Positions 1-39,406 of a stretch of 39,406 bases of DNA are shown in pieces. The stretch spans positions 1-39,406 of the forward strand of contig JAFTEV010000102.1 of the NCBI GenBank assembly GCA_017453465.1, given 5' to 3'. Origin of the DNA: Bacteroidaceae bacterium. Its GTDB lineage: Bacteria; Bacteroidota; Bacteroidia; Bacteroidales; Bacteroidaceae. The translations under genes and the position numbers were made by a program. The number at the start of each line of letters is the position of its first letter. Positions within the stretch are counted from its first letter, which is position 1. The notes beneath the pieces are model-generated. The model was not told where the DNA came from, did no database searches, and was given only the letters and a program-made list of their open reading frames with translations.

Positions 1-63
1 TGTTTGTAAAAACAACGTACATTGTTTTTGAAAACAACGCCGATGTTTTTACAAACAACGCCG
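1..63. repeat. Short inverted and direct repeats at window edge
   Basis: TGTTTGTAAAAACA (1-14) is the exact reverse complement of TGTTTTTACAAACA (44-57). Between them lies a second palindrome, TTGTTTT-TG-AAAACAA (22-37). Each arm is followed by AACAACG, giving three direct copies spaced about 21-22 bases apart. The stretch could fold as a cruciform. The part to the left is outside the window, so it cannot be said whether this is the tail of a longer array, a terminator or an operator. Confidence 0.6.
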
Positions 64-92
64 TTGCGTCAACTTTCTTTGCCGAAGTGAAC

Positions 93-129
93 AAAAAAAG
101 ACACCACCCCGAAAGAAAACGGAGCGGTG
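93..129 (-). terminator. Rho-independent terminator of the polysaccharide operon
   Basis: Read on the minus strand, a 10-base-pair stem (arms 120-129 and 102-111, fully paired if G-U pairs are allowed) with an eight-base A/T/C loop is followed directly by seven T residues (99-93). It lies about 37 bases after the stop codon of the receiver gene and closes the minus-strand operon. Confidence 0.75.
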
Positions 130-165
130 CCGGAGTGGAGTCTCAGTGAAGTGCGGCGGCTGCGA

Positions 166-591
166 CTATGCGTTGCCGCTGGTGGCAGCCTTCAGATTGA
201 TTTGCGTGGTAACGCTGCTGATGAGCTTTTCCATAATGATGGGCTTGTTGATGAAGTCGTTGGCACCGAGCTTGAAGCCCTTCACGATGTCGGCCTCAGA
301 GTTGAGAGCCGAGAGGATGATAATAGGCAGCGACTTGGTCTTCTCGTCAGCACGTAGGCGGCGAATGACTTCAAAGCCGTCTATGCCAGGCATCATCAGG
401 TCGAGCAACAGCAGGTCGGGCTGGTCTTTGGCTATCATATCGAGTGCCGCCTGCCCACTGTTGGCCGTCTGCAACTGAAACGTGTACTGGGAGAGCATCT
501 TTTTGATGAGAAGCACATTGAGAGGTACATCATCGACCACTAAGACTTTCAATTCATCCACATTGATACCAGGATTGATAAGTGCATTCAT
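166..591 (-). CDS. Stand-alone response-regulator receiver (REC) protein
   Basis: This 141-residue protein is essentially one CheY-like receiver domain. The acidic pair is D20-D21 (VLVVDD), the phospho-acceptor is D64 (LLLDLMMPGIDG), the switch serine is S94 (ILSA) and the conserved lysine is K116 (NKP). There is no DNA-binding or enzymatic output domain, only about 14 extra residues at each end, so it should act by protein-protein contact after phosphorylation, or as a phosphate sink. It is the last gene of a minus-strand run, 86 bases after the UDP-sugar dehydrogenase and just before a terminator. No histidine kinase is in the window. The position suggests it controls the synthase or the zinc-ribbon protein of the same operon; that is an inference. 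The receiver assignment itself is secure. Confidence 0.9.
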   Translation of the reverse strand: MNALINPGINVDELKVLVVDDVPLNVLLIKKMLSQYTFQLQTANSGQAALDMIAKDQPDLLLLDLMMPGIDGFEVIRRLRADEKTKSLPIIILSALNSEADIVKGFKLGANDFINKPIIMEKLISSVTTQINLKAATSGNA

Positions 592-677
592 AAAAATAGG
601 TTTTAATGATTAAAGAAATAATTTATGTTTGTTAGGTTTCTGTTTCGGATTGTTTTCTGGGCTGGGACTGACAGCCA

Positions 678-1973
678 TCAGATTTCGTGGTAGAAGGGTT
701 CGCCCTGCATGGCAGAACGGTAGAAGCCCTTGATGTCACAGAGAATGCCGCCGGGACGCAACATGGCGGGGACGGGCAGTGTGGCAAACTCCCGGTGCTT
801 GACACAGAGCAGGATGGCGTCGTACTGCTGGCCGGCTATGGCAGCGATGTCCGACACGATGTCCACACCGTAGTCCTGCTTCACCAGCGCAGGGATGGCG
901 TAGGGGTCGGCAATGGTGACGGTGTCGCAGAATTGGTTGAGTTCGTGCACGACATCGATGACCTTGGTGTTGCGGATGTCGTTGCAGTTCTCCTTGAACG
1001 TAAAGCCCAGCACCAGGACACGGGCACTCTTGGGCGCAATGTCGGTCAGGTTCATCAGCTTGACAACTTGGTCAGCGATGTACTTGCCCATGGTGTCGTT
1101 GATGCGACGGGCTGCGGTGAGCAGATTGGCCGATTCGCGATAGGCCATGGCTCGCTGAATGAGGTAGTAGGGATCAACGCCGATGCAGTGGCCCCCAACG
1201 AGACCCGGCTCAAGCCGAATGAAGTTCCACTTCGTACCGGCTGCTTCGAGCACGTCGCGTGTGTTAATGCCCATGGCGTTAAAGATGTGGTCTATCTCGT
1301 TCATAAAGGCGATGTTGACATCACGCTGGCAATTCTCCACAATCTTGCAGGCTTCGGCCACGCGCATTGTGGGTGCTTTGTGGGTGCCGTTCTCCAGCAC
1401 CGAGCCATAGAGCCTGTCAACGAAGTCGGCCACTGCGGGCGTGGAGCCGGAGGTGACTTTCTTGATGCGCTCCACGGTGTGCTCGCGGTCGCCTGGGTTC
1501 ACACGTTCTGGCGAATAGCCTGCGAAGAAGTCCACGTTGAACTTCAGTCCCGACACGCGCTCGACCACGGGGAGGCAGTCTTCCTCGGTTGCTCCGGGAT
1601 AGACGGTGGACTCGTAAACCACTACGTCGCCCTTGGAAATGTGGCGACCCACAACTTCGCTGGCTCCAATCAGGGGGCGCAGGTCAACCAGGTGGTGCTT
1701 GTCAACCGGAGTCGGCACGGCCACGATATAGACATTGCAGGTGTCCAGCGCAGCTTCGTCACTGGTACACGTCAAGCCGCCCCGAAGCGAGGCTTGCATT
1801 TCTGCGTCGGTAAAGGTGTCGGTAGAGTCGTGTCCCGACAGCAATTCTTCTACACGAGACTTGCTAACATCAAATCCCACTACGCTGTACTTGCGCGCAA
1901 AGAGGCAAGCCAGCGGAAGTCCTACATAGCCCAGTCCTATTACGGCTATCTTTGAGTTTTGTATGTTCTGCAT
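678..1973 (-). CDS. UDP-N-acetylhexosamine 6-dehydrogenase (TviB/WbpO/WecC-type)
   Basis: The 431-residue protein belongs to the UDP-glucose/GDP-mannose dehydrogenase superfamily, which oxidises C6 of a UDP-sugar to the uronic acid using two NAD+. Visible are the NAD-binding GLGYVG (13-18), STVYPG (122-127), YSPERVNPG (153-161), the catalytic-site lysine K210 (EACKIVEN) and the catalytic cysteine C263 in GGHCIGVDPYYL. GGHCIGVDPYYL and the ERVNPG form are typical of enzymes acting on UDP-GlcNAc, UDP-GalNAc or UDP-ManNAc (WbpO, TviB, WecC) rather than UDP-glucose; the exact epimer cannot be read from sequence. It lies 93 bases after the GT2 synthase and likely supplies its activated uronic acid. 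No epimerase is adjacent, so the precursor must be UDP-GlcNAc or come from elsewhere. Confidence 0.88.
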   Translation of the reverse strand: MQNIQNSKIAVIGLGYVGLPLACLFARKYSVVGFDVSKSRVEELLSGHDSTDTFTDAEMQASLRGGLTCTSDEAALDTCNVYIVAVPTPVDKHHLVDLRPLIGASEVVGRHISKGDVVVYESTVYPGATEEDCLPVVERVSGLKFNVDFFAGYSPERVNPGDREHTVERIKKVTSGSTPAVADFVDRLYGSVLENGTHKAPTMRVAEACKIVENCQRDVNIAFMNEIDHIFNAMGINTRDVLEAAGTKWNFIRLEPGLVGGHCIGVDPYYLIQRAMAYRESANLLTAARRINDTMGKYIADQVVKLMNLTDIAPKSARVLVLGFTFKENCNDIRNTKVIDVVHELNQFCDTVTIADPYAIPALVKQDYGVDIVSDIAAIAGQQYDAILLCVKHREFATLPVPAMLRPGGILCDIKGFYRSAMQGEPFYHEI

Positions 1974-2007
1974 ATCAATGAATGAATGTGTTTGTTTCTT
2001 TATTATA

Positions 2008-2020
2008 TATATAATGTGTA
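2008..2020 (+). repeat. Intergenic 13-base motif TATATAATGTGTA, copy 1
   Basis: Exact 13-mer TATATAATGTGTA inside an alternating TA run (2001-2020), in the gap between the GT2 and dehydrogenase genes. The same 13-mer recurs at 13272-13284 and 28446-28458, always outside or at the edge of genes and in the same orientation. Function unknown. Confidence 0.6.
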
Positions 2021-2066
2021 CCCGTGCGGCGGGTGTGTTTGCAGCGAATTGGCCCAGAGGCTGTGA

Positions 2067-3383
2067 CTAAGCCCGCTCCAGCTGGGCATACCTTGAAGTC
2101 TTCTTCGGATTCCACGGGTCTTTGTAGGAAGAGAAGAAGAAGAGTTCCTTGGTGTGGGCTATGAGACGCACAATGCGCATGAAGTAGCCCGTGTAGAGCG
2201 AAGTCAGCGGCAGGAAACGAATGAGGAAGAACTCTTCGCGCTTACGCTCCGTCACGGCCATAATCACGGTAAAGGCAATCAGCGAAAAGCCGAAACGCAG
2301 GAGGAAGTCGAGCAGCATGACCTCGAAGATGTGCTCGCTGAAGGTCCACATGAGGTTGACGAAGTAGAAGAGCCAAATGTAGTTGAAGACGCAGTCGTAG
2401 ATGATGCTCTCCATGTTGGAGGCAAAGTTGGAGAAGTTCCAGTTGCGCTGCGGCAGCAGAATGTCGCGGTGCTTGCGCACACGGAAGCGGATGAGTGACT
2501 TGGACCAGCGCAGACGTTGCTTGAAGAGCTTGGTCCACTTGGTCGGCACGCTGGTGAGGCAGACTGCGTCCTCTGCGAATGCCACTTTGTAACCTGCCTT
2601 GCGTATTTTCTGTGTGATGTCGCCGTCGAGGCCTGGGCCAATGTCCCAGTAGCCCACCTTCTTCAGGGTCTCCACATCGAAGGCTCCGAAGGCTCCCGAT
2701 ATGATGTGCAGAATGCCCAGCTTGGCTGTCACCATGCGCCCCACCATGATGGTCTTGAGGTACTCCACGGCCTGCATGGAGGAGCAGATGGTCTCCTTGT
2801 AGTTGCGCACCTTCACCGTGCCGCCCACGCCCTTCACCTGCGAGTCGAGATAGAAGGGCAGGAGTATCTTCTCTATGGCATCGCGGTCGAGCGAAGAGTC
2901 GGCATCGAGGTGGACAATGTATTTGCCACGGGCGTAGTAGGCTCCGTAGTTGGCTGCGCTGGCTTTGCCGCCACGGACATTGCAGCGCAGGAAGCGGTCG
3001 ATGTAGCCATGACGCTCCAATTCGGTGCCTATGAGCGGGGTCATATCGTCGGAACCGTCGTCCACAACAATGATTTCGTAGTTGTGGTAGGTCTGTTCGG
3101 CCAGGGATTTCACCAGCTTGTAGATGTTCTTGCCTTCGTTCTTGCCCGGAACCAGAATGGTTATCAGCGGGTTTTCCTTAAAGAGACGGAAACGGGCGTA
3201 GAACACTTTCTTGTTTTCGCGCTTGTAGGTCAGCACGTGCCACACCACAACGATGATTTCGAGCAGATAGTATCGAGGAAACTCAATACAGAAGAGAAAC
3301 CAGTATGTGTTGAAGATACTGGAGAAGGACAGGTGTTGCAACCATGTCACAAAAGTCTCTAAGCTGTCGAAAATAAAGTTCAT
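2067..3383 (-). CDS. Membrane GT2 polysaccharide synthase (Alg8/HasA/PgaC-like)
   Basis: A 438-residue processive family 2 glycosyltransferase. Residues 25-52 hold N-terminal membrane segments, the catalytic domain runs from about 72 to 300, and three or four membrane helices lie at about 330-405. Catalytic signature: DDGSDD (108-113), DAD (160-162), the acceptor-side acid cluster in GLDGD (251-255) and QRLRW (289-293), i.e. the D,D,D,QxxRW set of cellulose, hyaluronan, alginate and poly-GlcNAc synthases. These enzymes polymerise a UDP- or GDP-sugar in the cytoplasm and push the chain through their own membrane channel. The start lies 20 bases after the zinc-ribbon gene. With the neighbouring UDP-HexNAc dehydrogenase, a polymer containing an N-acetylated hexuronic acid is the simplest guess; the product is not proven. 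The C-terminal tail (about 415-438) is soluble and basic. Confidence 0.9.
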   Translation of the reverse strand: MNFIFDSLETFVTWLQHLSFSSIFNTYWFLFCIEFPRYYLLEIIVVVWHVLTYKRENKKVFYARFRLFKENPLITILVPGKNEGKNIYKLVKSLAEQTYHNYEIIVVDDGSDDMTPLIGTELERHGYIDRFLRCNVRGGKASAANYGAYYARGKYIVHLDADSSLDRDAIEKILLPFYLDSQVKGVGGTVKVRNYKETICSSMQAVEYLKTIMVGRMVTAKLGILHIISGAFGAFDVETLKKVGYWDIGPGLDGDITQKIRKAGYKVAFAEDAVCLTSVPTKWTKLFKQRLRWSKSLIRFRVRKHRDILLPQRNWNFSNFASNMESIIYDCVFNYIWLFYFVNLMWTFSEHIFEVMLLDFLLRFGFSLIAFTVIMAVTERKREEFFLIRFLPLTSLYTGYFMRIVRLIAHTKELFFFSSYKDPWNPKKTSRYAQLERA

Positions 3384-3403
3384 CTGGACGGGGTTGCGTG
3401 CGG

Positions 3404-5077
3404 TTATTTCATGAGAAGAATGAAGATGGCAAGGATGATGGCTACGATGGTGAGTGCCGCAAGGAGGATGTAGAGCACGTTGAACTTGCGCTGCTGGGGC
3501 ACTTCGGGCTGTGGCTTTGGCTCAGGAAGCGGGACTTCGTTGCTGACCCGCAGTTCTTCTGCTGTGGGGGCATGGTAGAATTCATCGACCGTGCCATCAT
3601 CGCGCAGGGGTGCGGATGTGTCGTCTGTGGCATTGGGGTTGATGGCTTCGGGATTGTAGTCCACTGCGTCGTCGGGAGTAGCCGTCACAAACTGTAGGTC
3701 GTTAAGGAACTGGTCGATGTTGGAGCCGTCGCCTTCGAGCTTCATGTATGTGTAGCAGATTTGTTCGCCCGGCTTGAGGACGTAGGCCGCTGCACGGATG
3801 GCCTCGGAGAGCAGTATCTGGAAGTCGAGAATGGCTTGTTCCTGATCGCCCTTGTAGTCGGTGACGATGTCGTTGATATAGGTAATGTTGTTGGCCGCAG
3901 AGACTTTGTTGTTGGGGAAGTATTTGCAAATCTGTGCCAGCAGTTCGGCGCGATTGGCCACTGTAGCGGCTGTGGCATCGAGAATCCAGATTTTGCCGAC
4001 CAGAACGTCTCCTGCAATGCGGCCTGTGAACTTCTGTTCGGCCAAAAGACGGATGCGGTTGACGAAGCGGTCAAATTCGAGGAAGTTGTCGTAGAACTCG
4101 GTGTAGATGGAGAAGCCTATGTTGAGCGACGTGATGGCAATGACTCCTTCCTTTGTGATTTCATAGATGTTGCAGTTCTGCGGAACGAGGGACTTCACGT
4201 CGGACGTGGTGTGGCAGTTGGAGCATACGGCTTGCATCTTGGCCTGCAAGAAGGAGTTGCCGCAGGAGTCACAGGTGAAGACGGTGGCCGGACGGTCGTA
4301 ATCCACGCCGATGTGGTGCAGCATCTGGTGACACTTGGGGCAGCGCAGCTGTCCGCCAAAGTTGTAGGTGTGTTCGGGTGTGATGTTGGCACAGCGGAAG
4401 TGGTGAATGACCTCTTCGCTCTGTATCATGGAGTTGCCACACTTGGGGCAGCTCTCGATGTAGAGTAGGTGGGAGTGCAGGCACTTAGGGCAGAGGTAGA
4501 TGCGATTGACGAACTGGGTGGAGCGGATGTAGCCTTTCTCCAGCATGGACTGTATGAAGACAAAGAGTTCGCCCAGTGTGTACCAGCCCAGCTTGTAGAA
4601 CACATTGATGATGGGGACTACATAGCCCGTGGCAGAAGTGTTGTCAAGTTCCAGGTCGAGCTTGAGGTGGTCCCGAATGATGAGAAAGCGGAAAAGGCGG
4701 ACGAAGAACTGGTTGGCAGAGACTATCTTGTCTTCGATGGAGGTGAGCTTGAGTTCACTGCGACGGTTGATGATGTCTTCTACCTTGTTGAGTGCACCCA
4801 CGTCGTTCCAATCATCAAAATAGCCGTCAATCAGGTCGGCATACTCGCCCATCTTGCCTTCGAGCGAGCGGGAGACGAAGAAGGGTTTGTAGCAGCACTT
4901 GACGGATGTGACGGGGTTGATGGTGTTCAGTATGTTCTGGGTCATATCGACCGAGTCATTGAGAATGAACACTGCATCGAAGATATATTCGGGAAAGTCA
5001 GGCGACTCCTCAAGTGGGAACGGACTGTCTAACAAGAGTATTTTACGCTCGTGCTCGTTGTTCTGTATGGTAATCAT
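3404..5077 (-). CDS. TackOD1-like zinc-ribbon regulatory protein, tail-anchored
   Basis: A 557-residue protein. Residues 10-90 resemble a degenerate receiver-like alpha/beta fold (KILLLDS, DAVFILND, FVSRSLEG), without a convincing phosphorylation site. Residues 190-300 carry a metal-ribbon block: C196-x2-C199, C210-x2-C213, H225/H226 with C229, C246-x2-C249, C269-x2-C272 and C285-x2-C288, with GVDYDRP at 257-263. This arrangement fits my memory of the TackOD1 output domain, which occurs with receivers and diguanylate cyclases. Residues 310-465 are a globular domain I cannot name; a GGDEF-derived fold is possible but no GGDEF motif is seen. After a Pro/Glu-rich linker, residues 533-556 form one membrane helix, so the protein is anchored by its tail with the bulk in the cytoplasm. 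It lies 3 bases after the adaptor gene and before the synthase, so a role as co-polymerase or activator is inferred. Confidence 0.6.
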   Translation of the reverse strand: MITIQNNEHERKILLLDSPFPLEESPDFPEYIFDAVFILNDSVDMTQNILNTINPVTSVKCCYKPFFVSRSLEGKMGEYADLIDGYFDDWNDVGALNKVEDIINRRSELKLTSIEDKIVSANQFFVRLFRFLIIRDHLKLDLELDNTSATGYVVPIINVFYKLGWYTLGELFVFIQSMLEKGYIRSTQFVNRIYLCPKCLHSHLLYIESCPKCGNSMIQSEEVIHHFRCANITPEHTYNFGGQLRCPKCHQMLHHIGVDYDRPATVFTCDSCGNSFLQAKMQAVCSNCHTTSDVKSLVPQNCNIYEITKEGVIAITSLNIGFSIYTEFYDNFLEFDRFVNRIRLLAEQKFTGRIAGDVLVGKIWILDATAATVANRAELLAQICKYFPNNKVSAANNITYINDIVTDYKGDQEQAILDFQILLSEAIRAAAYVLKPGEQICYTYMKLEGDGSNIDQFLNDLQFVTATPDDAVDYNPEAINPNATDDTSAPLRDDGTVDEFYHAPTAEELRVSNEVPLPEPKPQPEVPQQRKFNVLYILLAALTIVAIILAIFILLMK

Positions 5078-5080
5078 GGG

Positions 5081-6310
5081 TTAATAATTGTGGTCTTTGG
5101 TCAGTTCCTTGAATTTGGTAGTATCTACAGGAACAAGAATCTGGTCTTCTTTTACTTCAAATATGCGACGTGGGTCATACTGAATGGTGTCGGGCTGTGA
5201 GAAGAGTCCATTGAAAATGCCGCCGAAAGAGTTGTAGAATGTGTCGTACAGCACATTGTTGGCCACCCTGACCCGCACGGGCACGTGGTCGTTGAGCACC
5301 CAGAAGGGGATGTACTGCCCTGCATCGAATGTGAAGAGTGCGATGACAGCGTCGATGTCATGGCTGAAGTTGCTGATCAGATGCTTTGGGATGTCCTCAA
5401 CACGGAGTCCCAACAGCGACAGGTGTGCATAGAAGGTGAGGTCGTCGTTGACAATGACCTCGATGCGCTTGTTGTTGTTGATGTACTTCACTTGGTTGGC
5501 TGGGATGTAGGCCATCACGCCGAGGTGAGAAGCCTTGTAGTCGGTGTGCTGCAAGTCCATTACGTTCTCCTTCTCGAAGACCACCGTGTTCTTGGCCACC
5601 TTGATGTCTGTGACGATGGCTTCTTCGGGCGCACAGCAATACTGTATCACACCGGCCTCGTAGCGGTTCTGTCCTGGTGAATAGGGCAGGTGGTTGTGGC
5701 CGTAACCCGAATTGACAATGTAGCGAGAGGAGTTGCCTGCCATGCTTTCGTAGATTTGAATCTTGCGCTGCTGTTCCAACAGTTTCTCGCGACACTCGTT
5801 GAGTTCAGCTTCGATGGCCATGCGCTTGGAGTTGTCGGTGAGACCATAGAAGATGTCGTTCTTTTCGCTCTTCAGGCGTTTCGTCAGTTCGTTGATTCGG
5901 GTCTGCAACACAGGAATCTCCTGCCGCGCAAGGGCTGCCTGAAGTTTCAGGTTGGCATGGTCAAGGATGATGGATGGGACAGCGTTGACATTGAACTGGC
6001 CTAACAGGTTGTCGAGAAGCACGTAGGAATAGAGTGTGTCGCCAGGCTGAACAATGTCGCCCACATTCTTGTAGATGTCGAGCACATACAAATCATCAAT
6101 GGCACGCAGGTTGTTTTGGTCGAGCTTCACATAGCCATCATAATAGGTGTAAACCACTCTGCGATAGGCAAAGACAAACAAAATAATCAGAATGGCGGTA
6201 AAAACAATGGCATAGATTGTTTGCTGTTTGGCGAGTTTCTTGTTCTGATAGTTCAGAAACTCGTTCATATCTTGTTCTTGAGGCTGTGAGTTATAGCTGA
6301 AGTTGTTCAT
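5081..6310 (-). CDS. HlyD/Alg44-type periplasmic adaptor
   Basis: The 409-residue protein has a cytoplasmic head (1-30), a single membrane helix (31-49) and a periplasmic part of membrane-fusion type. Residues 75-97 form the first half of a lipoyl/barrel-sandwich domain (YVLDIYKNVGDIVQPGDTLY), about 115-195 a coiled-coil hairpin rich in L, E, K and Q, and from about 230 the second half (EAIVTDIKVAKNTVVFEKEN) leads into a beta-barrel-like region. Such adaptors bridge an inner-membrane transporter or synthase to a TolC channel. Its start overlaps the TolC-like stop by four bases (6307-6310), so translation is coupled. No ABC transporter is present; the partner is therefore likely the GT2 synthase, as for Alg44 in alginate secretion. 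No PilZ domain is visible in the short cytoplasmic head. Confidence 0.82.
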   Translation of the reverse strand: MNNFSYNSQPQEQDMNEFLNYQNKKLAKQQTIYAIVFTAILIILFVFAYRRVVYTYYDGYVKLDQNNLRAIDDLYVLDIYKNVGDIVQPGDTLYSYVLLDNLLGQFNVNAVPSIILDHANLKLQAALARQEIPVLQTRINELTKRLKSEKNDIFYGLTDNSKRMAIEAELNECREKLLEQQRKIQIYESMAGNSSRYIVNSGYGHNHLPYSPGQNRYEAGVIQYCCAPEEAIVTDIKVAKNTVVFEKENVMDLQHTDYKASHLGVMAYIPANQVKYINNNKRIEVIVNDDLTFYAHLSLLGLRVEDIPKHLISNFSHDIDAVIALFTFDAGQYIPFWVLNDHVPVRVRVANNVLYDTFYNSFGGIFNGLFSQPDTIQYDPRRIFEVKEDQILVPVDTTKFKELTKDHNY

Positions 6311-7692
6311 TTGACAGGTGTTTCAATGATGAGTGTCTGCAAATTGTTGTAACTCGTCGTTTTCTGAATATCAAGAAGCGCAAGGCTGCGACTGAGCATC
6401 AACTTATACATGCGCTCCATGCTTTTAAGGTATTCGTTGTATTCCTCCAGACGAATGATGTAATTGTAGCCCTTGGGCTGTTTCAAGTAGGCATTCTTAC
6501 GCAGTTCCACATATTTGCCCAACTGTTCTATGTGGAATGCTTCTGTGCGGATAGCCCTGTTTAACCGCTCCACGCGGTCGAGACGAAGACGGCAATAAGA
6601 CTTCATGTCTTCATCCAGAGACTGGCGGCTTTCCCGAATGATTTGTTTTTCGGTTTCGATGGCACGACGTTTTGCCCCCGATTCGTCGTAAAGCGGGAAG
6701 GTGAAGCGCACGCCCAAATCAATGTTGGAAGACGGAGAAACCAGCTTGCGCAAGTACATGGAACCGCGTAAGAACGGGGTCAGGCGCATGGTCTGCCCAT
6801 AGTTGGTGAGCTTCTTTTCCTTATCGAGCAACTGCTCCTGCACATAGCTGGCACGAAGGTCGGGGTTGTAGCGTTGCACTTCTTCAAAAAGGCGGACAGA
6901 GTCAATGGTTATGATGGTAGGGCGAAGGGCGTAGAGGGGTTCGTTGGCAATGTCTTTCAAATCGAATGTCTGTGCAAGCGTGTATTCCAGCTCCATCTTG
7001 TCGTTGATGTTCTCAAGCAGTTTGTCGTTGCTGATTTTATCTTGCTCCAGCATGTACTGGTATGCCTGATTCAGAATATCTACATTCTGCAATTCGTTAT
7101 ACAGCACAATGGCGATGTAGTAGTTGTACTCCATCGTCAGCAGATTCTCCGCAGCCTCATAGATGGCCTTGTTCTTGTCCTTGCTCTGCTTGATGTATTC
7201 CAGCTCGTTGGCAAGTTGAATCCGTGCCAGCTCAGACTTACGCTGATAGAATGCGCTGTTGAAGAAGTTCCAGCCCAGTTCTGCTTGAAACTTGGCCACG
7301 TATGCCGAATACTGGTCGTCATCGTCGTGGGAAATGACCAACGCCTGATCCAATCGTCCGTATGCCTGTCCCGTCACTTCCAGTCCAGTGCGGCGTTTGA
7401 AGGCTTTTGCCTCCTGCGCTCCTTTGGCACGATAGAGCGAATCAAGAGCAGCATCGGGCAACAAGACATCTTCGCCCAAAGTCAAGTTGGGGCTTGCAAC
7501 AGAAACGCTGTGCTGCAACAACTTGTCCATTTGTTCAAAACGCTGGTCAAACTGCCTCAACACATCTTCATTCTTGAGATTCTCATAAACAAGCATCTTG
7601 ACGGGCACATGGGCTGTGTCGTCCTGTGCATTGGCTGCACAAAAAAAGAAAAATAAAGAAGGAAGAATGAAGAACCTGAGCTTCTCTGCCAT
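6307..7692 (-). CDS. TolC-like outer-membrane channel protein
   Basis: A 461-residue protein with a signal peptide (hydrophobic 6-19, cleavage probably after CAANA at about 22). The mature protein is dominated by long amphipathic helices with L/E/Q/R heptads (for example 110-215 and 330-440), as in outer-membrane efflux (OEP/TolC) proteins, and its length fits. TolC trimers make a continuous tunnel through the periplasm and outer membrane. Being first in the run and translationally coupled to the HlyD-like adaptor, it is the probable exit duct for the polymer. Sequence identity to classical TolC is not obvious by eye, so the call rests on helix pattern and context. A near-consensus -7 box (TACCTTTC, minus strand, 7701-7708) lies directly upstream and may give this operon its own start. 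Confidence 0.75.
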   Translation of the reverse strand: MAEKLRFFILPSLFFFFCAANAQDDTAHVPVKMLVYENLKNEDVLRQFDQRFEQMDKLLQHSVSVASPNLTLGEDVLLPDAALDSLYRAKGAQEAKAFKRRTGLEVTGQAYGRLDQALVISHDDDDQYSAYVAKFQAELGWNFFNSAFYQRKSELARIQLANELEYIKQSKDKNKAIYEAAENLLTMEYNYYIAIVLYNELQNVDILNQAYQYMLEQDKISNDKLLENINDKMELEYTLAQTFDLKDIANEPLYALRPTIITIDSVRLFEEVQRYNPDLRASYVQEQLLDKEKKLTNYGQTMRLTPFLRGSMYLRKLVSPSSNIDLGVRFTFPLYDESGAKRRAIETEKQIIRESRQSLDEDMKSYCRLRLDRVERLNRAIRTEAFHIEQLGKYVELRKNAYLKQPKGYNYIIRLEEYNEYLKSMERMYKLMLSRSLALLDIQKTTSYNNLQTLIIETPVK

Positions 7693-7719
7693 AGGTATCA
7701 GAAAGGTATAGAATGTAAC

Positions 7720-7765
7720 GACACCGTGGGAATGTCATCAAAAAGTGATGCATTCCCACAGTGTC
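7720..7765 (-). terminator. Very stable intercistronic hairpin
   Basis: Arms 7720-7734 and 7751-7765 pair over 15 positions (one G-U on the minus strand), and the stem continues after a single bulged base with CATCA/TGATG (7736-7740 and 7746-7750) around a five-base loop. It lies between the lipoprotein stop and the TolC-like start. There is no T-tract, so it may be an mRNA-stabilising or partial-termination hairpin rather than a simple terminator. Confidence 0.65.
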
Positions 7766-7780
7766 ATAAGATTGATTTTC

Positions 7781-10195
7781 TTATTGGAAAAGTTCTGCAA
7801 GGTCATAAATCTGAAGACCATACATACCGTATGCAACGTAAGCCTTCTTGCCTGTAACTTTCACGAAGTTAGAAGACTGCTTGGTAGCGTCAGTTTCGTC
7901 AATCAGCGTAGCATAGCGTGCATTGCCAATGCCGAAGTAGCCATAACGCTTCACGGTCTTGTTATAGACAACGCCATTGTCTTCGTAGGTCTCAGTCTGT
8001 GACAGAACTGCCAGACCAGACCCCGTAGCAATGTAGATGTACTTATCGTCGGCATCAACGCCGTTGGCAGACTTCTTTGAACCACCTACACGGTTGCCGT
8101 TGTAGTCATACACATCAAAGCCATTTGCACCACGGCAAACATAAATCTTGTTGCCGTCACCAATGCAGACGTTCTTACCATCTGTTGGAGTGATTGCACC
8201 AACGTTGAACGACTTCACGTGAATCATGTCCTGAGTGTAGAGAGAAACAGTGCCGTTTGCAACATCGTTGAGCGTGATGATATATGTACCGTCATTATAG
8301 ATGTACTTGCCGTAGAATGATTCGCCATCTACAATGGCCTTCTTCTCCTGGTTGCTGTAGTCAGTAAGACCGAACTTGTTGATAGCACCATTGGTTGAGC
8401 CAGAGATAGTCAGCAGTTCGCCATTGTTGATGATGCAGCAGTTGGCCGAAGAACCAGTCAGGTTGACACGGATGTTCTTGCTGGCAAAGTTTGCCTCGTC
8501 AATTGTGCCGTCGATGTTCAGAGCAACTTCGTGGAGAGCAGCACCCACCTTGTTGCTTGTAGAAGGCAGATAGAGCTTGCCGTCATAGTAAACAACGTGG
8601 TTATACTTGTGCTCGTTCTGAATCAAAGTCTGGTCGAAGAGGTAAGTAGAAGGATCGCCATAGTTGTTGGTGTTGATGACATCAATAATGCCACCCCAGT
8701 CAGCAAGACCGTCAACAGAGACGCTTGAACCATCAGCGTTGGTCACATACATGTTCGTGCCATGAGCATGGTCAGCCTCGCCATCATTACCGATGTTTGA
8801 GTGCCATGACAGATAGAGCTCACCGTTAGGACCGAAGTCGAGAGCTGTAGCAGAATACTTGTGTACAGGAGGAGTTACAATTACGATAGGAGTATTGTAG
8901 TTGTAGCCAGGAGCACATTCTGTCGGAGCCATCGAGAAGTTTGCCAACTCTTCGTCTGCAATATACACACCTGGCTGCACAGTGATGTTCGACTTAGCCA
9001 GTTCGTTTGCCAGTTCGTGGTCATTGCCAACGAAGTAGAACTTCTCAGCATCCAGAGCAAAAGCAGAGCCAGAAGCAGCATTCTCAACACGGAAAGAATT
9101 CAGAACCTGAGTTACGCCATTACCCTCGTTGTTGGCAATGATGTTAGCCTTCACAACAGCCTTGGCGTTCTCGCCTTCCAGAATGACAACGGCATTGTTG
9201 CTGTTGTTCTCGTCCTTGTAAGTGCCAGCCACCTCAATCATGCTGCCGTCAGCAAGGTGAATCTTGCTGGTTGCGCAAGCATAAACATTGCCAGCAGAGA
9301 GGTAGTTGATCCAAGCCTCCGACTCGTTGGAATTGATGTTGAACAGCCCCGGAGTGAACACCTGGCAGCCAGCAGCAAACTTCGTGTAAGCCTCCAGCGA
9401 AATGTTTGGAGCCTCTACTCTACCCTGCACAACCAGTGTCTGCTGTACGAGCAGGTCTGTGTTAAGAATCAAGTCGCCAGCAACGTAGCACTTAGCATCC
9501 TTCTCAATCCAGAAGTTCTTGCAGTGAACGTCACCACCGATATAGATATTAGCGCGATTGGCACGGAAGTCAATATCATCGCCCAAGTCCAAGTCACCGT
9601 AGTTATACAGTGCACCTGTAGCCTGGTCAATGTAAAGTTCCTTCTTGGCATTGCTGCAGTTCAATTCACCATAATTGTAGATGTTGAACTGAACAGGAAG
9701 ATCAGTATTATAATTCAAAGTACCTCCAGGCAAAACGTAAATTTTAGCAGGAACTTGACCGCTGCCTGTCCAAGCAGAAGTGCCCCAGTGGTTACCCAAG
9801 TCCAGTGTACCCTGAACATAAAATTCATCACCATTAAGACCCAGGTTACTACCATCGTATGTCACGCCAGCAGGAATGAAATATTTAGTGTTTGACTGTA
9901 TTTCCCAGCCATTCACACCAGCCATACTCTTGGCATCAGAAGGAACAGCGGGAGCCTCAGCCATGCTTGAAGTCACGCCCAACAAATTGATAACAGAAGA
10001 AGAAACGGCACGAGTGCCCATTGTTTCGAGGTCGTTGAAGTTTACGATACGATTTGCATCGCTCTTCACAAATGCAAAATCAGAAGAAGACGTAAGGTTT
10101 GCCTGTGCAGCACCATTGTTGTCAGACAAGCCGTCATCGGTAGAACACGCTGCCATCATAAGGGCGGCAGCACCGAATAACCAAAATTTTTTCAT
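7781..10195 (-). CDS. Large surface lipoprotein with propeller-like C-terminal half
   Basis: Start chosen at the second methionine (MKKFWLFGAA), four codons inside the longest frame, because it opens a clean lipoprotein signal with lipobox MAAC and lipidated C17. Residues after the cysteine are STDD; acidic residues here resemble the Bacteroidota surface-export signal. Length is about 804 residues. The N-terminal half (about 90-410) is rich in G, N, Y and short beta stretches like a beta-helix (repeated YNYGDLDLGDD, IYIGGDVHC, CYVAGDLILN). The C-terminal half (about 450-804) has recurring blade-like strands (GKLYLPSTS, NKIYVCRGANGFDVYDYNG, KYIYIATGSGLAVLS, KAYVAYGMYGLQIYDL), close to LVIVD-type beta-propeller repeats. 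It has its own promoter (10240-10247). I do not recognise a named family; binding a glycan at the cell surface, perhaps the polymer of the next operon, is a guess from position. Confidence 0.7.
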   Translation of the reverse strand: MKKFWLFGAAALMMAACSTDDGLSDNNGAAQANLTSSSDFAFVKSDANRIVNFNDLETMGTRAVSSSVINLLGVTSSMAEAPAVPSDAKSMAGVNGWEIQSNTKYFIPAGVTYDGSNLGLNGDEFYVQGTLDLGNHWGTSAWTGSGQVPAKIYVLPGGTLNYNTDLPVQFNIYNYGELNCSNAKKELYIDQATGALYNYGDLDLGDDIDFRANRANIYIGGDVHCKNFWIEKDAKCYVAGDLILNTDLLVQQTLVVQGRVEAPNISLEAYTKFAAGCQVFTPGLFNINSNESEAWINYLSAGNVYACATSKIHLADGSMIEVAGTYKDENNSNNAVVILEGENAKAVVKANIIANNEGNGVTQVLNSFRVENAASGSAFALDAEKFYFVGNDHELANELAKSNITVQPGVYIADEELANFSMAPTECAPGYNYNTPIVIVTPPVHKYSATALDFGPNGELYLSWHSNIGNDGEADHAHGTNMYVTNADGSSVSVDGLADWGGIIDVINTNNYGDPSTYLFDQTLIQNEHKYNHVVYYDGKLYLPSTSNKVGAALHEVALNIDGTIDEANFASKNIRVNLTGSSANCCIINNGELLTISGSTNGAINKFGLTDYSNQEKKAIVDGESFYGKYIYNDGTYIITLNDVANGTVSLYTQDMIHVKSFNVGAITPTDGKNVCIGDGNKIYVCRGANGFDVYDYNGNRVGGSKKSANGVDADDKYIYIATGSGLAVLSQTETYEDNGVVYNKTVKRYGYFGIGNARYATLIDETDATKQSSNFVKVTGKKAYVAYGMYGLQIYDLAELFQ

Positions 10196-10239
10196 ACTCA
10201 AATACATTTATTAAGTTCAACTTACATATTATTTCGCGG

Positions 10240-10247
10240 CAAAGGTA
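10240..10247 (-). promoter_or_regulatory. -7 box TACCTTTG for the lipoprotein gene
   Basis: TACCTTTG on the minus strand matches the Bacteroidota -7 consensus TAnnTTTG and lies 45 bases before the chosen lipoprotein start. No convincing -33 TTTG is seen at the usual spacing. Confidence 0.6.
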
Positions 10248-10292
10248 GCACTTCTTCTCAAATAATAAGGTATTACACTTGAATAAAAGCAC

Positions 10293-10319
10293 AAAAAAAG
10301 TTAAAAAAGGTAACTTTTT
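10293..10319 (-). terminator. Terminator after the AI-2E-family permease gene
   Basis: On the minus strand a perfect 9-base-pair stem AAAAAGTTA/TAACTTTTT (plus coordinates 10311-10319 and 10295-10303) with a seven-base loop runs into a T-rich tail. It lies 35 bases after the permease stop. Confidence 0.65.
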
Positions 10320-10353
10320 ACACCAAATTTCCTTCTTTTTGAGCAAAAGCGGA

Positions 10354-11442
10354 TTAAGGGAGAGCATCTTTTGCTTCTTCAAGCACATAGCGTTTGTAGT
10401 AGGAAATCAACAAAGTTGTCAGTGGCAGGGCAATAATCAAACCGATGAAACCCAGCAACGACCCCCACACAGAGAGACTCAGCAGAATCACGGCAGCATT
10501 AAGCCCCGTCACATTGCCCATGATTTTCGGGGTCAGAATCGCATCCTGAATTGTCTGCACCACGGCAAACACCAACAAAGCTGGCAGCAGAATGCTCCAG
10601 AAATTCTCATTGGTGTCGTATGCTTTCAGCAAGGCCAACAGAATCGTAGGAATAAAACCCAGCGTCTGCAAATAAGGCACCAGGTTCAAGAACCCGATGA
10701 ACAGTCCCAAAGGTATCGCCAGCGGGAAGCCGATGATTAAGAATCCGATGGCAAACAGTATGCCCACACACAGCGCAATCAGGCTCTGTCCACGGAAATA
10801 GCCATTCATGCCCTTCTCCACATCTTTTATTACCGCGTAAACAATGCCGCGCTTGGTGGGTGGAACCATGTGGATGATGCCATGGCTCATCTGCTCATAA
10901 TCCATCAGGATAAAGAACAGGTACAGGATGGAAATGAGCGATGCCACAAGGCCCACAAGCGTGTTCACAGAGTTGGACAGCAGACTGAAGACCTGCGGCA
11001 CACCGCGCTCCACCAGCGAAGACACATCCTTGATGGTCAGTGCATTCGCAATCTGGTCAAAATCGACATTGTGCTTGATGAACAACTCTATCTCGTCCGA
11101 CACATAATTCACCATCTTGTCGGTCGTCACATAGTCTATGATCATCCCCTTCAGGCGGCCCACTTCCTCAATGATTGAAGGCATAATGAGGTAGCAAGCC
11201 CCAGCCAAGATTCCCGCAATGATCAGCAGTGTGACCACAATGCTCAGCACCCGCGACTTCAGCCTGCACTTGTACTGGAAGAAGCACACCACAGGATAAA
11301 GCAGATAGGCCACAAGCCATGCCAGAAAGAATGGCACCAGCACACGGCTCAGTTTGCGCAGCAAGATATAGACCAGCACAACCATCAGGACTGCCATCAC
11401 AGCCCGTATGAAGCGGTCAAAAGTGATTTCCCTTGTTTTCAT
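10354..11442 (-). CDS. AI-2E family (PerM/YdiK-type) membrane protein
   Basis: A 362-residue integral membrane protein of the AI-2E transporter (UPF0118) family. Two adjacent N-terminal helices (about 14-29 and 34-54), a third at 64-84, a charged soluble segment (about 88-150) and four to five helices in the second half, with the family-like PLAIPLGLFIGFLNLVPYLQTLGFIPTI stretch region around 245-275 and a conserved proline-rich last part (LIIALPLTTLLISYYKRY). Members export small molecules or act as sodium/proton antiporters; despite the name, few have anything to do with autoinducer-2. It is a single-gene unit with a TATCTTTG box 72 bases upstream and its own terminator downstream. Substrate cannot be told from sequence. 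Confidence 0.88.
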   Translation of the reverse strand: MKTREITFDRFIRAVMAVLMVVLVYILLRKLSRVLVPFFLAWLVAYLLYPVVCFFQYKCRLKSRVLSIVVTLLIIAGILAGACYLIMPSIIEEVGRLKGMIIDYVTTDKMVNYVSDEIELFIKHNVDFDQIANALTIKDVSSLVERGVPQVFSLLSNSVNTLVGLVASLISILYLFFILMDYEQMSHGIIHMVPPTKRGIVYAVIKDVEKGMNGYFRGQSLIALCVGILFAIGFLIIGFPLAIPLGLFIGFLNLVPYLQTLGFIPTILLALLKAYDTNENFWSILLPALLVFAVVQTIQDAILTPKIMGNVTGLNAAVILLSLSVWGSLLGFIGLIIALPLTTLLISYYKRYVLEEAKDALP

Positions 11443-11513
11443 CTCTTCACTTTTTCTTTTAAGTTAGACACAGAATAATGCTAAGACACAAGCACTTTTC
11501 GTTAATTATTCGG

Positions 11514-11521
11514 CAAAGATA
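11514..11521 (-). promoter_or_regulatory. -7 box TATCTTTG for the AI-2E-family gene
   Basis: TATCTTTG on the minus strand fits TAnnTTTG and lies 72 bases before the permease start, back to back with the rsmI promoter. Confidence 0.55.
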
Positions 11522-11585
11522 GATATAAAAATGTGAAAAAACGTTGTTTTCGCGCTTTTTTTTTCGCAAAGTTACAGTTAATTCA

Positions 11586-11593
11586 TACTTTTG
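11586..11593 (+). promoter_or_regulatory. -7 box TACTTTTG immediately before rsmI
   Basis: TACTTTTG ends only four bases before the rsmI start codon at 11598. Transcription from this box would begin at or inside the start codon region, so a leaderless or nearly leaderless mRNA is predicted. Confidence 0.6.
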
Positions 11594-11597
11594 CAAC

Positions 11598-12356
11598 ATG
11601 CTATACATCGTACCAACGCCTGTAGGCAACATGGAGGACATGACCATGCGAGCCATCCGAGTGCTCAAAGAGGCCGACCTGATACTCGCAGAAGACACCC
11701 GCACATCGGGGGTCCTGCTCGCCCACTTTGACATCCACACGCCGCTCCTGTCCCACCACAAATACAACGAACACGAGACCGTGAACACCGTGTTGGCACG
11801 ACTGCAAGCCGGAGAGACCATCGCCCTCATCAGCGACGCTGGCACACCGGGCATCAGCGACCCAGGCTTCCTGCTTGCACGCGAAGCGGCACGAGCCGGC
11901 ATCGAGGTGCAGACACTGCCTGGCCCCACAGCTTTCGTGCCCGCGCTGGTCAGCAGCGGACTGCCCTGCAACCGATTCGTCTTCGAAGGTTTCCTGCCCC
12001 AGAAGAAAGGCCGACAGACTCGCATCGACCTCTTCCGCAACGAAGTGCGCACCGTGGTCTTCTACGAATCGCCCCGCCGTCTGGTCCGCACACTGGAGCA
12101 GTTTGCCGAAGCCTATGGCTCCGACCGCCCCGTCTGCGTGTCACGCGAAATCTCAAAGCTCCACGAAGAGCACATACGCGGCACCCTGGCCGAGGTCACC
12201 CAGCACTTCCGCACCCACGAACCCCTGGGCGAAATCGTCATCCTGCTGGGCGGAGTGGCCGAAGCGGAGGCCGACGAACCAGAACAGGCAACAAGCAGCG
12301 ACCCCCTGTCGCTCATCATGGGAACTGCAAAATCCAAGAACAAATACAAAAACTAA
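11598..12356 (+). CDS. rsmI: 16S rRNA (cytidine1402-2'-O)-methyltransferase
   Basis: RsmI uses S-adenosylmethionine to 2'-O-methylate C1402 in the decoding centre of 16S rRNA. The start is placed at MLYIVPTPVGNM, 18 codons inside the longest frame, because this is the canonical N-terminus and sits right after a promoter box. Diagnostic tetrapyrrole-methylase-fold motifs: VPTPVGNMEDMT (4-15), LAEDTRTS (about 33-40), ISDAGTPGISDPG (about 77-89), PGPTAFVPALVSSGLP (about 108-123) and FEGFLP. At 252 residues it is of normal length. The following lipoprotein gene begins 18 bases downstream, so the two are probably co-transcribed. Assignment is secure. Confidence 0.95.
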   Translation: MLYIVPTPVGNMEDMTMRAIRVLKEADLILAEDTRTSGVLLAHFDIHTPLLSHHKYNEHETVNTVLARLQAGETIALISDAGTPGISDPGFLLAREAARAGIEVQTLPGPTAFVPALVSSGLPCNRFVFEGFLPQKKGRQTRIDLFRNEVRTVVFYESPRRLVRTLEQFAEAYGSDRPVCVSREISKLHEEHIRGTLAEVTQHFRTHEPLGEIVILLGGVAEAEADEPEQATSSDPLSLIMGTAKSKNKYKN

Positions 12357-12374
12357 TAAAAACAGAGAAACATC

Positions 12375-13229
12375 ATGAAACAGATCTTTATCCTTGCAGC
12401 CGTATGCGCTGCCCTGTGCACATCATGCGGCAACGGAACTGCCACAAGTTCCGACAAATCCGCCAGCGAGCGCGATTCACTCCAGCGCATCATTGACCAA
12501 AAAGACCTTGAAATCAATGATATGATGGGGCAAATCAACGATATTCAGGAAGGCTTCTCACTCATCAATCAGGCTGAAGGCCGTGTCAACATGCTGGCAC
12601 AAAATGCCGAAGGCAACAACTCTACTGAGAACATCCGCGAGAACATGGAGTTCATCCAGCAGACACTGGCCGCCAACCGCCAAAAGATTGCCGACCTGGA
12701 ACAGAAGCTGAAGAGCAGCAGCATCAATGCCTCCAAGCTGAAAGAGACCATCAGCGCCCTCACCCAACAGCTGGAAGCCAAAAACCAGGAACTGGAGCAA
12801 CTGCGTGCAGAGCTGGCCGAGAAAGACGTGCAAATCGCTGCCCTCAACGAGAACGTGAACACCCTCACAGCCGAGAACACCGAGGTGAAGCAGCAGCGCG
12901 ACGAAAGTCAGCAACTGGCTCAGGCTCAAGACCAACAGCTCAACACGGCATGGTACGTCTTTGGCACCAGCAAAGAACTGAAGGAGCACAACATCCTGAA
13001 AAAAGGCGATGTGCTGAAGGGCGACTACGACAAGGCATACTTCACGAAGATAGACATCCGCAAGACGCAGGTCATCCCCTTCTCGTCGAAGTCGGCCAAG
13101 CTCCTCACCACCCACCCCGCCGACTCCTACAGCCTGATGAAGGACACCAAGGGAGAATACACCCTGCGCATCACCGATGCACAGCGTTTCTGGAGCATCA
13201 GCAAATACCTGGTTGTGCAAGTGAAATAA
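12375..13229 (+). CDS. Coiled-coil lipoprotein, Cbp1-like adhesin family
   Basis: A 284-residue lipoprotein with lipobox CTSC and lipidated C18. Residues about 30-190 are nearly continuous coiled coil (heptads such as LEQKLKSSS, TQQLEAKNQELEQLRAELAEKDVQIAALNENVN), followed by a compact C-terminal domain (about 193-284) beginning LNTAWYVFGTSKELKEHNIL and ending FWSISKYLVVQVK. This arrangement matches my memory of the Bacteroidota family annotated as Cbp1-type collagen-binding glycoprotein adhesin. The family is widespread in commensals, so a more general envelope role is likely; collagen binding is not something the sequence shows. It lies 18 bases after rsmI and 54 bases before the next gene. 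Confidence 0.65.
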   Translation: MKQIFILAAVCAALCTSCGNGTATSSDKSASERDSLQRIIDQKDLEINDMMGQINDIQEGFSLINQAEGRVNMLAQNAEGNNSTENIRENMEFIQQTLAANRQKIADLEQKLKSSSINASKLKETISALTQQLEAKNQELEQLRAELAEKDVQIAALNENVNTLTAENTEVKQQRDESQQLAQAQDQQLNTAWYVFGTSKELKEHNILKKGDVLKGDYDKAYFTKIDIRKTQVIPFSSKSAKLLTTHPADSYSLMKDTKGEYTLRITDAQRFWSISKYLVVQVK

Positions 13230-13271
13230 ACAGGACGCGCCGCGCACTGCACACTGCGAATTCCTATATAA

Positions 13272-13284
13272 TATATAATGTGTA
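13272..13284 (+). repeat. Motif TATATAATGTGTA, copy 2
   Basis: Second exact copy of the 13-mer. Here the ATG inside the motif (13278) is an alternative start for the following secreted protein, two codons before the ATG chosen. Confidence 0.55.
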
Positions 13285-14000
13285 TGCATCGTACAGTTTT
13301 CATCCTAATGGCTCTGCTCGCTGCCATGGGCCTGAGCGCACAGGACTGGGAGCCTATCGGCACATGGCCCTTCGAGTACAAGACCTTCCGTGTGGCCACC
13401 GTCTATTCGGGCGTGTTTAATGTCAAGAAGACACAAGTGCCATGCAACATCCATCTGGGCAACCAGACCCTCTGGTTCTCACGCAACGACACACTGATGG
13501 AAGCCCTGCAGGGCACCATCCTGCGCGTGGAATTCCCCAACGGTGACACCTTCATGCCCGTGAACGAAAGCCAGCAATTCGGGAAAATCATTCAGCAGGA
13601 CACCCTCTGCGGCAAAGTAGCCCGTGTGCTGCATGTGCGCAGCGTGGACCAGAACGCTGTCGATAGGCGTGCTGTGGACATCATGAACAACTCGCAGAAC
13701 CTGCAGCAGACTTCGCTCAACATGGGAGCCTGGGGCGCACAGCTCTCCGATGCCAACGCTGCCATCAACGAGGAAGAACTGCCCCTGCCCCTCATCAACA
13801 CCTTCTACTACCAGTACAACGGCGAAATCTTCGAGGCCAAGGAGAAGAACATCCTCAAGCACATCGACCAGAGCCGCCGCAAGGAGTATCGCAACTACAC
13901 CAGACAGGCGGAAATCATTTCCAACAACAAGTCCAGTATGCTGAAGGTGTGGAACGACTTCTTCGTGAACTACAGCAAGCCGCTGCACGTGAAGAAATAG
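13284..14000 (+). CDS. Secreted protein of unknown function
   Basis: About 238 residues from the ATG at 13284 (an in-frame ATG at 13278 is possible). It begins MHRTVFILMALLAAMGLSAQ, a signal peptide with probable cleavage after LSA. The mature part has a beta-rich first half (YKTFRVATVYSGVFN, GTILRVEFPNGDTFMPVNE), a middle with LCGKVARVLHVRSVDQNAVD, and a helical, charged C-terminal third (FEAKEKNILKHIDQSRRKEYRN). No catalytic motif, lipobox or membrane helix is seen. I do not recognise a family. It is the last gene before a strong terminator and is probably part of the rsmI transcription unit. Confidence 0.75.
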   Translation: MHRTVFILMALLAAMGLSAQDWEPIGTWPFEYKTFRVATVYSGVFNVKKTQVPCNIHLGNQTLWFSRNDTLMEALQGTILRVEFPNGDTFMPVNESQQFGKIIQQDTLCGKVARVLHVRSVDQNAVDRRAVDIMNNSQNLQQTSLNMGAWGAQLSDANAAINEEELPLPLINTFYYQYNGEIFEAKEKNILKHIDQSRRKEYRNYTRQAEIISNNKSSMLKVWNDFFVNYSKPLHVKK

Positions 14001-14039
14001 GCTGCCGCCACACGCCGAGCACCGACCCTGCGACCCAAG

Positions 14040-14090
14040 AAAACAAGACGAAACCCATAGAACATACGGTTTCGTCTTGTTTTCTTTTTA
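14040..14090 (+). terminator. Strong rho-independent terminator
   Basis: A perfect 16-base-pair stem (14040-14055 with 14068-14083) and a 12-base loop is followed by CTTTTTA. It ends the rsmI unit. A-rich bases before the stem give it some bidirectional character. Confidence 0.9.
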
Positions 14091-14349
14091 GTGTGTTCTA
14101 TCAATCGAGTTTTGAACAGAGAGAGAAGATTGAAAATTGAAGATTGAAGATTGAAGATTGTCCAATTGTCTATCTCTGTGTCGCTGTGTCTCTGTGTTCA
14201 ATTGATAGAAGCGTGCAATGTTAAAAAGTCTTTCTTCATGCCAGAATAAATCTTACACGCAACTGTGCACAATAGTGTAACCCTCTCATAACGAGTAGCA
14301 AGAACACACTGAGGCAGTTACGCACAACACCCGTCGCGCTCACGTAGGC

Positions 14350-14411
14350 AATGCGTCGCGCTCGCGTAGGCAATCAAACCCAAACCATTGCCTACACGAG
14401 CGCGACGCATT
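14350..14411. repeat. Palindromic repeat element, copy 1
   Basis: Two 25-base arms (14350-14374 and 14387-14411) are inverted repeats matching at 24 of 25 positions around a 12-base loop. The left side also contains a partial direct duplication (CGTCGCGCT and GTAGGCAAT occur at 14332-14352 and again at 14354-14374). Bases 14346-14374 are identical to 36363-36391 in the second copy. Confidence 0.85.
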
Positions 14412-14473
14412 GCTAACACGATTTAAACAAAAAGCCTTTTTTGAGGCTTCTGCTCAAAAAAGTACCGCCCAGA

Positions 14474-14505
14474 TTTGTGTGGGTGAAGAAATGTCGTTAC
14501 TTTTG
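14474..14505 (+). promoter_or_regulatory. Complete Bacteroidota promoter upstream of the methylase genes
   Basis: A -33 TTTG (14474-14477) and a -7 TACTTTTG (14498-14505) are separated by 20 bases, the consensus spacing. Transcription should start near 14512 and give a leader of about 340 bases before the first methylase gene. Confidence 0.65.
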
Positions 14506-14634
14506 CAGAAAGAAATGCGGCCACCCCATGCCCAAAGACCAAGGGAGCCGCCATGTAAAACCCTCAGAACAAGAAGAAAAGACACAGAGAAACTTAAACA
14601 AAAACACATACTAACCAAAGCATTAGCTATCTCG

Positions 14635-14820
14635 AAGTACCCCGAAAATTTGCCGATTTGAAAAGGTATTGAATAGATTTAGTTCGTGTTCACGCTGAGC
14701 GTGGGCAGAACTTATCATTCAATACAGGTTACGGCAAATACCTCGGGTACTTGATAAGGAAAGTTCACGCTTTCTTTATGCCCACAAGTACCCGACCAAG
14801 GATTGGACGTAACCTGTATT
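14635..14820 (+). promoter_or_regulatory. Two overlapping, mutually exclusive long hairpins (candidate RNA switch)
   Basis: Hairpin I spans 14635-14752: nested pairs AAGTACCC/GGGTACTT (14635-14642, 14745-14752), ATTTGCCG/CGGCAAAT (14648-14655, 14732-14739), GTATTGAAT/ATTCAATAC (14666-14674, 14717-14725), AGTTC/GAACT (14681-14685, 14708-14712) and a CACGC-TGA-GCGTG tip (14691-14703). Hairpin II spans 14721-14820: AATACAGGTTACG/CGTAACCTGTATT (14721-14733, 14808-14820), CGGGTACTTG/CAAGTACCCG (14744-14753, 14785-14794) and a tip at 14754-14779 with one G-U. The 3' arm of I is the 5' arm of II, so only one can form. No T-tract follows; the region ends 31 bases before the methylase start. Confidence 0.65.
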
Positions 14821-14851
14821 TCTTCCGATTTAGACTGATGTGCAACAAGCA

Positions 14852-15535
14852 ATGCACATGGACAACATGGACGCAGACTTGAAGCCCACTCCGCAGCAGA
14901 AGGGGCAAATCAAGTCGAAGGAACGTGTGTCGAAGCATGGAGAGGTGTTCACCGCCGAGCGCGAGGTGAACGCCATGCTCGACCTCGTGAAGCAGGAAAC
15001 GGAACGCATCGAGAGCCGTTTTCTGGAGCCAGCGTGTGGCGACGGCAATTTTCTCATCGAGATTCTGCGCCGCAAGCTGGCTGTGTGTGAACAACGTGTA
15101 CAGCAGAAGCAGTGGACTCAGTTGCAGTACGAAAAACACGCAGTCTGGGCCGTCAGCAGCATCTACGGCATAGAGCTTTTGCCCGACAATGCCGAGGCTT
15201 GCCGCCAGCGGCTCTATGGCTATTTCTGTGAGCAATATGAGCGGCTGTTTGGCGAGGCGTGCAAGCCGGCGTGCCGCAATGCCGTGGCCTACCTGCTGGG
15301 GCGCAACATCATTATGGGCGATGCCCTGACCTACCGCCGAGTGGATCAGCCCGACGAGTGGATTGTGGTGAGCGAGTGGTCGTTCATTGGCGAGGGCAAG
15401 GTGGTCAGGCGCGACTACAGCTTTTCCTATCTGGTGGCCACCGGACAGGGCGGCGACCTCTTCAGCGACCAGCCCTGCGACACGTTTCCGCCTGTGTATT
15501 TCTTGAACTTAAGCCATGCAGCCTATGAAAATTGA
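14852..15535 (+). CDS. N6-adenine DNA methylase-like protein without NPPY (subunit A)
   Basis: About 227 residues. The longest frame opens with GTG at 14840; the ATG at 14852 (or 14858) is preferred. SAM-binding motifs of an amino-methyltransferase are clear: motif X region GEVFTAEREVNAMLDLV (30-46), motif I FLEPACGDGNFL (57-68), motif II-like YGIELLPDN (105-113) and motif III-like NIIMGDALT (152-160). The catalytic motif IV (NPPY/DPPY) is absent; the chain ends soon after. Its stop lies 20 bases inside the next gene, which has NPPY but a poor motif I, so the two are translationally coupled and may act as one enzyme. Alternatively it is a shortened remnant. Probable role: modification arm of a restriction-modification system. 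Confidence 0.75.
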   Translation: MHMDNMDADLKPTPQQKGQIKSKERVSKHGEVFTAEREVNAMLDLVKQETERIESRFLEPACGDGNFLIEILRRKLAVCEQRVQQKQWTQLQYEKHAVWAVSSIYGIELLPDNAEACRQRLYGYFCEQYERLFGEACKPACRNAVAYLLGRNIIMGDALTYRRVDQPDEWIVVSEWSFIGEGKVVRRDYSFSYLVATGQGGDLFSDQPCDTFPPVYFLNLSHAAYEN

Positions 15536-17033
15536 CACGTACAACCCCGATGTGCTCAACTGCCTGGCCAACCTGAGCAATGACGAGGTGTTCACACCGC
15601 CCACCCTGGCCAATCAGGTGCTCGACCTCCTGCCACAGGAGTTGTTCTCGTCGTCCACCAGCACCTTTCTCGACCCCGTATCGAAATCGGGTGTCTTCCT
15701 GCGCGAAATCGTCAAGCGGCTCGACCGGGGCCTTGCCCAGCAGATGCCCGACCGCCAGAGGCGCATCGACCACATTCTGCGCCACCAAGTCTTTGGCATT
15801 GCCATCACGGAGCTGACTGCCCAGCTCTCGCGCCGCTCGGTCTATTGTTCCAAGGATGCCAGCTGTCCCTACAGCGTCACGCGCTTCCCCTCCGAGAGTG
15901 GCAACATCCGCTACCGCCCGCTCCGTCACACTTGGGCGAATGGCAAATGCCGCTACTGCGGTGCCTCCCAAGAGGTCTATAATCGTGGCGACCAAGCCGA
16001 ACAATACGCCTACCAGTTTATTCACACCGACAACCCACACACATTATTTAATAATATGAAGTTCGACGTAATTATTGGAAATCCTCCGTATCAGCTGGAA
16101 ACTGGCGGAGCCGGGAAACAAGCGAAACCAATATACGACCTTTTTGTTAATCAAGCCATGAAATTGAATCCCCGATTTCTCACGATGATAATTCCATCAC
16201 GTTGGTTTTCTGGCGGAATGAAACAACTGGAAGATTTTAGAGGAAAAATGATGAGTGACGGCCATATCCGCGTACTTGTAGATTATGCCAATGCAAAAGA
16301 ATGCTTTCCCCAAAACAGTATTAGCGGTGGCGTTTGCTATTTCTTATGGGATAGAGACCATTCTGGAGATTGCAGTTTTACAAATATAAAGGCAGGACAA
16401 ACCTCGACATTAATTAGACCCTTAGATGAATTTCCTGTTCTTGTCCGATACAACAATGCTGTTAGCATTCTTCATAAAACAAAAGCCCTAAAAGAGAACA
16501 GTCTTTCAGCAATTGTATCATCTTTATGCCCTTATGGTTTACCCACCAATTATAGAGGAAAGGATAGAGCCTTCAATAATGCCTTAATTCTCCATTCAAG
16601 TGAAGGCGAATCGTATGTAAATAGGAATGAAGTTTCAAAAGGGATAGAGTGCATTGACACATACAAGATAATAATGGGAAAAGTAAGCGCAGAACACGCA
16701 GGAGAACCAGGGAAAGACGGAATGTATCGCGTTTTAACAGCTTCAACACGTGTGATTGGGCCAAAAGAAATATGTACACATTCATATTTCATCATTGGCA
16801 ATTATGAACAAAAAAAATTAGCAGATAATCTTCTTTGCTATCTTTATACTAAGTTTGTTCGTTTCCTTCTATTAGTAACAATGAGTTCTATTAACCTTTC
16901 CAAGTCTGTGTTTTGGGTAGTTCCCCTCCAAGACTTCTCCCACCCATGGACAGATGCCATGCTCTACGAAAAGTATAGCTTGACCGAAGAAGAGATAGCC
17001 TTCATAGAAAGCATGATACGCCCCATGGAATAA
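15516..17033 (+). CDS. Eco57I-type DNA methylase with NPPY (subunit B)
   Basis: A 505-residue adenine methylase-like protein. Residues 25-62 carry FTPPTLANQVLDLLP and the variant motif I FLDPVSKSGVF (51-61; lysine where glycine is usual). Residues 111-148 contain C111, C117 and CRYC (145-148), a likely metal-binding insertion. Catalytic motif IV is NPPY (189-192) in FDVIIGNPPYQL, followed by motif-V/VI-like LTMIIPSRWFSGG. The remaining 290 residues should recognise the DNA target. From about 16040 to 16910 the DNA is clearly richer in A and T than the first 500 bases and the last 100, suggesting that the recognition part was swapped in. Start ATG 15516 (15525 also possible) overlaps gene A by 20 bases. 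The restriction partner is likely the GIY-YIG helicase at 18803-21334. Confidence 0.85.
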   Translation: MQPMKIDTYNPDVLNCLANLSNDEVFTPPTLANQVLDLLPQELFSSSTSTFLDPVSKSGVFLREIVKRLDRGLAQQMPDRQRRIDHILRHQVFGIAITELTAQLSRRSVYCSKDASCPYSVTRFPSESGNIRYRPLRHTWANGKCRYCGASQEVYNRGDQAEQYAYQFIHTDNPHTLFNNMKFDVIIGNPPYQLETGGAGKQAKPIYDLFVNQAMKLNPRFLTMIIPSRWFSGGMKQLEDFRGKMMSDGHIRVLVDYANAKECFPQNSISGGVCYFLWDRDHSGDCSFTNIKAGQTSTLIRPLDEFPVLVRYNNAVSILHKTKALKENSLSAIVSSLCPYGLPTNYRGKDRAFNNALILHSSEGESYVNRNEVSKGIECIDTYKIIMGKVSAEHAGEPGKDGMYRVLTASTRVIGPKEICTHSYFIIGNYEQKKLADNLLCYLYTKFVRFLLLVTMSSINLSKSVFWVVPLQDFSHPWTDAMLYEKYSLTEEEIAFIESMIRPME

Positions 17034-17106
17034 AGACATATCAATAAACATGAGCCTCCGCAGGCTCGCACGTTCTTTGAAAAAGAAGGGAAAGCCCAGA
17101 AAAGCG

Positions 17107-17123
17107 TTCACTTTTTTGGTGAA
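17107..17123. promoter_or_regulatory. Candidate operator TTCAC-N7-GTGAA before higBA
   Basis: An inverted repeat TTCAC (17107-17111) and GTGAA (17119-17123) lies 25 bases upstream of the -7 box of the toxin-antitoxin pair. HigA-type antitoxins usually repress their own promoter through such palindromes; binding here is an inference. Confidence 0.35.
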
Positions 17124-17148
17124 TACAGAAAAGTTTCGTAACTTTGCC

Positions 17149-17156
17149 GCTGCAAA
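17149..17156 (+). promoter_or_regulatory. -7 box TAACTTTG for higBA
   Basis: TAACTTTG ends 12 bases before the HigB-like start at 17169, giving a very short leader. Confidence 0.6.
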
Positions 17157-17168
17157 ATCAACAAGACA

Positions 17169-17477
17169 ATGGTCATTGAATATGAAAAAGACTATTTAAA
17201 GGAACTCTATGATTCGGGAGTCTGCAAAAACAAAAAATACAGATTTCAGAAACAAGTGGTGCAAAAGTATCAAAAGCGAATAGATACGCTGATGGCAGCA
17301 ACACGCAAGGAGGATTTATTCGTTTTCAACTCGTTGAACTTCGAGTCACTTTCCAATGACTATTATTCCATACGCATAGATTATCACTATCGACTGGAAT
17401 TTAAAATAAGAACAGAGGGCACTGAAACACTTGTAAGCATTTGCACCATTACAGACATTACGAATCATTATCAATAA
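17169..17477 (+). CDS. higB: HigB/RelE-family toxin
   Basis: A 102-residue protein of the RelE/ParE superfamily in the plasmid-maintenance killer (HigB) group, which cleaves mRNA on the ribosome. Typical features: an N-terminal helical stretch with many K/Y residues (KDYLKELYDSGVCKNKKYRF), VQKYQKRIDTLMAAT, then the beta-sheet core ending YYSIRIDYHYRLEFKIR, which corresponds to the family's YSIRVNxQYRIxF strand with the arginines expected at the active site (R79, R85 region), and a last strand LVSICTITDITNHYQ. It precedes its antitoxin by 12 bases, the gene order typical of higBA. It has its own promoter inside the methylase-helicase region. Confidence 0.85.
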   Translation: MVIEYEKDYLKELYDSGVCKNKKYRFQKQVVQKYQKRIDTLMAATRKEDLFVFNSLNFESLSNDYYSIRIDYHYRLEFKIRTEGTETLVSICTITDITNHYQ

Positions 17478-17489
17478 AGGAACACTACA

Positions 17490-17798
17490 ATGGAAACCAT
17501 TAAAAGACTACCTACACATCCTGGCGATGTGCTGAAAGAAGAGATTGAAAGCCGAGGTATCTCGCAAAAGAAGTTCGCTGAGTTGCTGGATGTTCCTTAC
17601 ACACAGTTGAATGAGATTCTGAATGGCAAACGCCCCGTGTCAACAGACTTTGCCTTGATGGTGGAAGCAGCATTGGGCATCACGCCAGAGCTGTTAATCA
17701 ATATGCAGAGCCGCTATAACATGGCTCTGGCCAAACAAAAGCCAGCTTTGCACACTCGCTTGCTCAACATCCGAAAGATGTGTGCTGCCATATTCTGA
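17490..17798 (+). CDS. higA: HigA-family antitoxin, XRE helix-turn-helix
   Basis: A 102-residue DNA-binding antitoxin. It begins with the HigA hallmark THPGDVLKEEI (8-18) and has an HTH in GISQKKFAELLDVPYTQLNEILNGKRPVS (about 23-51), followed by LGITPELLINMQSRYNMALAKQK, as in addiction-module antidote proteins. It should neutralise the adjacent HigB and repress the shared promoter. The last 15 residues are basic and of no recognised motif. The pair probably helps keep the flanking restriction genes in the population. Confidence 0.9.
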   Translation: METIKRLPTHPGDVLKEEIESRGISQKKFAELLDVPYTQLNEILNGKRPVSTDFALMVEAALGITPELLINMQSRYNMALAKQKPALHTRLLNIRKMCAAIF

Positions 17799-18001
17799 CG
17801 ATTTCTCCCCGACATTTTTTCAAAGCGCGTGCTATAAACAACTATTGCTTATGGCAGGGTGTGTCGTTGCCCTGCAACAAGCATCACTTGAATATCGTAT
17901 TAAACCTTTTATAACAAGCGCGCTCATTGACATTTTGCGGGAGATTTCTTGTCGGTTTCGAGGAAAGCAGGTATCTTTGCCCACCAAAAAACAGCAAGCA
18001 C
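17799..18001 (+). other. Intergenic region between higA and the four-helix-bundle gene
   Basis: Contains a short hairpin GCAGGG/CCCTGC (17854-17859 and 17870-17875) without a T-tract, then a promoter: TTG (17949-17951), 20 bases, and TATCTTTG (17972-17979). The promoter ends 22 bases before the next start codon. An open frame crossing this region (17782-18390) has no family features and is not called. Confidence 0.5.
17949..17979 (+). promoter_or_regulatory. Promoter of the four-helix-bundle gene
   Basis: A -33-like TTG at 17949-17951 and a -7 TATCTTTG at 17972-17979, spaced by 20 bases, lie just before the ATG at 18002. Confidence 0.55.
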
Positions 18002-18664
18002 ATGAACGAAGAAACCAACAAAGCCGAGACGCCCGTACTGCGCAAACAAGCGAACTGGGAAGGGCTTTACTTCTACCAGAAGTCGAATGTGCTCTACCAG
18101 TTGACTTTCGCCTTCACAAGACGTTTCCTTACTCGCGGCGACCGCACCATCGACCAAATGGTGCAGGCTGCGCGTTCTGGCAAACAGAACATCGTGGAGG
18201 GTTCTGCCGACGGAGTGACCTCGATGGAGATGGAACTGAAGCTCCTGAACGTGGCTCGCAGCAGCATCAAGGAACTGAAGGAAGACTACGAGGATTACCT
18301 CACCTCGCGCCATCTGACCCGCTGGGCAACAGGCCACGACCGCTACGACGGTATGCTGAAGTTCTGCCGAAAGCACAACAGCATAGATGACTATCAGCCC
18401 TACTTTGAAAGATGGACAGCCGAGGAGATGGCGAACATCGCCCTGACCCTCTGCCACATGGTGGACAAGATGATGACCACCTACCAGAAGCAGCTGGAGA
18501 CGGAGTTCATCACCGAGGGCGGCATCAAGGAACGCATGACCGCAGCCCGCCTGGGCTACCGCACCAACCAGCGCGAGGAGATTGCGCGGCTCAAGCAGGA
18601 GCTGGAGCAAGCCTATCGGCGAATAGCAGAACTGGAAGAAAGGCTGAAGGGCTTGAAGGGCTAG
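18002..18664 (+). CDS. Four-helix-bundle (S23/IVP-like) protein with suffix domain
   Basis: A 220-residue protein starting MNEETNKAE; the frame is open further upstream but the promoter at 17972-17979 fixes this start. Residues about 18-105 match the 23S rRNA-intervening-sequence/four-helix-bundle family (LYFYQKSNVLYQLTFAFTRRF, QMVQAARSGKQNIVEGSADG, ELKEDYEDYL). Residues 106-165 (TRWATGHDRYDGMLKFC, ERWTAEEMANIALTLCHMVDKM) correspond to what is annotated in Bacteroidota as a four-helix-bundle suffix domain, and 190-220 is a coiled coil. The family is related to Avd proteins of diversity-generating retroelements, but no reverse transcriptase or template repeat is near. Role unknown; a nucleic-acid-binding accessory of the restriction system is possible. 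The end of the gene runs into a CTAG-rich tandem repeat. Confidence 0.8.
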   Translation: MNEETNKAETPVLRKQANWEGLYFYQKSNVLYQLTFAFTRRFLTRGDRTIDQMVQAARSGKQNIVEGSADGVTSMEMELKLLNVARSSIKELKEDYEDYLTSRHLTRWATGHDRYDGMLKFCRKHNSIDDYQPYFERWTAEEMANIALTLCHMVDKMMTTYQKQLETEFITEGGIKERMTAARLGYRTNQREEIARLKQELEQAYRRIAELEERLKGLKG

Positions 18665-18685
18665 GCTTTCTAGAAAGACTAGAAG

Positions 18686-18747
18686 AACTAGAAGGGCTAG
18701 ATTAACTAGAAGGGCTAGATTAACTAGAAGGGCTAGATTAACTAGAA
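18686..18747 (+). repeat. 18-base tandem repeat, three full copies, CTAG every 9 bases
   Basis: Three perfect copies of AACTAGAAGGGCTAGATT at 18686-18703, 18704-18721 and 18722-18739, then a partial copy (18740-18747). Looser relatives reach back to the stop codon at 18662-18664. It fills most of the gap between the four-helix-bundle gene and the helicase gene. Confidence 0.9.
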
Positions 18748-18802
18748 AAACTAGAAAGACCAGCAACCTCCCGCAAGGCACAGCGCGCCATAACAACAGC
18801 TT

Positions 18803-21334
18803 ATGGCAACAACAGAACTATTGCGCAGCAGGGTGGAAGGCCAGCCTTCCATCTATGCTTACGAACTGCCCGAAGTGCCTTCGCATCGCGGAATGCTGAA
18901 GGTGGGCTACACAGTGAGAACAGCGGAGGAGCGGGTGGCCGAGCAGTGCCGGACGGCTCACCTGAAATACAAGATTGTGCTGGTGCGGTCGGCCATGAAA
19001 GCTGACGGCACCTCGTTTGACGACCATGCGGTGCACCGACTATTGCGCGAGGCGGGATTCTACAACCCCGAAGGCGAGTGGTTCCGCTGCACGGTGCGGG
19101 ATGTGGAACGTGCCATCCATGCAGTGAGGGCTGGACAAGAGACCATGCTGGAGCGCACGGAGACCTTCACCATGCGCCCCGAACAGAAGCTCGCCGTGGA
19201 CCGAACCAGCACCTACTTCAAGTCTTTCCAAAATGAGGAGCAAAACGTGGTGCCCCACTTCTTGTGGAACGCCAAGATGCGCTTCGGCAAAACCTTCACC
19301 ACCTATCAGCTGGCACTGCGCATGGGCTGGCACAGGGTGCTGGTGCTCACGTTCAAGCCCGCCGTGAAGACGGCCTGGAAGGAGGACTTGCTGACACACT
19401 GCGACTTCCGTGGCTGGCAGTTCTGCGAAAAGGGAGAGAACTTTGAGTTCAACAAGGTGGACGAGGCGAAGCCCTTCGTTTGCTTCGCCTCATTTCAAGA
19501 TGTGCTGGGACGCAATGCTGCGGGCGGCATCAAGGCTACCAACGAGTGGATTCAGCAGGTGGAGTGGGACTGCATCGTGCTGGACGAATATCACTACGGC
19601 GCATGGGGCAAGCACGCCAAGGACTTCTACAACAAGCAGGACGAGGAACTGCTGGCACGTGCCGCCGAAGTGGGCGAACTGATGGCAGAAGACGCTGACA
19701 GCTGCAAGGAGGTGGAAAGCCGCGAGCTGTATGACGAGGGGCTGATGCCACTGACCACTCATGCCTATCTCTACTTGTCGGGCACGCCGTTCCGTGCCAT
19801 CAGTACAGGAGAGTTTATCGAGGAACAAATCTACAACTGGACCTACTCGGACGAACAGCGCGCCAAGGAGGAATGGACGAAAGACCCGACGCGACGGGGA
19901 ATGCCCAACCCCTACCAGGCTCTGCCCAAGATGGTGATGATGACCTATCAGCTGCCCGACAGCATCAAGGAGGTGGCCGACCAGGGAGAGTTTGACGAGT
20001 TTGACCTCAACGAGTTTTTCCGTGCCGATGAGCGCGGCTTTGTGCATGAAGAACACGTGCAGAAGTGGCTCGACCTGATTCGGGGCAGCTACAAGGAGAA
20101 CATCGTGACCGAACTGAAGCAAGGCAGGGAGCGTCCGCCCATGCCGTTCTCGGACGTGCGGCTGGTCAGCTACCTGCAACACACGTACTGGTTCTTACCA
20201 TCGGTGGCGGCATGTAAAGCCATGGCACGCCTGATGGAGAAACCTATCAACCGCTTCTACCACGACTACGAGGTAGTGGTGGCTGCCGGGGCCGAGGCGG
20301 GCATGGGGGCTGAGGCTGTGCACCCTGTGTATGAAGCCATGGCCCGCAATGGCGACCCCAGGCAGAGCAAGACCATCACGCTGTCGTGCGGCAAACTCTC
20401 GACGGGCGTGACGGTGCGCCCCTGGACGGGCATCCTGATGTTGCGCAATGCCCGCTCGCCTGAAACGTACTTCCAGGCAGCCTTCCGCGTGCAGTCGCCG
20501 TGGACGACACGCGACGAGCGGGGCAACGAGGTTGTCTTGAAGCCCTTCTGCTATGTGTTTGACTTTGCGCCGAACCGTGCCCTGCGACAAGTGGAAGAGT
20601 ATAGTTGTCAGCTGAACCTGCAAGAACCGAATCCAGAGAAGAAGGTGGAGGAGTTCATCCGTTTCCTGCCCGTGCTGGCCTATGACGGCAGTTCGATGAA
20701 AGAGATTGATGCGGCGGGCATTCTGGACATGGCGATGAGCGGCACGACAGCCACACTGCTGGCCCGACGCTGGGAAAGCGCGGTGCTGGTGAATGTGGAC
20801 AACACCACGTTGGGACGACTGATGAATTCGCCCGAAGCCATGAAAGCATTGATGAAGATTGAGGGATTCCGCTCGCTGAATCAAGACATTGAGACCATCA
20901 TCAACAAGAGCGAGCAGGTGAAGAAAGCCAAGCGTGAACAAGACAAAAAGCTCACAGCCAAGCAGAAGAAAGAGCTGACAGAGGCTGAAAAGGAGTACAA
21001 GAGCAAGCGCAAAGAAATTCAGCAGAAGCTCATCAAGTTTGCCACACGCATTCCGGTGTTCATGTACCTGACGGACTTCCGCGAATACTCACTCAAGGAT
21101 GTCATTGTGAATCTGGAGCCAGAACTGTTCCGCAAGGTGACGGGACTCAGCATCAGCGACTTCGACTTGCTGGTGAGCCTCAACGTATTCAACAGCGAGC
21201 TGATGAACGATGCGGTGTATAAGTTCAAGCGATATGAAGACAGCAGCCTCAGCTACACGGGCATTGACACCCACAAAGAGGCCGTTGTCGGCGGCTGGGA
21301 CACAGCTATTGACAGAACGGAACTCTTCAAATAA
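18803..21334 (+). CDS. GIY-YIG nuclease fused to SF2 helicase (restriction subunit)
   Basis: An 843-residue fusion. Residues 15-95 form a T5orf172-type GIY-YIG nuclease: IYAYELPEV (17-25), KVGYT (33-37), R44 and the metal-binding glutamate E92 (GEWF). Residues about 125-620 form a superfamily 2 helicase/translocase: Walker A variant MRFGKT (159-164), motif Ia-like VLVLTFKPAVKTAW, Walker B DEYH (261-264), motif III LSGTPF (325-330), and in the second RecA fold KLSTGVTV and QAAFRVQSPW (motifs V and VI). Residues about 690-750 are a charged helical segment. The expected role is ATP-driven translocation and cutting of unmodified DNA, working with methylases A and B. The catalytic residues listed are intact. 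It ends in a hairpin before the convergent ROK gene. Confidence 0.85.
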   Translation: MATTELLRSRVEGQPSIYAYELPEVPSHRGMLKVGYTVRTAEERVAEQCRTAHLKYKIVLVRSAMKADGTSFDDHAVHRLLREAGFYNPEGEWFRCTVRDVERAIHAVRAGQETMLERTETFTMRPEQKLAVDRTSTYFKSFQNEEQNVVPHFLWNAKMRFGKTFTTYQLALRMGWHRVLVLTFKPAVKTAWKEDLLTHCDFRGWQFCEKGENFEFNKVDEAKPFVCFASFQDVLGRNAAGGIKATNEWIQQVEWDCIVLDEYHYGAWGKHAKDFYNKQDEELLARAAEVGELMAEDADSCKEVESRELYDEGLMPLTTHAYLYLSGTPFRAISTGEFIEEQIYNWTYSDEQRAKEEWTKDPTRRGMPNPYQALPKMVMMTYQLPDSIKEVADQGEFDEFDLNEFFRADERGFVHEEHVQKWLDLIRGSYKENIVTELKQGRERPPMPFSDVRLVSYLQHTYWFLPSVAACKAMARLMEKPINRFYHDYEVVVAAGAEAGMGAEAVHPVYEAMARNGDPRQSKTITLSCGKLSTGVTVRPWTGILMLRNARSPETYFQAAFRVQSPWTTRDERGNEVVLKPFCYVFDFAPNRALRQVEEYSCQLNLQEPNPEKKVEEFIRFLPVLAYDGSSMKEIDAAGILDMAMSGTTATLLARRWESAVLVNVDNTTLGRLMNSPEAMKALMKIEGFRSLNQDIETIINKSEQVKKAKREQDKKLTAKQKKELTEAEKEYKSKRKEIQQKLIKFATRIPVFMYLTDFREYSLKDVIVNLEPELFRKVTGLSISDFDLLVSLNVFNSELMNDAVYKFKRYEDSSLSYTGIDTHKEAVVGGWDTAIDRTELFK

Positions 21335-21350
21335 GCGTTCCATTCTGTCA
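21310..21350. terminator. Hairpin between convergent genes
   Basis: Arms 21310-21323 and 21337-21350 pair at 13 of 14 positions (all 14 on the minus strand with one G-U); the loop contains the helicase stop codon. No T-tract on either side. It probably limits read-through between the helicase gene and the ROK gene. Confidence 0.6.
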
Positions 21351-21363
21351 TGCTTGTCAATTC

Positions 21364-22332
21364 TTATTCCCAACCCAAGGCTGAAGCACCGAGCACGGCA
21401 GCATTCTTGTCCATCAACGGACTGACAAGGAACTGCGCCTTGCGGCGGAAGATGTTGAGCACGGAGCGGTCGTAGGCTTCCTTGATGGGATTCATGATGA
21501 GGTCGCCCGCCTTGCAGAGTCCGCCAAAGAAGATGAAGGCTTCGGGGCTGGAGAAGGCGGCAAAGTCGGCACAAGCCTGTCCCAGCATGGTGCCTGTGAA
21601 CTGGAATATTTCGTTGGCTACCTCGTCGACCTGGGCTGCAGCAATAGAGACATCGAGCGATTCGAGCTGCTCGGCTGGCTTGTTGCGCAGAAGCGAGGGG
21701 CGGTCGGTCTTTGCCAGAATTTCGCGTGCCGTGCGTGCCACGCCTGTGGCTGAACAATAGGCTTCCAGACAGCCTGTGCGTCCACAGCCGCACGGACGGC
21801 CCTGTGAAGAACGGTCCATGATGACATGGCCCAGCTCGCCAGCGAAGCCGTCGTGACCATACACCAGCTGGCCGTTGATGACAATGCCTGAGCCTACGCC
21901 TGTGCCCAGCGTGATGACAATAAAGTTCTTCATGCCCTTGGCTGCACCGTACATCATTTCGCCCATGGCCGCAGCATTGGCATCGTTGGTCATCTTGACG
22001 GATATGCCCAGCTCCTTCTGGAACATATCGGCCAGGGGCACTACACCTTCGTGAGCCCAGGACAAGTTGGGTGCATACTCTATGGTGCCCGTGTAATAAT
22101 TGGCATTGGGGGCACCAATGCCCATGCCCTGAATGTTCTGTGTGCCGCCTACCTGCTCAATGAGCGGACGCACACAGGCCACGCCTGCATTGACAAAATC
22201 GACAGCCGTCGTATATTTGCCTGTCTTGATACTACTCTCACAAAGGATTTTGCCTTCGGCATCTACAATGCCAAACACGGTGTTGGTTCCACCCAGGTCC
22301 ACACCAATCACGTATGGTTTCAGTTTTTCCAT
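21364..22332 (-). CDS. ROK-family sugar kinase, probably glucokinase
   Basis: A 322-residue ROK protein. The ATP-binding DLGGTNT (12-18) and the ROK signature with zinc-binding cysteines are present: GHDGFAGELGHV followed by CGCGRTGCLE, giving the H and three C ligands typical of the family. There is no N-terminal HTH, so it is an enzyme and not a ROK repressor. The size and VIGVDLGGTNTVFGIVD start fit Bacteroidota glucokinases, which phosphorylate glucose at C6 with ATP; N-acetylhexosamine kinases look similar. Single gene with a TAACTTTG box 57 bases upstream. It looks like core metabolism flanked by two defence loci. Confidence 0.9.
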   Translation of the reverse strand: MEKLKPYVIGVDLGGTNTVFGIVDAEGKILCESSIKTGKYTTAVDFVNAGVACVRPLIEQVGGTQNIQGMGIGAPNANYYTGTIEYAPNLSWAHEGVVPLADMFQKELGISVKMTNDANAAAMGEMMYGAAKGMKNFIVITLGTGVGSGIVINGQLVYGHDGFAGELGHVIMDRSSQGRPCGCGRTGCLEAYCSATGVARTAREILAKTDRPSLLRNKPAEQLESLDVSIAAAQVDEVANEIFQFTGTMLGQACADFAAFSSPEAFIFFGGLCKAGDLIMNPIKEAYDRSVLNIFRRKAQFLVSPLMDKNAAVLGASALGWE

Positions 22333-22388
22333 AGTATATATACGTTTTTTTGAGGTTTGCTTTTTTGTGGCTATGCCGTTTTATGGTG

Positions 22389-22396
22389 CAAAGTTA
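22389..22396 (-). promoter_or_regulatory. -7 box TAACTTTG for the ROK kinase gene
   Basis: TAACTTTG on the minus strand, 57 bases before the ROK start, back to back with the box of the LysE-type gene. Confidence 0.6.
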
Positions 22397-22428
22397 ACAC
22401 ATTTCTTTTTTATACCGAATAAAATGCG

Positions 22429-22436
22429 TAATTTTG
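22429..22436 (+). promoter_or_regulatory. -7 box TAATTTTG for the LysE-DUF4924-R/M-rfbD unit
   Basis: TAATTTTG lies 47 bases before the LysE-type start. Gaps in the downstream genes are short (42, 25 and 11 bases), so this may be the promoter of all four. Confidence 0.55.
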
Positions 22437-22483
22437 CACGCAAAAACGTTAAAACATAAAAAACGTAAGCACGCAAAAGACAC

Positions 22484-23218
22484 ATGGAACTCCTCAACAT
22501 ACACTTCTTTGGGCTTGACTTCACCAGCACATTCCAGGAATGGATGCAGCAGGTGGGTATTCTTGACGAAATACTGAAAGGTTTCATCATCGGCATCATC
22601 GTGTCGGCTCCCATGGGACCTGTGGGCATCCTGACCGTGCAGCGCACCCTGAACAAGGGGCGCATGGAGGGACTGGCCACGGGCATTGGGGCTTCGGCCA
22701 GCGACTTTCTGTATGCCATCGTGACGGGCTACGGCATGTCGTTTGTCATCGACATCATCGAGAACCCTGCCATCGCGCTCATCATCAAGATTGTGGGCAG
22801 TGTGCTGCTCTTTGCCTTCGGTGTCTATACGTTCCGCTCTGTACCCAAGCAGCAAAAGATGCTCGATGACATTCCCACGCCAACCGAATCGGGTAGCCTG
22901 ACATCCTACGCCATGTCGGGCTTTGCCGTCACTGTGAGCAACCCACTCATCATCTTCATGTTTGTGGCCCTGTTCGGTCAGTTCACCTTCATCTTGGTTG
23001 ACAACATCATCCCGCAAATCATGGGCTACCTGGCCATCATCGGCGGTGCCTTCTTCTGGTGGTTCAGCCTCACGTGGCTCATCGACAAAGTGCGCACGCG
23101 GTTCAATCAGCGCATTCTGTGGTGGATTAACCGCATCATCGGCATCATCGTCATGGTGGTCAGCGGCATCATCATCATATATACTGTAACTGGCCACGCC
23201 ATTCCATTCACCCTATAA
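22484..23218 (+). CDS. LysE-family amino-acid exporter
   Basis: A 244-residue membrane protein with about six helices. After a 30-residue N-terminal extension comes the family pattern GFIIGIIVSAPMGPVGILTVQRTLNKGRMEGL, where the APMGPVG and the basic loop are typical of LysE/RhtB exporters. A second conserved part is YAMSGFAVTVSNPLIIFMFVALF (NP in the fourth helix). These proteins export lysine, arginine, threonine or related compounds; the substrate cannot be read here. It leads a closely spaced plus-strand run. Confidence 0.85.
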   Translation: MELLNIHFFGLDFTSTFQEWMQQVGILDEILKGFIIGIIVSAPMGPVGILTVQRTLNKGRMEGLATGIGASASDFLYAIVTGYGMSFVIDIIENPAIALIIKIVGSVLLFAFGVYTFRSVPKQQKMLDDIPTPTESGSLTSYAMSGFAVTVSNPLIIFMFVALFGQFTFILVDNIIPQIMGYLAIIGGAFFWWFSLTWLIDKVRTRFNQRILWWINRIIGIIVMVVSGIIIIYTVTGHAIPFTL

Positions 23219-23260
23219 GACAAGATTCGTCCAATTGTAAATCGTCTAATTGTCAAATTC

Positions 23261-23815
23261 ATGTATATCTCCGAACAACTCAAGAAGTCAAGCATCGCTG
23301 AATACCTGCTCTACATGTGGCAGGTGGAAGACGTGATTCGTGCCTACGGACTCGACATCGACGACATTTCTGAGCACTATATTCCGCACTTCGAGCTGGA
23401 GCCTGAACGTGCCGTAGAACTCATTGGCTGGTATGAAAACCTCATCAACATGATGCACGAAGAAGGCGTGGAAGAAACTGGACACCTGCAAATCAACCAG
23501 AACATCATCATCCTGCTGAACGACCTGCACCTCCAACTGCTGAAGTCGCCGAAGTTTCCCTTCTACTCCGCCCAATACTACAAGGCCCTGCCCTTCATCG
23601 TAGAACTACGCCAAGCCAAAAAGAACAAGGGCGAAGAGGAAAAGAGCGAAATCGAGACCTGCTTCGATGCCCTCTACCTCGTCATGCTCATGCGTGCACA
23701 GAAAAAAGACATCGCCCCCGAAACAGCTACCGCCATCGACAACATCTCCAAACTGCTGGCCATGCTCAGCGAATACTACCGACAGGACAAAGCCAACGAA
23801 CTGGAGTTGGACTAA
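23261..23815 (+). CDS. DUF4924 family protein
   Basis: A 184-residue cytoplasmic, mostly helical, acidic protein that matches the Bacteroidota family DUF4924 as I remember it: start MYISEQLKKSSIAEYLLYMWQVEDVIRAY, centre LQINQNIIILLNDLHLQLLKSP, and a C-terminal helix pair ending LAMLSEYYRQDKANELE. No catalytic motif is evident and the function is unknown. It lies 42 bases after the LysE-type gene and 25 bases before the type IIG gene. Confidence 0.75.
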   Translation: MYISEQLKKSSIAEYLLYMWQVEDVIRAYGLDIDDISEHYIPHFELEPERAVELIGWYENLINMMHEEGVEETGHLQINQNIIILLNDLHLQLLKSPKFPFYSAQYYKALPFIVELRQAKKNKGEEEKSEIETCFDALYLVMLMRAQKKDIAPETATAIDNISKLLAMLSEYYRQDKANELELD

Positions 23816-23840
23816 AAGGCCATAATACCCACGAACCATT

Positions 23841-26800
23841 ATGAACGAAATCTTTACACCTGCTCAAACCGTCAGCAGAACTTACCTGAGAAGTTTCATC
23901 AATGAGGAAGACTTCCTGCGGTTCAAGAATGCGTTAAAAACATTTCTTGCCAACTTCGATGAGCAGGGGAAAGAGGAATACAACAAGACACTCGTCCGCG
24001 ACTTCCTGAAAGAAGCCTTTTATAATAAAACAAATGCCATCAACACATACGGGGATGCAGACTCGGCTATCTATGGCACTGTACAGGCCAAGGGCAGTGT
24101 GCCACTGGTGCTAATCGAAGCCAAAAGCCGAAGAAGTGCGGACATGATTGACCATAGGCATTTCAACCGAAAGGCACTACACGAACTGGTGCTCTACTAT
24201 TTGCGCGAGGAAATAGGCCAAGAAAACTTCGCCATTACTAATCTCATTATTACAGACGGCATTGAATGGTACGTTTTCAAAAAGAAGCTGTTCCTCGACC
24301 TCTTTGCCAGAGACAAGAAGTTTGTGGACAAATGCCTGTCAATGGACCAGAGCGCGGCCTACTCCACCGAAGACATCTATAAAGTCATCAAGCAGCATGT
24401 GGCTAAAGTAAAAGATGACATTAACTGCACACACTTCAGCATGAATGATGTTGCAAAGCTGATTGAGAGTGATGACCTGTACACACAGCCACAGTTCCGT
24501 GCCATCTACAAACTGCTGTCACCCATTCATTTGCTTGAGCTGCCCTTCATAGCCGACAACAACACGCTGAATCAGGCATTCTACAACGAGCTGCTCTATA
24601 TCATGGGACTGGAAGAGGTGCTGGACAGCAACACCAATCTGCTCAAGATAAAACGACTGAAGCCCAAGAAGCGTCAACAATACTCCATGCTGGAGCAAGC
24701 CATATCGCTACTTGAAGACCGCCCCGACATGGGAGGCGAAGCTGCCATAGAGGATGCTGCACTGGGGCTGGTGCTGGAATGGACGAACCGCATCCTCTTC
24801 TTGAAATTGCTGGAAGCACAGTTAAAGGACTTCGATGAAGACAACTCGTTTCGGCCACTTCTCACCATCGGACGTTTGCCAAGCTACCAGGATTTTTATG
24901 AACTGTGCATGAGGATGCTGGCCAAGAACTATGATGAACGCACAACGTCTTTCGTGGAACGCTTTCCCGATGTCCCTTACCTGAATAGTTCGCTTTTTGA
25001 ATTGTCCGAAGCCGAACTGAAATACTTTTCCATCAATGCCATCAAGGCAGGCGAGATGGAAGTTTACGCCAACACTGTTGTCAAAGACGGGAATCACAAA
25101 CGAAGGGGAAAGATGCAATCGCTCGAATACCTCTTCCACTTCTTAGGTTCCTATAATTTTGGGGCCGACAGCCTGGAAACCAAAGATGCCAGCACCATTA
25201 TCAATGCGGCTGTACTCGGACTCATCTTTGAGAAAATAAACGGCTACAAGGATGGAGCCTTCTTCACGCCTGGCTACATTACAGAATACATGTGCCGCAG
25301 TGTCATTCGCGACACGGTAGTAAACAGGTTTAACGAGGCTGAAGACTGGAACTGCCAGAACTTCGACGAACTGAAAGAAAGAATAGACTATTACAATCGT
25401 GACTTCCGCACCAAAGCCAACCACATTATTAATAATATAAGAATCTGCGACCCAGCTGTGGGTAGCGGGCATTTCTTGGTGTCAGCACTGAACGAATTGA
25501 TACTCATCAAGCATGAGCTGGGCATTCTGCAAGACCAGGACGAACAGCCCAACCGACTGAAAGGCTATCATATCAGTGTGGAAAATGATGAACTCGTACT
25601 AACAGACGAAGACGACAAGGTCTTTAAATATCGCCCCAGTTCGCCTGATGCACAACGCATACAGGAAGCACTGTTTGAGGAAAAGCGCACCATCATTGAG
25701 AACTGCCTTTTTGGTGTAGATATTAATCCCAAAAGTGTGGACATTTGCCGATTGCGCCTTTGGATTGAACTACTTAAAAATGCTTACTACTATAAAGACG
25801 AAAAGGGAAAACGAAAACTCCAGACCCTGCCCAACATTGACATCAACATCAAGTGTGGCAACTCTTTGCTGTCAAAGAATCCCGTCCGCCAAGGCAATGC
25901 CGTGGTCGAATTGAAGATGTTTGAGTTACAAAAGCTGCAGACGTACAAAGAAGATGTTGCTGCATACAAGCATTGTTCCGACAAAAAACGCAAAGCCGAA
26001 ATCAAGGCAAAGATTCAGCAGTTCAGAGACAGTTTCATCGCGCAGGGCTATCAGCAAAACTTTTTCGACATAAGAGGCAACAAGGAATACATTAGCGACG
26101 ACATCTACAGCAACAGCCTCGAATGGATGTTTGACTATCCCGAAATTTTAGATGACGAAGGGAGGCTGCTGGGCTTCGACATCATCGTGGGCAATCCTCC
26201 ATACGTCAGTCTGGAAGAACAAAAAGAACTGTCAAAGGCTTACGGAAAACTGAAAACACAAGGTCTGAGTGAAAACAAAAAGCCTGTCTATACAACTTAC
26301 GACCCTCGTGGCGACCTCTACATGCTATTCGTGGAACGTGCCATCTCTTTACTGAAACCACACGCCTACCTAACATTCATCATCCCGAACAAATGGATGC
26401 GTGTAGGCAGCGGAAAAGGATTGCGACGTTTCCTGCTCAGCAACAATTTGACACAGCTGGTAGATTTCTGCGACAATCAGGTATTTCCTGAAGCCACAAC
26501 TTACACGTGTATCATCAGAATGACAAACGAGGATTCTGAAGCACAATTCCTTTCGTCTCGACCAGAAAAGCTTAACAAGAAAACCTTGTTTGTTGACATC
26601 AAAAATAAAGAAGAACTCTTTCCAAAAGCAGGACTAAATGATGGAATTTGGATAACATCTTCGTTAAGAAACCACCAGCTTGTAGCAAAGCTAAAAGCCG
26701 AAATGCCAACGTTGGGTGATTTAGTGGGAAAACAATCCTACCGAGGCATATTGACTGGACTGACCGATGCATTCCTCATTTCAGAAGAAAAGCGAAACCA

Positions 26801-27485
26801 GCTTATTGCGGAAGATAGTAAAGCTGAATATGTTATTCGCCCGTTCCTGCAAGGACGCAACTTGAAAGCTTTTGCAAAAGCCCAAGCCGAGAACTATGTA
26901 TTATTCCTGCCCAAAGGTTTCACAAAGAAAGGCATGGGCTGGGAACAAGATGCTGAAGGAAAGCCCGAAGAGCAAGAAGCTTGGACCTGGTTTAGCAATA
27001 CCTACCCTTCGATAGCCAAACACTTGCAACCATTTGCAGACAGAGGACGCAAACGGTCAGACAAAGGCGACTATTGGTGGGAACTCAGAGCCTGCTCGTA
27101 TTACGACAAGTTTGAAAAGCCCAAGATATTCTATCAAGTGTTGCCTGTAAAACCATGCTTTGTTTATGAAGAAACCGACATTCTTTGCAACAATTCCGTC
27201 TGGTTTATTCCCACACAAGATAAACGACTGTTAGCATTACTAAACTCCCAACCTGCATGGTGGCTAATGAAAGAATTTTGCCCACTAATCAGAAATGGCT
27301 GCCAACTCATTTGGGACAACCTACGCCAAATTCCCGTACCCAAAGAATTGCCCGAAGAACTGGCCACCTATGCAGACAAACTGATAGACGCCACACGCAC
27401 AGCCGACCAAGAGAACTACAACAAAGTTTATGAAGAACTCAACAGATACGTAGAAGAACTATATGGTCCAGCACTAAACAAATAA
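23841..27485 (+). CDS. Type IIG restriction-modification enzyme (nuclease, methylase and specificity in one chain)
   Basis: A 1214-residue single-chain enzyme. The N-terminal 150 residues contain a PD-(D/E)XK-type nuclease pattern: D74 in GDADSAIYG, then E93-A-K95 in LVLIEAK. The methylase region has FTPGYITEYM upstream, motif I DPAVGSGHF (537-545), DINPKSVDICRLRLW and catalytic NPPY (785-788) in DIIVGNPPYVS. After that come PNKWMRVGSGKGLR and a TaqI-C-like target-recognition part (about 950-1140) with YVIRPFLQGRNL and WWELRAC, and a final helical stretch. Such Eco57I-class enzymes bind, methylate adenine in and cut near one site without partner proteins. All key residues are intact. The gene sits between DUF4924 and rfbD with gaps of 25 and 11 bases. 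The specificity region has a visibly higher A+T content. Confidence 0.9.
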   Translation: MNEIFTPAQTVSRTYLRSFINEEDFLRFKNALKTFLANFDEQGKEEYNKTLVRDFLKEAFYNKTNAINTYGDADSAIYGTVQAKGSVPLVLIEAKSRRSADMIDHRHFNRKALHELVLYYLREEIGQENFAITNLIITDGIEWYVFKKKLFLDLFARDKKFVDKCLSMDQSAAYSTEDIYKVIKQHVAKVKDDINCTHFSMNDVAKLIESDDLYTQPQFRAIYKLLSPIHLLELPFIADNNTLNQAFYNELLYIMGLEEVLDSNTNLLKIKRLKPKKRQQYSMLEQAISLLEDRPDMGGEAAIEDAALGLVLEWTNRILFLKLLEAQLKDFDEDNSFRPLLTIGRLPSYQDFYELCMRMLAKNYDERTTSFVERFPDVPYLNSSLFELSEAELKYFSINAIKAGEMEVYANTVVKDGNHKRRGKMQSLEYLFHFLGSYNFGADSLETKDASTIINAAVLGLIFEKINGYKDGAFFTPGYITEYMCRSVIRDTVVNRFNEAEDWNCQNFDELKERIDYYNRDFRTKANHIINNIRICDPAVGSGHFLVSALNELILIKHELGILQDQDEQPNRLKGYHISVENDELVLTDEDDKVFKYRPSSPDAQRIQEALFEEKRTIIENCLFGVDINPKSVDICRLRLWIELLKNAYYYKDEKGKRKLQTLPNIDINIKCGNSLLSKNPVRQGNAVVELKMFELQKLQTYKEDVAAYKHCSDKKRKAEIKAKIQQFRDSFIAQGYQQNFFDIRGNKEYISDDIYSNSLEWMFDYPEILDDEGRLLGFDIIVGNPPYVSLEEQKELSKAYGKLKTQGLSENKKPVYTTYDPRGDLYMLFVERAISLLKPHAYLTFIIPNKWMRVGSGKGLRRFLLSNNLTQLVDFCDNQVFPEATTYTCIIRMTNEDSEAQFLSSRPEKLNKKTLFVDIKNKEELFPKAGLNDGIWITSSLRNHQLVAKLKAEMPTLGDLVGKQSYRGILTGLTDAFLISEEKRNQLIAEDSKAEYVIRPFLQGRNLKAFAKAQAENYVLFLPKGFTKKGMGWEQDAEGKPEEQEAWTWFSNTYPSIAKHLQPFADRGRKRSDKGDYWWELRACSYYDKFEKPKIFYQVLPVKPCFVYEETDILCNNSVWFIPTQDKRLLALLNSQPAWWLMKEFCPLIRNGCQLIWDNLRQIPVPKELPEELATYADKLIDATRTADQENYNKVYEELNRYVEELYGPALNK

Positions 27486-27496
27486 CAAATAAAATC

Positions 27497-28372
27497 ATGA
27501 ACATTCTTATCACAGGCTGCAACGGGCAGCTGGGCAACGAGATGCAACTCCTTGCCAAACAGAATCCACAGCACAAGTATTTCCTCACGGACATTGTCAT
27601 CCCCGAAGGACTTGATGCCACCGTGCTCGACATCACCAACCGTCAGGCCGTAGAGGACTTCGTGGAAACAAATCAGATTGACTGCATCGTCAACTGCGCA
27701 GCATTCACGGCTGTTGACAAAGCAGAATCAGCAGAAGAACTCTGCTACCTGCTCAACAACACAGCTCCAGGCTATCTGGCCGAGGCTGTGGGCAAACGTG
27801 GCGGCAGTATGATACAGGTCAGCACCGACTACGTCTTTGACGGCACAAACCACACGCCCTACACAGAAGACCAGCCCACCTGCCCCAACTCCGTCTATGG
27901 CCGCACCAAGCTGGCCGGCGAAGAGTCCGTCAAGACGAACTGCAAAAACAGCATGATTATCCGCACGGCATGGCTCTACTCCATCTACGGCAACAACTTC
28001 GTCAAGACCATGATTCGCCTGGGCAAGGAGAAACCCGAACTTGGTGTCATTTTCGACCAAGTGGGCACACCTACCTACGCCCGCGACCTGGCCGTAGCCA
28101 TCATGACAGCCATCAACAAGGGCATCGTGCCGGGCACATACCACTTCTCCAACGAAGGTGTCATTTCGTGGTACGACTTCACCAAAGCCATCCACCGCAT
28201 CTGCGGCATCACCACCTGCCATGTGCGTCCGCTCCACACCAGCGAATACCCCACCCCCGCAGCACGTCCCCACTACAGCGTGCTCGACAAAACAAAAATC
28301 AAGCAGACCTACGGCATCGAAGTTCCTTACTGGGAAGACAGCCTTGCCGAATGTATCAGCAAGCTGCAATAG
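27497..28372 (+). CDS. rfbD: dTDP-4-dehydrorhamnose reductase
   Basis: A 291-residue short-chain dehydrogenase of the RmlD family, which reduces dTDP-4-keto-L-rhamnose to dTDP-L-rhamnose. Seen: the nucleotide-binding GCNGQLGNE (7-15), NCAAFTAVDKAE, STDYVFDG, and the catalytic Y134-x3-K138 (YGRTK). The C-terminal part has GTPTYARDLA and GTYHFSNEG, both characteristic. Length is normal. It begins 11 bases after the type IIG gene and ends 39 bases before a terminator. rmlA, B and C are not in the window, so dTDP-rhamnose synthesis is only partly encoded here. Confidence 0.95.
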   Translation: MNILITGCNGQLGNEMQLLAKQNPQHKYFLTDIVIPEGLDATVLDITNRQAVEDFVETNQIDCIVNCAAFTAVDKAESAEELCYLLNNTAPGYLAEAVGKRGGSMIQVSTDYVFDGTNHTPYTEDQPTCPNSVYGRTKLAGEESVKTNCKNSMIIRTAWLYSIYGNNFVKTMIRLGKEKPELGVIFDQVGTPTYARDLAVAIMTAINKGIVPGTYHFSNEGVISWYDFTKAIHRICGITTCHVRPLHTSEYPTPAARPHYSVLDKTKIKQTYGIEVPYWEDSLAECISKLQ

Positions 28373-28410
28373 CTCAATGCCACAGAATTTGCAAAACTGT
28401 GCAAATGAAA

Positions 28411-28440
28411 AAAGACTGGGACGTGTGCCCAGTCTTTCTT
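28411..28440. terminator. Bidirectional terminator between convergent genes
   Basis: A perfect 10-base-pair stem AAAGACTGGG/CCCAGTCTTT (28411-28420 and 28428-28437) with a seven-base loop. It is preceded by an A-run and followed by CTTTATT, so it can stop both rfbD (plus) and the GH30-GH43 gene (minus). Confidence 0.88.
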
Positions 28441-28445
28441 TATTA

Positions 28446-28458
28446 TATATAATGTGTA
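28446..28458 (+). repeat. Motif TATATAATGTGTA, copy 3
   Basis: Third exact copy of the 13-mer, in the 25-base gap between the bidirectional terminator and the GH30-GH43 stop codon. Confidence 0.6.
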
Positions 28459-28462
28459 AACA

Positions 28463-31423
28463 CTAATTGCCCGTGCTCAGATAGATTTCGATGAGGGCGG
28501 TGATGTCACCGACGGTGAGTTTGCCGTCTCCGTCAATGTCCCAAGGATTGTCTTCGGGGTCTTCGGGGCCTGGGCCGGGTTCAGGAATCTTCACTTCGTC
28601 GGGCGAGAATTGCCAGCTGTGGAACTTGGCAGACTGAGCTTTGGGGAAGACAAAGTAGAGGTAGTTTTGCAGAGCATTGACAGTGCTACTGAGGTTCACC
28701 TGAATGGTGGTGTCGTTCTCACATTCAAAGTTGACGATGGCAATGGGTTCTGCATCGAGGCTGCCCAGACGGACTTCCATGGTGCCTGTGCCTTGCAGGG
28801 TGGCGTAGAGGCTCTTGGCTCCTTCGGGGTAGTCGGCATTGGCGAACTGCACACCGCGCAGCAGGGTCCAGTCGCCCGCACTGATGGCTGACACACTGGC
28901 CAGACCTGCGGAGTCTGTGTTTTCAGCCTTGATGCCAGCTGCACCAGCCACGGTGGTTGCACGCTGCTTGTCGTATGGATTCAGACGAGCTGCGGTGATT
29001 TGCGACACTCCCGTCAGCGAGGCTGTGTTGGCATTCAGTGTGGCCATCTTTGCCGTGCCTTCCACAACGGTCAGCTTGTTCATCTGCAAATTGCGGTAGC
29101 CGCCGCTGTAGCCCAACTGACTTTCGAGCCACTGCGTGTGGTAGAAGAGGTAGTAAGCTGAGCCAAACTTCTGCAAGTGGCTGTGGTTGTTGCCATACGG
29201 GTAGCCAATGCGACCAGGGTTGGGCAGTATTTCGCCCTTGTACGACCACTTGTCGGCCATGGGGTCGGAGGCTGTCAAATAAACAATTGAACAAGGTGTG
29301 GGAGCCTTGGCCGAACTATAGGAAGACCAGTCGTCGGCAATGGTCCAGCGTGTGCAATAGCTGTAAACCCACTTGTTGCCGATGTAGTTGAGTTCGTTAG
29401 CCTCGAAATGGCAGGGAGCAGAAATGGGCTGAATGTCACCGTCAAGAGAGATAAGGTCGCTGCCCAGTTTCACGATGCGTGCATTGCCGGGCTGAAGATT
29501 TGTGCCCTTGACATCGCCGCCGCCGAAGGTGAGGTAGGCTTCAGAGCCGTCGGGCTTGATGGCTGCACCGGGGTCGATGATGTTGGAGATAGTGCCCAGC
29601 CCCGATGTCTTGCTGTCGATGAGCGCATGACCCAGCGGGTCAGTCCAGGGACCAGTGGGCGACGTGGCTGTGAGCACGCCAATGCCCGCACCAGAGTTGG
29701 TGAAGTACATGTAGAAATGAGTAAGTCCGTCATCCTCCACACGGCTGATGATGCTGGGTGCCCACGAAGCAGAAATCCACGGAGCAATGGCCTTCACGTC
29801 AATGGTGCCATGGTTGGTCCAGTTCACCATGTCGGCTGTGGACATGCAGACCAAAGTGTTAATCTTGCTGTACTTGTTAGCCTGCAAGCCATTGCTGGCA
29901 TCAAACTCCTGCTGGTCATTGGTGCCATAGACATAGAGACGACCGTCGTACTCAATGGCCGTGGGGTCTGCACAGAAGTTGTAGGGGTTAAGCGGGTTGC
30001 CATAGGTAGGCAGCTTGGGCGATGTAGCCAGTTCTGCTTCGGCTGTGCTGTCGGGGTTTTCCACCTTTTCAAAGACGAAGGTGTAGAATGTAGCTGGCTG
30101 CAAGGCAATCTTCAGCTTCTTGGTGCCGTCAGTATATTGGTCGGTCAGGTCAACCTTCTTGGCATTGACAGCATCGTTTGTGACAATGGCTGTAATCTTT
30201 GTGGGATTGATGGGGGTGTTGATGGTAAGGTTATATACTTCGGCTGAAGGATTGAGCACAAAGACAGAAAGCGTATCACCACCCTTGCTCATATAGGCCG
30301 AACCGCCAGCAAGCCCTGATGCATACGTGCCGATGAGGTTCGACTTGATGCGTGTCTTGCCCGTGGCATACTTGGCATAGTGGCTGAAGACATAGGCGCG
30401 CTTCCATAACTCGGTGTCGCTGCCACCGTGGTTGCAGGCAAAGAAGTCGTCGAGCATGTTGTAATAAACGTAGCCGTTGTAGCCGTTCTGCAAGGCTTGT
30501 TCGATGTTCTTAATCATTTCAAACTCGTAAGAAAACTGGCCGCTGTAGGAGCTGTTGTAGTCAATGAGGAACTCGGTCATCCACATGTGCTTGCCCGTCT
30601 TGCTGGTCACATTATTTATAAAGGAGAGGTCGTTGGAGCCGTAGAGGTGATTGCCCCACACGTCGATGTTATCTACAGCGTCCTTCATGCCCACCAGCGT
30701 GTTGTTGTAGTTGGCCTGTCCCCAGCCGAAGGTTTCGGGACCCATAATCTTGCACTTGGGGTCAACGGCTGCACGAGCAGCCTTTACAGCGGCAGCCATC
30801 TGCTTGGGCGAATAGATACAGCTTTCGTAGCTGGCGTGCTCCACTCCGTTATCGGTAGCCGTCGGGGTGTAGTCACATTCGTTCTGAATGGAAATCATGT
30901 CGATGGGGCATCCCTTGGCCTCCATTGTGGCACGATAACGCTCCAGGAATTTGGCAAAAGCGGGGATGCTGTCATCTATGATGGTTCCGCCATTGGAACC
31001 TTGTCCGCCCCATGTATGCTCGACCAGCGGCCATACCCACGTGCCAAACTCATTCTGGTAATTTGATGTCCTGCTGGTCTTGTACTTCTTGGGCGGTGTC
31101 CATGGTGTAGCAAACACCTCCACGTCGTGATTGATGCTGCGTGCCCAGCGAATGGGATTGCCATACTCGCCCCAGTTGTTTTCGTTGGGATTGATGCGGA
31201 CACGCATGATGTTCAGTCCCACCTGGTTCTCGCCCTGCCCCCAGAGCAGGTTCACCTTCTGCTGGGTGTAAACGTCGGCCCACTGGCCATTCATGCCAGT
31301 GCCACCGAAGCCGTCGATGTACTGGTACCTGGTTGAACGGCTCAGGGTGATGGTAGCCGTCTTCTGCGAAAAGGCAGTCAGCGAGAGGGCTGCCAACGCA
31401 GTAGTCAAGAGTGTTCTTTTCAT
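28463..31423 (-). CDS. Secreted GH30-GH43 bifunctional xylan hydrolase with dockerin-like tail
   Basis: A 986-residue secreted protein (signal peptide 1-19, cleavage near AFSQ). Residues 22-455 form a GH30 glucuronoxylanase-like module: acid/base E182 in SIQNECDY and nucleophile E284 in MTEFLID, then its beta-sandwich. Residues 470-800 are a GH43 five-bladed propeller: base D486 (CADPTAIEYDGRLYVYGTND), pKa modulator D617 (IIDPGAA) and acid E674 (CHFEANEL), suited to arabinofuranosidase or beta-xylosidase activity. Residues about 820-945 look like a carbohydrate-binding beta-sandwich. After a P/E/D linker, the last 25 residues hold a dockerin-like calcium loop (DIDGDGKLTVGD). The GH30 part would cut glucuronoxylan next to glucuronic acid and the GH43 part remove side chains. 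It starts 11 bases after GH115, one operon. Confidence 0.87.
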   Translation of the reverse strand: MKRTLLTTALAALSLTAFSQKTATITLSRSTRYQYIDGFGGTGMNGQWADVYTQQKVNLLWGQGENQVGLNIMRVRINPNENNWGEYGNPIRWARSINHDVEVFATPWTPPKKYKTSRTSNYQNEFGTWVWPLVEHTWGGQGSNGGTIIDDSIPAFAKFLERYRATMEAKGCPIDMISIQNECDYTPTATDNGVEHASYESCIYSPKQMAAAVKAARAAVDPKCKIMGPETFGWGQANYNNTLVGMKDAVDNIDVWGNHLYGSNDLSFINNVTSKTGKHMWMTEFLIDYNSSYSGQFSYEFEMIKNIEQALQNGYNGYVYYNMLDDFFACNHGGSDTELWKRAYVFSHYAKYATGKTRIKSNLIGTYASGLAGGSAYMSKGGDTLSVFVLNPSAEVYNLTINTPINPTKITAIVTNDAVNAKKVDLTDQYTDGTKKLKIALQPATFYTFVFEKVENPDSTAEAELATSPKLPTYGNPLNPYNFCADPTAIEYDGRLYVYGTNDQQEFDASNGLQANKYSKINTLVCMSTADMVNWTNHGTIDVKAIAPWISASWAPSIISRVEDDGLTHFYMYFTNSGAGIGVLTATSPTGPWTDPLGHALIDSKTSGLGTISNIIDPGAAIKPDGSEAYLTFGGGDVKGTNLQPGNARIVKLGSDLISLDGDIQPISAPCHFEANELNYIGNKWVYSYCTRWTIADDWSSYSSAKAPTPCSIVYLTASDPMADKWSYKGEILPNPGRIGYPYGNNHSHLQKFGSAYYLFYHTQWLESQLGYSGGYRNLQMNKLTVVEGTAKMATLNANTASLTGVSQITAARLNPYDKQRATTVAGAAGIKAENTDSAGLASVSAISAGDWTLLRGVQFANADYPEGAKSLYATLQGTGTMEVRLGSLDAEPIAIVNFECENDTTIQVNLSSTVNALQNYLYFVFPKAQSAKFHSWQFSPDEVKIPEPGPGPEDPEDNPWDIDGDGKLTVGDITALIEIYLSTGN

Positions 31424-31434
31424 ATTACTAATGT

Positions 31435-33852
31435 TTATTCTATTGTGATTCGTTCTATAACAATACCCGCATCCAGGGGAGCGAGGGTCAGAGTGTGTAC
31501 ACCATCAGCCGTGGCAGAGAAGTTGACCTTCACCCGGCGGCGGTTGATGCGTTCCTTGGCCCAGTCAAACTGCTGGTCACCCGTGGCGTTGTTGAACTGG
31601 ATGACAGCCGAGCCATTGGTATTGAGGGTGACGGGCGCACTGCCGTCCACGGAGTAGTTCAGCCGCATACCTCCCTGCACGTCGTTGAAGGGGAAGTTGG
31701 GTGCCAGGGCAAAGGTGATGGTGGCCGCTTGCTTGTTGGTTTTGAAGCGGTACGTAATGCTGCTGCCATCCGTCTTTTCGCTGTAGGGCATCAGTGCAAT
31801 GGCCGACTTGTAGATACCGAAGTCGGGAATGAGCGTCCACTGCGCGTTCTGTGCATCGGTCTTTTCAGCATAGCAATCTGCATCAATGACTACTTTCCCT
31901 TGATATTCAGCAATGACGGGCGCGGTGGTGGCCACACGCTTCACGGCTGGCTGTATGTTGTGCTTTGGATTGTTCCATGAAACATAGCCAATGTGTACCT
32001 CGTCCATCATGTGGTTCCACTTGCCGCCCGCAATGTTGTGGTTGTAGTCGGCACAGAGCAGCGAGTCCTTCTGATAGCACTGAACCACGCGCTCAGCCCA
32101 TTCGTTGGCAGCGGGGTCGCCAATGCTGGCCAGCTGTTCGTTCCGTGCCAGTGCGTAGTACATTTCATACATGTTGGCCATGCCACGGATGGGGAACAGG
32201 ATGAGTTCGTTGTAAGCATCGCGATATTCCGTAGGCAGCGTGATGTACTGCGCCAGGGCATCGGCTTCGAGCATCTTGTATTCAGCCAGGTGCTTGTCCC
32301 ACTCGCCGCTCTGCAAGTTGTAGGTGTTCTTGGCCAGTTGCTCGGCGGTGCGGCGATGGGCATATTTGCACTGGAGGTTGAGGATGCGGGCAGCATCCTT
32401 GGCCTGTGTTTCGCCAAACTGCTGACGGCAGAAGTCTTCAGTGTAGGCCATGAGGTTGTCGGCTGAGAACTGGGTGGGATTCCATGCCTCCTTAAACCAG
32501 AAGTCAATGGGGAACTCCATCGGCTTGAGGTCGCCCACATTGAGCACCCACAGCTTGTCAATGCCAGCACGATAAGTGAGGTCAAGCTGTTCCCACAGGC
32601 GTTGCACCTGACTCACGTTGAGCCACTTGCTGTTGCGTGGAGCACCCACATAATCCACATGGTAGTACATGCCGTAGCCACCCGGATGGCGTTTCTGCGG
32701 CTGTGCGGTTGTGCGGTTGTGCGGTTGTGCGGTCTTCGTGTCGGGCAGCATACGCACATTGCCCCAGTTGTCGTCACACAGCAGGAGGATGACGTCGTCG
32801 GGCACCTTCATGCCCATTTCATAATACTGCTGCACCTCCTTATACAGTGCCCACACCTGCGGCACGTCTTTGGCTTTCTTGCCCGTAGCTTCGGCAATGA
32901 GCTTGCGCTGGTGAGCCACAATGCGCTCCATCAGTGCCACATCGGGCTTTTCGGCCATGGGTTCGTCGCCGTTACCGCGCATACCGATGGTAATGACATC
33001 CTCGGTGTCCTTCATGCGTTCAATGCCTTCACGCCAGAAGTTGACCAGTTCGTCGCGGTTGGTGTCGTAGTTCCAGGGGCCACGTGTCTTCACCCGTGTC
33101 CACTCCTGGTGTGCCTTTGCGCAGGGTTCGTGGTGGCTGGTGCCCATGATGATGCCCATGTCGTCGGCAGTCTTCAGGTTCAGCGGGTCATCGGCATAGA
33201 AGGCTGCTGCCCACATAGCTGGCCACATGAAGTTGCCCTTCAAGCGCAGCAGCAGTTCAAACACCTTCGCGTACATCTTATGATTGAAACCGCCAAAGGT
33301 GCTGTGCGCCCAGTTGCCCATGCAGGGCCACTCGTCGTTGATGAAGATGCCGCGATACTTCACGGCGGGTTCCCCGTCGGTGTACTGGCCCAGACGTGCA
33401 TAGACTTCGCTGTGTTTCTGCACCGGCACATCGGCCCACCAATACCAAGGCGAAACGCCCAGCTGACGCGAGAGTTCGTAGATGCCGTAGATGGTGCCGC
33501 GCTTGTCGCTGCCCGCAATGACGATGCGGTCGTCCTGCACGTCGATGATGAACTTTTCGTTCTTGCCTTTCAGTTCCTTGGCATAGAGTTTCTTGTCAAT
33601 CAGGCTGCTCTTGCCGTAGGTGCCCACCACGATGGGGGCATGGGCAGAGCCTGTCACTGCCTGCAGGTCGGTCTGCAAGTTCTTCAGGGCTATCAGCACA
33701 CCAGGATAGTCAGCCTCATCACACTGCACCGTGGCAGCAGTGCCCGTCAAGCGCAGGGCCGTGGATGAAGGCTGGGTGAACGTAACAAAGTCATCGGCTG
33801 CCCACAGGGTGAAACAGCTCATAAACAGCAGAAGGAAGAGTCGTAGTTTCAT
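31435..33852 (-). CDS. GH115 xylan alpha-1,2-glucuronidase
   Basis: An 806-residue secreted enzyme. The start is set at MKLRLFLLLFMSC, 43 codons inside the longest frame, because it opens a signal peptide (cleavage about LWA-ADD) and lies just after a TAATTTTG box. GH115 features: SDKRGTIYGIYELSRQLGVSPWYWWADV (about 115-142), YRGIFINDEWPCMGNWA, GNFMWPAMWAAAFYADDP, GTSHHEPC, GMRGNGDEPM, DDNWGNVRMLP and GGYGMYYHVDYVGAPR. GH115 enzymes remove 4-O-methyl-glucuronic acid from internal xylose units. Between RMLPD and GGYGM, residues about 371-386 are an unusual insert (TAQPHNRTTAQPQK) encoded by four copies of an 8-base repeat; length changes there would shift the frame. At present the frame is intact. 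Confidence 0.9.
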   Translation of the reverse strand: MKLRLFLLLFMSCFTLWAADDFVTFTQPSSTALRLTGTAATVQCDEADYPGVLIALKNLQTDLQAVTGSAHAPIVVGTYGKSSLIDKKLYAKELKGKNEKFIIDVQDDRIVIAGSDKRGTIYGIYELSRQLGVSPWYWWADVPVQKHSEVYARLGQYTDGEPAVKYRGIFINDEWPCMGNWAHSTFGGFNHKMYAKVFELLLRLKGNFMWPAMWAAAFYADDPLNLKTADDMGIIMGTSHHEPCAKAHQEWTRVKTRGPWNYDTNRDELVNFWREGIERMKDTEDVITIGMRGNGDEPMAEKPDVALMERIVAHQRKLIAEATGKKAKDVPQVWALYKEVQQYYEMGMKVPDDVILLLCDDNWGNVRMLPDTKTAQPHNRTTAQPQKRHPGGYGMYYHVDYVGAPRNSKWLNVSQVQRLWEQLDLTYRAGIDKLWVLNVGDLKPMEFPIDFWFKEAWNPTQFSADNLMAYTEDFCRQQFGETQAKDAARILNLQCKYAHRRTAEQLAKNTYNLQSGEWDKHLAEYKMLEADALAQYITLPTEYRDAYNELILFPIRGMANMYEMYYALARNEQLASIGDPAANEWAERVVQCYQKDSLLCADYNHNIAGGKWNHMMDEVHIGYVSWNNPKHNIQPAVKRVATTAPVIAEYQGKVVIDADCYAEKTDAQNAQWTLIPDFGIYKSAIALMPYSEKTDGSSITYRFKTNKQAATITFALAPNFPFNDVQGGMRLNYSVDGSAPVTLNTNGSAVIQFNNATGDQQFDWAKERINRRRVKVNFSATADGVHTLTLAPLDAGIVIERITIE
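32702..32733 (-). repeat. 8-base tandem repeat x4 inside the GH115 gene
   Basis: Four perfect copies of TGTGCGGT (plus strand; ACCGCACA in the coding sense) lie back to back at 32702-32709, 32710-32717, 32718-32725 and 32726-32733, with a partial copy before them. Because 8 is not a multiple of 3, gain or loss of one unit would disrupt the reading frame. Confidence 0.92.
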
Positions 33853-33872
33853 GTGCGTTTCATTTTTGGTCG

Positions 33873-33880
33873 CAAAATTA
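33873..33880 (-). promoter_or_regulatory. -7 box TAATTTTG for the GH115 operon
   Basis: TAATTTTG on the minus strand ends 20 bases before the GH115 start and supports the start choice. Confidence 0.6.
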
Positions 33881-33915
33881 CACTTTTTTAGCAAAAAATC
33901 CTTTCGTAAATTATA

Positions 33916-33939
33916 TGTAACTTTTAGCCCCACGTTACA
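33916..33939. promoter_or_regulatory. Inverted repeat TGTAAC-N12-GTTACA in the divergent GH115/GH2 promoter region
   Basis: TGTAAC (33916-33921, continued by TTTT) and GTTACA (33934-33939) form a six-base inverted repeat in the 209-base region between the divergent GH115 and GH2 genes. Related TGTAACATTT repeats occur at 39156 and 39176. A shared regulator site is possible. Confidence 0.35.
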
Positions 33940-34032
33940 AAACTGCAAGAACGAGAGCTGAAAACCAAAGAAATGATACACGAGAAAAAGTTTTCGTACA
34001 GCCGAACACTTTATTATATTAAGAAAAAGAAG

Positions 34033-34040
34033 TAACTTTG
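34033..34040 (+). promoter_or_regulatory. -7 box TAACTTTG for the GH2 gene
   Basis: TAACTTTG lies 21 bases before the GH2 start at 34062 and overlaps the longer open frame, which argues against the upstream ATG at 34038. Confidence 0.6.
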
Positions 34041-34061
34041 CCGCAAATTATTGTTAAGACC

Positions 34062-36341
34062 ATGAAGCGGCAATTCCTTTTCATCACCTTGCTGTTGTGC
34101 CTCTCCACAGCCTGGGCACAACGCGAGAAAATCAACTTCGACTTTGACTGGGAGTTTCGGCTCACCAGCGACGATGACCGCAAGCCCATTGACCCAGACT
34201 GGCATCCCGTACAGTTGCCCCACGACTGGAGCATCAGCCAGGTGCCAGATGGCAGACTGACGGGTTGCAATGGCCACCTGCATGGCGGTGTGGGCGACTA
34301 CCGCAAGACATTCAGCATTCCGGCGAAAGACAGGGGGCGTGCCATCAGCATCCTCTTCGACGGCATCTACAACCGCAGCACGGTCTGCATCAATGGCCAC
34401 AAGCTGGGCTTCCGTCCCTACGGATTCTGCTACATCGAGTACGACCTGACCCCCTACCTCAACTACGGAGGCAGCAACCAACTGACCGTGAACGTCAATT
34501 CGCCCAGTGCCAACGACAGCATTGCCCGATGGTACACGGGCAACGGCATCTACCGACACGCCTGGCTCATCAAGACCAGCCCGGCACACATCAAGACCTA
34601 CGGCACCTACATCGTGACCCGTGGCAACCAGGTGACCATCCGGACGGAGACGGTGGGCAACATCGGCAAACCCCGCCTTGTCCACAAAATCTTCGATGCA
34701 CAAGGCAAGCAAGTGGCCAAAGGCAACGGCGAGGAATCCATCGAGGTGAAGAACGCCACCCTGTGGAACGGCATGGAGAATCCCTACCTCTACCGCGTGG
34801 TCACCACCCTGTATGACGGCAGCAAACAGCTCGACACCTATGAATCCACCTTCGGTTTTCGCACCGCTGAGTTCACCAGCGACCGTGGCTTCCTGCTCAA
34901 CGGCAAGCCGCTCAAGCTGAAAGGCTTCTGCCTGCACCAGGACGATGCGTGCTTAGGCTCTGCCCTGCCCCTGCGCAGCATGGAGCGGCGACTGGAGATG
35001 TTCAAGGGCTATGGCGTGAATGCCGTGCGCTGTTCCCACAACCAGCCCGCGCCAGAGTTTCTTGATCTCTGCGACAAGATGGGCTTCATCGTGATTGACG
35101 AAGCCTTCGACAAATGGAAATCGGGCTACTATGCCGAGTGTTTTGACGAGTGGTGGCAGCGCGACCTCAGCAACATGATAGTGCGCGACCGCAACCATCC
35201 CTGCGTCGTTACCTGGAGCATCGGCAACGAGCTGCAAGAGGCTTGGGACGGCACGGGCGAGGGCGTGAAGCGTGCCCAGATGCTGCAAGACTTCGTGCAC
35301 CAGCTGGAGCCTACGCGCCAGGTCTGCATGGCCTGTCAGAACAACCACAACGGCCAGTTCTCTGGCGTGACCGACGTGGTGGGCTACAACTACCTTGAAG
35401 CCCGAATGCTCAGCGACCACAAGCAATTTCCGCAGCGCAAGTTCCTGGTGACAGAAGAACTACCCTACTATTGCGGGGCTGAAGGCAACATCCGTGCCTA
35501 CGACACCAACAACCCCTGGAACATCATTGCCGCCAACGACTTCATTGCGGGTGGATTCATCTGGACGGGGCAGGACTACATCGGCGAGGCTTCGTGGCCC
35601 AGCAGCGGATGGCCCACAGGACTGATTGACCTGAGCGGCAGGGAGAAGGCGCAGGGCCTGTGGCACCGTGCCGCCTGGAACCCGGACAAACCCGTGGTGG
35701 GCATCGCCGTCAGGGACAACGCCCTGGACATCGACCACGGACGCGACCTGTGGCAGTGGCCCAACATGGCCAGCATCTGGAACTTCCCCTTCCGCTACGA
35801 GGGGTTGGTCGTGGAGGTCAACACCATCACGAACTGTGAACGGGTGCAACTCATTATTAATAATAAGGTGATGGGCGAAAAGCGTACCGCCGACTACCCC
35901 AACCATACCATCGTGTGGAACGTGCCCTACACCCCTGGCCACATCGAGGCCAAGGGCATCAACGGCACCGACACCGTGGCCTACTACGACCTGCGCACGG
36001 CCAGCCAGCCTACCCAACTGCAAGCCACGGCAGACCGCACCCAGCTGACGGCTGACGGGCAAGACCTCTGTTACATTCAGCTGCAACTGCTCGACAAGGA
36101 CGGCATCCCCGTGCAGCACGAAAACCGCCACATCCGCGCCACCATCGAGGGCGAGGGCATCCTGCGCGGCTGCATCAACAACAACCTGCGGCGCACCACC
36201 CCCTTCACCAGCACCGAGGACGACACCCACTTTGGGCGTGCCTTTGCCATCGTGCAGACCACGCGCAAGGCTGGCCCCATCCGCGTGCGATTCGACTGCG
36301 AAGGCATGGCTCCCGTCATCCTAACGCTCAGCAGTCAGTAA
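34062..36341 (+). CDS. Secreted GH2 glycoside hydrolase
   Basis: A 759-residue enzyme; start at MKRQFLFITLLLC, eight codons inside the longest frame, giving a signal peptide ending AWAQ. Architecture is that of family GH2: N-terminal jelly-roll (VQLPHDWSI, YRKTFSIP, ISILFDGIYNRSTVCINGHKLGFRPYG, LTVNV), an immunoglobulin-like domain, and a TIM barrel from about 280 (GFLLNGKPLKLKGFCLHQDDACLG, VRCSHNQPAPEFLDLCDKMG). Acid/base is E390 (SIGNE) and nucleophile E465 (LVTEE). After the barrel come two further beta domains, as in DUF4982-containing beta-galactosidases. GH2 covers beta-galactosidase, beta-mannosidase, beta-glucuronidase and other activities; the GNG/SHNQPAPE pattern favours beta-galactosidase-like, but the xylan context leaves this open. 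Confidence 0.87.
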   Translation: MKRQFLFITLLLCLSTAWAQREKINFDFDWEFRLTSDDDRKPIDPDWHPVQLPHDWSISQVPDGRLTGCNGHLHGGVGDYRKTFSIPAKDRGRAISILFDGIYNRSTVCINGHKLGFRPYGFCYIEYDLTPYLNYGGSNQLTVNVNSPSANDSIARWYTGNGIYRHAWLIKTSPAHIKTYGTYIVTRGNQVTIRTETVGNIGKPRLVHKIFDAQGKQVAKGNGEESIEVKNATLWNGMENPYLYRVVTTLYDGSKQLDTYESTFGFRTAEFTSDRGFLLNGKPLKLKGFCLHQDDACLGSALPLRSMERRLEMFKGYGVNAVRCSHNQPAPEFLDLCDKMGFIVIDEAFDKWKSGYYAECFDEWWQRDLSNMIVRDRNHPCVVTWSIGNELQEAWDGTGEGVKRAQMLQDFVHQLEPTRQVCMACQNNHNGQFSGVTDVVGYNYLEARMLSDHKQFPQRKFLVTEELPYYCGAEGNIRAYDTNNPWNIIAANDFIAGGFIWTGQDYIGEASWPSSGWPTGLIDLSGREKAQGLWHRAAWNPDKPVVGIAVRDNALDIDHGRDLWQWPNMASIWNFPFRYEGLVVEVNTITNCERVQLIINNKVMGEKRTADYPNHTIVWNVPYTPGHIEAKGINGTDTVAYYDLRTASQPTQLQATADRTQLTADGQDLCYIQLQLLDKDGIPVQHENRHIRATIEGEGILRGCINNNLRRTTPFTSTEDDTHFGRAFAIVQTTRKAGPIRVRFDCEGMAPVILTLSSQ

Positions 36342-36355
36342 GACATTTGGTCTGG

Positions 36356-36439
36356 CTCGCATAGGCAATGCGTCGCGCTCGCGTAGGCAATGTGCCAGGT
36401 TTAATTGCCTACGCGAACCGAGCGAAAAGCCTATGCGAG
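36356..36439. repeat. Palindromic repeat element, copy 2
   Basis: Related to the element at 14350-14411: 29 bases (36363-36391) are identical to 14346-14374. Here the folding is by an outer arm pair (36356-36366 with 36429-36439) and an inner pair (36381-36391 with 36404-36414) around a 12-base loop. It lies between the GH2 and GH27 genes and may also weaken read-through. Confidence 0.8.
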
Positions 36440-36506
36440 AGAAACGGAAAGACAGCGGCTTTTTAGTCCCTTAAAATCAAGAACTAACTGAGAGCGAATC
36501 GTTTGA

Positions 36507-39104
<2,598 letters not shown>

Positions 39105-39406
39105 AAAAAGTTTTTTTGCTCTTCAGATTTTGGTTTTTAGCAAGTTGCAAATGTTGTAACATTTCGCAAAACTCATGTAACATTTCAAAAAGGAAGCTCC
39201 ATGGAAACGCAATAATTTTGCAGCCGAAAAGAAAGGCAAAAGAAGAAAAGCAAAAGAAAAAAGAAATATATAAAAGGAATTTCTTACTTTATTATTATCA
39301 ACTTAAAACTTTTTCGCTTATGAAACCCTCATGAATATTTCAAATTCGCCAAAGTGAATGAAAAGTGGCTGCCGCCTCGTTATATAGTTACACTACTTTA
39401 CGAGAT
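39105..39406 (+). other. Intergenic region after the GH27 gene, with promoter for an off-window gene
   Basis: No gene is called in these 302 bases. They hold a palindrome AAATGTT-GT-AACATTT (39149-39164), two direct copies of TGTAACATTTC (39156-39166 and 39176-39186, 20-base period) and a -7 box TAATTTTG (39213-39220), followed by a purine-rich leader. A plus-strand gene probably starts near or beyond 39406. The short open frame 39116-39334 overlaps the operator and promoter and is not supported. Confidence 0.5.
39149..39220 (+). promoter_or_regulatory. Promoter with paired TGTAACATTTC sites
   Basis: Two 11-base direct repeats, two helical turns apart, lie 27-57 bases before the -7 box TAATTTTG (39213-39220). 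This is the usual place for an activator such as a hybrid two-component system or an AraC-type regulator. The regulator is not in the window. Confidence 0.45.

Follow-up and report, generated by a model that had tools for sequence, protein, structure and literature searches.

In Shewanella oneidensis, the biofilm operon mxdABCD encodes a membrane glycosyl transferase and the efflux-like protein MxdC, and the accessible part of the report describes MxdD as a protein without known homology, not as a TolC (PMC3691769). Its regulator MxdA contains a degenerated GGDEF domain (PMC3409153) and binds both c-di-GMP and the stand-alone receiver CheY3 (PMC7666153, PMC11395469). Degenerate GGDEF proteins also control synthase-dependent polysaccharides in the Pel system (PelD) and in Escherichia coli Bcs (BcsE). 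BcsE pairs this domain with a degenerate receiver, and both regulators bind c-di-GMP through a retained I-site, according to the available sections of a single source (PMC7439463). The cyanobacterial XcsA-XcsB-TolC cellulose system comprises a GT2 synthase, an HlyD-like adaptor, and TolC as the proposed exit (PMC12430437). The TackOD1 family is described as having 11 cysteines, five CXXC pairs, and one HXXC, and its function was termed obscure at naming (PMC5847659).

We analyzed a window of 39,406 nucleotides from a Bacteroidaceae genome. It contains an operon that probably encodes synthase-dependent polysaccharide secretion of the Mxd kind, free of c-di-GMP and linked to a receiver, which would license the synthase via a TackOD1 protein. 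The likeness to mxdABCD, drawn from descriptions and not from sequences, lies in the membrane GT2, the efflux-like part, and the stand-alone receiver. In contrast to mxdABCD, the I-site is absent from the window lineage, neither GGDEF nor PilZ was found in 41 genomes, and the receiver, dehydrogenase, and lipoprotein sit inside the operon. PelD and BcsE share the degenerate GGDEF domain with homologues of the TackOD1 protein, but differ from the window lineage in keeping the I-site. To our knowledge, Pel and Bcs are without TackOD1, and their exit machinery is different from that of the window operon. Cyanobacterial Xcs, unlike the window operon, has PilZ on the synthase and scattered genes in T. 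vulcanus, and TackOD1 is not mentioned in the accessible part of its description (PMC12430437).

Operon layout and putative export components

An ORF check of the window recovered six minus-strand reading frames, separated from the TolC-like gene to the receiver by -4, 3, 20, 93, and 86 bases. They are given below with the adjoining lipoprotein gene and with domains and motifs.

7781..10207, minus strand: lipoprotein, 808 residues, 88 bases upstream of tolC on the same strand
6307..7692, minus strand: TolC-like outer-membrane duct, 461 residues (OEP matches across family members)
5081..6310, minus strand: HlyD/EmrA-type membrane fusion protein, 409 residues (profile against PDB)
3404..5077, minus strand: TackOD1 regulator, 557 residues (PF18551, 161.5 bits, cut-off 32)
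4715..5077, minus strand: N-terminal domain of the TackOD1 protein, residues 1-121 (position of a receiver in some distant homologues)
4157..4714, minus strand: TackOD1 zinc domain, residues 122-307 (11 Cys, five CXXC, HXXC)
3653..4156, minus strand: C-terminal domain of the TackOD1 protein, residues 308-475 (position of a degenerate GGDEF in homologues)
3413..3469, minus strand: C-terminal membrane anchor of the TackOD1 protein, residues 537-555 (hydropathy)
2067..3383, minus strand: membrane GT2 polysaccharide synthase, 438 residues (PF00535 and PF13641 over cut-off)
2505-2519, minus strand: QRLRW motif of the GT2, residue 289 (motif position)
678..1973, minus strand: UDP-HexNAc 6-dehydrogenase, 431 residues (TIGR03026; GGHCIG at residue 260)
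166..591, minus strand: stand-alone receiver, 141 residues, with D20, D21, D64, S94, and K116 (PF00072, 105 bits)
100..131, minus strand: intrinsic terminator at the operon end (12 pairs, 8 G-C, run of seven T)

Coordinates, motif, hydropathy, and hairpin were re-checked, and the gene order, gaps, QRLRW motif, tail anchor, and terminator are all as given in the preliminary description. The lipoprotein gene, which that description had omitted, adjoins the operon in all five operon-bearing loci of the genus; it probably belongs to the unit, and we propose it as the first gene. Its product has an invariant Cys21 and only weak bactofilin- or adhesin-like matches. Further upstream, at a distance of 146 bases from the lipoprotein gene and on the same strand, is a gene for an AI-2E-type transporter. 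The operon locus is present twice in the draft genome, and the second copy is probably a duplicated contig, because the two copies are 100% identical over 13,339 bases. A single-sequence query of viral contigs found no relative, and phages gave no match.

The window sequences by themselves support the labels HlyD and TolC only weakly. The HlyD-like protein, which has one hydrophobic segment (residues 31-49), scored 15.9 bits against PF13437, below the cut-off of 22.2, and the TolC-like protein of the window gave no match to OEP (PF02321). At the family level, the HlyD-like profile matched MFP (3.6e-10), EmrA (9.1e-7), and HlyD (8.6e-5) in the PDB, with coiled coils also appearing from 3e-4. 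OEP matched 16 of 36 TolC-like family members at E<=0.1, and the distant member L062 scored exactly at the cut-off; a search of the PDB with the TolC-like profile A5 found no TolC. A GH18-like domain is part of one distant TolC-like protein. The earlier suggestion that a TolC/HlyD-type exit may take the place of an AlgE/BcsC barrel is supported. The further proposal of a wholly undescribed secretion class did not hold, since the gammaproteobacterial form resembles mxdABCD and an HlyD/TolC exit had already been proposed for cyanobacterial cellulose in the part of that report available (PMC12430437).

A GT2 group linked to TackOD1

The residues DD, DAD, D253, D255, and Q289-R290-x-R292-W293 of the GT2 are invariant in 16 sequences, and its matches in the PDB are chondroitin, hyaluronan, and cellulose synthases. 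The best NCBIfam match is PgaC/IcaA (TIGR03937) at 157.6 bits, far below the equivalog cut-off of 422.3, and plasmid copies of these poly-GlcNAc synthases (pgaC and icaA) were placed outside the TackOD1-linked GT2 group in the tree. In the second tree, which was midpoint-rooted and held no BcsA or Alg8 rows, a single branch (UFBoot 100, SH-aLRT 96) separates the TackOD1-linked GT2s, 44 of the 62 rows, from the other rows. The GT2 of the window lies on the same side as those of Aeromonas, Plesiomonas, and Photobacterium. Eleven of the 73 rows had been dropped for this tree, namely the long-branched L220 and L221 and nine close relatives, and the program warned of long branches and of unusual composition in six rows. 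L220 (Sinorhizobium medicae), labelled as unlinked, was placed among the linked rows in the first tree; a fragment of TackOD1 (46 bits) and a match to HlyD were found in its flank. The dehydrogenase scored 357.9 bits against the nucleotide sugar dehydrogenase model TIGR03026 (cut-off 189.8) and 448.1 bits against TviB (NF011729), below the equivalog cut-off of 592.

The TolC-HlyD-TackOD1-GT2 neighborhood, whose conservation the preliminary description had left to a survey, occurs in 50 of the best 80 loci out of 520 places in a named-genome scan (titled Flavobacteriales in two cases and otherwise Bacteroidales or one of its subgroups). Among these 50 operons, HlyD is directly upstream of TackOD1 in 48, TolC comes next in 46, and GT2 is directly downstream in 47; seven loci miss a part, six being cut by a contig end and one unexplained. 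We also scanned 395 genomes of the phylum, scoring the four best candidates per genome for GT2 and at most eight for TackOD1. Twelve genomes had a GT2 of at least 680 bits, and the same twelve had a TackOD1 over the cut-off; seven more gave TackOD1 matches below it. Some of the loci counted here had contributed to profile A2, so their high GT2 scores arise partly by construction, and the informative part of the scan is the gap to the next best score (212 bits) together with the agreement of the two genome sets.

Plasmids were searched with receiver-free queries because receiver matches dominated the search with L052 (4995 records). All 15 bacterial records recovered with TackOD1 had a GT2 match within 0.5 kb of it, and 12 of the 13 loci that were read also had HlyD nearby. 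The linkage of TackOD1 to GT2 is present in Bacteroidota, Alphaproteobacteria, and Gammaproteobacteria, and an arrangement in which TackOD1 immediately precedes GT2, with an HlyD nearby, is seen repeatedly in different phyla. In most of the proteobacterial loci that were read, TolC is not encoded next to the GT2. Aeromonas, Plesiomonas, and Photobacterium hold a TackOD1 with degenerate GGDEF, a GT2, and an HlyD together, in an arrangement resembling mxdABCD.

Domains of the TackOD1 protein

The product of 3404-5077, at first described as TackOD1-like, is a true TackOD1 protein (PF18551, E=2.1e-47). It matches the family description, with 11 cysteines, five CXXC pairs (C196/199, 210/213, 246/249, 269/272, and 285/288), and one HXXC (H226-C229). 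The hydrophobic tail of the window protein is also present in L082 and is absent from L086, L090, and four aligned orphan copies.

The N-terminal position is occupied by a PF00072 receiver in the distant Bacteroidota homologues L052, L057, and L058, and a receiver is fused to TackOD1 in Palleronia and Roseibium as well. In profile comparisons, the N-terminal domain of the window group matched that of an intermediate group (E 4.5e-9) and found nothing direct among receivers (E 0.73); the intermediate group gave no clear match to receivers (E 0.032). A receiver origin of the N-terminal domain of the window protein was not reached even through the intermediates.

The C-terminal domain is poorly conserved. 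Of the 20 proteins in alignment A1, 19 have it and L062 stops short of it. The profiles of this domain form a chain from the window group to the intermediate group (E 3.3e-4, probability 17%) and from there to GGDEF (E 1.6e-4, probability 24%); the receiver-bearing group reached GGDEF at a probability of 5%, and nothing direct was found between the window group and GGDEF (E 0.81). With the mixed profile A1, a GGDEF match was obtained in the PDB (1.4e-6), and with profile A4 neither GGDEF nor a receiver was found there. GGDEF is over the cut-off in two gammaproteobacterial TackOD1 homologues. The window protein has no match to PF00990 at E<=1, and by eye no GG(D/E)EF motif was seen at that site in 38 aligned TackOD1 proteins. 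The intermediates and the position of the domain lend only indirect support to a putative GGDEF origin.

Receiver, c-di-GMP, and control of the synthase

In the mechanism that we propose, the membrane GT2 would polymerize UDP-sugars and pass the chain through the inner membrane, one substrate probably being a UDP-HexNAc uronate from the dehydrogenase. The HlyD-like adaptor and the TolC-like duct would carry the polymer out, and the lipoprotein may act at the cell surface. The TackOD1 protein would be the cytoplasmic partner of the synthase, and the phosphorylated operon receiver probably binds it and so licenses the synthase. Gating of TackOD1 by the receiver, raised in the preliminary description, has gained outside support from the fused receivers, from the phosphorylation residues, all of which are kept in 27 of 27 genus sequences, and from the binding of CheY3 to MxdA; direct gating of the synthase is the step that we infer.

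The receiver is not beside every operon. In 22 of 26 further loci of the genus, TackOD1 and a receiver occur with no synthase beside them. This orphan pair, found without synthase, HlyD, and TolC, implies that the partner of TackOD1 and its receiver need not be a synthase. The dN/dS analysis of 16 orphan genes used 49 of 120 pairs, the rest being excluded by the dS limit of 3 or not computable.

Alternatively, TackOD1 could belong to the synthase as a subunit with a structural or assembly role, required for folding or membrane placement, and the receiver would act elsewhere or on transcription. Zinc ribbons are often binding modules, as a subunit would suit, and TackOD1 adjoins GT2 in the bacterial loci examined, bar the orphan form and contig ends, being more constant than any receiver. 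We nevertheless consider a subunit role unlikely in view of the fusions of TackOD1 to receivers in distant Bacteroidota, Palleronia, and Roseibium, the degenerate GGDEF with I-site that ends the gammaproteobacterial proteins, and the genus loci that hold TackOD1 with no synthase beside it.

The c-di-GMP I-site RxxD is present in 4 of 4 gammaproteobacterial TackOD1 forms, which end in a degenerate GGDEF domain, and in 0 of 14 Bacteroidales sequences, where the column is unsurely aligned; we infer that it was lost in this lineage rather than gained elsewhere. The lack of c-di-GMP control parts, which had been deduced from the operon, was supported for GGDEF and PilZ in 41 genomes (completeness of 90% or more and contamination of 5% or less in 20 of them): GGDEF was found in 0 of 41 and PilZ in 0 of 41, with PilZ positive in 5 of 14 control genomes. 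PilZ was likewise not found among the operon proteins. GGDEF is present in 108 of 198 genomes of the phylum, so its lack concerns the genus and order of the window.

Degenerate GGDEF domains are ligand sensors in PelD and BcsE, as described in the available part of that source (PMC7439463), and the system might answer through its C-terminal domain to another cyclic dinucleotide than c-di-GMP, or to another ligand. The presence of this domain in nearly all proteins of alignment A1 fits such a sensor, but its poor conservation and the missing I-site in the 14 Bacteroidales sequences, within the unsure alignment there, make a ligand response quite improbable. TolC and HlyD families function in efflux and type 1 secretion, and the AI-2E-type transporter gene lies nearby. 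We nevertheless reject as highly improbable the reading that the operon serves conventional tripartite efflux or protein export and that the glycosyltransferase adjoins it by chance. The reason is the lack of an ABC, RND, or MFS pump (no such family among eight proteins scanned); in addition, TackOD1-GT2 with HlyD recurs across phyla, the plasmid units show no annotated transporter of these kinds, and a GH18-like domain is present in a distant TolC-like protein.

Returning to control by the receiver through TackOD1, we tentatively suggest, at somewhat less than even confidence, that in gut Bacteroidales lacking detectable c-di-GMP parts a phosphorelay acts directly as the switch of the synthase, through a phosphorylated receiver that is fused to, or encoded next to, a TackOD1 protein related by descent to a c-di-GMP effector. 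This would make TackOD1 the regulatory partner that defines a synthase class spanning phyla, and its pairing with the receiver a portable module that has another target in species where the synthase is missing. Because TackOD1 is tied to one synthase group in Bacteroidota, Alphaproteobacteria, and Gammaproteobacteria, its role is now directly testable. These gut and rumen bacteria may also be a case in which a phosphorelay took over control from a second messenger, and some forms look intermediate.

Gene content of the operon

The six minus-strand genes read in the preliminary description were confirmed, as were the gaps between them (-4, 3, 20, 93 and 86 bases) and a 12-pair terminator at the operon end (131-100). 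A seventh gene on the same strand, encoding an 808-aa lipoprotein, lies 88 bases upstream of tolC. The genes, in order of transcription, are as follows.

7781-10207, minus strand, lipoprotein
6307-7692, minus strand, TolC-like protein
5081-6310, minus strand, HlyD-like protein
3404-5077, minus strand, TackOD1 regulator
2067-3383, minus strand, GT2 synthase
678-1973, minus strand, dehydrogenase
166-591, minus strand, stand-alone receiver

The identity of the TackOD1 domain (PF18551) is firm, with a score of 161.5 bits against a cut-off of 32, and the protein carries five CXXC motifs and one HXXC motif. The DD, DAD and QxxRW residues of the GT2 are invariant in 16 sequences, and its profile retrieves chondroitin, hyaluronan and cellulose synthases from the PDB. 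The dehydrogenase scores over the cut-off as a nucleotide-sugar dehydrogenase and is closest to TviB, yet falls below the TviB model's own cut-off. This profile suggests that the polymer may include a HexNAc-uronate. In the receiver, D20, D21, D64, S94 and K116 are kept in 27/27 genus sequences.

The lipoprotein gene adjoins the operon in all five operon-bearing genus loci. The protein gave only weak matches (bactofilin-, adhesin- and propeller-like). Upstream of the lipoprotein gene by 146 bases, in the same orientation, is an AI-2E family transporter gene (10354-11442); at this position the remaining four genus operon loci likewise have an ORF of 362-371 aa. The draft genome has a second, 100% identical copy of window bases 1-13339 on a different contig (G000:C105, locus L064), probably an assembly duplicate.

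Elsewhere in the window, we observed two Eco57I-type DNA methylases (15516-17033 and 23841-27485), the latter of which also has a TaqI-like specificity domain, and a T5orf172 protein between them (18803-21334). The region 28463-39104 encodes glycan enzymes, namely a GH43 with a sub-cut-off CBM6 match, a GH115 and an alpha-galactosidase with an acetylesterase domain.

Conservation of the neighbourhood

In the scan of named genomes, relatives of the TackOD1 protein were encoded at 520 places. The best 80 of these 520 comprise 50 operons and 30 loci of an orphan TackOD1 form, and the TolC-HlyD-TackOD1-GT2 neighbourhood is conserved in Bacteroidales. HlyD immediately precedes TackOD1 in 48 of the 50 operons, TolC comes next after HlyD in 46, GT2 immediately follows TackOD1 in 47, and the dehydrogenase lies at most two genes downstream in 31. 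A part is missing in seven operons, in six of which a contig end at that spot explains the gap; at locus L134, no TolC was recognised and there is no contig end to account for it. Relatives of the lipoprotein are present at 29 of the best 80 of 520 loci. Operon-bearing titles include Segatella, Hallella, Bacteroides, Barnesiella, Paraprevotella, Heminiphilus and Muribaculaceae.

TackOD1 exceeded its cut-off in 12 of 395 genomes of the phylum. The GT2 profile scored at least 680 bits in 12 of the 395 and at most 212 bits in all others; these 12 are exactly the genomes with TackOD1 over its cut-off. Excluding the window's own, 11 TackOD1 genomes provided 12 loci in which HlyD, TackOD1 and GT2 lie on one strand, with TackOD1 directly before GT2; the same arrangement is seen at L063, a further distant locus from the window's taxonomic order. 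The TolC-like proteins of two distant Bacteroidota loci (L052:11831-14026 and L062:10926-12947) extend into a GH18-like domain, which in L052 matches PF00704 below the cut-off (E 2.1e-5, 24.8 bits against 29.6) and in L062 was recognised by eye.

A plasmid search with a receiver-free TackOD1 query returned 16 records, 15 bacterial and one archaeal. All 15 bacterial records have a GT2 match within 0.5 kb of TackOD1, and no GT2 is annotated near the TackOD1 gene of the archaeal Natronococcus plasmid (L216:5839-6822). An HlyD-type gene, recognised by annotation, Pfam or profile, stands beside GT2 or one gene further in 12 of the 13 plasmid loci read in detail, the locus not counted being Methylocystis L215. 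Among these loci, an annotated TolC gene adjoins GT2 only in Aeromonas; in Methylocystis one lies a few genes away.

Maximum-likelihood analysis of 62 GT2s placed all 44 TackOD1-linked sequences on one side of a branch with support of 100/96. An earlier tree of 73 rows had one apparent exception to this grouping, which on inspection adjoins a fragment of TackOD1 and a match to HlyD; this row was excluded from the 62-row tree.

The TackOD1 regulator and the receiver

The 557-aa regulator includes an N-terminal domain, the TackOD1 domain and a C-terminal domain. In six distant Bacteroidota loci (L052, L056, L057, L058, L060 and L061), the N-terminal domain is a receiver (E 5.7e-25 against receivers for the six taken together), and the three tested, L052, L057 and L058, match PF00072 with E values of 5.8e-24, 8.3e-22 and 1.2e-21. 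A receiver is likewise found at the N-terminus of the Palleronia and Roseibium proteins, and Hpt and kinase genes lie nearby. The N-terminal domain is of a different, unassigned type in the distant loci L051, L053, L055, L059 and L063, and that of the window group shows no tie to receivers by sequence. In Candidatus Bacteroides pullicola (L120:14857-18044), a hybrid histidine kinase is encoded after a receiver protein and is a candidate to phosphorylate the receiver.

The Aeromonas and Plesiomonas proteins have a C-terminal GGDEF domain over the cut-off (35 and 41.6 bits), which lacks the GG(D/E)EF motif and carries an RxxD c-di-GMP I-site. This site occurs in 4/4 gammaproteobacterial, 1/8 alphaproteobacterial, 2/12 distant Bacteroidota and 0/14 Bacteroidales proteins. 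Of three receiver-bearing proteins tested, two matched GGDEF below the cut-off (E 0.0049 and 0.0084), and a mixed profile of 20 TackOD1 proteins (A1) retrieved a GGDEF domain from the PDB at 1.4e-6. The C-terminal domain of the window group could be linked to GGDEF, at low probability, solely via intermediates (E 3.3e-4, 17% to the intermediates; 1.6e-4, 24% from these to GGDEF), and its place behind the TackOD1 domain is a stronger argument than this profile chain. Searches of 41 genomes from the window's genus and order, 20 of them with completeness of 90% or more and contamination of 5% or less, detected neither GGDEF nor PilZ (controls positive in 8/14 and 5/14, respectively), although GGDEF does occur in the phylum at large (108/198 genomes).

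TackOD1 is present in 30 of 37 genus genomes, including the window's own. The 26 further genus loci fetched wide comprise four operons and 22 loci with TackOD1 and a receiver but no adjoining synthase:

L065-L081, L083-L085, L087 and L088, orphan TackOD1-receiver pairs

Where read, their neighbours are DUF3109 (Pfam, L080) and a ribF-like gene (by eye). No GT2, HlyD or TolC of the operon families was found in 21 operon-free genus genomes searched whole; TackOD1 occurs in 19 of these, 16 of which are among the 22 orphan loci. A median dN/dS of 0.06 (49/120 pairs) indicates purifying selection on the orphan TackOD1 genes. On the simplest reading, the orphan form would have arisen by synthase loss. 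Even with no synthase present, the pair apparently has a role; this speaks in favour of a portable signalling module and at the same time against the synthase being its sole target.

Resemblance to the Mxd system

Within the literature searched, a single paper mentions TackOD1, and it terms the function obscure (PMC5847659). In Shewanella, mxdABCD is reported to be required for three-dimensional biofilm; MxdB is described as a membrane glycosyl transferase, MxdC as efflux-like and MxdD as without known homology (PMC3691769). MxdA is stated to contain a degenerated GGDEF domain (PMC3409153) and to bind both c-di-GMP and the receiver CheY3, whose phosphorylated form is required for biofilm (PMC7666153, PMC11395469). 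By analogy with other gammaproteobacteria, MxdA would contain a TackOD1 domain. The Mxd arrangement is close to the one first proposed for the window operon.

A limited literature search returned no description of a window-type operon. The suggestion of a possibly undescribed class nevertheless does not hold in full, as the operon resembles the known mxdABCD; the finding itself is real and extends more widely than first stated. Most likely, the GT2 would make the chain and translocate it, HlyD and TolC would form its exit route, and the phosphorylated receiver would bind the TackOD1 protein, which in turn would license the synthase. The sequence data establish the domain identities at the strengths given above, the constant gene order, the single grouping of the GT2s, the intact residues of the receiver and the lack of detectable c-di-GMP components; the polymer, its path out of the cell and the gating are inferred. 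We read the operon as a c-di-GMP-free, receiver-linked variant of an Mxd-like secretion class.
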